Shown here: piece by piece, positions 1 through 61,418 of the stretch | Layout: the number at the start of each line of letters is the position of its first letter | How positions within the stretch are numbered: the stretch's first letter is position 1 | Virus record (IMG/VR): IMGVR_UViG_3300034110_000167 | Span: 1-61,418 of that record | Source of the DNA: a virus | DNA: 61,418 nt | Strand: one strand, 5' to 3' | The notes under the pieces: model-generated | The model's input: the letters and a program-made list of their open reading frames with translations, nothing else | Database searches by the model: none | Told to the model about the DNA's origin: nothing | Program-made: the position numbers and the translations under genes

Positions 1-225
1 CCCGTGACGCACACACATTAGATGATGCCGCGTTTGTGGGTATTCAAATTGACATGACTCGTTCTGAAATCCGAAAGTATTTCCCTGATATTGCTGACAA
101 TATTGATTGGGATAATATTGGCGATGGTTCTGCTGATTGGGCAACCAAGTACACGGAAGAACAAGCTGCCCGTAAAGCTTTAGTCGGTCAAGAATACTGG
201 ATTGGCGGTAATGCCCGTGAGGTAT
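1..225. repeat. Left copy of the terminal overlap
   Basis: Bases 1-225 match 61194-61418 along their whole length. I count three differences, at positions 26 (T/C), 95 (T/C) and 98 (C/T). All three are third-codon changes that leave Asp-Asp, Ala and Asp unchanged in the portal frame. The overlap shows that the two ends of the window join. Because the copies are not identical, the contig probably merges closely related phages or an uncollapsed assembly overlap, and the exact physical ends cannot be read from it. Confidence 0.95.
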
Positions 226-1550
226 ATGCTACAGAGGCTAACAGACAAGTTACTGTGGTTGAATGCTGGTTACGCGTTGACCGTGACGGTGACGGTATTG
301 CTGAATTAAAACATTTTATTATTGCAGGTTCAACAGTACTTCTTGAGGAAGACTGTGATATGATTCCGCTAGCCACACTATGCCCATTTGAGGTACCCCA
401 TGAATTCTTTGGTTTATCAGTTGCCGATATGGTACGTCCATCTACAATGGCTACTACCGCTATTATGCGCGGCTTTGTTGAGAACGTTTATCTAACTAAC
501 TACTCTCCTAAACTAGCCGATCCTAACGTAGTTGATTTCTCTGCTCTTCAAAACATGAAGCCTAAGCAGATTATTGCTACTAATGGTAACCCTCAAACTG
601 CTGTTTCTGCTTTGACACCTGACACTATTAGTACAGGTACAGTGCCTCTTCTCGAGTTACTACAAATGCACAAAGAGCAGGCTACTGGTATGGGTAAAGC
701 TGCTCAGGGTTTGAACGATACGTTGTTTGTTTCAGGTAACTCTGAAGAGAAGATGTCTCGTGCTATGTCTGCTGCACAGGTACGTATCCAGTTTATGGCA
801 CGTAGGTTTGCTGAGACAGGTTTTAAACGACTCACTGAAGGTGTATACAAAACTTTGAGATCAAAACTTCGTGGTAAAGTTACAAAGTACTATGACCAGA
901 ATAATCTATTTAAACAAATTGATCCGGGTACTCTACCAGACAACATGATGCTCTATATTGATGTTGATGTCGGTGAAAACAGTAACAGTAACATTATGAA
1001 AAAGATGGTTCAGATTGGTACACAACTAATTCCTGCCTTACAACAGGCCGGTGCTGGTGGTGCTGTTAATCCTGAAGCCGCTGTACGTATTGCTTGTAAG
1101 TCTCTTGAAGCTATGGACTTAGACCCATTAGACTACTTAGTAGACTATACTGATCCTAGTTTTAAAGAACAAGCTAAAAAGTCCAGAGATGCAGAAATGC
1201 AATCTGCTGAGAAACAAAAGCAGTTACAAGAACAAGACTTACAGCTAACATTAGCTCAAAAGCAAGCCACATTAGATTTAACTAATATTCAGTCTAAGAA
1301 CGCTATGCAAGATAACACCAAACAACTTATGGTTGCCTTAGATACCTCTCACCAAAAGTGGGCTGATCTCTATATTAAAGCAGCTAAAGAAGGTGTTGAG
1401 TTGCCACCTAAGCCTGATATTACTGAACTATTAAAGATTGCCCAGCAGACAATCCAAATGTCAGGTGGTATGGATGCATCTCGCCCACAAGGTGGAGCAC
1501 CTATGCCCGAAGTATCTGGTCCGGCAGCTTCTGGTGAACCACAAATGTAA
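1..1550 (+). CDS. Portal protein, C-terminal part (cut by the window start)
   Basis: The frame is open from base 3, so the GTG at 36 is an internal valine and not a start. Joined to the 5' part at 60521 it gives a protein of about 740 aa, the size of podovirus portals of the P22/SU10 type. The portal is the dodecameric ring at one capsid vertex through which DNA is packaged and ejected, and it binds the terminase and head-tail adaptor. The C-terminal third is rich in Gln, Lys and Glu (about 380-460 residues after the GTG), typical of the long helical barrel or crown, and ends in a flexible Pro/Gly tail. Synteny is terminase, portal, scaffold, capsid. The call rests on size, position and overall character. 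Confidence 0.85.
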   Translation, partial: RDAHTLDDAAFVGIQIDMTRSEIRKYFPDIADNIDWDNIGDGSADWATKYTEEQAARKALVGQEYWIGGNAREVYATEANRQVTVVECWLRVDRDGDGIAELKHFIIAGSTVLLEEDCDMIPLATLCPFEVPHEFFGLSVADMVRPSTMATTAIMRGFVENVYLTNYSPKLADPNVVDFSALQNMKPKQIIATNGNPQTAVSALTPDTISTGTVPLLELLQMHKEQATGMGKAAQGLNDTLFVSGNSEEKMSRAMSAAQVRIQFMARRFAETGFKRLTEGVYKTLRSKLRGKVTKYYDQNNLFKQIDPGTLPDNMMLYIDVDVGENSNSNIMKKMVQIGTQLIPALQQAGAGGAVNPEAAVRIACKSLEAMDLDPLDYLVDYTDPSFKEQAKKSRDAEMQSAEKQKQLQEQDLQLTLAQKQATLDLTNIQSKNAMQDNTKQLMVALDTSHQKWADLYIKAAKEGVELPPKPDITELLKIAQQTIQMSGGMDASRPQGGAPMPEVSGPAASGEPQM

Positions 1551-1562
1551 TTAATAACACGG

Positions 1563-1590
1563 CCTTCCCACTCAGAAATGAGGCGGGAGG
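1563..1590 (+). terminator. GAAA-capped hairpin after the portal gene
   Basis: Bases 1563-1574 pair with 1579-1590 around a GAAA tetraloop, with two internal mismatches and one G-T pair. The downstream sequence GTTCTTCT is only mildly T-rich, so this may be a weak terminator or a processing or stability hairpin between the portal and the next gene. Confidence 0.5.
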
Positions 1591-1611
1591 GTTCTTCTAA
1601 AGAAATAAATA

Positions 1612-1977
1612 ATGGATAAATATCGTAAAGGCTTTGAAGAGAAGATTAAGCCAAAGATGAACCATGAAACAGGTGAATATAAAGTAGAACCTTTTCGTGA
1701 TGCACAAGTAGCACTAGGTCGAGCACAGTTTGTACAAAGAGAACGTGAACAGTTCTTTGGTGAAGCGTACTCAGAAATCCTTGCTGACTTATTTGTATCA
1801 TGGTTAAAAACAGAACCACACGCTCAGAAAGAACGTGAGTTCCTATACCATACGGCTATGGCCCTTGGTAGTGTAAAAGAAAAATTGGTTGGTATTGAAA
1901 TGTACGGTAATAACGTAAAGTTCATAGCACAACAAAATAAAGTTGCCCAAGAGGGGCCAGAGGAAAAAAATGAGTAA
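1612..1977 (+). CDS. Hypothetical virion-region protein, 121 aa
   Basis: This ATG-start gene lies between portal and scaffold and encodes a charged, mostly helical protein (MDKYRKGFEEK start). I recognise no domain. Its place in the head-gene cluster suggests a head-assembly or head-minor protein. The 3' end overlaps the start of the next gene at 1970 by 8 bases, so the two are probably translationally coupled. The spacing from the hairpin at 1563-1590 fits the start of a processed transcript. Confidence 0.7.
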   Translation: MDKYRKGFEEKIKPKMNHETGEYKVEPFRDAQVALGRAQFVQREREQFFGEAYSEILADLFVSWLKTEPHAQKEREFLYHTAMALGSVKEKLVGIEMYGNNVKFIAQQNKVAQEGPEEKNE

Positions 1978-2209
1978 ATATAACAAAGCAAAAGATGTAC
2001 TTGTTCGCAGTCGTGAAGAAGTATTAAATGAACTCGCCCGTACAGGTGAGTCTGGTGGTACTGGTTTAGCCCAACGCTATGCCCCTATCCTTGTATCCTT
2101 ACAACAAGCTATTGATGTTGTTAGTGGGCTACTCGAAGAACCAGTGCAGATGAACTTCGCTGAGAAGATGAAAGCTGCAAAAGAAGCTAAGAAATTGGCT
2201 GTACAATAA
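1970..2209 (+). CDS. Hypothetical small helical protein, 79 aa
   Basis: I chose the ATG at 1970 (MSKYNKAKDVLV) over an upstream in-frame start because it follows a GAGG ribosome-binding site embedded in the end of the preceding gene. The protein is Lys/Glu/Ala-rich and predicted helical, with a basic C-terminus. No family is recognised. Its position just before the scaffold suggests a head-assembly helper, but that is inference from neighbours only. Confidence 0.65.
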   Translation: MSKYNKAKDVLVRSREEVLNELARTGESGGTGLAQRYAPILVSLQQAIDVVSGLLEEPVQMNFAEKMKAAKEAKKLAVQ

Positions 2210-2234
2210 TCGGACACAAAGGTAAAATAATTAT

Positions 2235-3371
2235 ATGAATCTATCACATCTCTCTACCAATACCCCTGCCTCAGAAGTGAGCAGTGCGAACTTTGATGAC
2301 GGATACAATAGTAATGATTCGGAAGTAAAGAGTCTTGATGACATTCTACGTAACTCACCTGCAGCTAATCTGCTTGGGTTAAAGGAATCTCTACCAGAAG
2401 AAGACGAAGACGTCCCGAATCCAGATGAATCATCGGAAGAAAAAGAAGCCCAAGAGAACGATGAAGAGTCTGCTAACGACCTAGATGAAAATGAAGAATC
2501 AAAGGATTCTGAAGAAGATAAAGAAGCTGAGGATGATAAGTCTACCCAAAACGCTGATTTACCAACTGAAGAAGATATTGATTGGGAATACCAAGTACCT
2601 GTTACCGTTGACGGTAAAACAGAGTACGTAACCCTAGAAGAAATCCGTAAAGGTTATTCTACTGATAAGCATCTATCTCAAAAGGGGCGCGAACTAGGCG
2701 AGCTGAAGAAGCAACTAGAAACCGAACGAACAGAAAAGTTACAAGAGATTGTTACACTAGGACAGGTAATTCATGAAGAATTAACTGCCGTAGAAACAAA
2801 CCTTGCATCCCAATACCATAAGCTAAAATCTGATATTGATAAGGCCCGAGAAGAAGGTGATACGTACACCGCACGGGAATTAAAAGAACAGTTAGAAGCT
2901 ACCCAAGAAAAGTATTGGACTGCTCGTAATAAAAGAGAAGAACAAACTAAAGCTGTAATTGAGAAAATTCAAATTCAACAAGCAGAGCAACAACAAGTGT
3001 TACTTAAGGAATATGAGTCTAGGATCATTGATCTTATTCCAGATTACTCAGAAAAAGTTGCCACTTCTGTCCGTGAATTTGCTATTAAAGAAGGCATCCC
3101 CGAAGCGCTATTAGGTAGTGTCTATAGCCCCGAGGTTGTCAGATTTATTAACGATTATCGTAAATTAAAAACAGCTAAAGATACTGGTGAAGCAAAACGT
3201 AAAACCGTTCCCGTGACTAAATCTATCCCTTCCAAAAAGGGTACACCACAGTCTCAAAAAGAACGTGAGCAAACTAGCACATCACGACAAAAAGTTCTAT
3301 CTGGTCAAGGTTCTAAACAAGACGAATTAGATTTTCTAAAACGTATTTCTTCAGTAAGCAAAAAACTTTAA
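2235..3371 (+). CDS. Capsid scaffolding protein
   Basis: The 378-aa protein has an extremely acidic N-terminal region (about residues 50-115, runs of Glu and Asp), a long charged coiled-coil segment (about 150-260, rich in Glu, Lys and Gln) and a basic C-terminal tail. That is the usual make-up of podovirus scaffolds, which line the inside of the procapsid, bind capsid protein through the basic C-terminus and leave before packaging is finished. It lies directly upstream of the major capsid gene, as in T7-like and P22-like phages. No protease domain is visible. The function is assigned from composition and position. Confidence 0.8.
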   Translation: MNLSHLSTNTPASEVSSANFDDGYNSNDSEVKSLDDILRNSPAANLLGLKESLPEEDEDVPNPDESSEEKEAQENDEESANDLDENEESKDSEEDKEAEDDKSTQNADLPTEEDIDWEYQVPVTVDGKTEYVTLEEIRKGYSTDKHLSQKGRELGELKKQLETERTEKLQEIVTLGQVIHEELTAVETNLASQYHKLKSDIDKAREEGDTYTARELKEQLEATQEKYWTARNKREEQTKAVIEKIQIQQAEQQQVLLKEYESRIIDLIPDYSEKVATSVREFAIKEGIPEALLGSVYSPEVVRFINDYRKLKTAKDTGEAKRKTVPVTKSIPSKKGTPQSQKEREQTSTSRQKVLSGQGSKQDELDFLKRISSVSKKL

Positions 3372-3401
3372 TTCAATTCTTACTATAAAAGGAATAATAA
3401 A

Positions 3402-4499
3402 ATGGCCGCAAATAACTTTGCAACTGGTGGTCCTAAGGCCGCCGCTCGTAGCGCATCTGCTACTGGCAACTCCGTAAACGCTGGTGAAAGAGAAGACCTA
3501 GCTAATTTCATTTCTATGATTAGCCGTGATGAGACTCCTTTCCTAAGCTCTATTGGTAAAACTAAAGCTACTGCCGTGTTCCACGAGTGGCAGACTGACG
3601 AACTAGCAGCTCCTGCTTCTGGTGCCGTTGCTGAAGGCGTATCTTACGCTACTCAGAACGCTGCCCAAGGTGCTGAACCTTTCCGTACTCGTCTAGGTAA
3701 CTACACCCAGATCAACTCCAAGACCGTTACCGTTACTGGTACTAAGCGTGCTGTTGATCAAGCCGGTGTTGCCGATGAATACGCATACCAGCTCAAGAAG
3801 CGTGGTACTGAAATGCGCCGTGACGTTGAGTTCGATCTAGTTAACAGCTGGAATAGCTCAAACGGTTCTGGTGTCCGTAAGTTTGGTGGCTACCAAGCTT
3901 GGATCAACACCGCCAGCACTGCACTAAACGTACTAGCTACTCCTGCTGAGTACACCGCACCTACTAACCCAGGTGGTGGTATTGCTGGTACTTTCGCTAC
4001 TGTAACTTCTGCTGATAAGGTTTCACTACAGCTATCACATGTTGATACCGTAATGCAAGCTATCTACGAAAACGGTGGTAAGGCTACTAAGCTTATGGTT
4101 TCCCCCTCAAACCGCCGTGTATTCTCTGCTAAGGCTCAGAGTGCAGGTTCTAGCACCTCTAATGCTGGTGACGGTAACGTTCGCCGCAATATTGATGCTG
4201 ATGGTAAGCTACGTCAGTCCGTTGAGATTTACATGTCTGACTTCGGTGATATCATGGTTGTTCCTAACTACGTTATGGGCATTGCCAACACCAGCGTTTC
4301 AGGTCTCGACAACACCGCTAACTTCAGTGCATTAGTATATGATCCAATGTGGTTCAGCTACGCTTCCCTACGTCCTACCCAAGAAGTTGACTTAGGTCAG
4401 CTTGGTGATTCCATCATCGGTCAGATCGTTGAAGAAGGTACGCTAGAGTGCCGTAATCCTAAGGGTTGCGGTTTGATCTTCGGTCTATCAGGCCAGTGA
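3402..4499 (+). CDS. Major capsid protein (SU10/DUF5309 type, HK97 fold)
   Basis: The 365-aa protein resembles the SU10-like major head family. Near the N-terminus it has the characteristic segment ISRDETPFLSSIGK followed by HEWQTDELAAP (about residues 42-73), then the conserved VTGTKRAVDQAG (about 107-118). These proteins assemble the icosahedral shell. Codon usage here is visibly biased to C- and G-ending codons compared with neighbours, as expected for the most highly expressed gene. The start has AAGGA upstream (AAAAGGAATAATAAA). A strong terminator follows at 4519-4548, so capsid mRNA can be made in excess of downstream tail mRNA. Confidence 0.93.
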   Translation: MAANNFATGGPKAAARSASATGNSVNAGEREDLANFISMISRDETPFLSSIGKTKATAVFHEWQTDELAAPASGAVAEGVSYATQNAAQGAEPFRTRLGNYTQINSKTVTVTGTKRAVDQAGVADEYAYQLKKRGTEMRRDVEFDLVNSWNSSNGSGVRKFGGYQAWINTASTALNVLATPAEYTAPTNPGGGIAGTFATVTSADKVSLQLSHVDTVMQAIYENGGKATKLMVSPSNRRVFSAKAQSAGSSTSNAGDGNVRRNIDADGKLRQSVEIYMSDFGDIMVVPNYVMGIANTSVSGLDNTANFSALVYDPMWFSYASLRPTQEVDLGQLGDSIIGQIVEEGTLECRNPKGCGLIFGLSGQ

Positions 4500-4501
4500 T
4501 C

Positions 4502-4521
4502 GGTAAGTAATACCTAATAAA
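4502..4521 (+). promoter_or_regulatory. Degenerate copy of the phage promoter repeat
   Basis: The segment contains TACCTAATA, the core of the repeated promoter element, preceded by CGGTAAGTAA, just after the capsid stop codon. It lacks the full upstream GGTACC context, so it may be a weak promoter re-initiating transcription beyond the capsid terminator, or chance. Confidence 0.35.
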
Positions 4522-4548
4522 AGGGATGGGAGAAATCCTGTCCCTTTT
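4519..4548 (+). terminator. Intrinsic terminator after the capsid gene
   Basis: AAAAGGGA (4519-4526) pairs with TCCCTTTT (4541-4548). Inside, GGA and TCC close a GAAA tetraloop, and a T-run ends the hairpin. It lies 20 bases after the capsid stop codon, the position of the T7 late terminator. Confidence 0.88.
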
Positions 4549-4564
4549 TAATTTAAGGAACACA

Positions 4565-4807
4565 ATGCAAACCCTAAAAATTACTGCAACAAACGGTACC
4601 TCTAAGCTTATTCCATTGGATAACGTATTAGAGCTGGTAGTCAATACCAATTTCTTTATTACTAGCGTAAGCTATGTTAATAACGCCAATTCACCTATCA
4701 CGGTAGCTGTAGCTGCGTATGACGGTACAAATGACAAATATGAATATGGTCATTTAGAAGATGGTTATATTTTCAGCGCACACGTAGCTAACTACAAGAC
4801 ACGATAA
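4565..4807 (+). CDS. Hypothetical protein, 80 aa
   Basis: The ATG at 4565 (MQTLKITATNG) is preceded by AAGGAACAC and starts after the terminator. The upstream in-frame ATG would lie inside the terminator hairpin and is rejected. The sequence is beta-rich (alternating Val, Ile, Thr) and ends with DGYIFSAHVANYKTR. No family is recognised. A small capsid decoration or head-completion protein is possible because it sits next to the capsid gene. Confidence 0.65.
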   Translation: MQTLKITATNGTSKLIPLDNVLELVVNTNFFITSVSYVNNANSPITVAVAAYDGTNDKYEYGHLEDGYIFSAHVANYKTR

Positions 4808-4819
4808 ATAAGAGGACAC

Positions 4820-5143
4820 ATGGGCTTTCTATCACAAGATAACAACAAAAATAGCTTTACTGTCAAAGACACTAAAGACGATTTCAGACTGGAACAAGAC
4901 GTTTCAGCTTACAAAGAGTATGCAGCTCAACAACGGGAACTAGATAGCTTTTCTAGCAATGGCCGGACATACAGGTCTTTTGCTATTATCCCCGATATTG
5001 TTGCTATTGATATTCTGACTAAATATGGTTTAGATATTCATGGCACAGAATTCATGAGTAACCCTGCTAATCTAAGAAAACTAAAACAAATTATTGAAAC
5101 AGATTACCCGTTACTTAAAACAAGTAATGTAAAAGCTTTATAA
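4820..5143 (+). CDS. Hypothetical protein, 107 aa
   Basis: The gene starts at ATG 4820 after an AGAGGACAC ribosome-binding site and ends 9 bases before the adaptor gene. The product is polar in its first half and has a helical second half (about residues 55-95, including IIPDIVAIDILTKYGLDIHG). No family is recognised. Position between capsid and adaptor suggests a minor head or connector role. Confidence 0.65.
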   Translation: MGFLSQDNNKNSFTVKDTKDDFRLEQDVSAYKEYAAQQRELDSFSSNGRTYRSFAIIPDIVAIDILTKYGLDIHGTEFMSNPANLRKLKQIIETDYPLLKTSNVKAL

Positions 5144-5152
5144 GGAAGATAT

Positions 5153-6019
5153 ATGGCAACACCTAGATATGACGCTCTTGTAGCGAAAGTAAGAGATTGG
5201 TCTAATAAACCAGAAGCAAACACTATTGAGGACAGCGTTATTCAGGATTGCCTAAAATATTCCGCTGATGAGTGTTACAGAAAATTAAGAATTCCTCCTT
5301 TAGAAACTACAGTAAGATACACTGTTACCGGGGAAGATAACAGTTCAACAATTGCGTCTCCAAGTAACTATACTTCTTTCGCAATACCTGAAGACCTTAC
5401 ACAGTTTAACTATGTAAGAACTTTTAGGGATAACAATACAAGTATTGTGTTTAATGAGATTACAGATAAAAGAACTTTCTTTGATTCATACAGTGAAAAG
5501 TACTCTACCCATAATTGGATGTGGCAAGATAATAAAATCTTTATCCACCCACAATTAGAAGTAGGATCAGTTATAGAAATTAACTACTATAAAAGATTAC
5601 CTGCGTTAGATGCGCGATACACAGTAGCGCCTATTAACTATCTTATTGGTTTGTCTGATGCACAACAACCATATTTAACACTAGTTACTGAATCAGGCAC
5701 TAACCTATATTTCTCTACAAGTAACTCAGTAACTAAATGTTTTACATCTTATGCTGAAGCTGCTGTATATGCATTACCTGTTACCACAAAAATGTATACA
5801 GGCAAAGAAGTAGATAATTGGCTGAGAGATCAAAATGAAAGATTATTAACTTGGGGTGCTTTATACAACTTAGGCGCTTACTTGTTTGATGATAAGATGG
5901 AACAAAGATATCAATTAAAGTTTACTGAGAATATTGAATCTTTGAATAAAGAAGAAAAATGGCGTAGAAGTCTTGGTGGTAATGTCCAAATGAACTTTAA
6001 TACCAATGGTTTAATTTAA
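5153..6019 (+). CDS. Head-tail adaptor (tail tubular A-like)
   Basis: The 288-aa protein begins with a helical segment (about residues 1-45, TPRYDALVAKVRDWSNK) followed by beta-rich sequence with FAIPEDLTQFNYV and a HNWMWQDNKIFIHPQLEVGS stretch (about 120-140). This pattern matches adaptor or gatekeeper proteins of podoviruses with SU10-like heads, which form a dodecamer under the portal and start the tail. The location between capsid and fibre genes agrees. The family resemblance comes from memory of the domain pattern, not from a search. Confidence 0.72.
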   Translation: MATPRYDALVAKVRDWSNKPEANTIEDSVIQDCLKYSADECYRKLRIPPLETTVRYTVTGEDNSSTIASPSNYTSFAIPEDLTQFNYVRTFRDNNTSIVFNEITDKRTFFDSYSEKYSTHNWMWQDNKIFIHPQLEVGSVIEINYYKRLPALDARYTVAPINYLIGLSDAQQPYLTLVTESGTNLYFSTSNSVTKCFTSYAEAAVYALPVTTKMYTGKEVDNWLRDQNERLLTWGALYNLGAYLFDDKMEQRYQLKFTENIESLNKEEKWRRSLGGNVQMNFNTNGLI

Positions 6020-6028
6020 GGAGATTAA

Positions 6029-7927
6029 ATGGCATACGAACAAAAACCAGGATCTACAAGTAGTATTGCTTTAGGTGGTCAATACGATGACCCATTAACT
6101 ACTAACAATTTTGTTTACGATAAAATTAGTGCAGAAGCTGCTGCTAATGCTGCCTTATCTGCACAAGCTGCTGCTACAAGTGCTGCCGCTGCATTAGTAA
6201 GTGAGAATAATGCAGATACTTCAGAAGCTAATGCTCTGGCCTCAGCTAATGCAGCCGCTATTTCAGAAAGTAATGCAGACACCTCTGAGGCTAATGCCTT
6301 AACAAGCGCAAATAACGCAGCTGCATCTGCTACTACTGCAACAACACAAGCAGGTATTGCTACTACTAAAGCAGGAGAGGCATCTACAAGTGCAACTAAT
6401 GCGGCTAACAGCGAAACATCAGCATCTAATAGCGCTATTGCAGCAAGTACCTCCGAGTCTAATGCTGCTATTAGTGCAGCTAACGCCGCAAGTTCTTCAA
6501 ATAGCGCACAATCTTTTGCAACATCAGCATCTAATAGCGCAACAGCTGCAGCTGCAAGTGCTGCCGAAGCCGCAACAATTTTAACTAGCAAGTTAGATAA
6601 AAACAGTAACTTAAGCGACCTTACAAACGTATCAACAGCAAGAACAAACCTAGGTTTAGGTTCTGCGGCTACTCTTAATGCAGGTTCAGCTCTTGGAGTT
6701 GCAACCCTAGATGCCGGTGGTACAGTACCATTATCCCAAATTCCCACATCAATTCAAGGTGGTGTATCTTATCAGGGTACTTGGGATGCTTCAACCAATA
6801 CCCCAACACTTACTTCAAGCGTAGGTTCCAAGGGTAACTATTACGTTGTGTCGGTTGCAGGTAGCACTACACTTAACGGAATATCTGAATGGAAGATTAA
6901 CGACTGGGCTATCTTTAACGGATTAGCTTGGGAAAAGATTGATAACACAGACTTAGTTACTTCAGTCAATGGTTATACAGGTACAGTAGTTTTAACCTAT
7001 ACAGATGTTGGTGGTGCATCAGCGGCACAAGGTGTGTTAGCGGATACAGCAGTTCAACCTGAAGATATTTCTACAATGGCTTATCAATCAAGCTCATCCG
7101 TAAATATTACTGGTGGTACGTTATCAGGTGTAACTTTAGATGATGTTGATGCTATTGTAGGTGCTGATCATCTTCACTTTAAAGTTAAAGCTACTGAAAA
7201 CATTTCTAAAGGTGACCCTGTAAGATTTGTGGGCTTTAACATCGGAGAGGGTGCTATTAAGGTAGCAAAAATTAGTTCATCAGCTCATGTAGCTATTGGT
7301 GTCGCACATGATACTTTAACTAATGGTTCATTTGGAGCTATTGTTAATACTGGTGTTTTAAGAGATATAAATACAAGCACTTATACTGAAGGCACTATTC
7401 TATACCCTGCGGTGGGTGGTGGATTAACTCCTGTAAAGCCAACTAGTGGTTACTACCAAGCTATTGCTTTTGTATTAAGATCTAATACTAACAATGGCAC
7501 GTTACTTATTGAGGCATCTGAGCCACAACTTGTGTTAGGTACAGCAGCAACTACTGATAGTAGTGCATATGCTACTGCAGCCCAAGGTGCTAAAGCTGAC
7601 ACCTCCGTACAACAAACAAGTGCTGTAGGTAGTGCTGATATTCCAACTGGAACTACTGCAGAACGAGATGGATCACCACAAACAGGATATTTTCGCTTCA
7701 ACACTTCATTAGGTAAATTTGAAGGGTATAGCGGAACAACGTGGGGTAGTGTTGGCGGTGGAGCAACGGGTGGTGGAGCAGATGCGGTATTCATTGAAAA
7801 TGATCAAACAGTTACAGCTAACTATACAATTCCAACAACAAAAAATGCAATGAGTACAGGGCCAGTAGCAATTAATAGCGGTGTTACAATTACCGTATCT
7901 AGTGGTGCTCGTTGGGTAGTTATTTAA
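6029..7927 (+). CDS. Tail or head fibre protein with Ala/Ser repeat shaft
   Basis: The 632-aa protein starts with a short conserved head (MAYEQKPGSTSSIALGGQYD). It is followed by about 150 residues of degenerate heptad-like repeats dominated by Ala, Ser, Asn and Thr (about 35-190), a trimeric coiled-coil shaft of the kind seen in phage fibres. A KLDKNSNLSDLTNVSTAR motif (about 188-205), common in fibres, precedes the distal part. Residues about 375-500 (HLHFKVKATENISKGDPVRF onward) look like a small beta-domain found in phage decoration and fibre proteins. The Gly-rich C-terminal end is probably trimerising. The GCN-rich repeat produces a long antisense open frame, which I treat as an artefact. 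Confidence 0.8.
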   Translation: MAYEQKPGSTSSIALGGQYDDPLTTNNFVYDKISAEAAANAALSAQAAATSAAAALVSENNADTSEANALASANAAAISESNADTSEANALTSANNAAASATTATTQAGIATTKAGEASTSATNAANSETSASNSAIAASTSESNAAISAANAASSSNSAQSFATSASNSATAAAASAAEAATILTSKLDKNSNLSDLTNVSTARTNLGLGSAATLNAGSALGVATLDAGGTVPLSQIPTSIQGGVSYQGTWDASTNTPTLTSSVGSKGNYYVVSVAGSTTLNGISEWKINDWAIFNGLAWEKIDNTDLVTSVNGYTGTVVLTYTDVGGASAAQGVLADTAVQPEDISTMAYQSSSSVNITGGTLSGVTLDDVDAIVGADHLHFKVKATENISKGDPVRFVGFNIGEGAIKVAKISSSAHVAIGVAHDTLTNGSFGAIVNTGVLRDINTSTYTEGTILYPAVGGGLTPVKPTSGYYQAIAFVLRSNTNNGTLLIEASEPQLVLGTAATTDSSAYATAAQGAKADTSVQQTSAVGSADIPTGTTAERDGSPQTGYFRFNTSLGKFEGYSGTTWGSVGGGATGGGADAVFIENDQTVTANYTIPTTKNAMSTGPVAINSGVTITVSSGARWVVI

Positions 7928-7936
7928 AGGAAATAT

Positions 7937-8815
7937 ATGACAATTATTTTAAATGGAACCACAGGTATTACCAACGATGGTGGATACACAGGTGACGGCG
8001 TAGTCTTTGCCGACACGACCCCTGCGAACACGCTGGTGACGACTACTGGCGGCAACGTGGGTGTGGGGACCGCCACTCCAACTGATATTGCAGGGTACAA
8101 CTCAGTTACTGTTGCTTCAACTACGGGCGGTTGGGTTGAAGTCACTAACGGAACTGTGCGCGGCGCTTTGCAGAACGGCTCCGGTGATGTGACGCTTGAA
8201 ACCCGATCCGTACACCCTTTGATTTTTGGCATCAACGGCACTGAACGCGCCCGTATCGACACCAGCGGTAACTTGCTGGTGGGGACTACGGTTGCCTCTG
8301 TTGGTACGACTACAGGTTGCCGTATTGTAAATGACAGTGGTGTTGCCGCTTCTCGTATGGAGCTAGCAAGCACAGCAACAACAAATTCGGGTATCGGTTA
8401 CTCAATGCTGTCTACTGGCGCTGGCGCGTACCGCTTTTATATTGGTTACGGCGGAAATATTTATGCAACTAGCACATCGATTACTGGCATTTCAGACCAA
8501 AGGCTGAAAGAAAACATTCGTGACTTGGATGACGGGCTGGATGTAGTGTTGGCGCTCAAACCGCGAAAATTTGATTGGAAAGAAGGTAGGGGTAAAGGCA
8601 CTTCAAACGACAGGGGTTTTATTGCCCAAGAATTTGAGGCTGTGCTGCCTGACATGATTGAGCAATGGTTGGACAAAGCCCCTGAAGGCGAGGAACCATA
8701 CAAAGCGATCAATGCAAACTTGATCCCAACGCTGGTCAAAGCCATCCAAGAACTCAAGGCCATCGTTGACGCACAAGGCGCTGAGATCGCCGCCCTGAAA
8801 GGAACACAACCATGA
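7937..8815 (+). CDS. Tail fibre or spike with C-terminal S74 intramolecular chaperone
   Basis: The 292-aa protein has a beta-rich N-terminal part of the kind found in fibres (NGTTGITNDGGYTGDGV) and a C-terminal peptidase S74 domain. The autocleavage site is seen as GISDQRLKENI, with Ser186 as the expected nucleophile. It continues into KPRKFDWKEG and GFIAQEFEAVLPD, and ends in a helical trimer-forming tail. S74 domains help fibre trimers fold and then cut themselves off. GC content and codon use change sharply from the preceding AT-rich gene near the start of this one, which suggests recent acquisition of the fibre module. Confidence 0.87.
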   Translation: MTIILNGTTGITNDGGYTGDGVVFADTTPANTLVTTTGGNVGVGTATPTDIAGYNSVTVASTTGGWVEVTNGTVRGALQNGSGDVTLETRSVHPLIFGINGTERARIDTSGNLLVGTTVASVGTTTGCRIVNDSGVAASRMELASTATTNSGIGYSMLSTGAGAYRFYIGYGGNIYATSTSITGISDQRLKENIRDLDDGLDVVLALKPRKFDWKEGRGKGTSNDRGFIAQEFEAVLPDMIEQWLDKAPEGEEPYKAINANLIPTLVKAIQELKAIVDAQGAEIAALKGTQP

Positions 8816-9384
8816 GTAAAGTCGCCCTCTCCGGCAACGCCAGCGGCACAGGCACGTTCACAATAGCCAGCCCAAACGGCAACACTGACCGAACACTGAC
8901 GCTGCCAGACAACACTGGCACAATATTGACCACTGCAACAGCGGGTGTGCCTGTGAATGGCCCTGCGTTTGCGGCAACGCCCACCACAGGGCAAAGCGTG
9001 TCTGCTTCTACGTGGACAAAAGTTGTGTATGGAACTGAAGCGTTTGACACCAACTCAAACTACGACACTTCGCTATCCCGCTTTACCCCGACTGTTGCGG
9101 GCTATTACCAAATTTCAGGCACTATCTACATTTCTGCCGGTGTTCTTGGTGCTATTGCCGCAGTATATAAAAACGGCTCCATTTCACTTATCGGCACAGA
9201 TATACGATCGGTAAGCACTGGTTACACAACCGTATATGGATCACAAGTCACTGACCTTGTTTACATGAACGGTTCGACAGACTATGTTGAAATTTACACT
9301 TTTATGTCGGCAGCAACACTTGCAAGTGGCGCTACGGGTCTAACTTGCAAATTCTCTGGTTTCCTTGCACGGAGCGCAACATGA
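8812..9384 (+). CDS. Fibre-tip protein with C1q/TNF-like domain
   Basis: This 190-aa protein overlaps the previous stop by ATGA. The N-terminus (MSKVALSGNASGTGTFTIAS, then NTDRTLTLPDNTGTIL) is a motif often seen joining phage fibre modules. The C-terminal 130 residues have the pattern of a C1q/TNF-like jelly roll: FTPTVAGYYQISGTIYI, then AAVYKNGS, DLVYMNGSTDYVEIY and a closing hydrophobic strand. Such domains form trimers at fibre tips and bind cell-surface sugars or proteins. It is probably a receptor-binding component of the foreign-looking GC-richer block. Confidence 0.75.
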   Translation: MSKVALSGNASGTGTFTIASPNGNTDRTLTLPDNTGTILTTATAGVPVNGPAFAATPTTGQSVSASTWTKVVYGTEAFDTNSNYDTSLSRFTPTVAGYYQISGTIYISAGVLGAIAAVYKNGSISLIGTDIRSVSTGYTTVYGSQVTDLVYMNGSTDYVEIYTFMSAATLASGATGLTCKFSGFLARSAT

Positions 9385-9542
9385 CCTTGTACGAAAAAAT
9401 CAAAGCCCTGTACCCTGAACTTACAGACCGTGACTTCATGACCGTCATCCGCTTGCAGAACGACAGTAATGGGGTGGGTGATTACATTGCTGCGTGGGAT
9501 CACCCCACACTGGCACGACCAACTGAACAGGAACTTACATGA
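9381..9542 (+). CDS. Small fibre-module protein, 53 aa
   Basis: The ATG at 9381 overlaps the previous stop (ATGA), and the stop at 9542 overlaps the next start in the same way, so this is a coupled gene in the fibre cassette. The sequence (MTLYEKIKALYPELTDRDFM, ending in PTLARPTEQELT) resembles small proteins that often accompany phage fibre genes. No biochemical function is known to me. A fibre chaperone or connector is possible. Confidence 0.7.
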   Translation: MTLYEKIKALYPELTDRDFMTVIRLQNDSNGVGDYIAAWDHPTLARPTEQELT

Positions 9543-10570
9543 GTAATTTAAAAGTAAATTCAATTAACGATGCTAACGGCGGCAACACAGCCAAGCTGTA
9601 TGGCGTATCCATGCGTGACGGCGGGACTGGTTGGGTCAACCGCATCATCAACGGGGATATGCAAGTCGCTCAGAGGGGCAATTTGATTTTGTCTGCCAAC
9701 GGCACAACCTTCGGTGGACCGGACAGATTCTTTTTGACTGTTGGAGGGTTCTCTACTGTTAGCGTGATTGCTCTACAGGCTGGCGCGGTCTTTCCCGGAT
9801 CGGCATACTGCTACCAAATTGGTAACTTGCTAACAACCGGTGGACCAGGAACTGTTACTGTAACTCAACGGATTGAGTCTGCAAACAGCTACGACCTGAA
9901 CTCTCAGCCTGTGACAATCACACTAAAGGTACTGCAACAAACTGGCGCATCTGTAAACGCACAGATTGTTTTGCGAAAGCCAAGCACCAAAGACAACTTT
10001 GCAAGTGTGTCATTGGTCGCCAACTCAAGTCTTATACCTGTTCCGGACTCGACCATTACAACCCTGACGTTCACAACAACGCTCGGTGCGTCGGATGCCT
10101 CAAACGGATTGCAGGTAGAACTGTATTTCCCAACAATGCCCGCTACTGCCAGCAAGCAAATTTATATCGGTCAGTGGCAACTCGAAGCTGGCAGCGTTGC
10201 AACCCCGTTTGAGCGCAGGGATTATGGGCGTGAGCTGATGATGTGCCAGCGGTATTTACCTGCATGGAGTGGCTCAGGGCCAATATCTTCAGGTTGGTGC
10301 GCTGGAAGCACGTCTGCTTTTGCTGAAATCGCTTTGCCAGTTGCTCCTCGCGTAGCGCCAACAGGTATTACGGTTTCAAGTGCCTCACATTTTGCCGTTT
10401 ACAACAGCGGTGCAGGGAGTGTTACTTGTACTTCGGTGATATTTAACCAAGGATCATTGTCTTCTTTGCGGTTAAATGTGGGCGTTGCATCAGGGCTTGT
10501 TGCTGGAAATGGAACGGGGTTTGTGGGTGCTGGTGCAGCGCAGCTTCTTGCTACAGGATGTGAACTATGA
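9539..10570 (+). CDS. Tail fibre protein with carbohydrate-binding C-terminus
   Basis: The 343-aa protein has the familiar layout of many phage fibre proteins. It has an N-terminal GWVNRIINGDMQVAQRG (about residues 31-47), a jelly-roll-like middle, and the conserved QLEAGSVATPFERRDYGREL followed by MMCQRYLP (about 209-240). Proteins with this signature are taken to be receptor-binding fibres. The C-terminal about 100 residues are the likely variable tip. It is coupled to both neighbours by 4-base overlaps and shares their GC-richer composition. Confidence 0.8.
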   Translation: MSNLKVNSINDANGGNTAKLYGVSMRDGGTGWVNRIINGDMQVAQRGNLILSANGTTFGGPDRFFLTVGGFSTVSVIALQAGAVFPGSAYCYQIGNLLTTGGPGTVTVTQRIESANSYDLNSQPVTITLKVLQQTGASVNAQIVLRKPSTKDNFASVSLVANSSLIPVPDSTITTLTFTTTLGASDASNGLQVELYFPTMPATASKQIYIGQWQLEAGSVATPFERRDYGRELMMCQRYLPAWSGSGPISSGWCAGSTSAFAEIALPVAPRVAPTGITVSSASHFAVYNSGAGSVTCTSVIFNQGSLSSLRLNVGVASGLVAGNGTGFVGAGAAQLLATGCEL

Positions 10571-10743
10571 ACGAGCCAATCTGGAAACTGATGCCTTTGC
10601 AGCCAATGCAAACAACGCAAGTCGTATGGCGGGAATGGCCTGATGGCCGACAAGAGTCATGCCTTGTGACTGCCCCTGAATATTTGAAATGGCTGGACGA
10701 AGGGAATACACCTTTACCACCTGACACTGACCAAGAAAGGTAA
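10567..10743 (+). CDS. Small Trp-rich fibre-cassette protein, 58 aa
   Basis: Starting with the ATGA overlap at 10567, the frame reads MNEPIWKLMPLQP and ends DTDQER at a TAA 2 bases before the holin gene. It has four Trp residues and resembles the short proteins that follow fibre genes and may assist their assembly. Both ends fit neighbouring genes exactly, which supports it as real despite its size. Confidence 0.68.
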   Translation: MNEPIWKLMPLQPMQTTQVVWREWPDGRQESCLVTAPEYLKWLDEGNTPLPPDTDQER

Positions 10744-10745
10744 CC

Positions 10746-10940
10746 ATGTCAACAGCACTACAACACACTACCGAAACGGGGGTATCTATGGCAACTAAAG
10801 CTGCCGCTCCCGTAACCGTTTCCCTAGCCACTGTTGCTGGCTACCAAGTATCTGAAATTCTTTTATGGTGTACTCTTATATATACCGTACTTATGATTTG
10901 TCATAAGCTATATTCTATTTATAAGGATGTTACTAAATGA
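10746..10940 (+). CDS. Holin-like protein, one transmembrane segment
   Basis: The 64-aa product has one strong membrane segment (about residues 36-53, SEILLWCTLIYTVLMICH) and a short basic tail (KLYSIYKDVTK). It lies immediately upstream of the endolysin with a 4-base overlap. Size and topology fit small single-span holins such as T7 gp17.5. A second in-frame ATG at codon 15 could give a shorter product, a dual-start arrangement known in holins. A second membrane protein follows the endolysin, so either could be the holin and the other an auxiliary or antiholin. Confidence 0.68.
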   Translation: MSTALQHTTETGVSMATKAAAPVTVSLATVAGYQVSEILLWCTLIYTVLMICHKLYSIYKDVTK

Positions 10941-11320
10941 CTTTTTATTTTAGTCAAAGAAGTAAAGATAAATTAGCTACTACTCATGAAAAACTACAAA
11001 CATTATTTAACACAGCTATTACTAATAGCCCATTTGACTTTGGTATTACCCAAGGCATTCGTACCAAAGAAGAACAACAGAAATTATTTAATGAGGGTAA
11101 ATCTCAAACATTAAATAGCAGACATCTTACGGGTAAAGCCGTGGATATTGCTGTGTTTGTTAATGGTAAATTAACTTGGGAATTTGATAAGTATAAACAA
11201 GTAGCTGATCATATTAAGCAGGTAGCTACCAAACTTAATATACCTATTGTTTGGGGTGGGGACTGGAAGTCTTTTAAAGACGGCCCTCATTTCGAACTCA
11301 ATAAAAAGGAATACCCATGA
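10937..11320 (+). CDS. Endolysin, M15-type L-Ala-D-Glu peptidase
   Basis: The 127-aa protein matches the M15C peptidase family that includes T5 endolysin. The zinc-binding signature is SRHLTGKAVDIA, with His63 and Asp70, and the third ligand His118 lies in DGPHFEL near the C-terminus. Such enzymes cut the peptide stem of peptidoglycan. There is no signal peptide, so release needs the neighbouring holins. It overlaps both neighbours by 4 bases in a compact lysis cassette. Confidence 0.92.
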   Translation: MTFYFSQRSKDKLATTHEKLQTLFNTAITNSPFDFGITQGIRTKEEQQKLFNEGKSQTLNSRHLTGKAVDIAVFVNGKLTWEFDKYKQVADHIKQVATKLNIPIVWGGDWKSFKDGPHFELNKKEYP

Positions 11321-11724
11321 TAGCAGATGCATTACTAGGTTTTGGTGGAAAACTTCTAGATAAGTTTTTCCCAGACCCTATTCAAAAAGCAGAGGCACAA
11401 ACCAAGTTAATTGAATTAGCTCAATCAGGTGAATTAGCTAAGATGGCTAATGATACTGATCTATACAAAACAGAACAAAATAACTTAACAGCCAGACTTC
11501 AAGCAGATACTGCTACAGACAGCTGGTTGCCTAAGAACATTCGCCCACTTACCTTAGTCTATATTTTAGTCGCATATTTGTTACTTGCTATCCTAGATGC
11601 GAGTGTTTTAGACATTGCTGATTCATTTGTAGAATTATTAGGTCAATGGGGTATGTTAGTCATGAGCTTCTATTTTGGTGGTCGTACATTAGAAAAAATA
11701 ATGGATATGAAAAACCGGAAGTAA
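11317..11724 (+). CDS. Holin of the 3TM type
   Basis: The 135-aa protein has an amphipathic N-terminal segment (GFGGKLLDKFFPDP), a charged middle (about residues 22-65), and two strong hydrophobic spans near the C-terminus (about 76-95 and 108-122). It carries the WLPKNIRPLTLVYI motif typical of the Holin_3TMs family. With the upstream one-span protein it gives a lysis cassette of two membrane proteins flanking the endolysin. The stop codon is followed directly by a promoter repeat. Confidence 0.8.
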   Translation: MIADALLGFGGKLLDKFFPDPIQKAEAQTKLIELAQSGELAKMANDTDLYKTEQNNLTARLQADTATDSWLPKNIRPLTLVYILVAYLLLAILDASVLDIADSFVELLGQWGMLVMSFYFGGRTLEKIMDMKNRK

Positions 11725-11742
11725 CCGGTACCTAATAGGAAC
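11724..11742 (+). promoter_or_regulatory. Phage promoter repeat, plus orientation
   Basis: The sequence ACCGGTACCTAATAGGAAC fits the consensus GCCGGTACCTAATAGGAA. It lies at the end of the holin gene and 5 bases before the next ATG. A small hairpin (ACCGG/CCGGT) immediately precedes and overlaps it. The orientation matches the plus-strand genes that follow (conserved protein, phoH, tail genes). Confidence 0.65.
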
Positions 11743-11746
11743 TAAA

Positions 11747-12019
11747 ATGATAGAATATATGGGTGAAAAGTTTGAGGGTTACAACAAACCTAAACGTACT
11801 CCTAATCACCCTACCAAGTCACATGTAGTACTTGTCAAAGAAAATGGCAAAGAAAAGATGATTCGGTTTGGTGAGCAAGGTACACAAGGAAGCCCCAAGA
11901 AAGAAGGTGAGTCTGAATCATACCGTAAACGAAGAGAATCTTTTAAAGCACGGCATGCAGCAGATATTGCTAAGGGTCCATTAAGCGCAGCTTATTGGGC
12001 AAATAAAGTCAAGTGGTAA
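11747..12019 (+). CDS. Small conserved phage protein, 90 aa
   Basis: The basic protein carries a motif I recognise from many marine and freshwater phages: KEKMIRFGEQGTQG, then SYRKRRESFKARHA and SAAYWANKVKW at the very end. The conserved Arg, His and Trp suggest nucleic-acid binding, but the function is unknown to me. It precedes phoH and follows a promoter repeat. Confidence 0.75.
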   Translation: MIEYMGEKFEGYNKPKRTPNHPTKSHVVLVKENGKEKMIRFGEQGTQGSPKKEGESESYRKRRESFKARHAADIAKGPLSAAYWANKVKW

Positions 12020-12030
12020 TAAGGACTTAA

Positions 12031-12714
12031 ATGAAAAGAGTACATAAGCAGCGTAATGAACGTATTCAACGTGATGAGCGTTCATTTCATATTCAACCTA
12101 AAACGGAAAATCAACGGTTACTACTAGATGCTATCCATGAATTTCCTATTACCGTCACTCTAGGCGCTGCTGGTGTCGGTAAAACTTATTGTGCTGCTTC
12201 TAAAGTAGCTCAACTATATTTAACAGGTAAGTATGATCATATTATTCTTACCCGGAGTAACGTACCAACCGGAAGATCTTTAGGTTTCTTTCCCGGTGAT
12301 ATTAATGAAAAACTAACGCCTTGGCTATTACCATTAATTAGCGTAATTCAAAAACAATTAGGTAAAACTAAATATGACTATATCTTAGAAAAAGATATTT
12401 TACAATTACAGCCTCTTGAGACTATCAGAGGTCGATCATTTGAGAATTCTTTAGTTCTAGTTGATGAATGTCAAAACCTTACAATAGAAGAATTAAAAGC
12501 AATAACAACTCGATTAGGTGAAAACTCTAAGATGATTCTTATGGGTGATGCTTCTCAATCGGATATTGACAATGGATCGAACATTATTAAATTTTGTAAA
12601 ATATGTGAAAAGCATAATATTGAAATTCCTATTGTACGTTTTACAGTAGATGATATTGTAAGATCAGATATTGTCGGGCAATTAGTAAGAGCCTTTATCA
12701 AAGAAAAATTATAA
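12031..12714 (+). CDS. phoH: PhoH-like ATPase
   Basis: The 227-aa P-loop protein has Walker A at residues 45-52 (GAAGVGKT), the PhoH-type Walker B with Asp145-Glu146 (LVLVDECQN), and a GDASQSD motif downstream. PhoH-like proteins are common in phages of aquatic bacteria. They are ATPases linked to phosphate starvation or RNA metabolism, and their role in infection is not settled. Its place in the late plus-strand block after a promoter repeat is unusual for a metabolic gene. Confidence 0.92.
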   Translation: MKRVHKQRNERIQRDERSFHIQPKTENQRLLLDAIHEFPITVTLGAAGVGKTYCAASKVAQLYLTGKYDHIILTRSNVPTGRSLGFFPGDINEKLTPWLLPLISVIQKQLGKTKYDYILEKDILQLQPLETIRGRSFENSLVLVDECQNLTIEELKAITTRLGENSKMILMGDASQSDIDNGSNIIKFCKICEKHNIEIPIVRFTVDDIVRSDIVGQLVRAFIKEKL

Positions 12715-12722
12715 GGAATAAT

Positions 12723-14246
12723 ATGCCACAAGTTAATCAATTAGGTAGTGGTGGTCTTAACAAAGATGTCTCACCGCTTTTACTACCACCAAACACATTT
12801 ACCGATGTGTTAAACGTAAGATTCCGTAATGAATCCGTAGAAACAATTACTGGTGAAGTATTTGGTCGAACACTACCTGTTGCAGCTAACTTTGGCATTC
12901 ACTGGAGACGACCTGATCAAGGGTATAATATCTTTGCCCGTGATGGTTTTATCTACAGAGTAGACTCTGCAGGTAATATCTCAAATATGTTTAGCTCTAA
13001 TGACTCAGTATATAGTAACAGTGATTGGCAAGCCACAACTTTTAACGGTGGGTTTGCTATCATCATGAATAACGGTAAGACAACCCCTTTATATTGTTTA
13101 TATGGTTCTGCAACAGCTCAAAATACATTCCAACCATTACCTAACTGGAATTATTTAAGTGGTTTAATTATTACAGCTAAGGTAGTCAGATCCTTAAACT
13201 ATTCGCTGGTTGCTGCTAACTTAACTATTAATGATAACAACATTCTGACTTACGCACCTGGAACAATTCGAGTATCAGCACAGTCACCTACAGGTAATGT
13301 ACCTCAAGTATGGCAACCTGGCTTAACAGCAGATACCGCTGATGAATTTGAGTTATCCTCTACATCACCTATCTTAGATATGGCAGAGCTAAGAGGTAAC
13401 ATGTTTGTTTATTCAGAAGACAGTATTTCAATGCTGACTATTGGTGCGCAAACCAACGTAAGACCTTACTCAAAAACTTATGGTATTATGAATACTGATT
13501 GTGTTGTTGAGTTTGATGGTAATCATTTTGTTGTAGATAACAATGATGTGTATGTACATAATGGTTCAGGTAAGATTGACCCTATTCTTGAAGGTAAAAA
13601 TAAAGATTATTTCTTTAGTAATTTAAATAAAGCCGCCACAAATAAAGTACATATTGTTAAAGACAGATACTATAAAGAAATCTGGATTGTATATCCTAAA
13701 GGTATTTCTACTGTTTGCAACGAAGCCTTAATCTTTAATTATAAGAACGGTACATGGACAAAGAGAGCTTTAACTAATATTACATATTCATTTAATGGTC
13801 CTTCTAATTTAAATAATATCTTTCAATATGCTAAAGATTCTGTGTATATGACTACAAATACTACAGCTACTTTAGTTACAAATGATACCTATCAAATGTA
13901 TGATGGTTCTAATATTAGTAATTATTTATCATATGTAGAAAAGAAAAAATTAAATACAGGTGATATTAAAGGTAGTTCATTAATCAGTTCTATTTATACT
14001 GTATTTGATAATGTACCTAGTAATAGTAACATTAATATATACGTTAAAGGTCAAAACAATTATACAGATAACGTTACTTTTACTAATGATGATTTATTTG
14101 TTTTTGAACCTAACAACCAAAAAGCTCAAGGTTATCGTGTAGATCCCAGAGTTAACGGTCGTATTATGAATTTTAAAATTGAATCATCTGGATATTGGCG
14201 ACTTGCTTTATACGACTTTGATGCCAAAGCTTCTGATAGGAGATAA
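12723..14246 (+). CDS. Tail protein, nozzle or stabilisation candidate
   Basis: The 507-aa protein is almost entirely beta-strand and turn sequence. It starts with LGSGGLNKDVSPLLLPPNTF, then DVLNVRFRN, a start typical of podovirus tail-tube nozzle or stabilisation proteins that cap the short tail. Repeated blades with Asn/Asp-Gly turns suggest a beta-propeller. No enzymatic motif is visible. Position after phoH and before fibre-like genes agrees with a tail role, but the exact tail position is inferred. Confidence 0.65.
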   Translation: MPQVNQLGSGGLNKDVSPLLLPPNTFTDVLNVRFRNESVETITGEVFGRTLPVAANFGIHWRRPDQGYNIFARDGFIYRVDSAGNISNMFSSNDSVYSNSDWQATTFNGGFAIIMNNGKTTPLYCLYGSATAQNTFQPLPNWNYLSGLIITAKVVRSLNYSLVAANLTINDNNILTYAPGTIRVSAQSPTGNVPQVWQPGLTADTADEFELSSTSPILDMAELRGNMFVYSEDSISMLTIGAQTNVRPYSKTYGIMNTDCVVEFDGNHFVVDNNDVYVHNGSGKIDPILEGKNKDYFFSNLNKAATNKVHIVKDRYYKEIWIVYPKGISTVCNEALIFNYKNGTWTKRALTNITYSFNGPSNLNNIFQYAKDSVYMTTNTTATLVTNDTYQMYDGSNISNYLSYVEKKKLNTGDIKGSSLISSIYTVFDNVPSNSNINIYVKGQNNYTDNVTFTNDDLFVFEPNNQKAQGYRVDPRVNGRIMNFKIESSGYWRLALYDFDAKASDRR

Positions 14247-14248
14247 TT

Positions 14249-15193
14249 ATGAATGTAATCCCACCATATACAGGTAATCCGGAGCTAGACACCTTCCTAT
14301 ACGACTTAGCTTTAAACGGTAGTGGTGCTGGTTCTACAACAACTAATATCCCTAACACAGGTGCAGGTGACTTAACTGAATATCCTTTCAGGTATATTCA
14401 TATTAAATACGCAGATAGTGGCACAGGTGCTGGTTTATCTAATATCCAGACCTATAAAACTTTCTTTGGTATCTTTAACTCTGAGTCTACAACCGAATCA
14501 ACTAATCCAGCTGACTACACTTGGTATGAAATAGCTAATGGGTTTGGTACTCAGAGGAGTTTGTATTACAAACCTCTTGGTGCAAGATCAATTAAGTTCG
14601 CTGTTGATTTAAATTTACCTGATACTACATGGAAGATTGATCCGGGTATTGCTGTTGACCTTGACGTTATTGTTCCACCACAAACAATTGGAACAAGTGA
14701 ACTGGTAGATGAAGCTATTACTGAACTTAAAATCGCTAATGCGGCCATTACTGCAGCTAAAACGAACGTTGCAGCTTTAGATCAAAGCACTGGTAACTTA
14801 AACCCTGATACGGTATCCGCTGATCAAATCCAAACTAATGCTGTTACGGCAATTAAAATTGAAGCTAACGCTGTCACTGCAGATAAGATTGCTGCAAATG
14901 CTGTTACTGCTAATAAGATTTTTGCTGGAGCTGTTACTGCTGTTAAGATTGCTGCAGATGCTGTTACTGCTGAAAAGATTGATGTAGCTAACCTTTCGGC
15001 TATTAGCGCAAATATGGGTAGTATTACTGCTGGTAATTTAAATATTAATAATAAATTTATTGTTGATGGGTCAGGTAACGCAACGATTAGGAGCGCAACA
15101 ACAGGTGAACGTATGGAAGTTAAAAATAATGTAATTAAAGTATACGATACAAACGGAATTCTTCGCGTAAAAATAGGTGACTTGTCAGCATGA
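14249..15193 (+). CDS. Tail fibre or tail-hub protein with repeat shaft
   Basis: The 314-aa protein has a conserved N-terminal region (MNVIPPYTGNPELDTFLYDL) and a central array of repeats of the form NAVTADKIAA (about residues 195-250). This shaft-like repeat is known from the C-terminal parts of phage tail proteins. It closes with GNLNINNKFIVDGSGNATIR and TNGILRVKIGDLSA. It overlaps the next gene by 4 bases. It is probably a fibre anchored on the tail protein encoded upstream. Confidence 0.75.
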   Translation: MNVIPPYTGNPELDTFLYDLALNGSGAGSTTTNIPNTGAGDLTEYPFRYIHIKYADSGTGAGLSNIQTYKTFFGIFNSESTTESTNPADYTWYEIANGFGTQRSLYYKPLGARSIKFAVDLNLPDTTWKIDPGIAVDLDVIVPPQTIGTSELVDEAITELKIANAAITAAKTNVAALDQSTGNLNPDTVSADQIQTNAVTAIKIEANAVTADKIAANAVTANKIFAGAVTAVKIAADAVTAEKIDVANLSAISANMGSITAGNLNINNKFIVDGSGNATIRSATTGERMEVKNNVIKVYDTNGILRVKIGDLSA

Positions 15194-15495
15194 GCTACGG
15201 TATTGCTGTATATGATACTGTTGGTTCTTTAGTATGGGATTCAGACGGTATCTTAGCTAGATTAGTTGGAGTTGGAACTGTTTCATTTGCAGCTTTTGAA
15301 ATAGCTGTCAAGACTATAACTATAACTGGAATGATTGATAGCGATGAATTAATTGTGTATGCAATAGTACCTGATGCCCCTGCAGTTAGGGTGTATATAA
15401 CACGATCGGGGAATACAGTATCTTTTAACCGCCCCCCTGCAGCTATAGCGCCTTCTGCATCGTCTTATAAAGCTATAGTATTGAGGAGGTCATAA
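15190..15495 (+). CDS. Small tail-associated protein, 101 aa
   Basis: This beta-rich protein begins MSYGIAVYDTVGSLVWDSDG. The same AVYD/CFNQNG-type start is echoed by the next gene, suggesting fibre-tip modules. It is coupled by ATGA to the upstream fibre and shares the last base of its stop with the next start. No function is known. A fibre tip or accessory module is likely from context. Confidence 0.65.
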   Translation: MSYGIAVYDTVGSLVWDSDGILARLVGVGTVSFAAFEIAVKTITITGMIDSDELIVYAIVPDAPAVRVYITRSGNTVSFNRPPAAIAPSASSYKAIVLRRS

Positions 15496-16187
15496 TGTAT
15501 GGGTTAAATTGTTTTAATCAAAATGGGGCTACTATTCTAGATATGGAATTAGCACATACACCTTTAATTGCTTCAGGCTCTGTTGTAGCAATAGGTTGGA
15601 ATTTAACAGATTTTAGCGGTCAATTAGTCAATTGTGGTACCAGCTCCCCTAATACCTTACTGTTTGTAAGAACTAGAAATTCTGAAAATTACTTATCTAT
15701 TGGTCAAATAAATGATTCTAGTTTTAGATTTAAGGCTCCAGCTGGGGCTATTGTAGATTGGAGAATGTACGCAGCTAATGGCACTTCCGATTGGTCTGAG
15801 GATAACACTCATGGTCTTACTGTAAGATCACAATCTAACAATATATTATACACTACAAATAAATATCCACCATATATAAAAGCAATTAACGATATTATAG
15901 TTGACGATAGTACATATACCGGTAACGATAATTCTTTTATAAAAACAGTTAATTATGGAATAACGGCATATGACGGAAACATTCCATTTATAAGCGCACA
16001 CTCTTTAACTTACCGATATGTTGTTTACGGTGGATCAACTCAGGTTGGTTATTGTTTAGCCTCTAAATGGTCAGATACAACTACTTGTTCTTTTTACTGG
16101 AAAAGGTATTATTCAACAGGGTTTAGTGGGATATACCAATCAGCCCCAGTAGGTCAAAGACCTGTAAGCGCATTCATAATAAGGTAA
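15495..16187 (+). CDS. Fibre-tip-like protein, 230 aa
   Basis: The beta-rich protein (MYGLNCFNQNGATILDMEL) has many aromatic and Asn residues (about 120-225), as in receptor-binding tips. The start codon is preceded by GAGGAGGT, a strong ribosome-binding site inside the previous gene. No enzymatic motif is visible. It lies between a fibre gene and a tail-fibre assembly chaperone, which supports adsorption as its role. Confidence 0.68.
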   Translation: MYGLNCFNQNGATILDMELAHTPLIASGSVVAIGWNLTDFSGQLVNCGTSSPNTLLFVRTRNSENYLSIGQINDSSFRFKAPAGAIVDWRMYAANGTSDWSEDNTHGLTVRSQSNNILYTTNKYPPYIKAINDIIVDDSTYTGNDNSFIKTVNYGITAYDGNIPFISAHSLTYRYVVYGGSTQVGYCLASKWSDTTTCSFYWKRYYSTGFSGIYQSAPVGQRPVSAFIIR

Positions 16188-16191
16188 TATA

Positions 16192-16626
16192 ATGAAGTAT
16201 TTTTACATAGATTCTTTTGGTAAAGTGCATAGTTGCGTTGAAACAGGTAGTATCCATGATATACCTACGGATGCTATACTTTGGCCTGATGGTCTAGATT
16301 TTTCTAAAGCGTTAGATTTTTATTATAATGAAGTTACATCTGAGTTTTTTAAAGTAGATATCACAAAACAACCCTCAGAATTTTATAAGTTTAACATAAA
16401 AACTATGGAATGGGAATATCAAAAAGAAATGCACGAAGAGTCCTTGCGTAATACTAGAGACCTTAAACTGCTAGAAGTAGATTCATTAGTTACGAATCCG
16501 CTGAGGTGGCAAGAATTATCTGACCACAAAAAGCTAGAATTTAATATTTATCGTAAACAATTATTAGATGTACCTCAACAATCTGGCTTTCCTACAAATA
16601 TTGTTTGGCCTACACCTCCCCAATAA
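16192..16626 (+). CDS. Tail fibre assembly chaperone (Phage_tail_APC-like)
   Basis: The C-terminal about 60 residues carry the signature of phage tail assembly chaperones: RDLKLLEVDSLV, a Trp and the closing VPQQSGFPTNIVWPTPP. The N-terminal half has fibre-like YFYIDSFGKVHS sequence. Such proteins help fibres trimerise and may stay attached to them. The gene ends 2 bases before the next start. Confidence 0.8.
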   Translation: MKYFYIDSFGKVHSCVETGSIHDIPTDAILWPDGLDFSKALDFYYNEVTSEFFKVDITKQPSEFYKFNIKTMEWEYQKEMHEESLRNTRDLKLLEVDSLVTNPLRWQELSDHKKLEFNIYRKQLLDVPQQSGFPTNIVWPTPPQ

Positions 16627-16628
16627 CT

Positions 16629-17042
16629 ATGCACATCCAACAACTAACCAAAGAACAAACAATAGAAAACTGGCCTACATTATCCCGGTATCTTAAACAA
16701 GTATTACAGCATGGTCAAGGTGAATCTACTCTTACAGATTACTTAACTAAAGTACTTACAAACTACGCTCAGTGTTGGGCTGTGTTAGAGGGTACCGCTA
16801 TTGTGGGTGTTGGATTAACAGAGTTTCTTCAATACTCACAACATAAAACACTTCACATTATTGCTTTCAGTGGTAGTAACTTTGAAGAACAATCTAAAGT
16901 GTTTCCTACAGTAGAAGCATTTGCAAAAGAATCAGGCTGCAAAGCAATTGAACAATGGGGTAGACAAGGTTGGGCGAAAGTCTTACCTCAATACGTTCCC
17001 GGATTTAAGCAAGCCTATGTGGTAATGCGAAAGGATTTATAA
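16629..17042 (+). CDS. GNAT-fold-like internal or assembly protein, 137 aa
   Basis: I chose the ATG at 16629 (MHIQQLTKEQ), 2 bases after the previous stop, because an earlier in-frame start would lie inside the preceding gene. The pattern AQCWAVLEGTAIVGVGLTEF, KTLHIIAFSG and VEAFAKESGCKAIE resembles an acetyltransferase fold without an obvious acetyl-CoA loop. T7 gp13, needed for virion assembly and encoded at a similar place, has this fold, so an equivalent role is plausible. That equivalence is inference. Confidence 0.6.
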   Translation: MHIQQLTKEQTIENWPTLSRYLKQVLQHGQGESTLTDYLTKVLTNYAQCWAVLEGTAIVGVGLTEFLQYSQHKTLHIIAFSGSNFEEQSKVFPTVEAFAKESGCKAIEQWGRQGWAKVLPQYVPGFKQAYVVMRKDL

Positions 17043-17722
17043 TGAAATTTACTAAAAGAGGTTCTTTCAAAAAGAACTATGGTGGCGGTGGCGGTGGCCC
17101 AACTACTACGACTTCTGAGAGTATTCCAAGTTGGGCAAGACCTTACTTCGAAAATGTAGGTAGAGCTTCTGAGTCAGCTTATGCAAGCGGCGCATTAGGT
17201 CGGGTAGCTGGACCCTCAGAAAACCAAAAAAACGCTTTTGGCATGGGTAGTACTATTAGAGATGTTGGCACAAGTGGGTTAACTAGTTTATCAGATCAAC
17301 AAAACCGTTTAACCGATATGGCAAAAACAGGTGGTGCAAATGAATTAAAAGATGCTTTAGCTTTAGATGTTGGTATGTCTAATGCAGATATCTCAAACAA
17401 GTTTGGTGCATCAGGTACTTTAGGTTCTGCAAGACAACTTCTTGCATCTAAGACCTCGGAAGATGCTGCTAAAGCTAAGTTTGCACAACAAGTAATTACT
17501 AATAAGAGTGCTGCAGAACAAGCACTAGGTAGCTCTATTGGGCAGGGTGTATCAACCGCTGGTACTACCACTTCTAACTTAGCTAACATTGGTAATCAAG
17601 AGAGAGGTATTGCACAACAAGAAGCTGATTCTGCTTGGCAAGCATTACAAAGATATTCATCTTCTATCTATGGCAATCCTGCAAGACAACAAGCCGTTCA
17701 ATCAGGTGGAGGTGGAAAATAA
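17042..17722 (+). CDS. Internal virion (ejection) protein, gp14-like
   Basis: The 226-aa protein has a Gly-rich N-terminus followed by TTTSESIPSWARPYFENVGR (about residues 20-40). I know this motif from internal core or DNA-ejection proteins of podoviruses. The rest is Ala/Ser/Gly/Gln-rich and helical, ending in a Gly tail. It begins the run of internal virion genes leading to the large ejected proteins. In T7 the equivalent, gp14, forms the outer-membrane part of the ejection channel. Confidence 0.7.
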   Translation: MKFTKRGSFKKNYGGGGGGPTTTTSESIPSWARPYFENVGRASESAYASGALGRVAGPSENQKNAFGMGSTIRDVGTSGLTSLSDQQNRLTDMAKTGGANELKDALALDVGMSNADISNKFGASGTLGSARQLLASKTSEDAAKAKFAQQVITNKSAAEQALGSSIGQGVSTAGTTTSNLANIGNQERGIAQQEADSAWQALQRYSSSIYGNPARQQAVQSGGGGK

Positions 17723-18009
17723 TGAGTGGAGCATCACCTAATGAAGTTCAAAATTTTGTTAATCAAAAATTTGGAGTAAATGCACCTTTAGCCCAAGTAC
17801 CTTCTGAGGCTGGCACTCTTGCAGGAATACCTGTAATGCAGTCTAGCACAAATGTACCTATTACGCAAGGTGAAACCTTTTTAAAGCCGTATGAAACTAC
17901 TGCTGCTAAACAGGCAATGACAGAAACATCTGGTGGCAAAGGTGCTGGGGCTCCTATAGCCCAACAAAGCAACAGACCCACTGGTAACGCTTATGAAATG
18001 AATACTTAA
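17722..18009 (+). CDS. Small internal virion-region protein, 95 aa
   Basis: The ATG at 17722 shares a base with the upstream stop (TAATG). The product is low-complexity and polar (MSGASPNEVQNFVNQKFGVN, Pro/Thr/Gln-rich later), probably disordered. It lies between two internal virion genes and ends one base before the next start. No domain is recognised. A minor virion component is likely by context. Confidence 0.6.
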   Translation: MSGASPNEVQNFVNQKFGVNAPLAQVPSEAGTLAGIPVMQSSTNVPITQGETFLKPYETTAAKQAMTETSGGKGAGAPIAQQSNRPTGNAYEMNT

Positions 18010-18558
18010 ATGGCACAATATCAAGATCCGTGGTCATGGGTTGACCAACAAAAACCTTCCGCGCCCTTAGCTGCTCAAATCCAACCATCAGCACCAGAAC
18101 AAGTGTCTCCTTTATATGTTCAACCAGAACAAGACCCTATGGAACAACAGCTACAAAGTATGGCTATGGGTAAAGGAGTTGAGGCGGTTGGTAAAGGTTT
18201 AGATACTGGTTACAAAGCTTATCAGGCAGGACAAGCAGCTTCTGCAATGGCACCTTTATCAGCTAATGCTGTTATTGGTTCAGCTGCACCTGCTATGAGT
18301 GTTGCACCTGTTATTGCCACACCCGCTACAGCTGCACTAACCGGAACCGCTGCTGCAAGTGGTGCTCCACTGTTAGCTGCTGCTCCGGCAATGTCTACTG
18401 CAGCAGGTGCCGCGCTAGGTGCTGGTGGTACAGCTGCTGCTGCACCATTGGCTACGGGTGCTGCTATGGCTGGCGGTGAAGCTGCATTAGCTGCCTTGGG
18501 TCCAGTAGGTTGGGCAATAGGCGCTGGTTTACTGGCCAAAAAATTAGGAATTTTTTAA
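18010..18558 (+). CDS. Ala-rich hydrophobic internal virion protein, 182 aa
   Basis: After a Gln/Pro-rich N-terminus, residues about 75-180 consist mainly of Ala, Gly, Val, Met and Pro. They form long glycine-zipper-like hydrophobic stretches ending in GWAIGAGLLAKKLGIF. Such stretches insert into membranes and are typical of ejection proteins that line the trans-envelope channel. The low complexity also produces an antisense open frame that I disregard. It is followed after 9 bases by the 975-aa protein. Confidence 0.65.
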   Translation: MAQYQDPWSWVDQQKPSAPLAAQIQPSAPEQVSPLYVQPEQDPMEQQLQSMAMGKGVEAVGKGLDTGYKAYQAGQAASAMAPLSANAVIGSAAPAMSVAPVIATPATAALTGTAAASGAPLLAAAPAMSTAAGAALGAGGTAAAAPLATGAAMAGGEAALAALGPVGWAIGAGLLAKKLGIF

Positions 18559-18567
18559 GGAGTCTTT

Positions 18568-21495
18568 ATGGGACCATTATCTATGTCTGCAAAGCAGCAT
18601 CGTGAATATCTTAAGCTACAATCTGAAGAACAAAGAAAACAAGCTAAGATGCAACAAGACGAAAGTCGTAAACAACAACTGCATGAAATTAAGCTTCAAG
18701 AAGCTGCTGCTAAGGCTAACCAAGGTATTGGTCATAAAGAAAATCTTCATGCAGCTAAACTAAATGATCTGGGTATTAAAGCACCCAGACTAAATAAACA
18801 AAAATTAGGTATCCCTAGCCAGAATCCTTTGGCAGGGGCAGGAGTATTAGGTCGAGGTCAAAAGAACCTATATGCCGAAGGTACCGATACAGTACCCGCC
18901 ATGTTAACTCCCGGTGAAGCTGTCATTCCAGAACCTGCTGCACAGAACCCTGCTAATAAGCCTATTATTAAAGCCTTAGTTGAAGAAGGTCGTGCTAAGA
19001 ATCAATTAAAAGATGGTACAGATTACGTACAAGAACAAGTACAGCCTTTAGTTAGTAATGATCCAAGATTAGGATATACAGCTCCTATGTATAACGGTAA
19101 GTACGTTGAGAATATTCCTACACGTAGCAATAATCCGGGTAACTTAATGTATGCAGGTCAGCCTAATGCTATTCCCGGTACTCCTAAAAAAGGTGGAGGT
19201 AGTTTTGCTTTGTTTGCTAATCCACAAGCAGGTGTTGAAGCCTTAGAGCGCCAAATTACATTAAACACTCAGGAACGTGGTCAGAATATCCAACAAATGA
19301 TGGCTAAGTACGCTCCTAAAAGTGAAAATAAAACTTCTAAGTATGTTAAAGACCTCTCAAAAGACCTAGGTATTAGTCCTACTGCAAAGGTTCCTGCAAA
19401 TAAAGTACCCGAGTTAGCTCGTGCTATTAGTAAGCATGAAGGTTATAAAGGTGAGTACTATGCTGACGGTACAATAGATGTTCAACACTACAATGATGGT
19501 ACCGAAAGCGTAAGTTGGTTTGATAAAGCCCTTAACTTTATTGCTGGTCAAAAACCTGAAGTTCCACCTGTAGAAGTTGTTGAAGCCCCTAAAATGCCTA
19601 ACCCTCAGACTAATCAAGAACGTAAATTAACCGTAGCTGAGAGGCATAATAATCCCGGTAATTTAATTTTTGTTAAACAAGCAGGTGCTGAACAAGGGGA
19701 ACCTAAACAGGGTGGTGGTTATTGGGCAAAGTTTCCCGACTACAATACAGGTCGTAAAGCTTTAGAAAGCCAAATTAATCTAGATACTCAAGAACGTAGT
19801 ATGAATTTAAGTGATTTTATGGAAAAGTATGCACCACGTAAGGATAAAAATGATACTGATGCTTACGTTGCTACTATTGCAAAAGACTTAGGCATTGACC
19901 CCAAAGGCAAAGTACCTGCAGAACTTATTCCTAAGCTAGCAGACACTATTACTCGTGTGGAGAGCGACGGTAAGTATGCTGTACCAACCGAAACTAAACA
20001 GATTCCCGGTGGTGGCTTTGCTACTAACGCCGGTGGTGCTGCATTTGGTAATCCCAATATTACCCGTGAAGCTGCTTTATCTGTACCAAGACAACAGGCT
20101 ATTGCCCGTGGTGAGTATGTTCCTGTTCCTGATAAAACTCAAACAACTTCAGCAATGAAGGAAAAATACCCACAAGGTATTCCTGTCACACCTGCTCAAG
20201 TAGCTGAATCAAGAACTGCTAAGGAAGTTCCTCAAGTAGAAACACAAGCACCTAGTTTACTAGAAACAAAACCCCAAGAAGCTAATAAAGTCATTGCTGA
20301 AGTATCACAAAGTAATGCGGATATTATTAAAGGCTTTATTAATGATCCTGGGTTTAATCAGATTAAAGACCCTGAAGAAAAGAAGTCATGGTTAGAAAAT
20401 GCTATTTCTTCTGTGTATGGTCCAACAGGTGTATTTAGTAATGCTGAACTAGCTCGGTTTGCTGTTATTGCTGCTGGTGGTTTATTAACTGGTGGTTCTG
20501 TAGGTGGTTCTTTAAAGTATGCTGGCTTAGATGCGCTTAAATCTGCCGATGCAAGACGTGCTCAACAAGGTGCTCGTGCTGCTGAAGAATTAAAGAACAC
20601 TCGTGAACTAACTGAACGATTAGACAGCGACTATAGAACTGCATTAGGTGAAAATGTTCCTGCAACTGTAAGGGAAAGAGCAGTTTTACTGTATCAAGAT
20701 GCTAAAACACCTGAACAGAAAAGAGCTGTTATCCAATTACTAAAAATGAACAAGTCTACCGAAGATACTACTGGTGCAGGTAAACCCGGTAATGTAAGTC
20801 AAGGTTTCTTTGATGGTAAGCCAATGAATTTCCGTAATCAAGCAGGTAATGTTCAAAGGGTTAATGCAAAAGGTGAATGGGAAAATATTCCTCCTGCTGA
20901 ATTAAAACGATTTGAGAACAAAGAACAATACGATACTAATCGTAAACAAATGCTTGACTCTACCGTAAATAGAATTACTCCTTATCTAAAAGACCTTAAC
21001 AAAGGTGATAAGAATTATAGTGCAAAAGATGATGCTCAAGCTGTTGCTGAATCACTTGCATTATTAAAAGAGGATCTTGGCCCTAATATCTCTGCAACAT
21101 CGTTTGCTAAAATGTCTGAAAATACTATCCGTTCAGCTACTGAAGCTGCTAAAGCTAATGGTACTAAATTGACTGAAGAGGGTATTCGTAAACAATTTTT
21201 TGGTAACGCTGTTATTGAAACTAAAATGGTTACGGGTAATAAAGAAATGTATATGTCTAAGGATAATAAAGGTAAGTTCATTTTACCATCCGCACCTTAT
21301 CAAGCAGCTTTGGGTTCTGCTATGGAAACATACAAGAAACAAGGTATTGATTTAGGTGAGGCTAGTAATGCCCTTGAAAAGAAATTCAATAGCTTACCTA
21401 CAGAAACTAGGAAGAAGTTTACACAGATGTCTGCTGGTGCTCCCGGCTCAACACCTATGCTATTGTGGCTACAACAAACAGGTGGCACAAACTAA
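18568..21495 (+). CDS. Internal virion protein with duplicated NPGN (lysozyme-like) domain, 975 aa
   Basis: The N-terminal part is charged and helical (about residues 8-60). Then comes GTDTVPAMLTPGEAVIP (105-121), a motif shared by many phage virion proteins. A domain of about 110 residues occurs twice, at about 185-297 and 355-470. Each copy has an NNPGNL core, a KGGG or QGGG turn, an aromatic strand, ERQITLNTQERG or its counterpart, and KDLGI. NPGN-type domains occur in virion-associated muralytic proteins, so local peptidoglycan opening is plausible. Residues about 555-975 are helical with a hydrophobic segment near 625-650. It is the middle member of the ejection-protein set. Confidence 0.72.
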   Translation: MGPLSMSAKQHREYLKLQSEEQRKQAKMQQDESRKQQLHEIKLQEAAAKANQGIGHKENLHAAKLNDLGIKAPRLNKQKLGIPSQNPLAGAGVLGRGQKNLYAEGTDTVPAMLTPGEAVIPEPAAQNPANKPIIKALVEEGRAKNQLKDGTDYVQEQVQPLVSNDPRLGYTAPMYNGKYVENIPTRSNNPGNLMYAGQPNAIPGTPKKGGGSFALFANPQAGVEALERQITLNTQERGQNIQQMMAKYAPKSENKTSKYVKDLSKDLGISPTAKVPANKVPELARAISKHEGYKGEYYADGTIDVQHYNDGTESVSWFDKALNFIAGQKPEVPPVEVVEAPKMPNPQTNQERKLTVAERHNNPGNLIFVKQAGAEQGEPKQGGGYWAKFPDYNTGRKALESQINLDTQERSMNLSDFMEKYAPRKDKNDTDAYVATIAKDLGIDPKGKVPAELIPKLADTITRVESDGKYAVPTETKQIPGGGFATNAGGAAFGNPNITREAALSVPRQQAIARGEYVPVPDKTQTTSAMKEKYPQGIPVTPAQVAESRTAKEVPQVETQAPSLLETKPQEANKVIAEVSQSNADIIKGFINDPGFNQIKDPEEKKSWLENAISSVYGPTGVFSNAELARFAVIAAGGLLTGGSVGGSLKYAGLDALKSADARRAQQGARAAEELKNTRELTERLDSDYRTALGENVPATVRERAVLLYQDAKTPEQKRAVIQLLKMNKSTEDTTGAGKPGNVSQGFFDGKPMNFRNQAGNVQRVNAKGEWENIPPAELKRFENKEQYDTNRKQMLDSTVNRITPYLKDLNKGDKNYSAKDDAQAVAESLALLKEDLGPNISATSFAKMSENTIRSATEAAKANGTKLTEEGIRKQFFGNAVIETKMVTGNKEMYMSKDNKGKFILPSAPYQAALGSAMETYKKQGIDLGEASNALEKKFNSLPTETRKKFTQMSAGAPGSTPMLLWLQQTGGTN

Positions 21496-21511
21496 TTAAC
21501 ATGAGGAATCT

Positions 21512-24500
21512 ATGAGTACATTAGAAGAAGATGCAAGGCTATTAGCCGAATCTAAAAAGCAACAACCCGGTTCTCCGGTTACAACTATTGATGACAAACC
21601 TGTAGGTTCCCCTGTTAAAGTTATTGACCCTGATACTATCAGAGTTGGTCAAGAATCATACCGTCTCAGAGGCTTTAATGCCCCGGAAACAGCGAAGTTC
21701 CAAGGCGGTATATTTGTGCCTAACCAAGTAGCCAATGATACATCCCAACAAGATGTTAACACTATTGCAACTCTTGGTGGTTACACTAATCTAGCAACAG
21801 AGGGTCGTGACCCTTATGGTCGTGTATTAGCTAAACAGACTAACCGTATTGGTGAATCATTAGGTGATACACTTACTGCATTAGGTTTGCAAAGAACTAA
21901 CTTACATAGTACAGATGCAGCTGTTCAAAAGAACGCTACACTAGGTGCTATCTCCAGAGTTCTACCTGAGCTAACTAATGCAGATCCAATGCTCCGTTAT
22001 GCCAGAGAAGCAAAAGAAAAGGCAATAGCAGATGCTGGTGGTAACCCTTTATACATTCCTAAAGTAAATGTACATGATGAAAAAATGTATGCTGCTTTTA
22101 AAAACTCTACTGGTATCCCTGCTGTAAAAGAAGAAGTGGAAGAAGTAGCAAGGCTTGAAAAGATTCTCAAAGAAGAACAATTAAAACCTGAGACAAGAAA
22201 GAATTTACAAGCTAAACTAGAACAGTCTAAACAAAGATTATTTTTAGCTGCAACTACGCCTGATATTGTTGGTGGTACACTTGTCAGAAATTCTGATCGT
22301 AATATTATGAATCAGGCCCATGACCAGTTTGATACTACCCTACACAGAGCAGCATTAGATATGTACAAAGGTCTTGGTGGTATTCTTCAATTATCCGGTG
22401 ACAAAACTGAATGGGAATGGTTATCAACTAAGGGTCAGGAGATAGTAAGAGAAACAAAGATGAAGCAAGATAACCTTGCCGATACTCTAACTTCTTTTAA
22501 GGACATTCGTACCAATGATCCTTGGACAGCTATTAAAGATACAGCGACTTACTCAACAAACCTTATTGCAGGTACATTACCTAGTATGGCTTTGTTACTG
22601 GCTTCTACTGCTGCCACTGGTGGTACTAACCTACCAGCATTAGCTGCTTACGGTTTATCTACGGTACCTCCTGCTATTATGTACTCAGGCAGCTTCTATG
22701 CTGATCAACCTGACGACAAGAAAAATGCTGAATTAGCTTTGGTGCTAGGTCTTGGTTCTGCTGTATTAGACCGAGTTGGTCTTGATGGTATGATGATGAG
22801 TGGTAATATTCTCACCAAATCTGGTAGAGAAGAAGTTGTTAATGCATTGGTACAAGCAGGTAAAGCAGCTACACCTCAAGAAGCTATGTCTATGATTGAA
22901 ATAGCTACTAAACGTGAGTTGGTGGATATGTCTAAGGCAGGTGCTGCGTTAGCTAAGTCACAATACGCTTCTACCGAAGCTGCCTTACGTGGTTTAGGTA
23001 AACTAACTACGGCTACTGGTGGTGAAGCTTCTACCGAAAGTGCTCAACAGTACTTAGAAATGATGGCTACTACTGGTGCATGGAATACTGATATTCAATA
23101 CGAGCGTAACTTTTATCAGAACCTTATGGATGCTGCTATTGGTGGTGGTACTATGGGTGGTATGTTCCAAACAGTGGGCCAATTAAAAGATGCTGCACAG
23201 TGGCAGTCATTAGGTAATGCCAGAGAAGTTTACAATCAACAACTTACAGAAGCACAAACATTTAACAATGACCAACTATTAAGAGTACGTGAAGGTGATC
23301 CAACAGCGTATGCAAGTACAGTTGAAATGGCTCGTGGGGTTAAGTCACAACCGACAAACACTCCTGTGCCTGATCTCAAATCACTACCTGCTTTAGAAGG
23401 TGCTTGGAATGGATTTAAATCTATTGTTACTGATCCCGGTAGGTTGTTAAGGCAATTAGTTGAAACCGCTATCCCTAGTATTACTAAAGAAGACGGTACA
23501 TTTAAAACAAACCTAGGTTATCTTAAGTCTATTATTGGTGGTAAAGGTATTTTACCCGGTGATAACTATGCTGGATTTAAGCAAAGATTAATGGGTAATT
23601 GGTCTGGTAATACTGCTGAGGAATTAGCAAGTAATTTAGGCACTAACGTATCTAACGCTAATAGAATGGCAAAGGAAGCTTGGCAAAACTACTGGTCTAA
23701 AGATCAAGAACTACCACAAACAACTAAAGAAAATATTGAGCTTCAAAACTGGAAGAACAACTTAGATACTGTTATGAATAAAATGAGAACTGAAGTTTCT
23801 CGTTTTAATACAACTAGTTCTGATCTTGATTCTGTTAATCCTTTGTTTGAGTCAGCCACTATTCATCCTGCTACACTAAACCGTAACAGAGAAGCAGTTA
23901 TCAATACTATGGTAGCTAATGGTAGTACAAGAAGACAGGCCCAAGAAGCATTAGAGAATGTTGTTTCAGGTGACCCAGACAAGGCAAAGCCAGCAAGAGA
24001 CTGGATGTCTAGGTATGGTGTTTTTAGTGACCCCAAATTGAATAATGTTTTTGAAACAAACTTATTTAATAGCATGGAGAACCTGAAAGAAAACGTAGCT
24101 AATAGGATTGCCCATGAAGTATTCTTAGGTGAAAACGGTAAAGTACTTTCTAAGTTACTAACTCAAGCTAAAGCTAATGGTGAGTTTGATTCTGAGCAAG
24201 AATACATGGACACTGTAAAGAACGTTCGTGATTGGTATGATATTGTTACGGGCCAGTATAACCCTTTAACTAAATACCCTAAGTTAGAGAAAATGCTTGG
24301 TTGGGGTACTACCTTAACTATGTTAGCTTCTTTAGGTAAAGCTGCTATTAGCTCTCAAGCTGAGGTTGCTATGTCTACACTAGGTACTAATGGTAATCAG
24401 GTTAAAAACCAATTGGCATTGTACGCAAAAACATTGGCCTCAGAACTTCGTAGTGACCTGAGTGGTGGTGCTTCTTTTGCAACTGCTAGTTTAGGTATTG

Positions 24501-25693
24501 CTTACACAAGGTATAGTCCACATGCTGCTATCAATACAAAGATTGAAAAGCTACAAAAAGAATTAGACATTGCTCAACAAAGTAATGATACTAAAACTTA
24601 TGAAAGAATTTCTAAAGAAGTTTCCGACCTCCACAGAAAAGCTTTTGGCAGATCATTGTTTGAAACCTTAGGTTATAATGAAACCGGATACAACACACAA
24701 GCTAAGTTTGAATTACCTAACAGTAATATGAGAAAGACTATGCAAGTGTTTGCTGCTATTATTGGCTTGAGAGCTACTACCGACTCTGTTCGTATTGCTT
24801 CTTTGGCTTTTGCCTCTGATGCAGTTATTACTAAGCTACAATCGCTAAGAGCTATTCCAGCGGAAGATCGGGTAACAGCGTTAACTACTGGTCGTGGTTT
24901 AGATAATCAACAAGGCCAAGCTCTTAAGGAACTTCAAGAGTCAGGCATGGATGTTCTAGGTGTTATAGAAGTACTAGACAATATGGAATCAATGAATCTT
25001 GATCCGTATGACTTCTTCTCTGAACAGAACCTAACTAAAGACGGTTATCCAGCTAATACACAAGCTAAGTTCCTACAAGAAAATATTCTTACGACTATTG
25101 GTAATATGACTGATGGTAAGATAGCTAACCCACAAGCGCATAATTTACCTAAGTATTACCATGATCCACGGCTACGTATAATTACTGCAATGACTCGCTT
25201 TATTGCAACCTTGCATGCAACTGTGCTACCAAAACTATACAGAAACTATATCCTAAATGGCGATGCTGGTATGCGTTACCAAGCCTTTAGTGTTGTTGCT
25301 ATGTCTATTATGTTCTCAATGTTAGCTAACATGATCAAAGATGAATTGTCCTATGGTGAAGAAAACCCTTATATTAAGGGTAAAGTAGCTAATGCACAAA
25401 GAACATTATATGGTTCTGGTTTATTAGGTCAGTATGAAAAGTTAGTAGATGGCATTATGCCATTGTATCCAGATAAGAAACCTTCTGTATTGGATAATCC
25501 TGTAAGATGGTCTTATGAAACGTTAAAAGATATTTCACCAGTTGTATCTTGGGCAGATAAGCCTGTTCAAGGTGCATACAAATTAAGTCAGGGAGATACT
25601 GCAGGTGGCGTTGCTCAACTAGTTAGAGCTGCACCCGTTGTAGGTAGTTTCCCTATTGTAGCTAATAAAGCAAAAGAAGCTTTAAAGGAGTAA
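21512..25693 (+). CDS. Large internal virion protein with N-terminal staphylococcal-nuclease-like domain, 1393 aa
   Basis: Residues about 20-115 look like an SNase/TNase domain: [11 protein letters not shown] with Asp41, [11 protein letters not shown] with Arg51 and Glu59, and [10 protein letters not shown] with Arg104. The aspartate expected in the RGFDAPET-type motif is Asn56, so activity may be altered. The rest is long, helical and Ala/Thr/Gln-rich, with hydrophobic stretches at about 355-400, as in T7 gp15/gp16-class ejection proteins. Position between two other very large virion genes supports ejection with the DNA. The nuclease-like fold could bind or cut nucleic acid during entry. Confidence 0.72.
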
Positions 25694-25699
25694 ATATAA

Positions 25700-28600
25700 A
25701 TGGCAATTCAAACTAAAGTCGCACCTTTAGGTAGCCCGAAGTCTGGTCTTTCATTAGATCAAATGTTAGCATTACAAGGTCAAACTACAGCGGCTATGGG
25801 CACAGTACCAGCACCTGTAGAAGATCCAAGAGCCACTGTACAAGCTACAGTGGATCAGTATATGCCAGACCCAATGGCTATTCCACAACCAACTGCACCT
25901 TCAGAAGAAGTTCTTGCATCAACACCGACTATCAGAACATACGAAGATATTGCTCGTGCATCTGGTTCTCAGTTCGGTGCTCGTCCAGTAGAAGAACCTG
26001 TATTGGATGCTCAGGGTAATCCTGTAGTAGACCCCATGACAGGTATGCCCCAAATGAGGGTTATTACTCCGGAAGATTATGCGAATCAGCAGTCCATTGA
26101 AAAGGCTTCTCAGCTAAACACAATGGAAGCTATGGAAGGTATGGCTCAAGACCCTTACGGTCAAGCTAAAGACGCTACCTCCGCATTGTTGTCTGGTAAA
26201 CAAGACTCAATGTTCAATGCTTCAGCACGAGACGTTGCAAAGTCTTCTATGGATGAAGACACCATTGATAGATATTCTGACAAAACCGCTACTGCTTTGG
26301 CCACTATTGTTTCTCAAACCAATGATGCCTTGTTTACTGCTAATGCACGTATCAAGAGTGAAATGAAAGGTGCTGACGGTAGCTCTGTCCTTATTGCTGC
26401 TGGTCTTAAAGCAGCTGCTGAAGATGGTTTTAGTTCTCCGGAAGAGTTGGCTGACCTAGGTTTAGTCTTTGGCGTTGCCTTAGCTAAGTCTGCTTCACAG
26501 GGCAAAGTAGAAAAGGGTGAGAAAGAAGGTACAGGTAAAGTAATGTCTGAGTCAGGCGCATCAGTTGATGATGCTACCTACATGCTTGACTTTATTAATT
26601 CTATTAAACACTTTGCTACCAATGGTCTTAACCGTATGGGTAAAAAGGTATCAGCCAAAGCTGTTAACGAAATGGCTAAGGCTGTAGCTATGGACGCTAT
26701 TGACCGTGGTGCTGTAAAGGTATTCCATATTGGTGATCGCCCTGTAGTTCAAATGAGTTCAGATATTAAAGATATTGCTCGTGACCTACAGATTGCTTCA
26801 GAAGCTTTAGTAGGTGACTACGGTCGTAGACGCTCTTCTTCTACACCTAACCGTAGTGGTACTTCCTTTGCCGCTAACAGACCCCAATTAACTAAGCGTT
26901 CTATTAAGAAAGGTGACTTAGTTACTACTGCTGCTGAAGCTACTAAAGACATTCTCGGTTCAGTTGGTTTAATGTTTGGTGCTAAAGATATTCAATACAA
27001 AGAGATTGAACTAGGTTTAGTTATGAGTCCTGAGTATCTTGAAAAAGACTCTCAAGGTAAAATTAAGTGGAGTAATCATTGGGCGGCCAAGCGTTTAGGA
27101 GTAAGTGAAAAAGATTTCAATGCAGCTAAAATGAAAACAAAGCCTGAGAAAGACTTTAATCCTGCAGACCCAGATGCTGTTAGACGCTTTGAGGCACAAC
27201 AGGAATACCAAGCAACAGAAGTTATTAATAACAAACTAAAGACCATTGAGTTTGATATTAAGAACGCTAAAAGTTCTCCCGGTATTCGTTACTCAGAATG
27301 GGTACACAGTTTATCTAACCAACGATTCTTCCCTAACAGCTTTGACGTAGACTACATGGGTTCCAAAAATGCAACTCGTGATATGCTAGGTTTTGCAGTT
27401 AAAGAATATGTTACTTCAGACATGTTGTTTGATCCACGTACAGTAGAAAACCTTAAGCAAAAAGCTATTGGTATCCTACGTATGCCCGGTGAAAAACAAA
27501 ATGAAGCTTTAGAAAAATTAACACCTTCTGAGCGTGGTGCTATTGGCACTATGCTTAATGCTGTTATTGGTTACTACTCTGCCGTTGAAGGTTCTAATCC
27601 TGACATTGTTAAGGAAGCACCCGCATCTATTGTATCTAAATATACACCTGCTATTGGTGATAAACTAGCTGAGGCTGGTAGAGACTATAATGCTTTCCTT
27701 GTTGATCCTATGAATGCCTCTGATAACATTCAGGAGCTATTAGCCGGTATGGAAAAAGGCGAATCTATGGGTTCTAAAAACCTGTGGGATGACATGTTTA
27801 ATCTAAAGGCTGCTTCACTCATTCCTGAAACAAAGCGTAAGCATATTCCATTAACTCACCATGCATTTGACGATGGTAATCAGAACGGTATTTTCTTACA
27901 GGCACTATTCTTTGGTAGTCCTGATAATGCTATTCGTCTGGGTACCTTTAATCCCTCATTGGATGACATGCGTGAGTACGCAATGAATACCATGATTGCT
28001 AATTTGGAAGAGAACTTAAAAGATAATATTGAGGCTAACGATGCCTTCAGAAATTTCTTTAAGGCCGTTAGAGATAAGCAAGGTAAAGCAGTTATGTCTA
28101 AAGATTTCTTCAAGAAACCTTTGATGCAGAATGCTTATGGTAAAGATGCCAGTATGTTTGGTGATATGATGGTTGAAATCTTAACCAACGTATACCCAGA
28201 TGAAGCACAACAATACTTATTGAACAGCAGTGTTTACAACCGTGATGTTGATAAAGCATCCTCAGCTTTGAGTGACGCATTAGAAAGCACTCTCAGAGAA
28301 GTTATTAACTCTAAATCAACACAAGTTCTTAAAGACATTGGCCGGTATACAGCTATCCTTAACCAAACAGTTATGATGCCTGGTATTACTGGCGACACCT
28401 ATGTGCTTACACCTGTAGAGGTTGTACCTATTAACAAAGCAAATGATAGTGGAGAAATCTTACCTATTAAGCTTGATGATGGTACTACTGTTATGGTTAA
28501 GTATAAGGCGTATGAGTCAGATACTTTTATTAACAGTGAAGGTCAAGAAGTAACTGTGGAGTCAAGTGCTATGGGCTACAGTCCTGCAGCAAGTAAAGGC

Positions 28601-29494
28601 GCTCAGTTAATTTACAACCAAAGAACTAAAAAGTATGATGTGTTTAACAACGCTATTGGTACAAGTCAGTCACGACAAATGGTAGTTATGCCTATCCAGT
28701 CTATTGACGGTGACTTAGTTAAGTCTACTACACTATCTGTGAATAAAAATAGATCAACTCCAGTACCTATTTTATGGGTACACGACTCAGCTATTTCTAC
28801 TCCGGGCGGCTCATTGCTGTATCGTAATGCCTATAACAATATCTCTATTCCTAAAGCTATTCCTCAAATTGCTAAGTTTGGAAATCAATTTGCAGCTGTT
28901 ATTAAAGACAGTGAAGAAGCGGTGTTCAACAAAGTAATGGAAAGGGGTCGTCCAGTAAGTATCGGTGATCAAGGGGACTTCCCTGCACTAGGCTCTTACC
29001 TAGATGAGCAGTTTGAAAGAGTACAAGATGATGGTGCTTATAAACAAATCTTCTTAAAGAGAGCTTATAACAACGAAACAACTTGGCTGAAATACCAACA
29101 GAAGACTAACGCTATTCTAAAAGAAGCTGAAGCTAATGGTTGGAAAGCACCAAGAAGTATTCCCGATACAGCCAATATGACTGGTGAACAGATCAGAAGA
29201 CACCTTGCGGTTACACCAAGGCAATTCAAAAACTTAGTTAATCTTTCTAAAGAAATGTTAAAGCTAAGTGGACCCTCAAATAGGTTTGATTCTTGGGTTC
29301 GTAACTTCGCAAGTAATGTTAATGATACTGCTTCTAAGCTAATGACTGCATCTAAGAAAGATGGTATTGGTCAAATGACTTATGGCGCTACTGGTGAACG
29401 TGCTGGTATTACTAAGTCTAAAGCTATTGCTGAACAAATGGATATTAAACGAGACGAAGAGTTCGTAGCTAAATACGAAAAAGCTTTTAAGTAA
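25700..29494 (+). CDS. Putative virion-packaged single-subunit RNA polymerase (N4 vRNAP-like), 1264 aa
   Basis: The last and convergently terminated internal virion gene contains the four landmarks of T7-family RNA polymerases in order. The T/DxxGR region appears as SNQRFF with Arg542, followed by SKNATRDML. Motif A is DDGNQNGI with Asp725 aligned to T7 Asp537. Motif B is SKDFFKKPLMQNAYG with Lys805 and Tyr813-Gly814, at the exact 8-residue spacing of T7 Lys631-Tyr639. Motif C is ILWVHDSA with His1028-Asp1029. The N-terminal about 400 residues are Pro/Ala/Gln-rich and may serve packaging or ejection. Enterobacteria phage N4 injects a polymerase of this kind to transcribe early genes. This one is far shorter than N4's (about 3500 aa). 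No function was assigned by search; the call rests on motif order and spacing. Confidence 0.8.
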   Translation: MAIQTKVAPLGSPKSGLSLDQMLALQGQTTAAMGTVPAPVEDPRATVQATVDQYMPDPMAIPQPTAPSEEVLASTPTIRTYEDIARASGSQFGARPVEEPVLDAQGNPVVDPMTGMPQMRVITPEDYANQQSIEKASQLNTMEAMEGMAQDPYGQAKDATSALLSGKQDSMFNASARDVAKSSMDEDTIDRYSDKTATALATIVSQTNDALFTANARIKSEMKGADGSSVLIAAGLKAAAEDGFSSPEELADLGLVFGVALAKSASQGKVEKGEKEGTGKVMSESGASVDDATYMLDFINSIKHFATNGLNRMGKKVSAKAVNEMAKAVAMDAIDRGAVKVFHIGDRPVVQMSSDIKDIARDLQIASEALVGDYGRRRSSSTPNRSGTSFAANRPQLTKRSIKKGDLVTTAAEATKDILGSVGLMFGAKDIQYKEIELGLVMSPEYLEKDSQGKIKWSNHWAAKRLGVSEKDFNAAKMKTKPEKDFNPADPDAVRRFEAQQEYQATEVINNKLKTIEFDIKNAKSSPGIRYSEWVHSLSNQRFFPNSFDVDYMGSKNATRDMLGFAVKEYVTSDMLFDPRTVENLKQKAIGILRMPGEKQNEALEKLTPSERGAIGTMLNAVIGYYSAVEGSNPDIVKEAPASIVSKYTPAIGDKLAEAGRDYNAFLVDPMNASDNIQELLAGMEKGESMGSKNLWDDMFNLKAASLIPETKRKHIPLTHHAFDDGNQNGIFLQALFFGSPDNAIRLGTFNPSLDDMREYAMNTMIANLEENLKDNIEANDAFRNFFKAVRDKQGKAVMSKDFFKKPLMQNAYGKDASMFGDMMVEILTNVYPDEAQQYLLNSSVYNRDVDKASSALSDALESTLREVINSKSTQVLKDIGRYTAILNQTVMMPGITGDTYVLTPVEVVPINKANDSGEILPIKLDDGTTVMVKYKAYESDTFINSEGQEVTVESSAMGYSPAASKGAQLIYNQRTKKYDVFNNAIGTSQSRQMVVMPIQSIDGDLVKSTTLSVNKNRSTPVPILWVHDSAISTPGGSLLYRNAYNNISIPKAIPQIAKFGNQFAAVIKDSEEAVFNKVMERGRPVSIGDQGDFPALGSYLDEQFERVQDDGAYKQIFLKRAYNNETTWLKYQQKTNAILKEAEANGWKAPRSIPDTANMTGEQIRRHLAVTPRQFKNLVNLSKEMLKLSGPSNRFDSWVRNFASNVNDTASKLMTASKKDGIGQMTYGATGERAGITKSKAIAEQMDIKRDEEFVAKYEKAFK

Positions 29495-29499
29495 GCAAA

Positions 29500-29547
29500 T
29501 AAAAACCCCTACTAGGATTATTCCTAATAGGGGTTATTTTTTTTTTT
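29500..29547. terminator. Bidirectional terminator between convergent blocks
   Basis: AACCCCTA (29504-29511) and TAGGA (29513-29517) pair with TCCTA (29522-29526) and TAGGGGTT (29528-29535) around a TTAT loop, with one C-A mismatch. A long T-run follows on the plus strand, and the minus strand reads GGGGTTTTTATTT. It separates the last plus-strand gene from the last minus-strand gene. Confidence 0.95.
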
Positions 29548-29803
29548 ATTTACTTAGCTCTTTAATTTGGGACCGTACATCATCAGCTAACTTATCAGCC
29601 AAAGATAAAGCACTATCACTATCAATACCACGCTCAAGGTAAGACTCATAATTCTCTCGGTGCATTGCTTTAATAGCAGCATCATTAATGGCAGGTGTAT
29701 TAGCTAGCCGTGGGTCTAGCCCAAGGGTAGAGCATACATCCTGATCGGTTGTTTCGGTATCACCACGAAGGGCAAATAAATTATAATGTTTTAACTCAGA
29801 CAT
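29546..29803 (-). CDS. Hypothetical protein, 85 aa
   Basis: I place the start at the ATG at 29803 (MSELKHYNLFALRGD). GGAAAG lies 7 bases upstream and the gene overlaps the end of the Dps-like gene. An earlier in-frame ATG at 29818 is possible. The product is acidic and helical. No family is recognised. It is the last gene of the minus-strand block and ends at the bidirectional terminator. Confidence 0.65.
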   Translation of the reverse strand: MSELKHYNLFALRGDTETTDQDVCSTLGLDPRLANTPAINDAAIKAMHRENYESYLERGIDSDSALSLADKLADDVRSQIKELSK

Positions 29804-30222
29804 GAATCTACTTTCCATTTAAGTTTAGAGACTCCAGTCATATAGTCTCCGATATATGTTTCTAAGGCACCGTGGCCCTCAGCACCTGCTTCTTCATATA
29901 GTTTTTGGCTACAATCAAGAATCATTTTAAGATCATTACAGGTATTTGTCAGCATATCCTTTAACTTAGTCTCACCGGCAGATACATTAACAATACTGTC
30001 TGTAAGATAACTCTTCAAACTAATAGGTACTTTGTAACCCATTTGACGAAGCTGTTCGTTTAATGTGTCATGGTTCTCAAAAAGATATGTGTATACTTCA
30101 CTAAACAAATTGTGATACTGAACAAAGTCAGGACCAACAACGTTAAAGTGGTATACATGTGCGTTAAAATATGCCAGAAAATTATCGGCAATAAGGTTAT
30201 TCAGTTTTGTTTGGCAACTCAT
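29791..30222 (-). CDS. Dps-like ferritin-family protein
   Basis: The 143-aa protein shows the Dps ferroxidase signature: HFNVVGPDF with His25, then QYHNLFSEVY with His37 and an acidic residue five further on. The predicted layout is four helices, with a closing KLKWKVDSCLS segment. Dps proteins form 12-mers that oxidise and store iron and protect DNA from oxidative damage. Phage copies are known mainly from aquatic metagenomes. Whether it acts in the cell or in the virion cannot be told. It overlaps both neighbours in a compact operon. Confidence 0.85.
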   Translation of the reverse strand: MSCQTKLNNLIADNFLAYFNAHVYHFNVVGPDFVQYHNLFSEVYTYLFENHDTLNEQLRQMGYKVPISLKSYLTDSIVNVSAGETKLKDMLTNTCNDLKMILDCSQKLYEEAGAEGHGALETYIGDYMTGVSKLKWKVDSCLS

Positions 30223-30352
30223 TTGTTTCCTTTGTTTCAGGGAACAACTCTTGCTGCTCCACTTCTTTTACTTTCTTACCAAAGATAGTATCCCAATTAC
30301 TTCGGACTTTATCTTCATCACAGGGTCTACGCCCTGAACCTTTACCACTCAT
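30197..30352 (-). CDS. Small conserved phage protein, 51 aa
   Basis: The frame reads MSGKGSGRRPCDEDKVRSNW, then DTIFGKK, and ends PNKTE. The combination KGSGRRP followed by NWDTIFGKK is one I recognise from small proteins of many phages, with no known function. It overlaps the start of the Dps-like gene by 26 bases. A GAAGG lies upstream of the ATG. Confidence 0.7.
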   Translation of the reverse strand: MSGKGSGRRPCDEDKVRSNWDTIFGKKVKEVEQQELFPETKETNELPNKTE

Positions 30353-30366
30353 AATATACCTTCATG

Positions 30367-30543
30367 TTATTTTAACTTCATAGACAGGTTAAAATTAGGC
30401 GCTTGATAGCTACCCCATCCCATCTCTACAGACAATGCTTCTAACTCTAAATCTAATAAGAAAGCCCTATCATCGTGAAGAATTTCTTCAGGTGTCAGAT
30501 CATAGTTAGGGTTCATGTCTGCAATGTCATGTTCATTAATCAT
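30367..30543 (-). CDS. Small acidic hypothetical protein, 58 aa
   Basis: The ATG at 30543 overlaps the stop of the upstream gene (ATGATTAA). The product is MINEHDIADMNPNYDLTPEE, then helical, ending FNLSMKLK. No family is recognised. The overlap and the GAAGAAG upstream support translation. Confidence 0.6.
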   Translation of the reverse strand: MINEHDIADMNPNYDLTPEEILHDDRAFLLDLELEALSVEMGWGSYQAPNFNLSMKLK

Positions 30544-30871
30544 CTTCTTCCTCTGATATTGCTTCTAAGATACTTTTATTACCACGCTTCTTATTAGCTT
30601 CTGTGTTTAGTTTAATAAAGTCTGTAGTAGCTTCTTCTAGATATGTTCTTAGGTTTGTTAATTCAAAGATTAATAAATTTAGTTTATCCATTTTTTCTTT
30701 AACAGCTTTGGCTTCCCACATATTGAAATCAAGATCAATACGTCTGTTACAGTCAGTCAGTGTAACATCACAACCAAAGTTCCATGCCGTATAGTTAGCA
30801 TCTACTTCAATACAAGCAATCCCTTTTGTTTTGTTAAGGAATTTCCTTACATGATATTTCTTTTTAGCCAT
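30536..30871 (-). CDS. Hypothetical protein, 111 aa
   Basis: The start is the ATG at 30871 (MAKKKYHVRKFLN). A longer in-frame reading would begin inside the tRNA-Arg gene and is rejected. The N-terminal half is beta-like with Cys and Trp. The C-terminal half is a helical or coiled segment with an acidic end (SEEEDD). No family is recognised. AAGGATTAAA lies just upstream. Confidence 0.65.
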   Translation of the reverse strand: MAKKKYHVRKFLNKTKGIACIEVDANYTAWNFGCDVTLTDCNRRIDLDFNMWEAKAVKEKMDKLNLLIFELTNLRTYLEEATTDFIKLNTEANKKRGNKSILEAISEEEDD

Positions 30872-30888
30872 TTTAATCCTTAGGTTAT

Positions 30889-30963
30889 TGGAGGGTAGTA
30901 GAGGAATCGAACCCCTATTCAAGCGGTAGAAGCACTTTGTATTATCCGTTATACGAACCACCC
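30889..30963 (-). tRNA. tRNA-Arg (TCT)
   Basis: A full cloverleaf can be drawn: acceptor GGGTGGT/ACTACCC with one G-T pair, D stem GTAT/ATAC, anticodon loop CTTCTAC (TCT), T loop TTCGATT, and encoded CCA. It reads AGA, a codon rich in this AT-rich genome. Confidence 0.9.
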
Positions 30964-31012
30964 AATAGTTTGCACCCTTTATTTTACTATGCGGGTGCTA
31001 CATAGGACGCCT
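30964..31012 (-). other. Short spacer with a 6-bp hairpin
   Basis: GCACCC (30972-30977) pairs with GGGTGC (30993-30998) across a 15-base loop, between the homing endonuclease gene and tRNA-Arg. There is no T-run, so it may be a processing site and not a terminator. Confidence 0.4.
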
Positions 31013-31537
31013 TTACTGTGACGACAACAGCCCTAAGGTATTCCCATTTAAGGGAGGGATCTTTTCAAAGCTATATCCTTGATGTGTACTTTGTTTACCA
31101 TTTAAACATTTATACACTGCTTCTGGAGTAAAACCAAAATCTTTTAATTCATTTTTACCTGATAATGTAATTGACACACCATCTTTAACAGCCTTAATTT
31201 TGTATTTAGTTAAACCAATTCTACTTTTATTACCAATAGCTTGTTTACCATTAGGTTTAGGTGGCTTACCACCTCCTTTAATAATGTTCCAACCTATTTT
31301 ATCATTAGGTCTAAGCATTTCTTCAGCAAGCAAAACTAATTCTTCATCTAATCCAACAACTAACGGTTGCTTAATTAATTTATCCCAAGAATATTTTGAT
31401 ATAACATTATTTAAAATAGCGTTAGGGTAAGCAAAGTGTTCTTTCATTCGCCTATCAAAATTATTTGTAATGCCAATATATCCTTGAGAGTTATAGTCAT
31501 TATGGTTAGGACTACAGATCCAATATAATGTATACAT
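31013..31537 (-). CDS. GIY-YIG homing endonuclease with NUMOD-type DNA-binding module
   Basis: The 174-aa protein has a GIY-YIG domain at its N-terminus (YWICSPNHNDYNSQGYIGIT, then NNFDRRMKEH, with Arg30 and a later Glu). A basic Gly/Pro/Lys linker follows, then a C-terminal NUMOD1/IENR1-like repeat (LSGKNELKDFGFTPEAVYKC). This layout is that of free-standing phage homing endonucleases. It sits inside the tRNA cluster, between tRNA-Met and tRNA-Arg, a common site for such mobile genes. Confidence 0.88.
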   Translation of the reverse strand: MYTLYWICSPNHNDYNSQGYIGITNNFDRRMKEHFAYPNAILNNVISKYSWDKLIKQPLVVGLDEELVLLAEEMLRPNDKIGWNIIKGGGKPPKPNGKQAIGNKSRIGLTKYKIKAVKDGVSITLSGKNELKDFGFTPEAVYKCLNGKQSTHQGYSFEKIPPLNGNTLGLLSSQ

Positions 31538-31552
31538 ATAGTCCTTTCTATT

Positions 31553-31626
31553 TGGAAGCGGGTACTGGATTCGAACCAGTGATGCTGCGAGCTTATGAGA
31601 CTGCAGTAGTGACCACCTTACCCGCT
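31553..31626 (-). tRNA. tRNA-Met-like (CAT), irregular
   Basis: The acceptor AGCGGGT/ACCCGCT is perfect, the T arm (ACTGG/CCAGT, loop TTCGAAT) is canonical and CCA is encoded. The anticodon loop is CTCATAA (CAT). The anticodon stem only pairs with a bulged base, and the D arm is short (GGT/ACT). It may be a diverged or decaying copy, or one read as Ile after modification. Confidence 0.65.
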
Positions 31627-31632
31627 ATTGTT

Positions 31633-31709
31633 TGGTCTCAAGAACCGGACTCGAACCGATAACCAATGAATTATGAGTTCACTGCTCTAACCAGTTGAGC
31701 TATCTTGAG
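31633..31709 (-). tRNA. tRNA-Met (CAT)
   Basis: A regular cloverleaf: acceptor CTCAAGA/TCTTGAG, D arm AGCTCAACTGGTTAGAGC, anticodon loop CTCATAA, T loop TTCGAGT, encoded CCA. A CAT anticodon could also decode ATA if the cytosine is lysidylated. The sequence alone does not decide this. Confidence 0.9.
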
Positions 31710-31717
31710 TATTTGTT

Positions 31718-31793
31718 TGGCATACCCCGTAGGACTTGAACCTACAACCTGTGGGTTTGGAATCCACTGCTCTGCCAATTGAGCTAGAGGCAC
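31718..31793 (-). tRNA. tRNA-Trp (CCA)
   Basis: Acceptor GTGCCTC pairs with GGGGTAT with several G-T pairs. The D arm is AGCTCAATTGGCAGAGC, the anticodon loop TTCCAAA (CCA), the T arm GTAGG/CCTAC, and CCA is encoded. One A-C mismatch closes the anticodon loop. Confidence 0.88.
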
Positions 31794-31800
31794 ATTTGTT

Positions 31801-31888
31801 TGGTGGATGCTCTTGGAATCGAACCAAGTGTGCTCCTTAGAGCGGAGGATTTACAATCCCCTGAAGTCACCAATGCTTCTCAACATCC
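31801..31888 (-). tRNA. tRNA-Tyr (GTA), long variable arm
   Basis: Acceptor GGATGTT/AGCATCC, anticodon loop TTGTAAA (GTA), a long variable arm (CGCTCTAAGGAGC) as expected for bacterial class II tRNA-Tyr, T loop TTCGATT and encoded CCA. Confidence 0.9.
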
Positions 31889-31894
31889 TTTGTT

Positions 31895-31970
31895 TGGCTG
31901 GCAAACCTGGGCTCGAACCAGGGACATCATGATTAACAGTCATGCGCTCTACCAACTGAGCTATATGCCA
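31895..31970 (-). tRNA. tRNA-Asn (GTT)
   Basis: Acceptor TGGCATA/TTTGCCA with one T-T mismatch, D arm AGCTCAGTTGGTAGAGC, anticodon stem CATGA/TCATG with loop CTGTTAA (GTT), T arm CCTGG/CCAGG, encoded CCA. It is the first tRNA downstream of the promoter repeat at 32057. Confidence 0.92.
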
Positions 31971-32056
31971 AAAGGGTATACGTCTCATATACCTAGTATT
32001 TCGTTTTGTATACCGTATAATACTTACTACGGGGTTAAGTCACCGAGAATCCCCAG

Positions 32057-32078
32057 TTTCCTATTAGGAACCGGCTAG
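32057..32078 (-). promoter_or_regulatory. Phage promoter repeat, minus orientation, upstream of the tRNAs
   Basis: On the minus strand the sequence is TAGCCGGTTCCTAATAGGAA followed by AC. It overlaps the last codons of nrdB, whose C-terminal Ala-Gly-Ser-stop is encoded by GCC GGT TCC TAA of the element. It faces the tRNA cluster, which otherwise has no obvious promoter. Confidence 0.65.
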
Positions 32079-33044
32079 TTTACCCCAGTCCCAGTCACCT
32101 TCCATACCATTAATAGAGTATTCAGTAACACGCTTCTCAAAGAAATTGTCATGGGACACACCATTAAGAATCCAGTCTAACCAAGTCAGTGGATTCTCTT
32201 TTACTTTGAAGTTAGTCTTAAGACCTAGTTGAAGCAATCTACGATCGGTAATATACCGGATGTACTGCTTAACATCTTCTTTAGTAATACCTTCAATATC
32301 ATATTCGGCAAATGCAAGATCAATAAAGCTATCTTCAAGACCAACTACATCTCGAGCCATCTGATAAATCTTAGATTTAAATTCATCATTAACTACTTTA
32401 GGGTGCTCATTACAGAACTCCCTGAATAGCCGTGAGTTACCTTCTACGTGTACAGTCTCATCTCTAATAGACCATTCAACAATAGTGCTCATACCTTTCA
32501 TCTTACCAAACCGTTGTAGGTTAAGTAGCATAACAAAGGAAGCAAACAAAGATACACCTTCGTTTAATACTGACTTAGCTAATGACAAGGCCAAGCCCGA
32601 TTGTGTTGATGAGTCAGACCTAGCCATAAAGTCAATCTTGTCCGACATTTCTTTATAGTCAAGAAACTTATGAAACTCTTCGTCAGGTAAACCTAAGGTG
32701 TCGTTGAGTAAAGCATAAGCACGTTGGTGGGTACCTTCACGACCAGCAAAGGAACCTAACATAACTCGTACTTCATTGTTTTTAAACTTAGGAATTAAGA
32801 AGTCATAATAGTTCTGACCTACTTGTACATCGCCCTGAGTAAACAACCGTAAGATATTAGTAATAAAATCTTTTTCACCATTTGTTAACTTGATTTTCCA
32901 ATCATTAACGTCTTCAGATAAGTCAGCCTCATCCTCTGTCCAGTGAATCTCTTCGTGTTTCTTAGTAATTTCTACAGCCCATTCATGGTTAAATGGTTTG
33001 TAGGTCTTAGAGAAATTTAGTAATGATGACATATTATCCTTCAC
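32064..33044 (-). CDS. nrdB: Ribonucleotide reductase class I small subunit
   Basis: The 326-aa protein has the di-metal ligand motifs of NrdB: EGTHQRAY (Glu, His and the radical-type Tyr four residues after the His), LNEGVSLFASF and IRDETVHVEG. It generates the radical used by NrdA to reduce ribonucleotides to deoxyribonucleotides for phage DNA synthesis. The start overlaps the end of nrdA by 11 bases, so the subunits are coupled. It ends inside a promoter repeat. Confidence 0.95.
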   Translation of the reverse strand: MKDNMSSLLNFSKTYKPFNHEWAVEITKKHEEIHWTEDEADLSEDVNDWKIKLTNGEKDFITNILRLFTQGDVQVGQNYYDFLIPKFKNNEVRVMLGSFAGREGTHQRAYALLNDTLGLPDEEFHKFLDYKEMSDKIDFMARSDSSTQSGLALSLAKSVLNEGVSLFASFVMLLNLQRFGKMKGMSTIVEWSIRDETVHVEGNSRLFREFCNEHPKVVNDEFKSKIYQMARDVVGLEDSFIDLAFAEYDIEGITKEDVKQYIRYITDRRLLQLGLKTNFKVKENPLTWLDWILNGVSHDNFFEKRVTEYSINGMEGDWDWGKLAGS

Positions 33045-35013
33045 AAGCTTTACATTCGTTATCTTCTTGAACTACTTCAGTTAACTCTTTGTAGAGTTCG
33101 TTGAATCCCCCAATGTATACACCATTGAGATATACCTGAGGTAAGGATCTAACATCAGGTCGTCCTGTGATTTCTGCTGCTGTTTTGCCTGTAGTTGTGA
33201 TGTCAACATATTCAAATTCAATTCCTCGGGAGTCAAGCAAGGACTTTGCCATAGTGCATTGGGGGCAGTTTGGTTTACCATAAATAATTGTTTCCTTAAT
33301 TTCAATCAATTTGTCTTCCTTTACCTTTTCAGATACATTCTCTGCCCGTTGTTTAGCTTCGGTACGTAAGTAGTATAAACCTTTAAGACCTTTATCCCAT
33401 GATTTAAAGTGTACCGAGTTAACATAACTTCTGTCAGCACCTGCAGGGAACGCCAGATTAACTGATTGCCCTTGGCAGATATATCTTTGACGATCTGCTG
33501 CATGGTCTACAACCCAATGCTGATCTAATTCAAAGAATGTTTTAAAAATATCTTTTGTTTCTTTGGATAAATCTAAGTGTTGAATACTACCTTTGTTAGT
33601 AATAATAGAAGACCAAACAGCTTCTGTATTCATACCTAGTGCATCAAGCTTCTTCTCAAGGTATTTGTTTTTAACTAAGAAAGAACCTGCACGGGTACGG
33701 TGAGTGTAAGCATTTGCCTTGTTAGGCTCAATACTAGGAGACGTACTCAGTAAAATACCTGAAGAGGCGTTAGGCGCAATAGCTAGTAGGTGAGCATTAC
33801 GTTTGCCGCTACCAACCATATCTAAGGCTTCTCCACGATATTCACCTAACCAATAAGTTTCTTTTAAAGCTTGTTGCTTAATACGACTGAAAATAGTAAT
33901 GTTGTTTAGACGGGCTTCATCAGATTCAAAAGGAATACCTTTACGTTGTAAATATTCATGGAAACCCATAGCACCCAGACCAATAGAGCGTTCATGTTTA
34001 GCTGAGAACACAGCCCGTGATAATGCATCATGAGCGTTCTCAATAAAGTATTCTAGTACGTTATCAAGCATACGTACTAAGTCTTCAACCATATGGGTAT
34101 CTTTCCAATCATCGTAGTATTCTAAGTTGACTGAAGATAAACAGCATACTGCGGTACGGTCTTCACTGGTAGGTAAATGAATTTCATTACACAAATTACT
34201 ACCGTGAATTTTAAGACTTTTATCCTTTAGTTCTTGTGGTAAAGCTTCGTTAGCCGTATCAATAAAGTTTAAGTATGGTTCACCAGTACGGAAACGAGTC
34301 TCAAGCAACTTAGCCCACACAGTACGTGCATCTAGGAATTCACCTGTGTTACCTACTTTGGGGTCTACCAATTCATAGGTTTTACCGCTCCGAACACAAT
34401 CCATAAAATGATCACTGATATTAACAGCATTATGGAGATTAAAACACTTACGATTAACATCGCCTGTGGGAATACGTAAACCAATGAATTCAAGAATATC
34501 AGGGTGATCAATGTTAAGATAGGCAGCATAAGAACCTTTCCGGGTTTTTCCTTGTCGATAAGCAGTCATATCAGCATCTACTGTATGTAAGAATGGGATA
34601 GGGCCAGGCGCTACGTCCGATACTGAACGAACATCAGACCAATGGCCACCAACACCACCACCCATTACAGACAACCAACGTAGCTCAGAGGAATGATCAA
34701 TCAAGCCTTGTACAGTATCAGGTACGTATGTAAGGAAACAACTAATAGGTAATCCTTTAGCTTTCTGACCGTCAATAGGTGCATTTGAAAGCACAGGAGA
34801 GGCAAACATAAACCACTTCTTAGACACATAGTCATACAGACGTTGTGCCAAGTCTTCGTCTCGTACACCTTTGTATACGCTCCATGCCCATGCTGCTCGT
34901 GCAAACACGTCTTGTGGGGAATTTTCACCCTCTTTAGAATAAAAATCCATGATCATATCTACAGCATAATCTGTAAGCAAAGTATCACGGATGTATTCAA
35001 TCTTAATATTCAT
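33034..35013 (-). CDS. nrdA: Ribonucleotide reductase large subunit with fused glutaredoxin
   Basis: The 659-aa protein has the catalytic NLCNE (Asn273, Cys275, Glu277), the redox cysteines at Cys92 and Cys290, and the paired tyrosine region of NrdA. There is no ATP-cone at the N-terminus, so the usual dATP switch may be missing. Residues about 575-645 are a glutaredoxin domain (KPNCPQC, Cys583/Cys586, later LPQVYLNG and GGF). The last residues, ECKACEG (Cys654/Cys657), look like the swinging redox tail of NrdA placed beyond the glutaredoxin. A promoter repeat lies upstream at 35039. Confidence 0.95.
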   Translation of the reverse strand: MNIKIEYIRDTLLTDYAVDMIMDFYSKEGENSPQDVFARAAWAWSVYKGVRDEDLAQRLYDYVSKKWFMFASPVLSNAPIDGQKAKGLPISCFLTYVPDTVQGLIDHSSELRWLSVMGGGVGGHWSDVRSVSDVAPGPIPFLHTVDADMTAYRQGKTRKGSYAAYLNIDHPDILEFIGLRIPTGDVNRKCFNLHNAVNISDHFMDCVRSGKTYELVDPKVGNTGEFLDARTVWAKLLETRFRTGEPYLNFIDTANEALPQELKDKSLKIHGSNLCNEIHLPTSEDRTAVCCLSSVNLEYYDDWKDTHMVEDLVRMLDNVLEYFIENAHDALSRAVFSAKHERSIGLGAMGFHEYLQRKGIPFESDEARLNNITIFSRIKQQALKETYWLGEYRGEALDMVGSGKRNAHLLAIAPNASSGILLSTSPSIEPNKANAYTHRTRAGSFLVKNKYLEKKLDALGMNTEAVWSSIITNKGSIQHLDLSKETKDIFKTFFELDQHWVVDHAADRQRYICQGQSVNLAFPAGADRSYVNSVHFKSWDKGLKGLYYLRTEAKQRAENVSEKVKEDKLIEIKETIIYGKPNCPQCTMAKSLLDSRGIEFEYVDITTTGKTAAEITGRPDVRSLPQVYLNGVYIGGFNELYKELTEVVQEDNECKACEG

Positions 35014-35038
35014 TGTTGTTCCTTGTTAGTATTTATTG

Positions 35039-35061
35039 TTAGGTATTAGGTACCAGCTATT
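35039..35061 (-). promoter_or_regulatory. Phage promoter repeat, minus orientation, upstream of nrdA
   Basis: The minus strand reads AGCTGGTACCTAATACCTAA. It shares GGTACCTAATA with the other copies and, like the copy at 43932, replaces the GG-AA end by CCTAAC. It sits in the 57-base gap between the RNA polymerase and nrdA genes. Confidence 0.65.
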
Positions 35062-35070
35062 CTCGCTACA

Positions 35071-37278
35071 TTAGCAAAAGAAATATTTTGAATTAATTAC
35101 TTCGGCTAAGTCTAAATTACCTAGCTCAGGTTGTTCAAAAGTAAAGGAGTCTTTGTTAAGCATCAAAGTATCTTTAAGTACTTCAAAGAAGTTTTCCACA
35201 TCATATTGTGCAATGAATGTTACTTTAGTTACTTCTTGTAGAAAGTCCACTTCATCAGCATGGGTACTAAATGAGTCGTGAACCGCACCAAATGAACCAT
35301 TGAAAGAAACAATAGTGTTAGCCATATGAGCAGCATCATAGGAATGAACAACGTTAGGGCTAATACCAGACGCAAAACTACGGCGGCAAGGTACACGCTC
35401 ATTAGTCTCTTTATTAATGACATCGACTTTAACCACATGCATGACACGACCGTCTTTATTGCCTTGAATACCTTTAATAGTACCACGTTGTTTCCTTTCA
35501 TGTTGTAGGTTAGCCTTATACACTACAGGAAAACCACTTGGGGTATGCCAAGTTAAATTGTTACGGCCAGAGTTTAATTCATGTTCAGCTATTTTCTGTA
35601 GGAACTTAGTAGTTTTCAGTGGACCAGCACATACACTGTTAATAGCTTTAATAAGGTTACTGGCAAGGTTATTACAGTCATCCTCACTGATACCATACTT
35701 TACCGTAAAGCCTTCCATGTGACAGTCATCGTACATGTTCTTTGCAATACGTTGCTTACCCGCTGAGTATGCTCGGGTCATAGAACCACGTTTGGCAATG
35801 CCTTTACGGATATGTTTCATGGGCATTTGCTTTTCATTAAACCATTCAGGCATAACAGTAATAAGCTCTTTAGCTACAGCTACATAGAAGTCTTTCTGAA
35901 TAGGAGTAGGTACTAAGGAGACTAATGTACCTGCTTGTTTATCCTTAGACATAGCTGCCAGATGTTGCCAACCGTTGTTACTACCATCAATAGGAATAGG
36001 AAACCCTGACATGTATTCTTGTCGTAAGATTTTACACTTATGATATGCAGCAATCTCAATACAACAAGCTAAGAAGCTATAAGGTTTTTCGGCACTGTGA
36101 TCAATGTATTTAGCACGAGCTGATTGAATAATAAACTCTAGGTTATGTTTAACCCATAGAGCACGATCATCCAACGTCATTTTATCTACAGAGATAGTGT
36201 CCAGACCTTCATCTTGGAGGTATTTAGCATAATCTGTGGTAAGGTATACCATACTTTTAAGCTCATCGATTGAATATGATTTGTTGTAACAAGCTGCAGT
36301 GTGTACGCTAAGCCAGTAGTAGCCTCGTTCACTGACCCGTTTTTTGTTAGCAAACAAAAACAAGGATCGAGCAAGATCACTTCCTTGGAATTCAAGAAAG
36401 GATTCAGCGTAATATACTCGTCCACGATAGTCACAGGATACCTCTTGATAAAATGTTTTGTTACCAACCAACTCAGCCTTCTTAATGACTTGATTATACT
36501 CAAAGTATTTACTAAGCATACGTTGTAGCTTAGGGTCTTTCTTACCTAAGAATTTTGTACCGTCAAGGTTATTAAGCTTCTTTGGTAAGTGCAGGTTTTC
36601 ATGGTGGATATTGTATAGTTGGATCTCACCATTTTCATCGACTAACTCTAGTACTTCTGGTGGTTTAACCGCTTTCATAGCAGACAACAATGGCTGATTT
36701 AATTGCCAAGGTTGTTGGCGTAACCCTTCAAGACTTTGAATGAAAGGTTTACTTAAGTACTCGTGAAACAGTTTACTGTTAGTCCATCCTTTAATAAAAG
36801 GTTCTTTAGTTAAAGGGCTATATAAACCAGCAATAGGTAGTAAGGGCTCAAAAGAAGTACCGATAAGTGTAGGCTTAATGTCATCGTCCATATTAACAAT
36901 ACGAACTAAGTAAGGTGCCTTACGACCATCGTATTCTCTGAAGATATCTATTAGGCTATCTTGTAGGAATGTCTCAAGTAGAAGATCTCCCAGAGACAAA
37001 GTAGTTTTGATATCTGATTCGTCAGCCCCAATACCTCGGGCAATTCTCTTTCCAATAAGATCAGATGCAAATGTGAGTTTAACGGATGCTGAATGAGTAG
37101 CATTTTTATTTCGGATACAGTATTTGAGTAAGGTATCCCATGCCTCATTGATAAATCGTTCGAGATCATACTCCCAAGTTGAATGATGTGCCAGAAGACG
37201 AGCACCTTCATTCTGAATCTTATCTGAGTTGAGGGCAATCTTCGATACACGTTCAGTAAGATATTGTAGTGGATTCAT
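35071..37278 (-). CDS. T7-like single-subunit RNA polymerase
   Basis: The 735-aa protein contains DYRGRVYY (Asp283-Arg287), motif A PIPIDGSNNGWQH (Asp431), motif B AKRGSMTRAYSAG (Lys496, Tyr504) and motif C VHDSFST (His667-Asp668). The length is a little below T7's 883 aa. Tyr504 is followed by Ser-Ala-Gly, not Gly. It should transcribe the phage's middle and late genes, probably from the repeated GGTACCTAATAGG element. It is transcribed with primase-helicase and DNA polymerase. The genome encodes a second, divergent polymerase in the virion. Confidence 0.96.
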   Translation of the reverse strand: MNPLQYLTERVSKIALNSDKIQNEGARLLAHHSTWEYDLERFINEAWDTLLKYCIRNKNATHSASVKLTFASDLIGKRIARGIGADESDIKTTLSLGDLLLETFLQDSLIDIFREYDGRKAPYLVRIVNMDDDIKPTLIGTSFEPLLPIAGLYSPLTKEPFIKGWTNSKLFHEYLSKPFIQSLEGLRQQPWQLNQPLLSAMKAVKPPEVLELVDENGEIQLYNIHHENLHLPKKLNNLDGTKFLGKKDPKLQRMLSKYFEYNQVIKKAELVGNKTFYQEVSCDYRGRVYYAESFLEFQGSDLARSLFLFANKKRVSERGYYWLSVHTAACYNKSYSIDELKSMVYLTTDYAKYLQDEGLDTISVDKMTLDDRALWVKHNLEFIIQSARAKYIDHSAEKPYSFLACCIEIAAYHKCKILRQEYMSGFPIPIDGSNNGWQHLAAMSKDKQAGTLVSLVPTPIQKDFYVAVAKELITVMPEWFNEKQMPMKHIRKGIAKRGSMTRAYSAGKQRIAKNMYDDCHMEGFTVKYGISEDDCNNLASNLIKAINSVCAGPLKTTKFLQKIAEHELNSGRNNLTWHTPSGFPVVYKANLQHERKQRGTIKGIQGNKDGRVMHVVKVDVINKETNERVPCRRSFASGISPNVVHSYDAAHMANTIVSFNGSFGAVHDSFSTHADEVDFLQEVTKVTFIAQYDVENFFEVLKDTLMLNKDSFTFEQPELGNLDLAEVINSKYFFC

Positions 37279-37286
37279 TTTGTTAT

Positions 37287-38891
37287 TTAATCAAAGTCAA
37301 CAAGAGAAGTTTTCTTTAGACGACCTGTTTTAGAGTCGTAGCTGGTACTACCACAGTCACCAGTTTTACCTGTGAACCGTGATTTAAGTACCCGTAACTT
37401 AATAGTGTTACGTAGTTGCTCTGTCTCAGCAATCATGTTACGAGCAAAAGCAATAATGTCAAAGGAAATCTGTTTGATAGAACCAGAACCTTTGATATCG
37501 TCAATAGAAGGTAAATGACCTTCTTCAAAAGGCTTTTCACCTTTACGTAGGTGAGATACAACACCTAACCAGATGTTGTGCTTCTTACATAGCTTAAGTA
37601 AGTCAGACATCAATGAGTCAACAGCCTCATTACCTGTTTTACCTTTAGAACCTTCACTTACAGCAATAGTAATGTGGTCTAGGATAATATACTTGCAACC
37701 CATTAAAGCTAGTCGTTCCATCTTGTCTACTAGAGACTCATCACTTACAGAACCTTGATGATCAAGTAAAACCAACCGTTCATCACCAAACACTTTATTA
37801 AAGGCAGCATACTGTTCCTCTTCGGTTACATCATCTACAGTAAGGTTCTTCTTAAGCTCCATACCAATAAATTTCTCTGCAGTATCACCCACAGATTCTT
37901 CTAATGATACCATGCCTACCATATCCCCAGTCTTTTCAAGGATATTTAAGACAATCTCTTTAATAACAGTTGACTTACCTGAGCCTGTACCTGAGGTGAA
38001 CAAAACAATTTCGCCCAGACGCATACCAAAAAGTTTCTCATTCAGAGAGTCCAGGCAATGAGGGTAAGGTAAAGATACAATTGTTTGCTTAAGCTTAAAT
38101 TGTTCCCATACAGCCTCACCTTTAACAATACCAGCAGGACTCATCTCTTTGGCATCAAAGATACATTGCATTAGTTTTAGTGATCCGTGTTTAATAAGCA
38201 CATCACACGGATCTTTTTCAGGTAGCGTAACTAATTTGACTTTATCATAGCCAATTATCTTAGCAGCTTCTTGAGCAGCTTTTTGACCGGGTTCATCCAT
38301 GTCAAAGCATAATACTACTTCATCGAAAGATCGTAACCACTCGCGCTGTTCAAGGATGAGAGACTTACTGCTAGCTGACGGGACCGCAACCGCTGGATAA
38401 AATCGTTGATACTTATCGTATTGTGCTTGAGCAACTGCCAGAGCATCGAGTTCACCCTCAGCGATAACAATCCGTTTTCCTCCAGACGATACACTTTGTC
38501 CGAAGAATTGTACATCCTTAAATTCACCGTGGATATTAAACTTCTTTGGTAGCTTACGTTCTTTGTATGCCACAATCTGACCGTCTTTAGTATAAGGATA
38601 GAAGTGGCTACTGATAGTACCGTCTTCTGCATAGCTAACTTTAACGCCGTAGTATGCAGCAACTGTTTTTGTAATACCTCGTTCTTGAAAACCACGGGTG
38701 TCATAAGATTGAATTTCATTTAGTGTGTGCATATCGTAATTTTCTTTAGTATATGTTGAAGACTTTACTTCAGGATTGATAGGTGAATTCTTATTACAAC
38801 TAAAACAAAAGCCCCATTCATCTTCATCTTTGTAAGAAAAGGCATCTGATGAATGACATTTAGGGCATGGTGCATGGTACCATCTAGACAT
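37287..38891 (-). CDS. Primase-helicase (T7 gp4-like)
   Basis: The 534-aa protein has an N-terminal zinc ribbon (Cys9, Cys12, Cys29, Cys32), a TOPRIM primase domain (AEGELDALA with Glu145; CFDMDEPGQK with Asp197 and Asp199), and a RecA-like DnaB-family helicase domain with Walker A at residues 301-308 (GTGSGKST). It unwinds the fork and makes RNA primers for the phage DNA polymerase encoded downstream of it on the genetic map. It ends 8 bases before the RNA polymerase gene. Confidence 0.95.
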   Translation of the reverse strand: MSRWYHAPCPKCHSSDAFSYKDEDEWGFCFSCNKNSPINPEVKSSTYTKENYDMHTLNEIQSYDTRGFQERGITKTVAAYYGVKVSYAEDGTISSHFYPYTKDGQIVAYKERKLPKKFNIHGEFKDVQFFGQSVSSGGKRIVIAEGELDALAVAQAQYDKYQRFYPAVAVPSASSKSLILEQREWLRSFDEVVLCFDMDEPGQKAAQEAAKIIGYDKVKLVTLPEKDPCDVLIKHGSLKLMQCIFDAKEMSPAGIVKGEAVWEQFKLKQTIVSLPYPHCLDSLNEKLFGMRLGEIVLFTSGTGSGKSTVIKEIVLNILEKTGDMVGMVSLEESVGDTAEKFIGMELKKNLTVDDVTEEEQYAAFNKVFGDERLVLLDHQGSVSDESLVDKMERLALMGCKYIILDHITIAVSEGSKGKTGNEAVDSLMSDLLKLCKKHNIWLGVVSHLRKGEKPFEEGHLPSIDDIKGSGSIKQISFDIIAFARNMIAETEQLRNTIKLRVLKSRFTGKTGDCGSTSYDSKTGRLKKTSLVDFD

Positions 38892-39087
38892 ATTTAATAC
38901 AAATAAAGAAGTTTAACCATTTCATTTTAAGGATATTAAATCCCTTAAACAAAATAGCATCACCATTTTTAGACAATTGTTTGCGTTTATCAAGAGCTGC
39001 ATTATACAACCAAAATTTTTTATGATTAACATCAAACAAGATATAACCTCTTAGCAAGGCTTCTAGGGATTTATTAATTCCAATCAC
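38884..39087 (-). CDS. Possible small basic protein, 67 aa
   Basis: The frame is open through this stretch. The most economical start is the GTG at 39087, which overlaps the end of the upstream 52-aa gene. The product is basic and aromatic (GYILFDVNHKKFWLYN, ending FFICIKYV) and its stop overlaps the primase start. A longer reading from an ATG at 39177 would overlap the 52-aa gene almost fully. No family is recognised, and the start is uncertain. Confidence 0.5.
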   Translation of the reverse strand: MIGINKSLEALLRGYILFDVNHKKFWLYNAALDKRKQLSKNGDAILFKGFNILKMKWLNFFICIKYV

Positions 39088-39232
39088 GATCTTCTTGTAG
39101 TTCTCTGATACGTTGCCTACGATTGTGCGCATCTTTTTGTGTTTCTTTTTTACGCTTAAATTGATTTTTAAACTCATCTTTTAATGAAGGTAGCTCTTCA
39201 TCGTATTGTTTTTCTTTATTCTTCTTACTCAT
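39074..39232 (-). CDS. Small charged protein, 52 aa
   Basis: The ATG at 39232 overlaps the stop of the GIY-YIG gene. The frame reads MSKKNKEKQYDEELPSLKDE and ends REDRDWN-like (residues ELQEDRDWN). It is highly charged and helical. No function is recognised. The exact overlap with the upstream gene supports it. Confidence 0.6.
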   Translation of the reverse strand: MSKKNKEKQYDEELPSLKDEFKNQFKRKKETQKDAHNRRQRIRELQEDRDWN

Positions 39233-39651
39233 AATGTTTTAGGTTTCAGGAATTTTACTGCCCCGATATTACCGTTATACCAGACACGCTCTCCATTAGG
39301 GAGTTCCTCTCGGGATAAGACCTCACATGCCCATTGCTCTTGCACTTCGCTGTATGTAAGATCTCCGGGACCGATGCACCATTTATAGATAACAAATGTA
39401 AATACGTCAAGTCCCGATCGCTTAATATCGTCCAAAAGTTCTCTGCATGAAGAGGTGTAGTTACGCCAATCAGATTCCTTGCGTGTGACAGTACGGCGGC
39501 TTGCTCCGGGTTTAAGTTTTCTTGATACACTTATTAGTTGCTTTCTTCCAATATATCGTCTTCCTGTTTCAAGGTTTTCGATGTAGTAGATGAATCCAAA
39601 GGCGTTGTCTGGTCGTTCTGTAAGGGGGTGCCAGTGTCCGTAATCTTCCAT
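39229..39651 (-). CDS. GIY-YIG-like nuclease, 140 aa
   Basis: The motif GFIYYIENLETGRRYIGRKQ (about residues 18-37) is a GIY-YIG core. It is followed by a basic loop, ESDWRNYTSSCREL and EVQEQWACEVL with the usual Glu. The closing WYNGNIGAVKF is shared by a group of phage endonucleases found next to T7-like replication genes. It may resolve branched DNA or degrade host DNA. No T7 gp3-type resolvase is seen elsewhere, so this is a candidate replacement. The start overlaps the exonuclease gene by 118 bases. Confidence 0.75.
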   Translation of the reverse strand: MEDYGHWHPLTERPDNAFGFIYYIENLETGRRYIGRKQLISVSRKLKPGASRRTVTRKESDWRNYTSSCRELLDDIKRSGLDVFTFVIYKWCIGPGDLTYSEVQEQWACEVLSREELPNGERVWYNGNIGAVKFLKPKTL

Positions 39652-40376
39652 TGTAATTTCTCTTGTAGTTCTTTATAGGTTAATGGTCGGCAGTTGTCTG
39701 CACTATCTCTGATCCAGATTAGATTAGCTGATTTAACAAAGTCAGATTCCCATGTGTTACCGCATTTAATACGGTAGGTATCTAGCACAACAGATAACAG
39801 TGTTTCTACTGGTTTATCAGATAAAATTTTTTCAGCAGTCTTTGGCCCAAGACCTTTAATACCCTGAATATTATCTGTAGCATCTCCCATAAGAATTTGT
39901 TTCATTAAGAAAGTATAACCTTGTTCGGGTGTTACTTTATAAAACTCTTTCTTACGGAAGTTATAGTGCCAACCCGGTAATGCATCTAAGTCTTTGTCAA
40001 TATGACAGACAATAGCTGATTTACCTTCTTCTTGAGCTAACTTAAAAGCAATACCACAGTAGTCGTCAGCCTCAGCATTGTCAGATTCAATACAGAAGTC
40101 TTGAGCGTACTTGTACAGCATTTCTAACCTGTCTTTTACTTCAGGCTCTAGTGTATCTTTACGATTACCTTTGTAGTCAGATGCTGCTTGATATCGAAAG
40201 TTATCCTTACCTTTAATAAACACTGCACCACTATATGCAGATACTTCTGACATAATCTCAGCTAAACGTGAATCAAAAGCTTTTTTACATAGTGCAGGTG
40301 ATGGTTGGTAGTGTGCTATTTGGTACAGAATAGAGTCTGCATCAATAATAGCTACGTCAAATGTTTCTTCAGTCAT
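39534..40376 (-). CDS. 5'-3' exonuclease (T7 gp6/FEN-like)
   Basis: The 280-aa protein has the acidic metal-binding motifs of the FEN family: AIIDADSI near the N-terminus, DNAEADDYCGIA, VCHIDKDLDALPG and MGDATDNIQGIKGLGPKTA, which is the helix-hairpin-helix DNA-binding part. It should remove RNA primers and degrade host DNA. It sits between DNA polymerase and the GIY-YIG nuclease. The C-terminal about 40 residues are Thr/Asp/Glu-rich and overlap the next gene. Confidence 0.92.
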   Translation of the reverse strand: MTEETFDVAIIDADSILYQIAHYQPSPALCKKAFDSRLAEIMSEVSAYSGAVFIKGKDNFRYQAASDYKGNRKDTLEPEVKDRLEMLYKYAQDFCIESDNAEADDYCGIAFKLAQEEGKSAIVCHIDKDLDALPGWHYNFRKKEFYKVTPEQGYTFLMKQILMGDATDNIQGIKGLGPKTAEKILSDKPVETLLSVVLDTYRIKCGNTWESDFVKSANLIWIRDSADNCRPLTYKELQEKLQWKITDTGTPLQNDQTTPLDSSTTSKTLKQEDDILEESN

Positions 40377-42241
40377 TAGTGTACTTCCGCATAATTAGTT
40401 CCTGTATGGGCATCACCACCCATACACATAACACCAAAAGCTTTAGGTGCTTCTGTAAAAGCTTGGATAGATAATTGAGCCACTTCTTCGGCATATTCTT
40501 CTTTAACTACCACAGCTAGCTCGTCATGATAATGTAGTGCAAAGTAGTGTTTAATACCACGCTTATTTAGTTCATCACGTAGCCATACAATAGCTGCTTT
40601 GCATGTGATACCTTCAGCTGTTTGTAGTAGGTAGTTTAGTACTTGATGTTTAGAACTTACAAATACCAGACGACCATCTAAGCCACGGATAAAAGCATTA
40701 TCTTTACCAAACGCATTTGATGTATTATCAAACAAAGCACCTAAAGAATCTTTAAGTTCTTTTAATCCGGGGATACTAGATTCATACAATGCTTTAGACT
40801 GCTTACCAATGTTAGCATTAGATTTTCCTGTAAGGATTAAGCCAAGCTTTGCATCGCCACCACCAAACAGATAAGCATATAGCCAAGGCTTAGCCGTTTT
40901 ACGGGGCGTTTCATATACTCCAGATAAAATGTTAGCATTTTTCGTGTGTACATCTCCATTGATTACCTCATTAGTGAAATCATCATTACCAATATAGTGG
41001 CATAAACCACGCATCTGATTACCTGCCGAGTCAGCACCCACAATGACTGTCCCTGGCTCACATACCAGTAGAGATCGCATTTCTTTTCCGTAAACTGAGT
41101 CCACAGAAGGTAAATTAGCAACAAGCTCGTGACGACATCTAAAAGTGGGAGTACCAATGGTCCACATACGACCGTGTAAACGATTATCCGGGGATGCCTT
41201 AACAGCTTCAATCCACCCTTCCAAGATACCTTTCCTTGATCGGATTGTATAGTATTCACTGACCAACATAGCATCAGCACCCAAGCGTTCCAAAGAACTC
41301 TCAGTGATTTTAGGAGATTTATTAACAAATTTACCATTAATTTTCTCCACATTCCATTCGTCAGGTACCCATCCAATAGAGTACAGCCAGTCCTTTACTA
41401 CTTCAATTGATCCGACTTTGCCTTGTTCAAAGCTAATTCGGCAGTATGGGCCTTCAATAGGTCTCGTAGTTCTTCCTGACTCTTGTGGTAAATTAAAGTG
41501 TTTGACAGTGGCAACTGTATAACATCCGTCTTTACGCCATGCTGGTTCTTTGAATTCATCTTTACCATCCGTCTTAATACACCTCATACCAATACGAGGT
41601 TCTAATACATTCTCAATGGCATTTAGTTTGTTGTTGATTTCTGTCAGTAATGTTTGAGCAGAGGACATGTCAAACATCCAACCTTTTTGGCGGATATCAG
41701 ATTCTATCTTAGCAAATTCAAACTCTACGTTAAGACCTTGTTTATATAGAGGGTTCTTGGCAATAAGCTTTCCAGCTTCTTCTACCAGTACTTTATAGAC
41801 TTTAACGTTAAGCTCTACATCTCGGATACAATATGTAAGCATTTCATCTGAGTATTCATCGAACTTATCAAATGAAAGCTTGGGGTAGCCTAATTTAGAA
41901 CCCCAACCTTCAAGACCATGTTTGTGATCTCGTTTATATTGATTACATTGAGACATTACCCATGTATCAACCACTTGTTGATGTGGTTTAGGTACCCATC
42001 CACATAAATGTTTTAATACAACATTGTCGTAACCAATAATGTTATGGCCAATGATAACGTCAGCGGTATGAAGCTCTTCTAGGCCATTTTGTAATTCATA
42101 ATGATCGGGATTACCATCTTTACTTACATACTCCTTTACTTCACCTGTATCAGGATTAACTAATACAAGCATCCAGATTTTGTTGACTTCAGGCATAAAA
42201 CCATTAGTCTCGATATCAAACACATATCTTTTCTTAGTCAT
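40376..42241 (-). CDS. DNA polymerase, family A (T7 gp5-like)
   Basis: The 621-aa protein has a 3'-5' exonuclease domain (VFDIETNGF with Asp9 and Glu11; IGHNIIGYD; a later YCIRD) and a polymerase domain with motif A GADSAGNQMR (Asp404), motif B RKTAKPWLYAYLFGGG (Arg447, Lys451, Tyr457) and motif C HYHDELAV (His572-Glu574). No clear thioredoxin-binding insertion stands out. It is the replicative polymerase of the phage. It shares bases with both neighbours and is co-transcribed with them. Confidence 0.96.
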   Translation of the reverse strand: MTKKRYVFDIETNGFMPEVNKIWMLVLVNPDTGEVKEYVSKDGNPDHYELQNGLEELHTADVIIGHNIIGYDNVVLKHLCGWVPKPHQQVVDTWVMSQCNQYKRDHKHGLEGWGSKLGYPKLSFDKFDEYSDEMLTYCIRDVELNVKVYKVLVEEAGKLIAKNPLYKQGLNVEFEFAKIESDIRQKGWMFDMSSAQTLLTEINNKLNAIENVLEPRIGMRCIKTDGKDEFKEPAWRKDGCYTVATVKHFNLPQESGRTTRPIEGPYCRISFEQGKVGSIEVVKDWLYSIGWVPDEWNVEKINGKFVNKSPKITESSLERLGADAMLVSEYYTIRSRKGILEGWIEAVKASPDNRLHGRMWTIGTPTFRCRHELVANLPSVDSVYGKEMRSLLVCEPGTVIVGADSAGNQMRGLCHYIGNDDFTNEVINGDVHTKNANILSGVYETPRKTAKPWLYAYLFGGGDAKLGLILTGKSNANIGKQSKALYESSIPGLKELKDSLGALFDNTSNAFGKDNAFIRGLDGRLVFVSSKHQVLNYLLQTAEGITCKAAIVWLRDELNKRGIKHYFALHYHDELAVVVKEEYAEEVAQLSIQAFTEAPKAFGVMCMGGDAHTGTNYAEVH

Positions 42242-42717
42242 GAGGATAGTAAATCTTGTGCGTATAGTGTGGAGTAGGGCGCTTCCAGCATTCTGGCTTC
42301 CATTTCTTCGGGATCAAAGAAGTATTTTTCTTTGTCATCTTTTGGATTGTATTTAAGACCTTTTACTTTAAAACCTTTTCTTCCGGTAAGGTTCTGACAG
42401 GCATGAACAAACTCATGACATACAATGTCAGTAAATTTACTGAACATATATGTGTTGTCTTCCCAATCATTTAGGAAAGGGTCTCTCATTTGGATTAGCA
42501 TAATACCTTCATCCTCATTATACATAGTGAGGCCTTGGGACATTGCGTCTTCTCCATACTCTACTAGGCAGATAGAGATAGTCACAGGTTTCTCTGTAAC
42601 TTTTACGTTAAACCTTTTAGTGTAGTCATCAAGGATATTAAAGAAGATATCCTTAACATCCTTTTGACAGTTGTGTATTGATGATACAGTAACTTTTAGG
42701 TTTTTATATTTATTCAT
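42238..42717 (-). CDS. Putative zinc metallopeptidase-like protein, 159 aa
   Basis: The sequence contains HEFVHACQ at residues 101-108 (HExxH) and an acidic DPEEMEARML downstream (about 135-144) that could give the third metal ligand. This is the arrangement of zincins. The N-terminal half is beta-rich. It could act on host or virion proteins, or be a SprT-like DNA-bound protease, but no family is certain. It overlaps the DNA polymerase gene by 4 bases. Confidence 0.65.
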   Translation of the reverse strand: MNKYKNLKVTVSSIHNCQKDVKDIFFNILDDYTKRFNVKVTEKPVTISICLVEYGEDAMSQGLTMYNEDEGIMLIQMRDPFLNDWEDNTYMFSKFTDIVCHEFVHACQNLTGRKGFKVKGLKYNPKDDKEKYFFDPEEMEARMLEAPYSTLYAQDLLSS

Positions 42718-42919
42718 AGTTAATATTGTAAGTAGGTGTACTACTTTCTTTTACGTTAGGCGATCCTAACTTGGTTAGCTCTTCAGCCATACACCCAATT
42801 AGGTTATTTTGTGCTTCAATAGTATCATTTGCTTCCTCAACTTCATTTGTCAGCTGCCAGTTCTTCCATCCAATCCAGACAAAAGCTGCTGCAATAATAA
42901 GTAGGTAGTCTGAATTCAT
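42710..42919 (-). CDS. Membrane-anchored small protein, 69 aa
   Basis: An N-terminal hydrophobic segment (YLLIIAAAFVWIGW, about residues 5-18) is followed by a short coiled-coil stretch (NEVEEANDTIEAQNNLIG) and a polar tail. The topology resembles Rz-type spanins or small inner-membrane proteins, but the location among replication genes argues against lysis. It overlaps both neighbours. Confidence 0.65.
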   Translation of the reverse strand: MNSDYLLIIAAAFVWIGWKNWQLTNEVEEANDTIEAQNNLIGCMAEELTKLGSPNVKESSTPTYNINYE

Positions 42920-43383
42920 AGTAATCCTGTCTGCTTAAGCCATTCAATATCGGCAAATTTATTGGGGTCAAATACTTCGTTTACAAGAATAAAGTTGTCT
43001 TTAAGGTATTTAACTCCTTTAAGACATTTATACTCGGATTGATACACCACACGAACAATACCGCAAGCGTATATAAGCTTAGCGCAATCAATACAAGGGG
43101 AAAGAGTACAATAGAGAGTGCTACCCTGAGTAGACAGGTTAGAACGAGCGACTTTAGCAATAGCTTGGGCTTCTGCATGCAATACAGGGTTACTTTGTGT
43201 ATCATTGTCTGTACCTCGTGCTGTACCATTGTATGAGAAGGCAATGATGTTATCATCCTTAACAATGATAGCACCTACCTTACGATCTTCTGCGTATGAT
43301 TGTTGTGCAATTAATGAGCAGATATTTAAATAAAAGTTATCCCAATCAGTTTGTGTTTTCATGTGCGTAATGGGCAAAGTCAT
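42916..43383 (-). CDS. dCMP deaminase-like enzyme
   Basis: The 155-aa protein has the zinc deaminase signature: VLHAEAQAIAK (His and catalytic Glu) and TLSPCIDCAKLI (two Cys). It should convert dCMP to dUMP for thymidylate synthesis. No thymidylate synthase is visible, so the host enzyme would finish the pathway. A second in-frame ATG at 43362 is an alternative start because the first overlaps the upstream gene by 38 bases. Confidence 0.88.
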   Translation of the reverse strand: MTLPITHMKTQTDWDNFYLNICSLIAQQSYAEDRKVGAIIVKDDNIIAFSYNGTARGTDNDTQSNPVLHAEAQAIAKVARSNLSTQGSTLYCTLSPCIDCAKLIYACGIVRVVYQSEYKCLKGVKYLKDNFILVNEVFDPNKFADIEWLKQTGLL

Positions 43384-43507
43384 AGTCTGTTTCTAATTCA
43401 GAAATAGTATCTAAAATGTACTCCAGTTGTTGTTTAAGGTATTCACTGACAGGCTTTTTAAGAACAAGTGTTACATCCACAGTTTCACCTGAGGTATCAA
43501 CGATCAT
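43346..43507 (-). CDS. Small acidic protein, 53 aa
   Basis: The frame MIVDTSGETVDVTLVLKKP continues into a helical, acidic C-terminal half (ILDTISELETDYDFAHYA). It overlaps the MazG-like gene upstream and the deaminase gene downstream. No function is recognised. The gap between these genes would otherwise be empty, which supports it. Confidence 0.55.
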   Translation of the reverse strand: MIVDTSGETVDVTLVLKKPVSEYLKQQLEYILDTISELETDYDFAHYAHENTN

Positions 43508-43763
43508 AGTATGCCTTCCATTTATTCCAGTTAATCATTTTATCGTCATAGCATTCTTGAATAAACTTAGTATCTAGCTGCAGTTCTCGGGTTACTTTGT
43601 GAAGGCAGTATTGCAGCTGACCAATCTCCTCAGACAGTTGTTGTTTGTTAGTATCACCTGTGTAAGGATTAGTTTGTTCAAGACCAAACCTTAGTACCTT
43701 TGTCAGTGCCTGAATTACTTCAGAACATTCCTCTGCTGCTGTGTATAGTGTATATTTGTCCAT
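43497..43763 (-). CDS. MazG-like nucleotide pyrophosphohydrolase, small
   Basis: The 88-aa protein has a helical pattern with EECSEVIQALTKVLRFG (EExxE-type metal site) and QLSEEIGQLQYCLHKV, which is the core of MazG/all-alpha NTP pyrophosphatases. It could clean the nucleotide pool or lower ppGpp-related signals, as proposed for phage MazG proteins. It begins with a TGATG overlap. Confidence 0.75.
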   Translation of the reverse strand: MDKYTLYTAAEECSEVIQALTKVLRFGLEQTNPYTGDTNKQQLSEEIGQLQYCLHKVTRELQLDTKFIQECYDDKMINWNKWKAYYDR

Positions 43764-43918
43764 CAGAATTTTACCTCAGTTGTGTCTACAATAGACCACG
43801 ATTCATTTAAGTTTGTGTTTAAAATATAGTCTTGGATAGCTACTGCTGCAGTCATTTCTGCTTCATCAGTATCTTTTGCGTTAATATAAAACACCACTGT
43901 CACTGCATACTGTTGCAT
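43763..43918 (-). CDS. Small hypothetical protein, 51 aa
   Basis: The frame MQQYAVTVVFYINAKDTDEA ends WSIVDTTEVKF with a stop that overlaps the next start (TGATG). It looks like a small alpha/beta fold. It is the first gene after the promoter repeat at 43932. No family is recognised. Confidence 0.65.
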   Translation of the reverse strand: MQQYAVTVVFYINAKDTDEAEMTAAVAIQDYILNTNLNESWSIVDTTEVKF

Positions 43919-43931
43919 ACATTCTTTCGTT

Positions 43932-43954
43932 GTTAGGTATTAGGTACCGACTAG
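43932..43954 (-). promoter_or_regulatory. Phage promoter repeat, minus orientation
   Basis: The minus strand reads AGTCGGTACCTAATACCTAA, then C. It is very similar to the copy upstream of nrdA. It starts the operon running from the 51-aa protein through the nucleotide enzymes into DNA polymerase. Confidence 0.65.
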
Positions 43955-43955
43955 G

Positions 43956-44171
43956 TTAGCTGCCAAAAAGTTCTTTACGGATATCATTTAGAATAAATTG
44001 TTCAAGTTTTTTTCTCAAATAGTGCTCAGGTGCTCCTGTTGAATCTTTAGTATGTGCATAGAATCTTTTACCACTTACCTCTACTACTAAGCTACAACTG
44101 TACGTGTTGTAGTAGCAATAATCTAATCCGTTATACGGGTCACGGGCATAAGAGTACTGTATAACTTTCAT
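43956..44171 (-). CDS. Hypothetical protein, 71 aa
   Basis: The protein (MKVIQYSYARDPYNGLDYCY) is Tyr-rich with a beta N-terminal half and a helical C-terminal half (HYLRKKLEQFILNDIRKEL). No family is recognised. It lies just downstream of DNA ligase in the transcript, one base after its stop, and just before a promoter repeat. Confidence 0.65.
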   Translation of the reverse strand: MKVIQYSYARDPYNGLDYCYYNTYSCSLVVEVSGKRFYAHTKDSTGAPEHYLRKKLEQFILNDIRKELFGS

Positions 44172-44172
44172 A

Positions 44173-45048
44173 TTACATATCCATTTTATTACGGAAACCT
44201 AAGAATATAGGGTGTCGTGGTTTATCTTTCACTCCGATGGGGAAGTGTTTGTATTTAACAATATATCCAAGCAGACTTGATTTATTCTGCCAGAAATTTT
44301 CTCGATCTTGTTGATCGAATCCAGAACCAATTTTAAATTCGACTCCGTCACGGGTCTTGCAGATGAATGCTCCAAGAGTTCCTTTGCCAGACATGCCAGA
44401 CTGTTTAGTTGAGCGTTTAGTTCTTCCGAGTTCATTAACTTCTGCATCGTTTCCATTATACATTTCCTCTTCCCAACCAATGATAACAGCTTCGTCATCC
44501 TCAAACCGTTTTAGTTTGAATGCATTAGCTTCTTTGATAGTGCAGCGACCGTATTTGTATCTACCTTGAGGATTACGGATAATAATACCTTCATAACCTA
44601 GGTTAAGCATCTGCTCTTCGTAGTTCAATAATTCTTCTTTGTTATTAACTAACTTGTATCCGGTATACATCATACATTCGTTATTAAAAACAAAAGTACT
44701 TTCCATACGCTCACGATATAGGCTTACGGTGTCATCCCAATGGTCAAATTGATAGAAAGAGAATTCACCTACTTTATCATGCGACATAACAAAGGAGTTA
44801 GTATCACGATATACTGTAGATGACGTAGGTTTTCCTACAATAAGTTCACCATCCATACCTTCAAGTTCTTCAGCGTATAAGTATACCCATGCTTGGATAT
44901 GTTTGTTAGGGATAGGTTTAAGGGTACGTGATAAGGCTACACCATTTTTAATAAGGCACCTGATACCATCTAACTTAGGGGTAACATAGACGGGGTATTT
45001 CAGTGTATCTAGGTCAGGAGTTTCACGGGGTAACAACATTGGTTTCAT
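44173..45048 (-). CDS. ATP-dependent DNA ligase (T7-like)
   Basis: The 291-aa protein has the nucleotidyltransferase motifs: TPKLDGIR with the adenylated Lys25, MDGELIVG (motif III region), YEGIIIRNP (motif IV) and NAFKLKRF (motif V). A short OB-fold region ends in PRHPIFLGFR. It seals nicks between Okazaki fragments. The length is a little below the 359 aa of T7 ligase. It overlaps the upstream gene by one base. Confidence 0.94.
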   Translation of the reverse strand: MKPMLLPRETPDLDTLKYPVYVTPKLDGIRCLIKNGVALSRTLKPIPNKHIQAWVYLYAEELEGMDGELIVGKPTSSTVYRDTNSFVMSHDKVGEFSFYQFDHWDDTVSLYRERMESTFVFNNECMMYTGYKLVNNKEELLNYEEQMLNLGYEGIIIRNPQGRYKYGRCTIKEANAFKLKRFEDDEAVIIGWEEEMYNGNDAEVNELGRTKRSTKQSGMSGKGTLGAFICKTRDGVEFKIGSGFDQQDRENFWQNKSSLLGYIVKYKHFPIGVKDKPRHPIFLGFRNKMDM

Positions 45049-45275
45049 TAAAAGTCCTTATCACACATACCAAACATCACAAGAATATTCTTTACTTCAG
45101 AAGGTAATTCAAATACACCATCATAATCAATTAGTTTGAGGTCATGATCAAACCAAAGACCACCACCTGAATTGTCACCTAGAGTATCATGTTCAAAACA
45201 ACCATACTTATTCTTAACATCTAACTCAATAGTATAGTTTTGAGTACCTAACTTACAGTTGAAGTTGTATTTCAT
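45048..45275 (-). CDS. Hypothetical protein, 75 aa
   Basis: This acidic beta-rich protein (MKYNFNCKLGTQNYTIELDV, ending MFGMCDKDF) shares its last stop base with the ligase start. No family is recognised. The tight packing supports coding. Confidence 0.65.
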   Translation of the reverse strand: MKYNFNCKLGTQNYTIELDVKNKYGCFEHDTLGDNSGGGLWFDHDLKLIDYDGVFELPSEVKNILVMFGMCDKDF

Positions 45276-45277
45276 AT

Positions 45278-45877
45278 TTACTTTCGAAGGTTATTACTCA
45301 AATTATAGTACATATCAGACTTTAGTGCTCGTAACTGTAACAATAGCATTGTCTCTAATTCATGCATTTCATCATCAGTACCGTACGCCAGAATAGTACG
45401 CTTAAAGTCATCAGGAAACTCGTTATAGGCTTCTAGGAAAGCTTCACCTGACCCAATATATCCATCATCATGCGTTCCTTTGTGCTTTCCAAGGTACTTT
45501 CTGTCTGTACTTTTGGATACCCAAAGATACACAAATGACTCACCGCTAGAGTTGTAGGTGTTAGTTTCGGCGGGTACTTCGGTGTGGTACTCTCCTTTAA
45601 TATGGTCTTGCCAGATTTCTTTGACATATGCTACCCAAGGTTTATTTTTACTACGCCATAGTACTACAAAAGAAGGTGATCCTTCGTTTTCACAGAGATG
45701 TTCATAAACCCATTTGTTGTATAGACCTGAGAACTCTTTGTCACCTACTTTAATTCGGATCATTGACTTACCTGAATCACTGGTAAATTGTTCAACTTCA
45801 TCTACGGTACATGTATAGATGTCAAACAGTTTATCATCACCGGCAACCCAACGTTTAACTGTTTTAATAAGATTCAT
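45278..45877 (-). CDS. Protein with C-terminal GIY-YIG-like domain, 199 aa
   Basis: The N-terminal about 105 residues are beta-rich and contain a Trp-rich stretch (VVLWRSKNKPWVAYVKEIW). Residues about 112-195 form a GIY-YIG-like unit: FVYLWVSKSTDRKYLGKHKG, GYIGSG, then a helix with the usual Glu (MHELETMLL). Here GIY is FVYLW and YIG is YLG, so catalysis is uncertain. It is the third GIY-YIG-like protein of the genome and may be a mobile or repair nuclease. Confidence 0.68.
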   Translation of the reverse strand: MNLIKTVKRWVAGDDKLFDIYTCTVDEVEQFTSDSGKSMIRIKVGDKEFSGLYNKWVYEHLCENEGSPSFVVLWRSKNKPWVAYVKEIWQDHIKGEYHTEVPAETNTYNSSGESFVYLWVSKSTDRKYLGKHKGTHDDGYIGSGEAFLEAYNEFPDDFKRTILAYGTDDEMHELETMLLLQLRALKSDMYYNLSNNLRK

Positions 45878-46118
45878 TTACCAGTCCAAATTCAGATGCG
45901 GGATTAACCTTCTCGTAGATTGTGTTACGTGTTTCGAATGTACCACTTTTATCAGGGAACTTCACAATACCCGAAGTACGTACTTGAGAACACTTTCCTA
46001 AATTAGGGTGGTCTAGTACTTCAGGTAGATAGGCAATATACTCAATGTTATTTGGTTTAGAGTATAACCATTCACGGATAGAAATTGGCCCTGAGTAATG
46101 TACTACTGGTTTAATCAT
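45864..46118 (-). CDS. Hypothetical protein, 84 aa
   Basis: The ATG at 46118 (MIKPVVHYSGPISIREWLYS) overlaps the upstream stop by ATGA. An earlier in-frame ATG is less likely for that reason. It has mixed composition with no recognised domain. It overlaps the GIY-YIG-like gene by 14 bases. Confidence 0.62.
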   Translation of the reverse strand: MIKPVVHYSGPISIREWLYSKPNNIEYIAYLPEVLDHPNLGKCSQVRTSGIVKFPDKSGTFETRNTIYEKVNPASEFGLVNESY

Positions 46119-46651
46119 AATGTTTTCCATGTTTCATTTCTTGCAATACTTTCTGACTTACTTTTATCACGATCATCATTCATACTGCTGTGTAATTCAC
46201 TATCCAACAAGATAGCGCAACTGGCCATAATATGAGCTAAGTGATTTACTTTGCTGTCATGGGCAAAGTCTTCACCGTTATACCAGTCTGCTAAGTGTCG
46301 ATGCATAGCGTCATAGAATACGCTAGCAGTGGTACCTGTTTCACGCCAGTTATAGCGGCCATATTTACTTGCACCGTCAGACATAGCAGCACCTAAAGCA
46401 AATAGAGCTACTGGTGGTACGTCTGATAGTTTAGGTTTACCTTGAGCAGCAGCTGTTTTAAGGTTGGTGTCTACTAATTTGTTTATATCCATACCTTTAA
46501 ATCCTTTATAGTATTCTTCTTCATCGGCTTCAATGTTATATTGTTTAGCCATAGCATTAGACCATTTAGGTGTCATTGCATCGTAGAAGTCTTTCTTTTG
46601 TTGATTAGTAAATGGTTCGTAGTATTCATTCACATACTTAGGTAGAGCCAT
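46115..46651 (-). CDS. dATP/dGTP diphosphohydrolase-like protein
   Basis: The 178-aa protein matches the family once called DUF5664. The core is KPKLSDVPPVALFALGAAMS, then KYGRYNWRE, FYDAMHRHLADWYNGEDFAH and NHLAHIMASCAILLDSE. Family members cut dATP and dGTP to monophosphates. Some Z-genome phages use such enzymes to remove normal purines, but I see no PurZ here. With the deaminase and the MazG-like protein it points to pool remodelling. Confidence 0.8.
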   Translation of the reverse strand: MALPKYVNEYYEPFTNQQKKDFYDAMTPKWSNAMAKQYNIEADEEEYYKGFKGMDINKLVDTNLKTAAAQGKPKLSDVPPVALFALGAAMSDGASKYGRYNWRETGTTASVFYDAMHRHLADWYNGEDFAHDSKVNHLAHIMASCAILLDSELHSSMNDDRDKSKSESIARNETWKTL

Positions 46652-46923
46652 TAATATACATCTCCGTTTTCTTTTATTTTTAAGTCTTCATAAGGTGCAG
46701 CTACACGGCGATAGAACTCAAGTTTAGCACCTTCTAATGCACCTACAATATCGTTGATAGACTGGTAGCAGGGTTTGTTATTAAAGTAGTTTTTAATTAG
46801 CATAGTAATAACATAGTTTAGTTCGCCTGGATTATCAGGGAATTCAATTCCAAGATCCATAGTGTTATGTTTGGTATACTCAACTACTAATTTTTTCTTT
46901 TGTTCGGGATTAATATATGGCAT
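46651..46923 (-). CDS. Hypothetical helical protein, 90 aa
   Basis: The start is the ATG at 46923 (MPYINPEQKKKLVVEYTKHN), directly after the stop of the 29-aa membrane peptide. A longer reading would overlap that peptide. The sequence NPGELNYVITMLIKNYF then DIVGALEGAKLEFYRRVA is found in many phage small proteins of unknown role. It abuts the diphosphohydrolase gene. Confidence 0.68.
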   Translation of the reverse strand: MPYINPEQKKKLVVEYTKHNTMDLGIEFPDNPGELNYVITMLIKNYFNNKPCYQSINDIVGALEGAKLEFYRRVAAPYEDLKIKENGDVY

Positions 46924-46924
46924 T

Positions 46925-47014
46925 TTAGATATGTACTTTAGGTTTACGGAAAAATTGTGCAATGACAATTAAGGATGCAATGCATAGAATGGTGACCCAG
47001 ATATTTGTAATCAT
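46925..47014 (-). CDS. Membrane micropeptide, 29 aa
   Basis: The frame MITNIWVTILCIASLIVIAQ plus FFRKPKVHI is one transmembrane helix with a basic end. The ATG overlaps the stop of the deoxyribosyltransferase-like gene (ATGA), and its stop is followed by the next ATG after one base. The exact fit between neighbours is the main evidence. Confidence 0.6.
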   Translation of the reverse strand: MITNIWVTILCIASLIVIAQFFRKPKVHI

Positions 47015-47424
47015 AGATATTCTTCAATAATACTTTCACAAGCTTTTGTTACATCAGAGCGCCACTCAGTTACAAGTGACTCAAAGAACGGGTGAATAAC
47101 AGAAGCATCAGCTTTAAAGGCTACTACAGGTTTACGTAGTACATAGGATGCATAAAAGACTTCCATAGCTGTACCGTGTTTGGCTACAGTTGGTTTGTCT
47201 AGGTTTACTAGGATAATATCTGACTCTTGAATATCACGAAGATCTAATTCAAAGATACGCTTCATGTATCTTGGTTCAAAGTTATGAACACGGCGACATG
47301 GATTTAGTGTTTGAACTTCATTACGCCATAGCAGTAATTCTGCTTTTGTACGCCAACCTACAGCGTCTTCAACGGATACATGCTCCATAGGGCCAGCTAA
47401 ATACACGGTTCTTTGTTTATTCAT
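47011..47424 (-). CDS. Nucleoside 2-deoxyribosyltransferase-like protein
   Basis: The 137-aa protein has VYLAGPMEHVSVEDAVGWR at the start, DLRDIQESDIILVNLD in the middle and KHGTAMEVFYASYVLRKPVV, whose Glu matches the nucleophile of the family. These enzymes move deoxyribose between bases, and phage members may help salvage or DNA modification. The genome shows no obvious DNA hypermodification genes, so salvage is the simpler reading. Confidence 0.82.
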   Translation of the reverse strand: MNKQRTVYLAGPMEHVSVEDAVGWRTKAELLLWRNEVQTLNPCRRVHNFEPRYMKRIFELDLRDIQESDIILVNLDKPTVAKHGTAMEVFYASYVLRKPVVAFKADASVIHPFFESLVTEWRSDVTKACESIIEEYL

Positions 47425-47720
47425 AATTCACTTAGTACTTTCATATTGTTAGCAGTATACCACAAACCACCTTGGCTTTCAGGACGTTTGTGTTCAGTGT
47501 ATTGTGTGATCATTACCTTGCACCATACACGATCTTTTTTGGAGAGATGTGGTGCAGTAGGTTCAGCACAGCAGTGCCAACCGGGACGTACTGCAAAACC
47601 TTTTGTTGGGTGCTCTTCAGCTTCATACCAGATCATCGGTTGTACTTTTTGCTTACGGTTAATAAACAAAGGACCATAGGTACCGTCTTTACGTTTACGG
47701 AACAATTTGTAGGCGATCAT
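47421..47720 (-). CDS. Conserved phage protein of unknown function, 99 aa
   Basis: The sequence MIAYKLFRKRKDGTYGPLFI, with HPTKGFAVRPGWHCC, APHLS and RPESQGGLWYTA, is a pattern I recognise from many phages as a small conserved protein with no assigned role. The conserved Cys-Cys and His residues may bind metal. It overlaps both neighbours. Confidence 0.72.
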   Translation of the reverse strand: MIAYKLFRKRKDGTYGPLFINRKQKVQPMIWYEAEEHPTKGFAVRPGWHCCAEPTAPHLSKKDRVWCKVMITQYTEHKRPESQGGLWYTANNMKVLSEL

Positions 47721-47880
47721 CGTTGTAAATAATATTTAGTTGATCTTCTTTAGACATTTCAGAGAATCTCTCAAAGTGATTCTCACCACAACACCGAAAG
47801 CTACTTTGCTCACAACCGCAATAACAGCAATATGTTGTGCTATCTGACATGTATTCTTGATGTAGCTCTTCTTTGGTCAT
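47695..47880 (-). CDS. Cys-rich small protein, 61 aa
   Basis: The middle of the protein has YCCYCGCEQSSFRCCGENH, enough cysteines and a histidine for one zinc site. It starts with an ATGA overlap and overlaps the next gene by 26 bases. A DNA- or protein-binding regulator is possible. No family is recognised. Confidence 0.62.
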   Translation of the reverse strand: MTKEELHQEYMSDSTTYCCYCGCEQSSFRCCGENHFERFSEMSKEDQLNIIYNDDRLQIVP

Positions 47881-48020
47881 ACAAACACCTCATCTAAGAA
47901 CACTTCAAGATGCTCAGGAGTATAACCTAAGTAAGCATCAGCTTCATAATATGCTTCAGCTTCTGAGTTAGCATACACAAAGAAGTTTTTAAGGGACGAT
48001 ACAACGTAATATTGGTTCAT
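47877..48020 (-). CDS. Small acidic protein, 47 aa
   Basis: The frame MNQYYVVSSLKNFFVYANSE continues AEAYYEADAYLGYTPEHL and ends EVFV. It is joined by ATGA overlaps at both ends. The pattern resembles small phage proteins with one beta hairpin and a helix. Function is unknown. Confidence 0.62.
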   Translation of the reverse strand: MNQYYVVSSLKNFFVYANSEAEAYYEADAYLGYTPEHLEVFLDEVFV

Positions 48021-48142
48021 TCTACAACCTTTGATTTAATAAGACTTTCAACTGCTTCTATTTCATCAAGATACAAAGCTAAAGCTTGTTCTCGGTTAAT
48101 ACGGTAGAATTTCATTACAAACTCTATTGCTTTTTCGTTCAT
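48017..48142 (-). CDS. Small helical protein, 41 aa
   Basis: The ATG at 48142 (MNEKAIEFVMKFYRINREQA) overlaps the upstream stop. The longer reading is rejected because it would run through two other small genes. The sequence looks like a helix-turn-helix of two short helices (AIEFVMKFYRINREQALALY) of the kind seen in many phage small proteins. Function is unknown. Confidence 0.62.
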   Translation of the reverse strand: MNEKAIEFVMKFYRINREQALALYLDEIEAVESLIKSKVVE

Positions 48143-48216
48143 TTGAAACTCACTCGATACCATACAAAATAAATAACAACAATACCTAATAGACCAATCA
48201 TTGTGCCATCTTCCAT
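48139..48216 (-). CDS. Membrane micropeptide, 25 aa
   Basis: The frame MEDGTMIGLLGIVVIYFVWY plus RVSFK has one transmembrane helix and ends with an ATGA overlap with the 41-aa gene. It overlaps the next upstream gene by 19 bases. Evidence is position and hydrophobicity only. Confidence 0.5.
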   Translation of the reverse strand: MEDGTMIGLLGIVVIYFVWYRVSFK

Positions 48217-48341
48217 AGACCAATGTTACCTACAGCATAGCCAAAGTAACATATACCCATACCAACGTTACCTTTAATGGTTTGCTCTACTGAGATGTAG
48301 GCATAGATACATCCTGTCAGTACAATAAGCCAGCTACTCAT
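48198..48341 (-). CDS. Small membrane protein, 47 aa
   Basis: The frame MSSWLIVLTGCIYAYISVEQ, a short loop, then GMGICYFGYAVGNIGLWKMA has two hydrophobic spans. The ATG overlaps the stop of the 72-aa gene (ATGA). It is one of several tiny membrane proteins in this stretch, which may alter the host envelope. Confidence 0.58.
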   Translation of the reverse strand: MSSWLIVLTGCIYAYISVEQTIKGNVGMGICYFGYAVGNIGLWKMAQ

Positions 48342-48556
48342 GCATGTGCCTGTACATAGTTAGGTTGATTACCTGCATAGGTTTTAACAGGCTTTACAAT
48401 ATTAACATCAGTCCATGCAGCAATATGAACGAGTTCATCACTCATATTATAGCATACAGAGTACATACCGTCAATATGTTTGAATAGATAGACTTTGTTT
48501 AGTAAGTCACCTTCAATACTGAAGTAAGTATCACGGGGTAGTTCGTAGAGTTTCAT
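48338..48556 (-). CDS. Hypothetical protein, 72 aa
   Basis: The beta-rich protein MKLYELPRDTYFSIEGDLLN has a pattern (VYLFKHIDGMYSVC) like small phage proteins of unknown role that start MKLYELPR. ATGA overlap at both ends. No function is recognised. Confidence 0.65.
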   Translation of the reverse strand: MKLYELPRDTYFSIEGDLLNKVYLFKHIDGMYSVCYNMSDELVHIAAWTDVNIVKPVKTYAGNQPNYVQAHA

Positions 48557-48843
48557 GCTTCATCTTTCTGGTAAGGACGATAGATATACAAGGAACACTG
48601 TTTAGCGGAACAGTTGGTAATGTCACTACGGATATCACCTACACAATTATTACAGAAGTTTTTAATAGCTTGCATAGGTGACGTTTTCTTTTGAGCTTTC
48701 TTCAGTGCTTGTTCTTCAATCCATGCTTCAAGGAACTTACCACCTTTCTTTTCAGCATAGGCTTTTTCTTTACGCCACTGTTCTAAGGCTAATTTACCTT
48801 TAGCCAGAACTTCAGGATTCATTGAGCGTTTCTTTTTAAGCAT
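48553..48843 (-). CDS. Zinc-binding small protein, 96 aa
   Basis: The basic helical N-terminus is followed by AIKNFCNNCVGDIRSDITNC and SAKQCSLYIYRPYQ. The four cysteines in the CxxC...C...C arrangement, followed by LYxYRP, are conserved in a phage protein family I recognise but which lacks a known function. It is likely a zinc-binding nucleic-acid or protein interaction module. Confidence 0.72.
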   Translation of the reverse strand: MLKKKRSMNPEVLAKGKLALEQWRKEKAYAEKKGGKFLEAWIEEQALKKAQKKTSPMQAIKNFCNNCVGDIRSDITNCSAKQCSLYIYRPYQKDEA

Positions 48844-48997
48844 TGTTTAACTCTTCACAGTGTTTATGGGCTATTTCGTAGAAATTGTATGTGTTGAACA
48901 CATCACCGGTACGTCCATCTACAATTTCATGTAGGTAACCGTCAAAGTAAGCACGTTGTCTTACAAAGTATCGTTGAGGGAAGTCTTTAGGTTCCAT
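48836..48997 (-). CDS. Hypothetical protein, 53 aa
   Basis: The frame MEPKDFPQRYFVRQRAYFDG continues YLHEIVDGRTGDVFNTYNFY and ends EELNNA. It overlaps both neighbours by about 8-11 bases. Aromatic-rich with no recognised family. Confidence 0.6.
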   Translation of the reverse strand: MEPKDFPQRYFVRQRAYFDGYLHEIVDGRTGDVFNTYNFYEIAHKHCEELNNA

Positions 48998-49184
48998 AGG
49001 TACCCCATTCAGGCATTACAAACTCATATTTAAAGTCTGTTGGTACTGCATATGCATCAAAAGCTTTTTCTTGGGCTTTTATAATCCAATATTTTTTACT
49101 CATTTCTGGAGCTTTAGTTGCATTATACATAAGATGATTTGCATCAGAAAGTAATTCGTTAACTCGCTTTTCATAGTCACTCAT
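48987..49184 (-). CDS. Hypothetical helical protein, 65 aa
   Basis: The helical N-terminal part MSDYEKRVNELLSDANHLMY is followed by a polar tail ending EWGTYGT. ATGA overlap upstream. No family is recognised. Confidence 0.62.
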   Translation of the reverse strand: MSDYEKRVNELLSDANHLMYNATKAPEMSKKYWIIKAQEKAFDAYAVPTDFKYEFVMPEWGTYGT

Positions 49185-49312
49185 ACAACTCCTAAGATCA
49201 TATTAATTCCTTGAACAACCTGCATTTGCTGCATTGGATGTAGTTCATGCCAAGGTTTCCAGTTAGGAAAGTGTGGTTGAAGTTTTAACCAGAATTGTTC
49301 TACGTCAGACAT
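49181..49312 (-). CDS. Small Trp/His/Met-rich protein, 43 aa
   Basis: The frame MSDVEQFWLKLQPHFPNWKP continues WHELHPMQQMQVVQGINMIL. It is joined to its neighbours by short overlaps. The repeated His, Trp and Met residues are unusual, but no function is recognised. Confidence 0.58.
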   Translation of the reverse strand: MSDVEQFWLKLQPHFPNWKPWHELHPMQQMQVVQGINMILGVV

Positions 49313-49514
49313 CTTTAACTCTTTCATATTGAGCTTCTATTGCCATATTACCTATATCTATAGCACATTGTTCATGAAGGTGGATATGCATACCACTGTT
49401 TAGGTATGACCACCAACTAATCATAGGTGTACCTTTAGGAATAGTCTCTTGACAGGCACGACACATTGCATTACGTTCCGCTAGCCGTGATACTGGTTTG
49501 AAGTTACTTGACAT
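49305..49514 (-). CDS. Small protein with possible zinc finger, 69 aa
   Basis: The sequence has AMCRACQETIPKGTPMISWW and GMHIHLHEQC. The spacing (CxxC, then HxHxxxxC) fits a treble-clef or PARP-type finger. It overlaps the SPFH gene by 11 bases. A nucleic-acid or host-protein binding role is possible. Confidence 0.65.
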   Translation of the reverse strand: MSSNFKPVSRLAERNAMCRACQETIPKGTPMISWWSYLNSGMHIHLHEQCAIDIGNMAIEAQYERVKDV

Positions 49515-50301
49515 TCACCATGCCTTTAAAGTCCATTGGAACAACAATAGTGTGTACGCGTCCTGCTGCAATACCCTCAGCAATTTTCATTTGAGCTTGT
49601 GCTTGCATGTAAGCAATACTCTGACCTGAGTTGGATGATAATGCAGCCATACGCTCAGATTCTTTCTTGGCAATTTCAACTTCAGTTTGTTTTACTTTAA
49701 GTTCATTTTGTGCTTTGACATATTGAGTAGCAGATGCTAGGATATCAGCATTAGGCAGGATGTTACGTACTTGTACTACAGTTAGTTGGATAGCTGTATC
49801 AAGCTTTTCTGTTTTAAGTTGCTCAGTTACTGTTTGCTGGATTTCAGCCTCAATCTTAGCGCGGTTATCAGCTACTTCAAGTGACTTGTACTGACGAACG
49901 ACTTTATAAGCAGCATTGTTTACCAGAGTGCTCATATAGTTGTGCATCAGGAAGATATCACCTTTGTGTTCAGTATGGAATGAACGACTCTTTGTAGAGT
50001 ATAGTTCAGCAACCGATGTGGAGTTTAAACCATACACAACTGTAATATCGAAGTCAGCTAATGGACTGTTATCAGCAGTCATCGGTGTTTTGTTTTCCAG
50101 AGTTACAGCAATATCTTTTACAGGGAATGTAAGGATAGAACCAACCATAGTTTGGTAGAAACCACCGGGCTGTAGTTCGGTACCCTCAATTTGTTTAGAT
50201 GCATTCATACGAACACCTACTTCACCTGTTTCAATACGGGTACAGGCTTGTAGAGAGATTAATGCAGCAATGATAGCGGTGATTTTGAAGAATTTAGTCA
50301 T
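49504..50301 (-). CDS. SPFH/prohibitin-like lipoprotein
   Basis: The 265-aa protein begins with a lipoprotein signal (LISLQAC, lipid-modified Cys20). The SPFH core follows (GEVGVRMNASKQIEGTELQP, FPVKDIAVTLENKTPMTADN, then VTEQLKTEKLDTAIQLTVV). A coiled-coil Lys/Glu/Ala-rich helix ends near IAEGIAAGRV. SPFH proteins form membrane rings and control proteases such as FtsH. Prohibitin-like proteins are rare in phages and could protect phage proteins from membrane proteolysis. The following two genes also look membrane-linked or coiled-coil. Confidence 0.85.
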   Translation of the reverse strand: MTKFFKITAIIAALISLQACTRIETGEVGVRMNASKQIEGTELQPGGFYQTMVGSILTFPVKDIAVTLENKTPMTADNSPLADFDITVVYGLNSTSVAELYSTKSRSFHTEHKGDIFLMHNYMSTLVNNAAYKVVRQYKSLEVADNRAKIEAEIQQTVTEQLKTEKLDTAIQLTVVQVRNILPNADILASATQYVKAQNELKVKQTEVEIAKKESERMAALSSNSGQSIAYMQAQAQMKIAEGIAAGRVHTIVVPMDFKGMVNVK

Positions 50302-50322
50302 GTTATGTGTCCTTTGAGTTGA

Positions 50323-50538
50323 TTAAGCGGAAATAAGTTTAGCGATTTTATCGGCAATAGCTTTGGCATTGAATGCTTCTGCTTGTGCGTTCTTTTGTTC
50401 AGCGTTCAGTTGCTGGATTTCAATTTCAATATTGTTGTATCGTTGAGTTTCTTTTTCATTGATAGCCAGCAGATCATCAATAGTCTTTTGAAATGATGCA
50501 ACGACTGAGGCAACTGTTTTGGGTGTATTGAAGAACAT
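50323..50538 (-). CDS. Small coiled-coil protein, 71 aa
   Basis: After MFFNTPKTVASVVASFQKTI the protein is almost pure heptad repeat (NIEIEIQQLNAEQKNAQAEA), ending ADKIAKLISA. It is encoded just upstream of the SPFH gene in the transcript. A partner of the SPFH ring or a spanin-like protein is possible, but it lacks a signal peptide. Confidence 0.68.
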   Translation of the reverse strand: MFFNTPKTVASVVASFQKTIDDLLAINEKETQRYNNIEIEIQQLNAEQKNAQAEAFNAKAIADKIAKLISA

Positions 50539-50548
50539 TTTTAAACCT

Positions 50549-50716
50549 TTAAAAGAGAAGTGTAATGGCTGTTAATACTGATACGGATACGAAAGCCGTG
50601 GCTAATACAGCTAACATAATTTTAGCTGTTTTTAAGGTGAAATTATCTTTGAAGAACCAGTAACTACCGGCCACAACAAACATTGTCAGGAAGAATACAA
50701 ATAGCAATTTAATCAT
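50549..50716 (-). CDS. Small membrane protein, 55 aa
   Basis: The frame MIKLLFVFFLTMFVVAGSYW, a short basic loop, then IMLAVLATAFVSVSVLTAIT gives two transmembrane helices. The start overlaps the RNA ligase stop (ATGATTAA). It precedes the coiled-coil and SPFH genes, so the three may form a membrane module. Confidence 0.65.
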   Translation of the reverse strand: MIKLLFVFFLTMFVVAGSYWFFKDNFTLKTAKIMLAVLATAFVSVSVLTAITLLF

Positions 50717-51734
50717 TTTTTAATAACCATTTATTAGAGATAGCTTTGAAAGATTTGGATGGATCATTTACATTTTTGAATACAAGTCCTTCACGTTCTG
50801 TTTTAGGGTTTAATAATGATTTGCCTTCTGCAACAGCTAGGAGTTCATTTACTTTGGTATCTTCACTGGTGTGGTAGTTGGCAAAGACAGGTGCATGTTG
50901 GATACCAATAGACTTACACAGAGATAATCTTTGCTCAGTTGAGTAGTATTGTTGTGTGGAAATATCCCAGATATCAAAGCAGAAGAATGTTGGCTCATTC
51001 ATGTTGTAGCTGTTACCTTGAATACCTGGGCCTAACAGTTCACCTTGGATAGCTACATTTAGATTATGAGCAGCTAGTTTAGATAGGATACATTCTTTAT
51101 GAGCTGTTTTTACAAATGCATTATCAAGATCATCAATTTTAAGTTCATAGTTACGACTACATACGCCAAGATGTGTTGAACCGTCTTCTTTGGAGGTACG
51201 GAAGACAGTCATTGAAGAACCATCAAGCTTTTCAGTGATTTCCCATGTTTGTGTACCAAGGCTTTCAAGTGTACGACCGTAGTTTTGGATGCGTTCTTGA
51301 TCAGTTTTTGGGATAAATGAAGGGAAGTTACCAGCCATTTTACCGGCTAATTGTGCTGGAATAGTTTGTTCCCATTTGAGAATATTGTATTCAGTAGTTA
51401 CATCTTCATTAATACCGTAGAACTCTTTATCAGCAGGTGATAGTGGTAATACTAAACCTTGACTAATTTGGCCTTTAAGTCTAATAGTGCGTAGACGTTC
51501 ACCTTTAACACCTTGGTATTCACGAGGTTCTTTACCTTTAGATAGGAATGGGGCTAGTTCTGTGGGAATCCATGAGTCAATTTCAAAGTATACACATAGA
51601 TCACCTACATTGAATTCACCTTTTTTGATAACGACTTCCCAACCATCAATAACAGCTACTTCAATTAAGTCAGCGTCTTTAATAGGCTTTAGTTGTTGGA
51701 TAACACGGATTGTTGCTAGTTTACGATCAGACAT
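50709..51734 (-). CDS. RNA ligase, DRB0094 (Rnl5) family
   Basis: The 341-aa protein has the N-terminal OB-like module of the Deinococcus DRB0094 family (LATIRVIQQLKPIKDADLIE, GWEVVIKKGEFNVGDLCVYF). The ligase core follows with motif I TEKLDGSSMTVF (Lys169), later IQGELLGPG (motif III/IIIa region), REGLVFKN (motif IV) and FKAISNKWLL (motif V). The family repairs nicked RNA. With six phage tRNAs nearby in the genome, repair of tRNAs cut by host anticodon nucleases is a plausible role. Confidence 0.88.
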   Translation of the reverse strand: MSDRKLATIRVIQQLKPIKDADLIEVAVIDGWEVVIKKGEFNVGDLCVYFEIDSWIPTELAPFLSKGKEPREYQGVKGERLRTIRLKGQISQGLVLPLSPADKEFYGINEDVTTEYNILKWEQTIPAQLAGKMAGNFPSFIPKTDQERIQNYGRTLESLGTQTWEITEKLDGSSMTVFRTSKEDGSTHLGVCSRNYELKIDDLDNAFVKTAHKECILSKLAAHNLNVAIQGELLGPGIQGNSYNMNEPTFFCFDIWDISTQQYYSTEQRLSLCKSIGIQHAPVFANYHTSEDTKVNELLAVAEGKSLLNPKTEREGLVFKNVNDPSKSFKAISNKWLLKND

Positions 51735-51996
51735 TTACAGATTCCCAACTGGTTACTTCAATAACTTTCTTTACAGGCTTTACTTCACGGATTTCAGAAT
51801 CACCGTATTCATAGTCAGACCAGTAAGATCCACTACGATTTTGCATGATTTCATAGTATTTATTGTTATATTCAATGATGTCGGTTTTGAATTGGTGTTT
51901 ATGTTCATTAATCCAGTCACCTTCTTCAATTACTTTACACTCTAGTTCATCACTATCGTATTGGTCTAGGATTTGTTTTAAGCTTAATTCAGACAT
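51727..51996 (-). CDS. Hypothetical acidic protein, 89 aa
   Basis: The N-terminus is very acidic (ILDQYDSDELECKVIEEGDW), and the middle is Tyr/Asn-rich. The stop overlaps the RNA ligase start. No family is recognised. It could be a DNA mimic, but the charge is not extreme enough to claim this. Confidence 0.62.
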   Translation of the reverse strand: MSELSLKQILDQYDSDELECKVIEEGDWINEHKHQFKTDIIEYNNKYYEIMQNRSGSYWSDYEYGDSEIREVKPVKKVIEVTSWESVNV

Positions 51997-52246
51997 GGAT
52001 AATTCCTACAACTTGTTTAATGGTTTTGATACTATCACGAATGGCTTTTAGTTTACGCTTGGTTTGACGAGCTAATTCTTTATGCTGGTTTAGTGATGCA
52101 AATAGTACTTCAGTGTATGGATTGTTCTTTTGAAGTGGATCACAGAGTTCCCACAGATAAGCAATTTCTGCTTTGTGGAATAGGAGGTTTTCTTCTTGTA
52201 CATGAAGTTCTGCACGGAGAATATTGAGTACAATTTGCTTGTTCAT
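51989..52246 (-). CDS. Hypothetical helical protein, 85 aa
   Basis: This basic helical protein (MNKQIVLNILRAELHVQEEN) ends TIKQVVGIIHV. It follows the terminator at 52256-52302, so a promoter inside or read-through must supply its transcript. No family is recognised. Confidence 0.65.
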   Translation of the reverse strand: MNKQIVLNILRAELHVQEENLLFHKAEIAYLWELCDPLQKNNPYTEVLFASLNQHKELARQTKRKLKAIRDSIKTIKQVVGIIHV

Positions 52247-52255
52247 ATAGTCTTT

Positions 52256-52302
52256 CGAAATAAAAAGCCCTATAACAGACCTTTTCAGGACCGTTATGGG
52301 CT
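52256..52302 (-). terminator. Intrinsic terminator after the ssDNA-binding protein gene
   Basis: On the minus strand AGCCC and ATAAC pair with GTTAT and GGGCT with two bulged bases, and an inner AGG/CCT helix closes the loop. The hairpin is followed by TTTTTATTT. It lies 25 bases after the ssDNA-binding protein stop, so it can limit read-through to downstream genes. Confidence 0.85.
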
Positions 52303-52327
52303 ATATTTATAGAGGGTAATTATCTAT

Positions 52328-52846
52328 TCAGAAATCGTCATTTTTAGACGGTGCTGCGTTAGTTTCATTACCACCTTCATCGTCAAAATCAACGAAGTTA
52401 TCAGACTTACGCTCGTATTTGACGAGGTTTGTTACTTGTACTTTGGTTAGCATTGTGGAAGTACCTGACTTGGTAACTTTACCGTTAGGTGCTTTGATTT
52501 CGTAAGGACGCTGGAATACAATAATGTTACCTGTAGAGCCGTTACCAATTAACTTGCTGTCAAATGGTTGCTTATTGGCATCTACTACACCTACTTTAGC
52601 TGCTTCTGTACCGTCTGCCTTTAAAGCTTTCTTTTTGAGAGCTACTGCTACGGTACCTTTATCAAAACCTTCTTTGACTTTACCAAATGATGAGATTTCA
52701 GACTCACGCTTTTTAGGCACTTGAACAGTCAGTTCCCATTGCAATGTGCCAAATGGATCGACTGGCTTGTCTAGCTTAGCCCAATAGAGTTGTACATCGC
52801 GTACAATAGTGTTGAAGCCTTCGGTTTGGTTTGTGTTAGTAGTCAT
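52328..52846 (-). CDS. Single-stranded DNA-binding protein (T7 gp2.5-like)
   Basis: The 172-aa protein has an OB-fold-like body (VQLYWAKLDKPVDPFGTLQW, FQRPYEIKAPNG) and a very acidic C-terminal tail (FVDFDDEGGN...SKNDDF). The tail is the mark of T7 gp2.5-type proteins, which use it to contact DNA polymerase and primase-helicase. I chose the ATG at 52846 because AAGGAAA lies 8 bases upstream. An in-frame ATG at 52933, coupled by ATGA to the upstream gene, could add 29 residues. Confidence 0.85.
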   Translation of the reverse strand: MTTNTNQTEGFNTIVRDVQLYWAKLDKPVDPFGTLQWELTVQVPKKRESEISSFGKVKEGFDKGTVAVALKKKALKADGTEAAKVGVVDANKQPFDSKLIGNGSTGNIIVFQRPYEIKAPNGKVTKSGTSTMLTKVQVTNLVKYERKSDNFVDFDDEGGNETNAAPSKNDDF

Positions 52847-52929
52847 GGTTTTATTTCCTTTTGGATTTGTGAATTGTGTGATTAAATTTTCTTTGAATGA
52901 ATAGTCGTTTTTGTATTCGATATATTCAC

Positions 52930-53259
52930 TCATTTGTTAGTAGCAATATATAGTGCAATACGGGTAGCAACAGGTAGCTCAGTACGGCGGTAAGATTCTT
53001 CTTCGTTAGTTTGTAGTTGTACACCTAAGGCAGTTAGCAGGGTGTTAGCTTGGGAAACTTCAGATGTTACTTTATCACGACTCTCAGAAGCCCATTTATA
53101 GTTGGACTTTTGTGTTTCAACTTCTTTGTTCAGGTTTTTAACTTCTTCTTTGAGACTTTTGTTTTGTTCATAGATAGCTTTAACTTCTTTATCAGATAGT
53201 GTAATGGCAATAATTTCAAGATCAGTGCCTGTAACTTCGATTTGGATAGAGTTTGACAT
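52930..53259 (-). CDS. Coiled-coil hypothetical protein, 109 aa
   Basis: After a beta-rich start (IQIEVTGTDLEIIAITLSDK), residues about 30-70 form a coiled coil (NKSLKEEVKNLNKEVETQKS). It lies next to the divergently transcribed gene at 53300 and directly upstream of the SSB gene. No family is recognised. Confidence 0.66.
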   Translation of the reverse strand: MSNSIQIEVTGTDLEIIAITLSDKEVKAIYEQNKSLKEEVKNLNKEVETQKSNYKWASESRDKVTSEVSQANTLLTALGVQLQTNEEESYRRTELPVATRIALYIATNK

Positions 53260-53260
53260 G

Positions 53261-53279
53261 AGCTGGTACCTATTAGGTA
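53261..53279 (+). promoter_or_regulatory. Phage promoter repeat, plus orientation, before 53300
   Basis: The sequence AGCTGGTACCTATTAGGTA fits the repeat with TATTAG in place of TAATAG. It is the only plus-oriented copy in the minus block and directly precedes the only plus-strand gene there. Confidence 0.65.
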
Positions 53280-53299
53280 AAGTTTATTAAAGGAACGAA

Positions 53300-53698
53300 A
53301 TGAAGAAAAATTATGTTAGAGTAGCACACCCTAACTCTTTGGCTAACCTGAAGGTTATTACTAACAAAGACATGGCCAGAGAATATCAAGCTAAGTCTGT
53401 TGATAGTCGTAAGCGTAACGCTGAAGCAATTAAAGCCCTTACTGAGGAATTTAATTGCAGTGCAGAGGTTGTCAAGAAAGTGTTAGCTTCTGTTGATATT
53501 AAAGCCTTAGATGTTATTAAAATGAGTATGATGGATGCTTTATCAAAGCAGAACTATGAAGATGCCAGTAGGTATGCATCACAATTAGCTGAGTACGAAG
53601 CACCTAAGCTATCTCGTTTGGAACAGACAAATGTATCTAAAGTAGAAGATTTGACTGATGAAGAACTTAAAGAAATTCTTAAAAGAGAAGGTATGTAA
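53300..53698 (+). CDS. Candidate small terminase subunit
   Basis: The 132-aa protein stands alone on the plus strand inside the minus-strand early block, with its own promoter repeat and terminator. Its middle is helical (MAREYQAKSVDSRKRNAEAI), followed by DALSKQNYEDASRYASQLAE and the closing VEDLTDEELKEILKREGM. The last segment is typical of phage small terminase C-termini, and the middle resembles small terminases of T7-like marine phages as I remember them. No other small terminase candidate lies near the large subunit. AAAGGAAC precedes the ATG. Confidence 0.6.
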   Translation: MKKNYVRVAHPNSLANLKVITNKDMAREYQAKSVDSRKRNAEAIKALTEEFNCSAEVVKKVLASVDIKALDVIKMSMMDALSKQNYEDASRYASQLAEYEAPKLSRLEQTNVSKVEDLTDEELKEILKREGM

Positions 53699-53707
53699 TT
53701 ATAAATT

Positions 53708-53736
53708 GACCACATTAATTTGTGGTCTTTTTATTT
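53708..53736 (+). terminator. Intrinsic terminator of the isolated plus-strand gene
   Basis: GACCACA (53708-53714) and TGTGGTC (53721-53727) form a perfect 7-bp stem with loop TTAATT, followed by TTTTTATTT. On the minus strand the T-run is missing, so it should not stop early minus-strand transcripts efficiently. Confidence 0.92.
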
Positions 53737-53768
53737 ATGGTACATGCTGTCTCATTCTGTTCTTTGTA

Positions 53769-53790
53769 TTCTCTATTAGGTACCGGCTAG
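53769..53790 (-). promoter_or_regulatory. Phage promoter repeat, minus orientation
   Basis: The minus strand reads CTAGCCGGTACCTAATAGAG. The last codons of the 65-aa gene (Ala-Gly-Thr-stop) are GCC GGT ACC TAA of this element. It faces the coiled-coil and SSB genes but would first transcribe antisense through the isolated plus-strand gene. Confidence 0.65.
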
Positions 53791-53973
53791 CTCTAGCTGC
53801 TGTTTGTTGAGGTATTCTGAGGGTAGTCTGCCTAGGTATTGTACATAGTCTTCCTTTGTCACAGAGAACATTTCGCCTGATACAGGATCATAGAACAATC
53901 CATCAGGTGTATTCCAGTTACAACGCAGAGACCATACAAAAGGGCGTTTATGTGGTTGTAGTGTGTAGGTCAT
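53776..53973 (-). CDS. Hypothetical protein, 65 aa
   Basis: The sequence MTYTLQPHKRPFVWSLRCNW has later PDGLFYDPVSGEMFSVTKED and ends QQLELAGT, where the last three residues and stop come from the promoter repeat. No family is recognised. It starts 2 bases after the next upstream gene's stop codon region and overlaps nothing else. Confidence 0.65.
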   Translation of the reverse strand: MTYTLQPHKRPFVWSLRCNWNTPDGLFYDPVSGEMFSVTKEDYVQYLGRLPSEYLNKQQLELAGT

Positions 53974-53974
53974 T

Positions 53975-54142
53975 TCAGTCAGTTACATATTTGATAATTG
54001 TAGCAGCAGACCATGTAATTCCAGCAGCTATTCCGAAACCAATACCTAGGCCTGGAATAGTAACTAGCATGAGAAGGTACACGGCTGTTAGTATAGCTAT
54101 GGCTATTTTAACGCTCAATGGGAGTTCTTTAAGGAATTTCAT
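53975..54142 (-). CDS. Small membrane protein, 55 aa
   Basis: The frame MKFLKELPLSVKIAIAILTA, then a Gly-rich turn and IGFGIAAGITWSAATIIKYV, has two transmembrane helices with a basic N-terminus. The ATG overlaps the upstream stop. It may act on the host membrane. Confidence 0.66.
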   Translation of the reverse strand: MKFLKELPLSVKIAIAILTAVYLLMLVTIPGLGIGFGIAAGITWSAATIIKYVTD

Positions 54143-54408
54143 ACAATCTCTAATGTTTGTTTGATACTTTTTAGTTCAGACTTTTTGAAAGTAAGTACTC
54201 GGATTCGTTCGATAGGGTATCCTTCCCAATCATAATTCACTACATTTACAATATCTTGTACTGTTGCTTTTTCTTTGTCAACAACAAAATAACATTCAGT
54301 ATCAAGCTGACCATCATCAGTACCAAATACTAGGTATGATACACTTTCTTTATCGGTGTCTGGTTTATTGCTGTTTGACACACGGGACACGGTTTTGCTA
54401 GTAGCCAT
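54139..54408 (-). CDS. Hypothetical protein, 89 aa
   Basis: The Ser/Asp-rich N-terminus (MATSKTVSRVSNSNKPDTDK) is followed by a compact alpha/beta part (YLVFGTDDGQLDTECYFVVD). It overlaps the end of the deaminase-like gene by 79 bases, so a later start is possible. No family is recognised. Confidence 0.6.
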   Translation of the reverse strand: MATSKTVSRVSNSNKPDTDKESVSYLVFGTDDGQLDTECYFVVDKEKATVQDIVNVVNYDWEGYPIERIRVLTFKKSELKSIKQTLEIV

Positions 54409-54638
54409 TTTGAGGATTTTCCTTGACGAAAGATGTGAATGGAATGTGCTTTGGATATATCTTTACACTTGATGATAGCGTCTATCTCGGCATGAAGATA
54501 TATCTTTTCTGGATGACCAGCTTTGTGAGCACATAGAGCTTGGTAAGGATGTGTCTTTACATAGTTGTTTTGACCTATGCTGAGAATGTTACCTTTCTTG
54601 TCTTTAATAAAGGCAGTAATGCTTTGTTCTGAAGACAT
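54330..54638 (-). CDS. Cytidine-deaminase-fold protein, 102 aa
   Basis: The sequence has YLHAEIDAIIKC (His and catalytic Glu) and KPCPVCQTAI (two Cys), the zinc site of the deaminase superfamily. It is shorter than dCMP deaminases and starts MSSEQSITAFIKDKKGNILS. It is the second deaminase of the genome. Substrate unknown: a free base, nucleotide or nucleic acid is possible. Confidence 0.75.
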   Translation of the reverse strand: MSSEQSITAFIKDKKGNILSIGQNNYVKTHPYQALCAHKAGHPEKIYLHAEIDAIIKCKDISKAHSIHIFRQGKSSKWLLAKPCPVCQTAINQTPIKKVYHT

Positions 54639-54979
54639 ATTGTTCCATCAGCGTTTAGAGTACCTACAATTTTTGCTTTCCTACGATCAAATATACATTG
54701 AGTACTTCCTTTTACAATTAAGTCTTTGGGTACAGCTAGTACCCTTATTTTGAAGTTCTTTGGATGATACTTAAAGTCTTTTTTACACCACCATTTGAAG
54801 ATATCTGTTTTACGAGTACAACCACACCACCATTCACTTAAGGCACCTGTGTTTATATTATCTACTCTTGGTACAGGTAAGCTATACCAATGTGAATCAG
54901 GTACTTTTGAAGGTCTACCATTAAGAGGTTTCTTAGTACACTCACCACGATACACTATTGTATAGTCTTTAAGGTTCAT
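54575..54979 (-). CDS. Hypothetical protein with Cys/Trp-rich centre, 134 aa
   Basis: The middle of the protein has SEWWCGCTRKTDIFKWWCKK, which could bind zinc. The C-terminal part is beta-rich. It overlaps the deaminase-like gene by 64 bases. No family is recognised. Confidence 0.64.
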   Translation of the reverse strand: MNLKDYTIVYRGECTKKPLNGRPSKVPDSHWYSLPVPRVDNINTGALSEWWCGCTRKTDIFKWWCKKDFKYHPKNFKIRVLAVPKDLIVKGSTQCIFDRRKAKIVGTLNADGTICLQNKALLPLLKTRKVTFSA

Positions 54980-55148
54980 CTTTGGTCCTTAGAACAGAAG
55001 GTATAAACTTCTTTACACCTAAGAGTTTACCATGAAGAAAGGTCTTTTGGATACCTGTATTTGGATCATACACTACTCTCATTTCAGACTTAACCTTAGC
55101 TTTAACTCTTTTGATAAGGTCAAAGTAGATGTCATTGGCATTAGTCAT
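54969..55148 (-). CDS. Small basic protein, 59 aa
   Basis: The frame MTNANDIYFDLIKRVKAKVK continues SEMRVVYDPNTGIQKTFLHG and ends RTKDEP. It is basic with a possible nucleic-acid-binding surface. It is the first gene after the promoter repeat at 55249 and overlaps the next by 11 bases. Confidence 0.6.
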   Translation of the reverse strand: MTNANDIYFDLIKRVKAKVKSEMRVVYDPNTGIQKTFLHGKLLGVKKFIPSVLRTKDEP

Positions 55149-55248
55149 GGTTGATTTCTTGGTTTAAAGGAAAAGAATAGATACATTAACTAAATACCTT
55201 TATTAAAGTACTTATATTAATATATCTATAGAATATTTACCGGACTGG

Positions 55249-55270
55249 TTTTCTATTAGGTACCGGCTAA
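55249..55270 (-). promoter_or_regulatory. Phage promoter repeat, minus orientation
   Basis: The minus strand reads TTAGCCGGTACCTAATAGAA, then AA. As in the copies at 53769 and 32057, it encodes the last residues (Ala-Gly-Thr) and stop of the upstream gene. A gap of about 100 AT-rich bases then precedes the 59-aa gene. Confidence 0.68.
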
Positions 55271-55519
55271 CTTTTGATTACGATTGAAGTCAGAGGCAGC
55301 AAAGTAGATTTCTGCCAGTAGGTGTGAACATTCGTTATTATTTTCTTTGGAGTTATGTGGTCCATTACATTTGTCTAGTAGTCCTACTCTAGTTATATGA
55401 GAGGTACCACCTAATGCCAACAGTGCTTTCAGTTCTTCGGGTGTGAATGTCAGAGTCAAAACAGGTTGGTCTTCGTAGACAGTTTTAACTACTTGTAAGG
55501 TTTGAGTTGAGGATTTCAT
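55256..55519 (-). CDS. Early small protein family member, 87 aa
   Basis: The N-terminal MKSSTQTLQVVKTVYEDQPV leads into LTLTFTPEELKALLALGG, a motif shared with three neighbouring small proteins. Later come Cys and His residues (DKCNGPH...NECSHLLAEIYFA) and the promoter-encoded end KLAGT. It overlaps the next gene by 4 bases. Function unknown; probably host takeover. Confidence 0.66.
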   Translation of the reverse strand: MKSSTQTLQVVKTVYEDQPVLTLTFTPEELKALLALGGTSHITRVGLLDKCNGPHNSKENNNECSHLLAEIYFAASDFNRNQKLAGT

Positions 55520-55722
55520 GATTTAATAGCAATATAGAGTTTGTTGAGGAATGATTGTAGGAGACTAAACGAATGTTTGTCATCTAGGTATAGTATTACG
55601 GGTACAGCCCATTGTTTCTCAGAGAGCGTCTTTAGGGTATTATGTTCTTCTTGGGTGTCTATGTAGATTGTGAGTGAGTATGGTTCGAAGGGTTTTGGGT
55701 GGGTGTTTTTGGTTATTTGCAT
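55516..55722 (-). CDS. Early small protein family member, 68 aa
   Basis: The core SLTIYIDTQEEHNTLKTL, then VILYLDDKHSFSLLQSFLNK and LYIAI, aligns by eye with the product of 55969. Strand-EE-helix, strand-DD-helix is the shared pattern. ATGA overlap downstream. No function is known. Confidence 0.66.
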   Translation of the reverse strand: MQITKNTHPKPFEPYSLTIYIDTQEEHNTLKTLSEKQWAVPVILYLDDKHSFSLLQSFLNKLYIAIKS

Positions 55723-55724
55723 TA

Positions 55725-55967
55725 TCAGCTTTCTGTAAAAGTGATTGTCAGAGTACCGGCTTCTTTAATAACAGTGTATTCTTCATTGAAGAAGTTTCGA
55801 CTGGAGTAACTGACATGACCAGTTTTATCTATGTAAGTAACGCCGTATGGGGAAGGTAGTGCATAGTAGGTATATTCACTGGAGTTTTTTACATGGTACC
55901 ATTGGAAGGAACAGTTTTTTGTAGTGAGTATTTGCCTGGATTTGGTTTCTGTTACAGTGGCTTTCAT
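55725..55967 (-). CDS. Early hypothetical protein, 80 aa
   Basis: The protein is Tyr/Ser/Thr-rich and beta (MKATVTETKSRQILTTKNCS, then YYALPSPYGVTYID), ending AGTLTITFTES. It sits between two members of the small early family but does not share their motif. One base separates it from the next upstream gene. Confidence 0.64.
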   Translation of the reverse strand: MKATVTETKSRQILTTKNCSFQWYHVKNSSEYTYYALPSPYGVTYIDKTGHVSYSSRNFFNEEYTVIKEAGTLTITFTES

Positions 55968-55968
55968 T

Positions 55969-56169
55969 TTATAATGTTCTCATTGAGTTGTGGATTTCAC
56001 CTAAGATATCGCTTAGTATCTTTTTCATTTTATAGTCGTCTGGGTATACTATATCGGGTATTGTTTCGTCATAAGTCATAGCCCATTGAAGGGCTTTGTA
56101 TTCTTCTAAACTTTCGAAGTTTACGGTTAGTGTCGCTGAGAATGGTGCTTGGGAGACAGAGGATTTCAT
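55969..56169 (-). CDS. Early small protein family member, 66 aa
   Basis: The sequence ATLTVNFESLEEYKALQWAM, then IPDIVYPDDYKMKKILSDIL and GEIHNSM, matches the 68-aa protein at 55516 in order and spacing of the strand-EE-helix and PDD/LDD-helix parts. AAGGAAATGTTATA precedes the ATG. Confidence 0.66.
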   Translation of the reverse strand: MKSSVSQAPFSATLTVNFESLEEYKALQWAMTYDETIPDIVYPDDYKMKKILSDILGEIHNSMRTL

Positions 56170-56212
56170 TATAACATTTCCTTATTGATTGATGTTCATT
56201 GATAAGCTTTTG

Positions 56213-56306
56213 ATACCCACACAAAATCTCACCCAAAAGTATACCTTTCCCAACGATCTCGCTAGAATAGTCATCGAAGTACACTTTGGGCGTCTTTTGT
56301 GGGTAT
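56213..56306. repeat. Long imperfect inverted repeat between early genes
   Basis: The left arm starts at 56213 (ATACCCACA) and the right arm ends at 56306 (TGTGGGTAT). Pairing continues inward through AAA/TTT and CCCAAA/TTTGGG, about 22 pairs with small bulges around a loop of about 40 bases. It fills the 142-base gap between two early genes. No T-run follows, so an RNase III or regulatory hairpin is more likely than a terminator. Confidence 0.7.
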
Positions 56307-56311
56307 GTTAC

Positions 56312-56524
56312 TTAACAATTTTCTGCCAGAGCCTCCTGTTCTTGCATGTATTGTTCGTAGGATATAGCAAAAGCCTTGAACTTGGTAAGTTCTTTAAGGG
56401 CTTTTGTTACTTCTTCCTGTTGTTCTACCGACTGAGGGTCTGATCCTAGTACGTTTACCAGAAAAACCAGTTCTTCAGGTGAGCATGTGATAATAAACTC
56501 ATCACGGTGTTTAGTTAGTTGCAT
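56312..56524 (-). CDS. Early small protein, 70 aa, related motif
   Basis: The start MQLTKHRDEFIITCSPEELV has the same strand-then-PEEL pattern as the 87-aa protein (TFTPEELKAL). The rest is Glu/Gln-rich and helical, ending ALAENC. Its start shares a base with the stop of the upstream gene. Function unknown. Confidence 0.65.
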   Translation of the reverse strand: MQLTKHRDEFIITCSPEELVFLVNVLGSDPQSVEQQEEVTKALKELTKFKAFAISYEQYMQEQEALAENC

Positions 56525-56874
56525 TATTTTTCTCCAAGAATAGTGATTGAAGTAAGTTTTCCGTCAGTGAACGTCCATTCAAGCATTTCCTCTCTTGTTG
56601 CTGGTTCATCATACCATACTTGTGGTGTCATGTTGTTGAGATCTTGTTTGGTTCGTACGTATTTTTCAATACGATCAAAGAAAGTGTACTGTTTGACAAT
56701 TACTGGTTGTGGTTTGATGCGGTATTCAAGGCAATTAAACCAATGAGGGTTTTTTATTGATTCCCAAGTATCGTAGCCGTCACTACGTACTTCAATCTTT
56801 GCACCATCAGCCCATGCTTTGATACATTCTGCGTGTTTATGTGGTACTGAACGTAGCGAAGTGTTTGTGTTCAT
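56524..56874 (-). CDS. Early conserved protein, 116 aa
   Basis: The N-terminal half has HKHAECIKAWADGAKIEVRS, then WESIKNPHWFNCLEYRIKPQ. This motif (HAExIKAWADGA ... EYRIKP) occurs in many phage and prophage proteins of unknown function. The C-terminal half is specific to this phage. The start follows AAGGAACTAAC. Confidence 0.72.
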   Translation of the reverse strand: MNTNTSLRSVPHKHAECIKAWADGAKIEVRSDGYDTWESIKNPHWFNCLEYRIKPQPVIVKQYTFFDRIEKYVRTKQDLNNMTPQVWYDEPATREEMLEWTFTDGKLTSITILGEK

Positions 56875-56883
56875 GTTAGTTCC

Positions 56884-57132
56884 TTAAATAGTTTGTGCTT
56901 GATCATACACAGCGGTGTACTCAATGACAATACCCGGTAATTCTACCTGAGCAGTCATGTTGGTCATTGTTTTTTGGGTATTTGCTATTGCAAACATTAC
57001 TGTGTTACCTAGTGGATCAATGCTGGTGAGCGTTGAACAGCTGAACTCTTCAAGAGCCTCTGTGATTTCATCGTAGGTGTTCATCCCGAACATTGATGGG
57101 ATAAGAGGTGTGAGTAATAAGAAGCGTGTCAT
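56884..57132 (-). CDS. Early hypothetical protein, 82 aa
   Basis: The ATG at 57132 follows a strong AGGAGAATACT ribosome-binding site. The sequence starts MTRFLLLTPLIPSMFGMNTY and is acidic and beta-rich later. Its leader contains the structured RNA element at 57184-57237. Confidence 0.66.
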   Translation of the reverse strand: MTRFLLLTPLIPSMFGMNTYDEITEALEEFSCSTLTSIDPLGNTVMFAIANTQKTMTNMTAQVELPGIVIEYTAVYDQAQTI

Positions 57133-57183
57133 AGTATTCTCCTTGAGTTATGACGGTTAAAGAGCAGAGTCTGCGACCCTGTA

Positions 57184-57237
57184 GTAGTACCGGATAGCAC
57201 TACCCATAGGACACTACAAGAATGTCCTACAGGTACT
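57184..57237 (-). ncRNA. Structured RNA element B (double hairpin) between early genes
   Basis: In the minus-strand transcript UAGGACA pairs with UGUCCUA around the loop UUCUUGUAG. A second hairpin (GUAGU/ACUAC) has AUCCG in its loop, and AGUACC/GGUACU can close the whole unit. Element A at 57602 has the same order and the same loop motifs but different stems that still pair. Confidence 0.7.
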
Positions 57238-57245
57238 GTTATATA

Positions 57246-57575
57246 TTAGACAGCATCAACAATGTTATAGAACCATACGTTAGGATCGTTGCCACCAGCA
57301 GCAACAAAGCTGATCTTAGTCTGTGCATCATACACTTTCTGAAGACGCTTTGTCAAAGCCTGAACTAATTTCTCATCGTTGAGACGATCAATACGGCACT
57401 GACGCTTACGGTTATCAGAACCGGTAGCTTCAATAGAACGAGTTGTCTCATTGAATGTCAATTCAGCAATGGTCACAGGAAGGCTCTTACGATCTTCACC
57501 AAAGGGATTGTTGGTTGAGAAGGCAACATTGGCCTTAGCAGCGACTTTGAAGGAAGGAGTGAAAGCTTTAGTCAT
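57246..57575 (-). CDS. Early hypothetical protein, 109 aa
   Basis: The protein MTKAFTPSFKVAAKANVAFS is basic, with NETTRSIEATGSDNRKRQCR and a C-terminal DPNVWFYNIVDAV. AAGGATAATACC precedes the ATG. Codons are more GC-rich than in most early genes, suggesting strong expression. It is flanked on both sides by the structured RNA elements. No family is recognised. Confidence 0.68.
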   Translation of the reverse strand: MTKAFTPSFKVAAKANVAFSTNNPFGEDRKSLPVTIAELTFNETTRSIEATGSDNRKRQCRIDRLNDEKLVQALTKRLQKVYDAQTKISFVAAGGNDPNVWFYNIVDAV

Positions 57576-57601
57576 GGTATTATCCTTGGTTGACTGGTTA
57601 T

Positions 57602-57647
57602 GGACGGATTGTCCCCATAGAATACTCAGAGAATATTCTATAGGTAC
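57602..57647 (-). ncRNA. Structured RNA element A (double hairpin) between early genes
   Basis: In the transcript AUAGAAUA pairs with UAUUCUAU around the 9-base loop UUCUCUGAG, followed by GGAC/GUCC with the loop AAUCC. It shares GUACCU before and AUGGG after the first hairpin with element B. Both elements lie in the leaders of early genes. Confidence 0.7.
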
Positions 57648-57653
57648 AGAACC

Positions 57654-57764
57654 TTAATGGCAGTAATGTACATCCACCAGTGTTGGTAGGTATTGAGTGA
57701 GGTTTTGTTTGTCAGTTGTTTTAAACAACAGACGACCAGTACGTTTAGAGTAGACGTAGTACAT
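57654..57764 (-). CDS. Early small basic protein, 36 aa
   Basis: I chose the ATG at 57764 (MYYVYSKRTGRLLFKTTDKQ), because CAGGAGGACTTCTA gives a strong ribosome-binding site 7 bases upstream. The start shares two bases with the upstream stop (TAATG). The product ends LVDVHYCH. Function unknown. Confidence 0.65.
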   Translation of the reverse strand: MYYVYSKRTGRLLFKTTDKQNLTQYLPTLVDVHYCH

Positions 57765-57919
57765 TAGAAGTCCTCCTGAGAAACAAACAAGATACAACCT
57801 GCCATTATCCCTGACATTAGACCAACATAGGCCATAGGCCACAGACCGAAGAATAGTACCAGTATTACAGAGGAAACACTGATACCAGTGAGAAGGGCAA
57901 GCAAGAGAGGTGTGAACAT
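57764..57919 (-). CDS. First clear early gene: small membrane protein, 51 aa
   Basis: The ATG at 57919 (MFTPLLLALLTGISVSSVIL) follows AGGACTACT. Two hydrophobic spans (residues 3-22 and 25-45) and an acidic end (SQEDF) suggest an inner-membrane protein. It is the first convincing gene of the minus-strand block, so it may be among the first phage products made. Confidence 0.65.
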   Translation of the reverse strand: MFTPLLLALLTGISVSSVILVLFFGLWPMAYVGLMSGIMAGCILFVSQEDF

Positions 57920-58540
57920 AGTAGTCCTAGGTAACAGAGCAAAGACGCTCTCGGAAGGCACCACAGAGGAGCCAACCGGGAAAGCCCTTAGAAGGGGAGC
58001 AAGTCATCCGAAGCACGGACAGGGAAGAACCGAGACAACCAAGCCACAGAGCTTTCGACCCAAGCAGGAGGCCAACCAGACAACAGCACAACGTCACTGT
58101 AGTACGGAACAGCAACCCAGTCACGAGCAACAACACAGCCCCACAGCAGAGACCAAGCACGAGGACCACCGAAGGACCACACCAAGACAGAAGCAACAAA
58201 CGAAGCAAACATACCAACCCCAAAGAGCGCAGACAAGGAAGCCGACAGCACCGCGCCAAGCACAGCCGACAGGAAGGACGGGACCGCCGCAGACAACGCA
58301 GCCCACAGAAACGAGGGGGGCCACGGAACCAGAACGGGGGAACCCAAACAAACACACATCTTTTTCTCACACACAAAGAAAGAGATACCCACAGACAAAT
58401 ACCCAAACCAAAACTCCCAAAATAAAACAAGGGGTACCCTAAAACAATTTCCAATTACATCTCGCCAATAAAATATCACAATTATATTCTCCATAAAATA
58501 GTAATCTAAATATTACTCTTCCAATACGTAATATAAGGTA
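57920..58540. other. Divergent control region with T-depleted core
   Basis: This 620-base gap separates the early minus-strand block from the terminase. From 58122 to 58358 the plus strand has only one T (58212). This alone removes stop codons on both strands, because all stop codons contain T on the plus strand and A on the minus strand. It explains the long overlapping open frames here: plus 57888-58442, minus 57927-58454 and 57988-58494. The last encodes a hydrophobic, Ala/Ser/Val-rich sequence that could be a membrane protein, but no good ribosome-binding site precedes it. The last 100 bases are AT-rich and include an AGTAAT/ATTACT hairpin at about 58499-58516. An origin, an early promoter region or a membrane-protein gene are possible. 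Confidence 0.6.
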
Positions 58541-58559
58541 GTCGGTTCCTAATAGGAAA
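58541..58559 (+). promoter_or_regulatory. Phage promoter repeat, plus orientation, before the terminase
   Basis: GTCGGTTCCTAATAGGAAA fits the repeat with TTCC in place of TACC. Forty bases later the terminase gene starts. An ACACT/AGTGT hairpin (about 58564-58579) lies between them. This is the main candidate for starting the plus-strand late transcript. Confidence 0.68.
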
Positions 58560-58598
58560 ATAATACACTTAGAGTAGTGTTAAATAAGGACACATACA

Positions 58599-60242
58599 TT
58601 GACAGTAACTAACAAACAAAAATTAGAAGCCCTGAGAGAGCTGCAGAAAAGACAAAAGTTAGCTCAATATCAAACTAACTTTGAGCTATTTGCAAAAGAA
58701 CAAATCAAAATTTTACCCAAAGACAGCTCTCAGGGATTTAAATACTTTGAGTTTAATGAAGCTCAAAAAATTGTTAACAATAAAATTGAAGAACAATTAG
58801 CGGAGACTGGAAGAGTACGTGCTATTATTCTTAAGGCCCGACAAATGGGTTTAAGTACGTATACTACAGCTAGGGTTTTCTGGAAATCCTATTTTAATGC
58901 TTACAACAAATCAGTTGTTATGGCTCATGATGCAGCTACCTCTGATGCCTTGTTTAGTATGTCCAGAAATACTATTTCAAACATGGACCCAACATTCAGA
59001 CCTGCATTTAAGAAATCTAACGCCAAAGAAATTATGTTTGAACATAATGATTCGGGTTACAGACTATACACGGCGGGTGCCCCTGAAGCGGGTAGAGGTA
59101 CAACACCTACTATTGCACACTTATCTGAAGTTGCCTTCTGGACACATGATGAGAAAATTCTTGCTGGTTTATTTCAGGGTATTTCTCAGGCTAAAGGTAC
59201 CGAAGTAATTCTAGAGAGTACAGCTAACGGTGTGGGTAACGCTTTTCACAGATTGTGGAAGGGAGCTGTTGCCGGTGAAAACGAATACATTGCTATTTTC
59301 GTACCATGGTTTCTGATGACAGAATACCGGAGAGAAATTCCTTCAAAAATTACTTTTGAAAGAACTACCGAAGAAGAGGTACTGGTCACAAGGTTTAACC
59401 TAGACAACGAACAACTGTATTGGAGACGATTAAAGATAGCTGAGGGAGGCTTAGATAAATTTAAGCAAGAGTATCCGGCTACACCTGAAGAAGCATTTAT
59501 TGTTTCAGGTTCTAACGTATTTAATATTGAGAAGTTATCACAATTAATTCCTCAGCCAATACTAAAGCAAATGGAGTTTAGTTTTGAATCAATGATGATG
59601 GAAGAAAAACCAAGGGGTTCAATAGAAATTTTTAAGTTTCCTACCTTTGAAGATTCTTTTGTTGTTGGCGCTGACGTTGCCTTAGGGGTAGGTAAAGACT
59701 ATTCCACGGCTGTAGTTATGAATAATAAAAGAGAAGTTTGTGCTGTATACAGAAACAACACAATAGATCCTTCTCAGTTTGGTGATCTTTTATTTTATCT
59801 GGGAAGATACTACAATAATGCCCTCTTAGCTGTTGAGTCTAATTCAATGGGTATAGCAACATTAAACCGACTAACTCAAATGGGTTATGTCAATATGTAC
59901 TATCAAACTAAGATGGCTAATGTGTCCAAAGAAGAAGGTACACGTATTGGTTGGAGAACTACTTCTGCTTCTAAACCTGCAATAATTGGCTTCTTAAAGA
60001 ATGCTATTGAGCAGGAAGATATTTGGATCCCTTCAAGAATTATTATTGGGGAGTTAATGAATTATGTGGCAGATGATTCTGGAAAGACTAATGCTATTAT
60101 TGGCCATAATGATGACACTGTTATTGCTTTGGCCATTGCCCTAGAAGTAATAAGAACTCATGGTGATAAATTAACAACTAACAATGTACCTTTTTCACAA
60201 AGAATGGGGTCATTCCAACAAATAGAAAGTACTTGGCTATGA
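58599..60242 (+). CDS. Terminase large subunit
   Basis: The 547-aa protein starts at a TTG with AAGGA upstream. The ATPase part has a Walker A-like KARQMGLST (residues 79-87) and Walker B with catalytic Glu177 (IAHLSEVAFW). The RNase H-like nuclease has Asp359 (GADVALG), Glu413 (AVESNSMG) and Asp505-Asp506 (GHNDDTVIAL). It packages DNA through the portal. The small subunit is not next to it; the isolated gene at 53300 is the best candidate. It overlaps the next gene by 4 bases. Confidence 0.95.
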   Translation: MTVTNKQKLEALRELQKRQKLAQYQTNFELFAKEQIKILPKDSSQGFKYFEFNEAQKIVNNKIEEQLAETGRVRAIILKARQMGLSTYTTARVFWKSYFNAYNKSVVMAHDAATSDALFSMSRNTISNMDPTFRPAFKKSNAKEIMFEHNDSGYRLYTAGAPEAGRGTTPTIAHLSEVAFWTHDEKILAGLFQGISQAKGTEVILESTANGVGNAFHRLWKGAVAGENEYIAIFVPWFLMTEYRREIPSKITFERTTEEEVLVTRFNLDNEQLYWRRLKIAEGGLDKFKQEYPATPEEAFIVSGSNVFNIEKLSQLIPQPILKQMEFSFESMMMEEKPRGSIEIFKFPTFEDSFVVGADVALGVGKDYSTAVVMNNKREVCAVYRNNTIDPSQFGDLLFYLGRYYNNALLAVESNSMGIATLNRLTQMGYVNMYYQTKMANVSKEEGTRIGWRTTSASKPAIIGFLKNAIEQEDIWIPSRIIIGELMNYVADDSGKTNAIIGHNDDTVIALAIALEVIRTHGDKLTTNNVPFSQRMGSFQQIESTWL

Positions 60243-60382
60243 CAGCTTTTTACAACGACAAACAACAAACACAAGATATGAAGAAGTTTTTGAAACCTTC
60301 TACTCCTGTGAAACAATTAAACCCCAAAGAAAAAGTAGGAGATAAAAGCGGTCGTACGCTACCTATTCGAGGGCAGGGTTAA
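60239..60382 (+). CDS. Small basic protein between terminase and portal, 47 aa
   Basis: The ATG overlaps the terminase stop (ATGA). The product MTAFYNDKQQTQDMKKFLKP ends SGRTLPIRGQG and is basic and probably disordered. Small basic proteins at this place occur in other podoviruses, but their role is unknown. Confidence 0.62.
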   Translation: MTAFYNDKQQTQDMKKFLKPSTPVKQLNPKEKVGDKSGRTLPIRGQG

Positions 60383-60447
60383 ATTTGTCCTATGTGTCCT
60401 AACTCGGGGCGACTGGCGGGTGGACGTCCAGAAGATTAATAATAAGA

Positions 60448-60488
60448 GATAGCTTTAGCTATCGCTAAACCTAAGCCATTGTAGGCTT
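60448..60488 (+). other. Two hairpins in the portal leader
   Basis: GATAGC/GCTATC with loop TTTA (60448-60463) and AAGCC/GGCTT with loop ATTGTA (60473-60488) lie 33-73 bases before the portal ATG. There is no T-run, so they are more likely RNA processing or stability elements than terminators. Confidence 0.5.
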
Positions 60489-60520
60489 TGATTGAATGAA
60501 TGAACCAAGAAAGGTTTACA

Positions 60521-61418
60521 ATGACAGATAGATATAAAGAAGCAGTAGGGGATGAAGAACTTATTGCAATGATTGAGCAGGGTGTAATGAACTCTGTTGG
60601 TGACTTTTTGAATAGTGCTGACTTAGCACGAGAAAGACAAAAAGCCACATATGAATATGGTATGATGCCTCAGTTCCACCTGTCTCCACAAGGTGTTTCT
60701 CAGATTGTATCTTCAGATACGGTAGAGGCTATTGAAGGTTATACTGCTATTCTTGCTGAACTAATGTTCAACAATAACAGACTAGCTCGTTTTATTCCCG
60801 CTGGACAATCCCCAAGAGATTTTCATGAAGCTAAAGTAGCTTCTGACTTAGTTAACTATACTATTTTTAAACAGAACGCTGGTTGGGAAATCCTAAATAC
60901 ATGGGTTAAATCCGCTTTGCTATGGAAGAATAGTATTGTTCGTTGGGAATTTATTGAAGACTATGAGTACTCCTTTGAAGAGTACAGCTCTATTGACCAA
61001 GAGAATTTAGATATTATCCTTGCTGACCCTGATGTAGAAGTTACCGGGGAATTAGAGTACGAACAAGAACTGCGTACAGGTGAAGATGGTAATTCTTTTT
61101 ATGCTATGGTGTACAAAGATGTTCGGCTTAAAAAGAAGAATAATAAAACACGTATTAACATTAAGAACGTACACCCAGAAGCTTTCCGGATTACCCGTGA
61201 CGCACACACATTAGATGACGCCGCGTTTGTGGGTATTCAAATTGACATGACTCGTTCTGAAATCCGAAAGTATTTCCCTGATATTGCCGATAATATTGAT
61301 TGGGATAATATTGGCGATGGTTCTGCTGATTGGGCAACCAAGTACACGGAAGAACAAGCTGCCCGTAAAGCTTTAGTCGGTCAAGAATACTGGATTGGCG
61401 GTAATGCCCGTGAGGTAT
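60521..61418 (+). CDS. Portal protein, N-terminal part (cut by the window end)
   Basis: The frame starts MTDRYKEAVGDEELIAMIEQ after an AAAGGTTTACA leader and stays open to the last base. It continues in register at base 3 of the window, giving about 740 aa in total. The region includes SSDTVEAIEGYTAILAELMF (about residues 64-83) and a Trp-rich helix (about 122-145), as in P22/SU10-type portals. Confidence 0.85.
   Translation, partial: MTDRYKEAVGDEELIAMIEQGVMNSVGDFLNSADLARERQKATYEYGMMPQFHLSPQGVSQIVSSDTVEAIEGYTAILAELMFNNNRLARFIPAGQSPRDFHEAKVASDLVNYTIFKQNAGWEILNTWVKSALLWKNSIVRWEFIEDYEYSFEEYSSIDQENLDIILADPDVEVTGELEYEQELRTGEDGNSFYAMVYKDVRLKKKNNKTRINIKNVHPEAFRITRDAHTLDDAAFVGIQIDMTRSEIRKYFPDIADNIDWDNIGDGSADWATKYTEEQAARKALVGQEYWIGGNAREV
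61194..61418. repeat. Right copy of the terminal overlap
   Basis: This is the counterpart of bases 1-225, inside the portal gene. Joining the two copies restores one uninterrupted reading frame: the plus-strand portal frame from 60521 is in register with the frame that enters at base 3. Confidence 0.95.

Follow-up and report, generated by a model that had tools for sequence, protein, structure and literature searches.

A compact and divergent candidate virion RNA polymerase in the ejection operon of a podophage with an SU10-type capsid

What does the third gene of the ejection operon encode in the virus record IMGVR_UViG_3300034110_000167 (IMG/VR), and could its product enter the host cell as an enzyme? 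The whole stretch of DNA analysed, 61,418 bases, is called the window below. A preliminary description had proposed that this 1264-amino-acid (aa) protein is a compact virion RNA polymerase of the T7 family. Injected single-subunit RNA polymerases (RNAPs) count as a signature of N4-like phages, whose virion RNAP (vRNAP) comprises 3500 aa with an extra two thirds that are poorly understood. The gene and the polymerase motifs found in its product are the following:

25700 to 29494, plus strand: predicted virion single-subunit RNAP, 1264 aa, third gene of the ejection operon (open reading frame, motifs, fold and match to the N4 vRNAP profile).
27317 to 27331, plus strand: NQRFF (residues 540-544) with the invariant Arg542, an Arg in 31/31 sequences having this position.
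27869 to 27892, plus strand: motif A, DDGNQNGI (724-731), with the predicted catalytic Asp725, aligned with T7 D537 and N4 D559.
28097 to 28141, plus strand: motif B, SKDFFKKPLMQNAYG (800-814), with Lys805 and Tyr813, aligned with T7 K631/Y639 and N4 K670.
28694 to 28717, plus strand: IQSIDGDL (999-1006), with Q1000 and D1003 fixed, aligned with T7 FVHSQDGSHL.
28775 to 28792, plus strand: motif C, WVHDSA (1026-1031), with His1028 and the predicted catalytic Asp1029, aligned with T7 HDS and N4 FDG.

The coordinates and length of the open reading frame, the motifs and the residues R542, D725, K805, Y813, G814, H1028 and D1029 had all been given exactly in the preliminary description. NQRFF is presumably the counterpart of the T/DxxGR-type motif of single-subunit RNAPs. 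In the T7 RNAP record D537, K631, Y639 and D812 are at the expected places, and the Lys-to-Tyr spacing within motif B is thus identical in both proteins, as claimed (8 from K805 to Y813 and 8 from K631 to Y639). Among 20,000 shuffled versions of the protein, not one contained a strict ordered pattern with polymerase-like spacings (R[FVY][FY] ... D4xG ... K7xYG ... HDS), and a looser ordered pattern from which the Arg motif was omitted occurred in 92 of 20,000. A Gly five positions after the motif A Asp and an HDS in motif C are features of the RNAP type and not of the DNA-polymerase type.

The window protein has no match above threshold in Pfam, including PF00940, in PHROGs, in NCBIfam or in a PDB sequence search. 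The AlphaFold2 model of residues 181-1264, obtained with a 31-sequence alignment, has a pLDDT of 86.6 and a pTM of 0.84, and its best 50 Foldseek matches in the PDB are all single-subunit RNAPs (mitochondrial, T7 and N4 vRNAP). Yeast mitochondrial RNAP (E 2.4e-13) is among the best of them, human POLRMT is also found, and T7 RNAP 3e3j (E 9.5e-12, TM 0.56 by target length) and the N4 mini-vRNAP (E 2.1e-9) follow. In a viral structure library, most of the named matches are DNA-directed or virion RNA polymerases. Whether a polymerase with fingers and palm would be predicted at all can thus be answered: the confident model has a single-subunit RNAP fold. The structural RMSDs of the PDB matches are large, 9-17 A, meaning that the domain arrangement differs and that the likeness is one of superfamily fold and not of close structure.

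To compare the sequence with known polymerases, profiles were built from 14 N4-like vRNAPs and from seven T7-type RNAPs. With hhalign, the close-family profile matched the N4 vRNAP profile with an E-value of 1.9e-5, and of 6.3e-6 for the core alone. The score of this core, 58.3, compares with at most 25.4 reached by column shuffles (n=60). The match is in register over motif A (DDGNQNG/ADGVTNG) and motif B (FKKPLMQNAYG/AKNPLTITIYG). Motif C aligns with the N4 vRNAPs only in a wider profile, that of the first 13 sequences, where HDS lies over FDG (E 4.1e-5). The score drops to 36 (E 0.005-0.011) once all 27 sequences are in the profile, and even so exceeds the shuffles. The family of the preceding ejection protein, taken as a negative control, gave an E-value of 0.28 against N4 vRNAP. 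Against the T7-type RNAP profile the hhalign match did not rise above column shuffles, even if motifs A to C could be aligned with the T7-type RNAPs in one profile of 13 sequences (E 0.011). In the profile comparison called for in the preliminary description, N4 vRNAP is hence matched above shuffles and T7-type RNAP is not, and the label "T7-family" proves too narrow because the sequence is nearer to N4 vRNAP.

Relatives were collected from IMG/VR by searches that started from the 1264-aa protein, from alignments or from the region spanning motifs A to C. A main clade comprises 27 sequences, window included, with 32-95% identity to the window protein over residues 181-1264. A divergent clade, at about 19-23% identity, surrounds gp33 of Roseobacter phage CRP-7, the only one of 50,697 phage records searched with a match to the family. 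The two clades match each other with an hhalign E-value of 6e-24. In bacterial and archaeal genomes, one per species, no relative was found with motif-region patterns. Throughout the 27 main-clade sequences R542, D724-G730, K805, Y813, H1028 and D1029 are invariant; about 68 of the 1264 positions are, and six of the seven named residues belong to them. The seventh, G814, is a Ser in two of the 27. With the divergent sequences included, D725 and Y813 are each present in 32/32 and H1028 and D1029 in 31/31 sequences having the position, and G730 and K805 are each found in 27/27 of the main clade. Also fixed in the main clade are Q1000, D1003, N1043 and Y1045-N1047. K801, the equivalent of T7 R627, is variable (Lys in the window, Ser/Ala/Thr in 17/27), but this is a supporting and not a strictly defining position. 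The five sequences of the CRP-7 clade retain R542, D725, Y813, G814, H1028 and D1029, and differ in having Arg at position 805 and Asn at position 730. Conservation of Asp725, Lys805, Tyr813 and Asp1029, on which the earlier proposal had staked itself, therefore holds throughout the main clade and fails for K805 in the CRP-7 clade. The model of the CRP-7 clade is of low confidence (pLDDT 60.6) and adds weak support only, its top 50 matches being again exclusively single-subunit RNAPs.

These results bear on two readings in which the protein is no RNA polymerase at all. An accidental likeness of the motifs, arising in an otherwise ordinary ejection protein, would agree with the empty searches of Pfam, PHROGs and NCBIfam; we give this next to no credence in view of the structure match, the profile match above shuffled controls and the fact that the named residues are fixed among relatives. 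A relative of family A DNA polymerases could be suspected from a weak PF00476 match in 9/31 members (best E 0.0015). In the members displayed, however, this match is confined to a stretch of some 50 residues at motif C, motif A is not of the DYSQIE type, a Gly replaces the sugar-gate Glu of DNA polymerases, and the top structural matches are all RNA polymerases, which makes a DNA polymerase highly improbable. The 1264-aa protein is almost certainly a single-subunit RNAP homologue.

The following features form the context of its gene in the window:

18568 to 21495, plus strand: first ejection protein, 975 aa, transglycosylase/endolysin-like, no Cys (matches to PHROG families of endolysins and of injection transglycosylases).
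21512 to 25693, plus strand: second ejection protein, 1393 aa, probable channel as judged from position and synteny, no Cys.
3402 to 4499, plus strand: SU10-type major capsid protein (PF17236, E 2e-75).
36 to 1550, plus strand: SU10-type portal protein (PF23899, E 5e-77).
35071 to 37278, minus strand: ordinary T7-type RNA polymerase, 735 aa, non-virion (phrog_414, E 9.8e-99).

The capsid and portal matches, together with a T7-like DNA polymerase, primase-helicase and exonuclease, bear out the earlier view of a phage combining an SU10 capsid with T7-like replication. Hydrophobic stretches are seen in the 1393-aa protein. The trio of nearly cysteine-free ejection proteins, with the polymerase third, is kept in order in 14/15 loci, and the remaining locus is cut by the contig end within its first gene. 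The gap before the polymerase gene ranges from -4 to +13 bases in the loci examined. The 1264-aa protein has no cysteine where about 20 would be expected from the Cys content of the phage's other proteins (P ~3e-9), and the T7-type RNAP encoded in the window has 11 versus none in the three ejection proteins. PF00940 is found once per genome in all 13 genomes of the family that were searched, namely CRP-7 and 12 contigs. Its place as third gene of the ejection operon and its lack of cysteine indirectly make it likely that the 1264-aa protein is packaged in the virion.

To look for transcription signals, repeated motifs in the window were examined. The sequence TAGYCGGTWCCTAATAG is present in seven copies where 0.03 would be expected:

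55252 to 55269, minus strand, with further copies at 11722 (plus), 32060 (minus), 35042 (minus), 43936 (minus), 53772 (minus) and 58539 (plus): TAGYCGGTWCCTAATAG, likely T7-type RNAP promoters.

These copies are located at or between gene ends, in sense orientation to the genes that follow. The same sequence was found again in three relatives, and two further relatives have the variant AGTTGTCCCCTAATAG with the same CCTAATAG ending. As TAGYCGGTWCCTAATAG resembles T7-class promoters, a T7-type RNAP is its likely reader. No second repeated motif family was found in the early region, and hence no candidate promoter for the 1264-aa protein; nor is a strong hairpin, as in N4-like promoters, common to the early regions of the window and its nearest relative. 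Sigma-70-like sites number 46 against 50 expected from shuffles, i.e. not above chance. The early region contains two or three good ones, such as TTGACA-18-TATGAT at 57356, so that the host RNAP could start the infection.

If the protein is an RNAP homologue, is it an active one, and would it act early? Among the remaining readings, that of a polymerase fold now serving mainly as a structural ejection protein, a conduit or a DNA-threading device with RNA synthesis lost or vestigial in at least some clades, takes its strength from the CRP-7 clade, with its Arg in place of the catalytic Lys and its Asn in place of the motif A Gly, and from the location of the gene among ejection proteins. We regard it as unlikely, since the main-clade catalytic residues are all fixed down to 32% identity, which a purely structural role would not require. 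It is also unlikely that the virion polymerase is active in something other than early transcription, for instance in a primase-like or DNA-internalising function, while host RNAP starts the infection as in T7. The missing dedicated promoter, the sigma-70-like sites of the early region (the one at 57356 among them) and the presence of a T7-type RNAP gene would fit such a role; yet these sites are no commoner than in shuffles, and N4 vRNAP, the nearest enzyme known, acts in early transcription. An ordinary intracellular late RNAP, unpackaged and encoded merely by chance of position at the end of a structural operon, seems very improbable: the synteny with the two ejection proteins is invariant, the absence of Cys is common to the trio and not found in the T7-type RNAP with its 11 Cys, and that T7-type RNAP is already there for the late genes.

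On the best reading, then, the protein is a virion RNAP of compact size and great divergence, and its capsid lineage is not known to possess such an enzyme. The compact virion polymerase of the preliminary description gains support from the fold, the N4-vRNAP-like sequence, the conserved catalytic residues, the position as third ejection gene and the lack of Cys. Given packaging and homology, catalytic activity and a start of early transcription by this protein are likely. The polymerase would be made late and packed in the capsid with the transglycosylase-like protein and the channel protein of about 1400 aa. It would then be driven into the cell together with the DNA or in front of it, and may there transcribe the first genes of the arriving genome at a time when no phage protein has yet been made. 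These first genes are presumably those of the minus-strand block that begins near 58.5 kb, and the enzyme may possibly help to pull the DNA in. The early products would include the T7-type polymerase (35071-37278), which would use the TAGYCGGTWCCTAATAG promoters for the middle and late genes. We put the probability of this whole account, an active packaged RNAP that starts early transcription before the T7-type RNAP takes over, at roughly two in three.

How does this compare with known systems? T7 RNAP itself is made in the cell and not packaged. In crAss-like phages, transcription begins with an injected RNA polymerase, and a second RNAP is non-virion. The 1264-aa protein shares with T7-type (Autographiviridae) RNAPs the fold superfamily, the K-Y spacing of motif B and the HDS of motif C, but differs from them by the lack of a profile match above shuffles and by its coexistence with a separate true T7-type RNAP. 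N4 gp50, the vRNAP of Schitoviridae type, is nearest by sequence profile, has a single-subunit RNAP fold and is devoid of Cys in all its 3500 aa, and the N4 genome likewise encodes a second single-subunit RNAP (vRNAP plus RNAP II). In contrast to the N4 enzyme of about 3500 aa, the window protein has 1264 aa, with neither the large C-terminal domain nor the HExxH metallopeptidase motif, which is absent from 27/27 family members, this one included, and it has HDS instead of FDG in motif C. The capsid and portal of the window phage are of SU10 type and not of the N4 (Schitoviridae) type. N4 gp50 is the third protein of its ejection operon (PMC12633501), as is the 1264-aa protein. The preliminary description had listed only N4-like and some crAss-like phages as known to inject a polymerase. 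To this list must be added phiKZ-like jumbo phages and Thermus phage P23-45, in which an injected RNAP starts transcription and the second RNAP is non-virion (PMC7598289, PMC10770324). The virion RNAPs of phiKZ-like phages, crAss-like phages and P23-45 are kin of cellular multisubunit RNAPs, with a fold unlike that of the 1264-aa protein.

Virion RNAPs beyond Schitoviridae have been proposed earlier, for StenR_269/Zobellviridae, where the argument is confined to size, helicity and the absence of Cys, and for Pseudoalteromonas phage vB_PunP_Y3 (Poorviridae), whose polymerase was assigned to the N4-like RNAPs via PSI-BLAST (PMC10747016, PMC11654794). Neither proposal covers the family of the 1264-aa protein. 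The Zobellviridae candidate ICP2 gp6 was considered as a protein of the same kind and rejected, the motif set being absent. As the preliminary description supposed, no account of such a polymerase in SU10-capsid phages was found in family libraries or open-licence literature, although a description that escaped us is possible. The homologue CRP-7 gp33 (23% identity) lies in the same gene order as in the window phage, in a genome whose major capsid protein is of the same type (52% identical) and whose T7-type RNAP is gp30. Unlike the window protein, gp33 has the K805R and G730N replacements, and it is annotated as "hypothetical". In the CRP-7 paper, ORF30 alone is called RNA polymerase (PMC6918029).

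An RNAP-type fold with intact catalytic residues in a probable ejection protein suggests that this phage carries an enzyme for transcription into its host. With about 1200-1400 aa, about a third of the classic size, and in a capsid lineage other than that of N4, this version shows a possible minimum for such enzymes. It also makes a further polymerase available for comparisons of promoter recognition and of the passage of enzymes through a phage tail. CRP-7 gp33 provides a cultured and testable relative, if one with two active-site changes, and a "hypothetical" protein of a widespread marine phage group would find its explanation. More tentatively, and with somewhat less than even confidence, the SU10-capsid podophage lineage of CRP-7-type phages and many environmental relatives may use a two-step, host-independent cascade, in which the first genes are read by a compact injected RNAP from a separate, very divergent branch of the single-subunit enzymes before a T7-type RNAP takes over. 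If true, virion single-subunit RNAPs would exist well outside the N4-like phages and would be functional without the giant flanking domains of N4.

Divergent relatives of the predicted virion polymerase, grouped around Roseobacter phage CRP-7 gp33, carry Arg in place of the catalytic Lys of motif B (K805 in the window polymerase) and Asn in place of the motif A Gly (G730). Both changes are present at locus L004 (17205-20909) and also at L009, L010, L011 and L013; they may represent either a working swap or a loss of activity. At the N-terminus of the second ejection protein (window 21512-22000, plus strand), a resemblance to staphylococcal nuclease was noted; the Pfam SNase match is weak and was obtained in one relative only (E 0.13). 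A ferritin/Dps-like gene adjoins the end of the ejection operon, and the large subunit of the ribonucleotide reductase bears a thioredoxin-family C-terminal part.

Other genes of the window
12031-12714, plus: PhoH-like protein
29791-30222, minus: ferritin/Dps-like protein (PF00210, E 1.1e-12)
30889-31970, minus: five tRNA genes, one each for Arg, Met, Trp, Tyr and Asn
31013-31537, within this tRNA cluster: GIY-YIG/NUMOD-type homing-endonuclease-like gene
32064-35013, minus: aerobic ribonucleotide reductase pair
50709-51734, minus: RNA ligase

The promoter-like motif TAGYCGGTWCCTAATAG occurs seven times in the window (11722+, 32060-, 35042-, 43936-, 53772-, 55252- and 58539+) versus 0.03 copies expected. 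It is also kept in three relatives, and two others have the variant AGTTGTCCCCTAATAG. These copies are probably promoters read by the separate 735-aa T7-type RNA polymerase. Immediately upstream of the terminase gene, window 57890-58450 has an odd make-up and comes with a possible hydrophobic ORF of 168 aa (57988-58494, minus strand), which could be the first early gene.

Follow-up and report, generated by a model that had tools for sequence, protein, structure and literature searches.

A divergent RNA polymerase of the N4 virion-enzyme lineage encoded tail-to-tail with an intact T7-like RNA polymerase in a 61-kb phage

The DNA analysed here, called the window below, is the whole stretch of 61,418 nucleotides of the IMG/VR record IMGVR_UViG_3300034110_000167; its source is an aquatic bacterial virus. 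The 61-kb genome consists of two opposed arms, and its features are collected in Table 1. The late operon runs through large cysteine-free proteins and is closed by the gene of a divergent single-subunit RNA polymerase (RNAP) of the N4 virion-enzyme (vRNAP) lineage, which lies tail-to-tail with the opposite arm, where a T7-like RNA polymerase is encoded. A 20-bp repeat, TAGYCGGTACCTAATAGRAA, is most likely the promoter of the T7-like enzyme, judging from its covariation with that enzyme across relatives.

Table 1. Polymerase genes, catalytic motifs, neighbouring genes and putative promoters in the window
Feature	Position	Strand	Remarks
Cys-free large protein, candidate ejection protein	18568..21495	+	975 aa; PHROGs: endolysin, tape measure protein, tail injection transglycosylase
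Cys-free large protein, candidate ejection protein	21512..25693	+	1393 aa; immediately 5' of vRNAP gene; diverges along with vRNAP
Divergent single-subunit RNA polymerase, N4-vRNAP lineage	25700..29494	+	1264 aa, 0 Cys; last gene of virion/late operon
RNAP-fold region modelled by AlphaFold2	26537..29491	+	residues 280-1264; pLDDT 89.0, pTM 0.84
Arg542 of T/DxxGR motif	27323..27325	+	65/66 aligned sequences
Motif A catalytic Asp725	27872..27874	+	66/66
Motif B Lys805, Tyr813, Gly814	28112..28141	+	Lys 52/66, Arg 14/66; Tyr 65/66; Gly 63/66
Motif C His1028-Asp1029	28781..28786	+	Asp 66/66; His 42, Phe 15, Tyr 9
T7-like RNA polymerase	35071..37278	-	735 aa, 11 Cys
Putative promoter specificity loop, T7-like enzyme	35440..35490	-	residues 597-613
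Putative earliest gene block, leftward genes	55256..58494	-	no T7-like promoter upstream; role inferred
Putative T7-like promoter	11722..11741	+	5' of late gene 11747-12019
Putative T7-like promoter	32058..32077	-	5' of tRNAs and genes 29546-31537
Putative T7-like promoter	35040..35059	-	5' of ribonucleotide reductase genes
Putative T7-like promoter	43934..43953	-	5' of replication block containing T7-like RNAP gene
Putative T7-like promoter	53260..53279	+	5' of 53300-53698(+)
Putative T7-like promoter	53770..53789	-	
Putative T7-like promoter	55250..55269	-	most upstream of leftward arm
Putative T7-like promoter	58539..58558	+	5' of terminase large subunit (58599-60242) and portal gene

The leftward enzyme is confirmed as an intact T7-like RNA polymerase. 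It matches Pfam RNA_pol (4.6e-57), the PHROG RNA polymerase (9.8e-99) and the T7 RNAP chain 1aro (7.7e-28), scores above the PF00940 cut-off, and contains the catalytic Asp, Lys, Tyr and His-Asp. The residues named in the original prediction (D431, K496, Y504, H667 and D668) are all present, and are invariant across the T7-like enzymes of the window, of locus L005 and of Roseobacter phage CRP-7 (MK613349). PF00940 is matched just once in the phage record, by this enzyme.

Single-sequence searches with the rightward enzyme returned little: Pfam and PHROGs gave nothing significant, a PDB sequence search gave one unrelated row (E 0.5), tblastn against phages and BLASTP against N4 gave nothing, and a scan of genome contigs gave no relative. 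The decisive homology signal comes only from an alignment of 66 distinct family members, the window included (57 under 90% identity), which was compared by hhalign with an alignment of 14 N4-type vRNAPs, that is, N4 and 13 relatives picked among 60 listed of 377 records. Over 677 columns, this comparison gave Prob 99.0 and E 6.4e-18, the four catalytic motifs all falling in register, and the family is closer to the N4-type vRNAPs than to the T7-like family (E 8.3e-8). In the controls, the reversed N4 alignment gave E 0.35, ten column shuffles about 1, and a neighbouring protein family 0.26. Smaller sets were weaker, with E 4e-4 (Prob 34%) for four sequences of the window clade, 0.016 for 13 mixed sequences and 0.049 for the nine sequences of the CRP-7 clade, and the match of the family profile to the lone N4 sequence was also weak (E 0.029, Prob 1.7%). 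In a PDB profile search, four of the five rows were single-subunit RNAPs, none below E 0.3. Among 21 family members scanned, two matched the PHROG "virion RNA polymerase" (best 1.1e-8) and three weakly matched Pfam RNA_pol (best 0.0015); the window vRNAP itself matched neither.

The AlphaFold model of the window vRNAP matches the T7, mitochondrial and N4 enzymes. Note that the whole-chain TM-scores from Foldseek, about 0.35-0.41 by query with rmsd 13-21 A, are low, and that the VIA alignment scores higher with T7 RNAP (Z 24.7) than with N4 vRNAP (Z 19.7). From the profile comparison and the fold, the protein is confirmed as a divergent single-subunit RNAP of the N4 vRNAP lineage; its catalytic activity is predicted from the motifs. 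Thus, the claim that two different single-subunit RNAPs occur in one phage is borne out.

Homology, gene position and the absence of cysteine suggest that the vRNAP is packaged in the virion and ejected. Cysteine is absent from N4 gp50 (3500 aa), from the three large proteins of the window and from the three of CRP-7. However, 93 of 108 long non-RNAP ORFs at the related loci are also free of cysteine, so this property marks the gene module rather than the enzyme. The idea that gp50 is a fusion of the three window proteins (3632 aa against 3500) found no support: the family of the 1393-aa neighbour gave E 0.0028 (Prob 11%) against the N-terminus of gp50 and E 0.15 against the C-terminus.

Across a diverse lineage, the two genes keep their tail-to-tail arrangement. 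We analysed 159 loci, the best 80 and the best 79 of 234 confirmed loci, in which the flank beyond the T7-like gene was at least 8 kb long in 58, 4-8 kb in 24 and less in 77. A vRNAP-type gene lies tail-to-tail with the T7-like gene at all 58 loci of the first class (57 by HMM, the last by hhalign with E 1.5e-23), and a vRNAP-like match was found at 19/24 and 13/77 of the others; some loci are near-identical in sequence (e.g. L137, L141 and L143), and not all are independent. In 410 of 758 locus pairs, which are likewise not independent, vRNAPs less than 25% identical stand beside T7-like RNAPs 70-95% identical. For example, the T7-like enzymes of L068 and L069 are 95.5% identical and share a promoter variant, and their vRNAPs are 16.3% identical; conversely, the vRNAPs of L068 and L072 are 53.9% identical and the promoters differ. 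If the vRNAP is indeed swapped as part of an ejection cassette between phages with near-identical T7-like enzymes and promoters, it would be unable to rely on a single invariant set of N4-type hairpins.

The putative earliest block in Table 1 lacks an upstream T7-like promoter and must therefore first be transcribed by some other polymerase. The original prediction also held that the injected enzyme has an early promoter class of its own; no such class emerged from the searches of the window. According to the accessible text of PMC4496689, the early promoters of N4 form GC-rich hairpins whose loop is 3 nt long. A search of the non-coding DNA of the window for perfect hairpins of this type gave no candidates, while the same script recovered the three of N4; in a k-mer search no other repeated non-coding motif stood out, and conservation of the early block yielded no promoter candidate. 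The stretch 57939-57993 is 89% identical in relative G008, and is not a tRNA.

Since the searches identified no early promoter, of whatever kind, the early role of the vRNAP is proposed by analogy. The reading that we prefer, and consider quite probable, is that the injected vRNAP starts early transcription or genome entry, and that the T7-like enzyme then transcribes the middle and late genes. In this programme, the starter polymerase would be packaged, ejected through the tail with the two other Cys-free proteins, and begin the first transcription as N4 vRNAP does, its pulling probably aiding genome entry. The early transcripts would lead to production of the T7-like polymerase, which would read the 20-bp promoter, re-transcribe its own replication block, and take over the middle and late genes; among these is the virion operon, from which the next batch of starter enzyme would come. 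Early transcription would then be expected to resist rifampicin.

An unlikely alternative is that the vRNAP-like protein, though active as a polymerase, acts chiefly as a motor of DNA internalisation and shows little promoter specificity, and that host RNA polymerase transcribes the first genes. The lack of N4-type hairpins fits this, and the replacement of the vRNAP beside similar T7-like enzymes is hard to square with one fixed promoter set. However, the early regions may be swapped too, and promoters may be few and non-repetitive. Moreover, sigma-70-like sites are not enriched in the window (44 against 46.6 expected); the TTGACA site of the earliest block (57356-57327) is conserved in none of four relatives checked, and of the four, the closest alone retains the TATAAT of a second such site.

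It is very improbable that the protein has lost catalysis and serves structurally in ejection, like T7 gp16, with just the polymerase fold retained. It does diverge rapidly, together with the adjoining ejection-type protein, and Arg replaces the catalytic Lys of motif B in 14 of the 66 sequences, the CRP-7 clade among these. Nevertheless, no column is invariant in 56 aligned sequences (the others are 10-73% identical to that of the window) except those of the two catalytic aspartates, and Tyr813 and Arg542 are nearly always kept; such retention would be unexpected in a dead scaffold.

The repeat was searched for as GGTACCTAATAGG with at most two mismatches, which gave 11 matches in the window against 1.36 expected (0 of 100 shuffles reached 11). 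A matrix for the promoter was derived from eight window sites, and hits of that matrix in the window are therefore in-sample. In 13 of 14 relative records the motif was also found; it matched 89 times in all, and the reversed pattern 8 times. Across the relatives it tracks the T7-like enzyme, not the vRNAP, and the promoter variant accompanies changes in the specificity loop: when 17 enzymes were compared with 5 (out of 30, the 8 with fewer than two motif copies being dropped), 5 of 30 discriminating residues fell within the 17-residue loop (P 0.00035, ignoring common descent). This covariation agrees with the original prediction that the repeat serves the T7-like enzyme, for which it would function as promoter. 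That it instead serves the vRNAP or binds another protein is scarcely credible, three copies in or near the early region (53260, 53770 and 55250) notwithstanding, because the motif survives vRNAP replacement, shifts with the T7-like loop, precedes the terminase and other late genes, and has a length and TAATAG end resembling those of T7-type promoters.

The window vRNAP shares with N4 vRNAP (gp50, Schitoviridae) a single-subunit RNAP domain with the TxxGR, A, B and C motifs in register, the absence of cysteine, and the position of last gene in the late arm, beside other ejection proteins and convergent with the opposite arm. It differs in size (1264 aa, roughly one third of gp50) and in motif A, which reads FDDGNQNG instead of the ExDGxxxG of N4-type vRNAPs. 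The partner also differs, as had been predicted: the second RNAP of N4 (RNAPII, gp15/gp16) is described as a heterodimer in the accessible text of PMC4496689, whereas here it is one intact polypeptide. A published IMG/VR search for vRNAPs, as its accessible text describes it, discarded proteins that were shorter than 2500 aa or lacked ExDGxxxG (PMC10654107), and would have missed the window's family. On the same two features, length and motif A, we do not file the enzyme as a Schitoviridae vRNAP proper.

With the Autographiviridae T7-like RNAPs, the leftward enzyme shares the catalytic residues and a T7-style repeat that co-varies with the putative specificity loop; its motif B reads YS, where that of T7 RNAP reads YG. 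Typically in the Autographiviridae, a T7-like RNAP is the sole phage RNAP, the genes lie on one strand and the genome is about 40 kb, whereas the window phage pairs it with a virion-type enzyme in 61 kb with two opposed arms.

CRP-7 is the sole isolate found with the same pair; the order of its three large Cys-free genes is also that of the window, and it has a repeat of its own, TATAGTCCNNTATTAAAAGG. Depending on the alignment, its T7-like RNAP is 29-38% and its vRNAP 17-23% identical to those of the window. The product of its vRNAP-like gene, gp33 (QBQ72826), is annotated "hypothetical protein", and the accessible part of the CRP-7 paper (PMC6918029) names one RNAP. A large protein of Stenotrophomonas phage StenR_269 (OR838459), proposed as a vRNAP in the accessible text of PMC10747016, is Cys-free like the window vRNAP; its membership in the family found no support, with no similarity detected either to N4 (E 0.37) or to the window's family (E 0.62). 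Within the first 50 of the 66 kb of that phage, a T7-like RNAP was likewise not found.

In the literature searched, we did not meet the pairing of an N4-vRNAP-lineage and a T7-like polymerase in one phage. In the part of their text accessible to us, Lenneman and Rothman-Denes found, with 26 vRNAP homologs, a heterodimeric RNAPII in all virion-RNAP species but two with split genes, and proposed an evolutionary link between vRNAP and RNAPII (PMC4496689). The window lineage is an exception to this rule, as far as that text states it, of a two-subunit partner for injected polymerases, and the virion-type enzyme beside an intact T7-like one means that the link is not obligatory. At about 1,260 residues, the vRNAP-type enzymes of this lineage are also compact, and with the isolate CRP-7 the content of the virion and the sensitivity to rifampicin are open to experiment. 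The covariation of polymerase and promoter, if confirmed, would provide new T7-type enzyme-promoter pairs. More tentatively, and with some doubt, this may be a widespread aquatic lineage with an interchangeable starter polymerase, swapped with the ejection cassette, that initiates with low specificity or at the incoming end of the DNA, pulls in the genome as a motor and primes expression of the T7-like enzyme. If so, its starter programme would be unlike that of N4, with its hairpin promoters, heterodimer and late use of host RNAP, and unlike that of T7, which uses host RNAP early.

The window encodes two different single-subunit RNA polymerases, as the original prediction held. The T7-like enzyme is a complete ORF of 735 aa that contains all of the catalytic residues predicted for it; its top tblastn match in the phage collection comes from Roseobacter phage CRP-7 (29%). 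The second ORF, of 1264 aa, matches N4-type vRNAPs by profile, motifs and predicted fold. Its product gave nothing significant in Pfam, PHROGs, the phage collection or a sequence search of the PDB; two-sequence BLASTP shows homology to CRP-7 gp33 (20% identity, E 3e-7), which is annotated as 'hypothetical'. Scanning IMG/VR with both polymerases yielded many relatives, and iterated hmmsearch identified 109 vRNAP-type ORFs in the fetched loci. The alignment of the 66 distinct sequences matched 14 N4-type vRNAPs with E 6.4e-18, collinear across 677 columns, and matched the T7-like family more weakly (E 8.3e-8). As controls, the family of the neighbouring protein gave E 0.26, and reversed or shuffled N4 alignments compared with the vRNAP-type family gave E 0.35-1.

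Motif A Asp725 and Asp1029 are kept in all 66 vRNAP-type sequences, Arg542 and Tyr813 each in 65, and the motif-B residue Lys805 is Lys in 52 and Arg in 14. When 56 of the 66 were aligned separately, the two catalytic aspartates were the sole invariant columns. The related loci L007-L015 and other relatives have Arg where the window enzyme has the catalytic Lys of motif B. The AlphaFold2 model of residues 280-1264 (pLDDT 89.0, pTM 0.84) was compared with known structures. The 50 PDB matches listed by Foldseek are all mitochondrial and T7 RNAPs (E 8.8e-14 for yeast mitochondrial RNAP, 3.2e-11 for T7), with low whole-chain TM-scores of about 0.35-0.41 by query. VIA-align aligned the model with T7 8dh5 (Z 24.7, 4.0 Å, 524 residues), N4 mini-vRNAP 2po4 (Z 19.7, 5.0 Å, 576 residues) and full N4 gp50 9pnt (Z 16.0, 4.8 Å, 588 residues), and N4-type vRNAPs were among the RNAP matches of a BFVD search.

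The window is a single virus record from IMG/VR, 61,418 bases long. Because its ends (1-225 and 61194-61418) overlap by 225 bp at 98.7%, inside an apparent portal gene, it probably represents a circularly permuted genome that is essentially complete, despite being classed as linear. The rightward arm encodes terminase, portal, capsid, tail, lysis and three large proteins; its last gene is that of the second polymerase, which lies tail-to-tail with a mainly leftward arm (29.5-58.5 kb) of small genes, replication genes, the T7-like RNAP and ribonucleotide reductase. The tRNA-Arg(TCT) is also present in CRP-7 (PMC6918029). The region 57939-57993, mostly non-coding and 89% identical to the relative G008, is not a tRNA.

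Features of the window discussed in the text
Feature	Position	Strand
PhoH-like protein	12031-12714	+
Large protein, 975 aa	18568-21495	+
Large protein, 1393 aa	21512-25693	+
vRNAP-type polymerase	25700-29494	+
Ferritin-like protein	29791-30222	-
Five tRNA genes: Arg-TCT, Met-CAT, Trp-CCA, Tyr-GTA, Asn-GTT	30889-31970	-
GIY-YIG/HmuI-type homing endonuclease	31013-31537	-
Ribonucleotide reductase large subunit, C-terminal glutaredoxin domain	33034-35013	-
T7-like RNA polymerase	35071-37278	-
RNA ligase	50709-51734	-

Among 159 loci fetched via the T7-like enzyme (the best 80 and 79 of 234 confirmed), 58 reach at least 8 kb beyond its gene. In 57 of these, the HMM detects a vRNAP-type gene in opposite orientation to the T7-like gene; in the 58th (L136), hhalign detects one (E 1.5e-23). 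When 50,697 phage records were searched by tblastn, the window vRNAP and six divergent relatives had no match and CRP-7's own vRNAP-type enzyme matched CRP-7 alone, while 2560 records match a T7-like RNAP; the pair thus looks specific to this lineage, and CRP-7 is the only isolate found with it among the records searched. In L042, L055, L068, L072, L106 and other loci, the vRNAP and the large protein upstream of it differ together, and the T7-like RNAPs are nearly identical.

By analogy with N4 gp50, whose gene likewise closes the structural operon, we infer that the second enzyme is a virion protein. Cysteine is absent from the window vRNAP, its two large upstream neighbours, the three CRP-7 counterparts and N4 gp50; the T7-like enzymes of the window and CRP-7 have 11 and 14, and none of the 159 T7-like RNAPs is Cys-free. 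Since not only 56 of the 66 family members but also 93 of 108 other ORFs of at least 700 aa in these loci (neither family members nor T7-like RNAPs) are Cys-free, the absence is not special to the polymerase and marks a gene module, most of which is presumably virion proteins.

The predicted second promoter class, at the early genes, was not found: a non-coding hairpin search that recovers all three known from the early genes of N4 (positions 90, 557 and 4546 in its record) returned no N4-type hairpin in the window. The matrix scan places no T7-like promoter upstream of the leftward genes at 55256-58494, so that their first transcription must come from a different polymerase, which may be the vRNAP or the host RNAP. 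Sigma-70-like sites occur at chance frequency in 44-59 kb. The near-consensus TTGACA site at 57356-57327 is intragenic, and four relatives do not conserve it; for the TTTAGA-TATAAT site at 58510-58481, TATAAT is kept in the closest relative, G001, and not clearly in the other three.

The repeated 13-mer proposed as the promoter of the T7-like enzyme most likely serves as such. It forms the core of an element of 20 bp, TAGYCGGTACCTAATAGRAA, which, judged from sequence, goes with the T7-like enzyme and not with the vRNAP. A matrix built on eight window sites detects 8-11 matches per genome in six relatives, 47 of the 54 lying outside crude gene calls, and 0-1 when the window was shuffled (five shuffles), and the core motif has 89 matches in 14 records vs 8 for the reversed pattern. 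Seven genomes were compared for repeated non-coding 16-mers with at least five copies: six contain the element as their sole family, and G013 has one further family, resembling a ribosome-binding site and start codon. CRP-7 has a different intergenic repeat, TATAGTCCNNTATTAAAAGG (at 2024, 7145, 14762 and 38262), which is likely the promoter of its T7-like enzyme. Six loci (L042, L043, L055, L064, L072, L106) keep the element with vRNAPs 14-17% and T7-like enzymes 80-85% identical to the window's. In five others (L067, L068, L069, L071, L103), GTCCCC mostly replaces GGTACC. L068 and L069 share this variant, with T7-like enzymes 95.5% and vRNAPs 16.3% identical; L068 and L072 have different versions although their vRNAPs are 53.9% identical. 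The two enzyme groups are told apart by 30 residues; 5 of these fall in 597-613, the putative specificity loop as aligned with that of T7 (P 0.00035, a value that ignores common descent). One of these differences, M613R, aligns in our own reading with T7 Q758, which contacts -8 (PMC5937735); with the G of TAATAG as +1, likewise our reading, -8 goes from mostly A to C in the variant.

The CRP-7 paper, in the parts consulted, names one RNAP (PMC6918029). A 2015 analysis describes vRNAP as almost always accompanied by heterodimeric RNAPII (PMC4496689), a 2023 study that searched IMG/VR for N4-like viruses applied filters of 2500 aa and ExDGxxxG (PMC10654107), and the main text of a 2025 paper on other roseophages, by outline and term search, contains no RNA polymerase (PMC12629253). 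A description of such a pair, N4-like in its presumed starter and T7-like in the enzyme that would take over, was not met in the open-licence papers searched. In N4, the cassette is gp50-gp51-gp52 (PMC12633501). Among 758 locus pairs, which are not independent, with T7-like enzymes 70-95% identical, vRNAP identity is below 25% in 410 pairs, 25-50% in 161 pairs and 50% or more in 187, and the identity of the large upstream protein to its window counterpart tracks that of the vRNAP. Because the vRNAPs diverge so widely among such pairs, the ejection cassette would be exchanged, or evolve far more rapidly, uncoupled from the late programme.

Follow-up and report, generated by a model that had tools for sequence, protein, structure and literature searches.

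An A-free zone at the start of the early operon in CRP-7-like podoviruses

Introduction

In the Alc system of bacteriophage T4, transcription by the host polymerase is halted on DNA with unmodified cytosine. G-less and C-less transcription cassettes are laboratory constructs in which a transcribed stretch is missing one base, and the somatic hypermutation of antibody genes follows a gradient from near the transcription start, with decay over 1–2 kb and a strand asymmetry. Each of these has something in common with the locus described here, a zone at the start of a phage early operon from which A is nearly excluded on the RNA-like strand. As in T4, the presence or absence of one base would decide the passage of early transcription, but the whole T4 genome is modified, whereas here one strand of one short zone is without a base. 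The zone is like the cassettes in being a transcribed stretch without one base and differs from them in that it is natural, conserved and inclusive of protein-coding sequence; with somatic hypermutation it shares the gradient, the span of decay and the strand asymmetry, but its composition holds no trace of a deamination product.

To our knowledge, no system of this kind and no mechanism that accounts for an A-free zone have been described. A literature search limited to open papers found no precedent for A-free or T-free phage stretches, and a conserved avoidance of one base by position, regardless of coding, matches no described phage control region that was found. No Alc homologue was identified in the window, by which is meant the whole stretch of viral DNA that was analysed (61,418 nucleotides). 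The window shares terminase, portal, capsid, T7-like RNA polymerase and replication genes with the CRP-7-type podoviruses, a group described in PMC6918029; a text search of that paper gave no hit for promoters or for origins.

A stretch with a single T between divergent operons

An earlier note on this DNA had pointed to 58122-58358 of the plus strand as 237 bases with one T, at 58212, in a genome rich in T elsewhere, and base counts confirm both parts of the claim. The stretch holds 95 A, 81 C, 60 G and 1 T; the window overall is 30% T, and the lowest-T stretch of 237 nt elsewhere (scanned outside 57600-58700) has 28. By a binomial model, at most one T would occur in 237 bases with a probability of 6e-36, or 4e-31 across all stretches of that size, which rules out chance as the cause. 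The stretch was also rightly said to be GC-richer than its surroundings (59% versus ~39% in the flanks), asymmetric between the strands and placed at the divergence of the two transcription blocks, with the leftward early genes on one side and the rightward terminase gene (58599) on the other. The features of the region are these:

57246..57575, minus strand: normal-A member of the zone protein family, 109 aa, predicted OB fold
57600..57990, minus strand: recovery gradient (partial), early-strand A rising back toward normal
57988..58212, minus strand: first early gene, 74 aa, ATG at 58212, A-free to ~58122; start aligns with the first genes of relatives
58213..58358, minus strand: leader of the early operon, 146 nt without A, template strand without T; from aligned leaders of relatives
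58357..58379, minus strand: border motif, TCTTTGTGTGT(G)(N)AAAAGAATCA, window variant TCTTTGTGTGTGAGAAAAAGATG; from a motif scan of viral contigs
58429..58440: GGGTACCC-type palindrome, between the late promoter and the border motif, in most relatives
58540..58559, plus strand: putative late promoter of the phage RNA polymerase type, AGTCGGTTCCTAATAGGAAA
58599..60242, plus strand: terminase large subunit gene, the anchor for finding relatives

The sole T, at 58212, is the A of a minus-strand ATG that matches the first-gene starts of relatives in place, in spacing to the leader and in its ribosome-binding site. Because the gene start aligns in this way, the stretch is made up of the 146 nt leader and the opening 91 nt of the gene that follows it, the first of the early operon, and the feature is therefore an A-free RNA-like strand on a T-free template. 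The Shine-Dalgarno-like sequence of this gene is GGGG in place of GGAG, and its 74-aa product is rich in residues with A-free codons and gave no match in homologue searches. The frame 57988-58494, treated in the earlier note as a possible gene, is too long; the start in relatives corresponds to 58212, and the long frame itself has no relatives. Among the other minus-strand early genes are those for an RNA ligase, a DNA ligase, a DNA polymerase, a primase-helicase, a T7-type RNA polymerase and a ribonucleotide reductase.

The two edges of the stretch are unlike. The right edge is abrupt and adjoins the conserved motif that runs from 58379 to 58357 on the minus strand, and the left side is gradual: in successive steps of 100 nt from the border, the minus strand of the window has 0, 1, 8, 5, 16, 18 and 33 A. 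Adjoining the zone, the plus strand of 58341-58540 is poor in G (13 of 200 bases), and thus C-poor on the other strand, with repeated CTCnCCAA-like words and, within it, the GGGTACCC palindrome that is kept in relatives.

Conservation among CRP-7-like podoviruses

A terminase search of 2.9 million viral contigs returned 80 related loci, and nearly all of those that reach upstream of the terminase carry a T-poor stretch of ~100 to 985 nt with 1–9% T. This argues against a chance insertion, for which absence from otherwise identical phages had been named as the sign. Over 58 distinct loci, early-strand A stands at ~25% before the motif, drops to 0.9% at 60–119 nt past the motif start and climbs to 35–37% by 2 kb, so that recovery spans 1–2 kb. 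These 58 loci were chosen partly for low A past the motif, and the 80-locus terminase survey is therefore the less biased count. The gradient is also seen in individual genomes one by one. Once A is omitted, the T:G:C ratios are equal inside and outside the zone, as expected if A alone had been removed.

The zone differs in length among relatives (~100–1000 nt) and is conserved in two clades. A sister clade with terminases 68–71% identical has neither motif nor zone, and the trait is thus not universal in the wider CRP-7-type group; locus L208, whose terminase also falls within that range, has both. The zone was not found in Vibrio phages 1.204.O and 1.182.O, Rhizobium phage RHph_N37, Roseobacter phage CRP-114, podovirus ctuNt529 or contig G011, and its absence from these six, which have a related polymerase or terminase, rules it out as a general trait of T7-like phages. 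The A-free start of the early operon is a family trait of CRP-7-like podoviruses, which are aquatic bacterial viruses.

The cultured marine Roseobacter phage CRP-7 (MK613349; loci L082/L083) has a terminase 57% identical and an RNA polymerase 29% identical to those of the window. Its early and late blocks likewise diverge, and a single A lies within 57384-57776 (393 nt), which is the A of the ATG at 57608; CRP-7 differs in having the zone without the exact border motif. The first early gene that starts there (57608-57994, plus strand, 128 aa) is missing from the GenBank annotation, which leaves the A-free strand unannotated and places gp72 (57271-57966) on the opposite, T-free strand. The frame of gp72 is open because T is missing on that strand, and gp72 is probably a spurious gene. 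The earlier caution that open frames in T-free DNA are no proof of genes was sound, and it serves as a warning for annotation, since such DNA is open in all frames.

The border motif and nearby signals

Depletion of A begins immediately past TCTTTGTGTGT-N-AAAAGAATCA in the early-strand reading. When all viral contigs were scanned for the core motif, 65 matched, 47 of them with 12 or fewer A in the following 100 bases, and most of the remaining contigs look like chance matches in unrelated phages. We infer that the border motif is probably an early start element. It has no second copy in the window and is not a member of the repeated promoter set AGYCGGTWCCTAATAG of this phage, from which it differs. 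The AGYCGGTWCCTAATAG promoter-like repeats (plus strand at 58540 and 11723; minus strand at 55268, 53788, 43952, 35058 and 32076) probably serve the phage's own T7-type RNA polymerase. No base-free zone follows the late promoter (58540..58559) or the other start sites in the window. Upstream of the motif there was no enrichment for a sigma-70 promoter in relatives, where the best scores were 8.34 versus 8.55 in shuffled controls; the window has one 10/12 sigma-70 pattern match.

RNA structure was rejected as the cause, since leaders fold barely better than their shuffles (mean z −0.79 on both strands) and an Rfam search of the leader returned nothing at gathering score. Two other suggestions of the earlier note fared no better: an R-loop-forming leader is disfavored because the RNA is U-rich and purine-poor, and no evidence turned up for entry-end DNA read by an injected polymerase.

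The site might also be a replication origin, at which a T-free strand would be unprimable by a T-requiring primase, or would be unstructured, and would aid the first fork at the divergence. The zone does sit between divergent operons beside a C-poor stretch with repeated words, a T7-type primase-helicase and polymerase are encoded, and the cumulative GC-skew minimum falls at the zone in four of nine genomes (within 700 nt in G003, G005, G018 and CRP-7). In the window and in G001, however, the minimum is 8–9 kb from the zone, and in G009, G017 and G019 it lies elsewhere; a minimum at the zone would also follow from gene direction. Primase sites, moreover, are short motifs, for which the loss of every T, even in ribosome-binding sites, is unneeded, and an origin is in our estimation an unlikely cause. 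Separately, within 50000-58000 the sign of the GC skew flips at ~50 kb although the genes keep their direction, as happens in G001 too, and this is a possible replication signal.

A constraint on the base rather than on the protein

Across 21 distinct zone sequences, the first-gene family has a median dN/dS of 0.30 when read in frame and of 1.34 and 1.69 when the frame is shifted, and the low in-frame value indicates that the first-gene family of the zone is a real gene. The bases within it are nonetheless chosen by another rule. Fourfold sites carry A in 15 of 1902 cases in zone genes (0.8%) versus 568 of 1804 in other early genes (31%); serine is encoded by AGY and TCN at 5:423 versus 71:210, and arginine in zone genes by AGR and CGN at 4:233. 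The ribosome-binding GGAG has become GGGG in the window and other phages, and ATG has given way to GTG in several, as in locus L010, which has GTG where L031 has ATG. The depletion spans the leader, the ribosome-binding site, and coding and intergenic DNA.

The same protein family occurs in an A-free form in the zone and a normal-A form outside it, with both in L044, L298 and the contig of L007 (L044 and L298 have two family copies on one contig each). Members 113–126 nt from the border have 3–7% A and 8–21 residues with A-requiring codons, a member at 780 nt has 26% A, and members at 1222–1431 nt have 25–30% A and 54–56 such residues. The window copy at 57246-57575 is 31% identical over 59 residues to the zone copy of L007. 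Since one family is A-free in the zone and normal outside, even within one genome, it is position and not protein that sets the rule. Nor does the zone end at a gene boundary, because synonymous A is back at ~58122 in the first gene of the window, which ends at 57988. These comparisons demonstrate that A is kept out of one strand of transcribed DNA, coding and non-coding alike, according to position, and that this rule overrides the ribosome-binding site, the choice of start codon, synonymous codon use and amino-acid content.

It had been supposed that clear purifying selection on one frame would reduce the stretch to a gene. Such selection is indeed present in relatives, but gene status fails to explain the missing A, because homologues outside the zone have normal A. 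A membrane-protein gene without A, offered as the cause, mistakes the effect for the cause. That an ordinary hydrophobic protein simply needs no A, or that chance produced the zone, thus has a negligible probability, even with a real first gene whose product is rich in A-free residues: the non-coding leader is equally A-free, A is avoided at synonymous sites, and the zone is conserved across two clades.

This early protein family, to which 57246-57575 belongs, is WF-ending, has a predicted OB fold and is found in one or two copies per genome. The predicted structure is a confident OB barrel, and Foldseek pairs it with numerous OB-fold proteins, among which carbohydrate-binding subunits of bacterial toxins rank highest. 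With a best E-value of 0.003, identities mostly of 6–16% and no other toxin-like neighbor, a relation to toxins was set aside and the likeness taken as one of fold only.

The A that remains in the zone seldom has T or A after it, and the Asp and Tyr codons that are left are GAC and TAC much more often than they are elsewhere, a bias that may reflect high expression or a context effect. Many cleavage sites of MazF- and RelE-type enzymes contain A. It is conceivable, then, that an A-free mRNA evades an A-requiring ribonuclease of the host or phage that destroys ordinary mRNA early in infection. The depletion affects the RNA-like strand, extends from the leader through the ribosome-binding site into coding sequence, and leaves little A before T or A, as such an escape would have it. 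Yet known mRNA interferases read motifs, and the depletion is nearly context-blind; A returns at 58122, within the first gene of the window (which runs to 57988), so that the message would still be cleavable; and no such enzyme was identified. Ribonuclease escape is for these reasons improbable.

Discussion

The exclusion of A may reflect a cost paid during the first transcription of the genome. Each template T, or each A in the RNA, near the early start would lower the yield of the earliest transcripts, and selection would clear those bases as a result; the cost would fall with distance because fewer polymerases reach that far, and a cost scaled by polymerase passage would produce both the sharp start and the slow decay. 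The depletion is consistent with this model in being strand-specific, in decaying one way from the border motif and in being nearly context-blind, the last of which fits a reader of one base rather than of a motif. Template T is favored over RNA A because polymerases are hindered by lesions and bulky T modifications that lie in the template strand, and these are tolerated in the other. For T7 RNA polymerase, bulky or charged T modifications inhibit transcription when in the template strand and are tolerated in the non-template strand (PMC11550810). We place the probability that A exclusion in the early operon was selected because template T, or RNA A, near the start lowers the yield of the earliest transcripts, most likely through a block at template T, at about 0.38.

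More specifically, and more doubtfully, T in the virion DNA could be modified, or turned into a lesion after entry, such that it stalls the host RNA polymerase in the template strand and not in the other. A T-free template would then be a clear runway, evolved so that the first gene or genes could be read before the block is relieved. Every zone-bearing genome checked has a nucleoside deoxyribosyltransferase-like gene (47011-47424 of the window, minus strand, PF05014), CRP-7 among them with its gp21, and no gene of this type was found in the zone-less contigs checked, some of them incomplete; the genomes compared are few. Among the ORFs of the window, no known pathway for thymine modification, uracil-DNA or 2-aminoadenine was recognized, and neither was a dUMP hydroxymethylase or an inhibitor of uracil-DNA glycosylase, many small early ORFs being without a match. 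PurZ of the 2-aminoadenine phages was not found, the large early ORFs all having other identities; the window does encode a dATP/dGTP diphosphohydrolase-like protein (46115-46651, minus strand) without PurZ. Against a template-T cost stand the variable length of the zone and the sister phages that manage without one, and the preference for GAC and TAC is not predicted by such a cost in its plain form.

A sharp start, a one-way decay and the loss of a single base on one strand could instead be the mark of targeted mutation, in which a process linked to early transcription mutates non-template A at a rate that decays from the start and selection keeps the A that is indispensable, as in start codons. 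The window encodes two proteins that might be considered for such a process:

42916-43383, minus strand: dCMP deaminase
54330-54638, minus strand: small deaminase-fold protein, 102 aa (HAEIDAI..PCPVC), patchy among relatives

However, the G excess expected of A-to-G deamination is not seen, which rejects that process in its simple form, and of 21 records, 16 do not have the small deaminase, G003 among them, whose zone is one of the cleanest; the absence of this protein from most zone-bearing genomes rejects it as the cause. TAC and GAC contexts are retained. A diversity-generating retroelement was not detected, there being no reverse transcriptase among the scanned ORFs of the window and the zone belonging to none of the repeat families shown. 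Targeted mutation is accordingly very improbable.

By its nature, the zone implies a reader of a single base that acts in the first moments of infection. The candidates are a new kind of DNA chemistry, a nuclease or a barrier to transcription that is specific to one base, and a targeted mutator, any of which would be a finding in itself. If altered T that blocks transcription from the template strand does prove to be responsible, chemistry would be the reason why an entire transcribed region makes do with three letters. Because CRP-7 is cultured, bench tests are feasible.

Some further features of the window may be recorded. Five tRNA genes (Arg-TCT, Met, Trp, Tyr and Asn) lie at 30889-31970 on the minus strand, near the end of the early block, and a ferritin-like protein is encoded at 29791-30222 (minus strand), near where the two blocks converge. 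A direct repeat of 225 nt (99%) occupies the contig ends, 1-225 and 61194-61418, inside the portal gene, and on this repeat the contig appears to be a closed circle or a terminally redundant molecule of ~61.19 kb.
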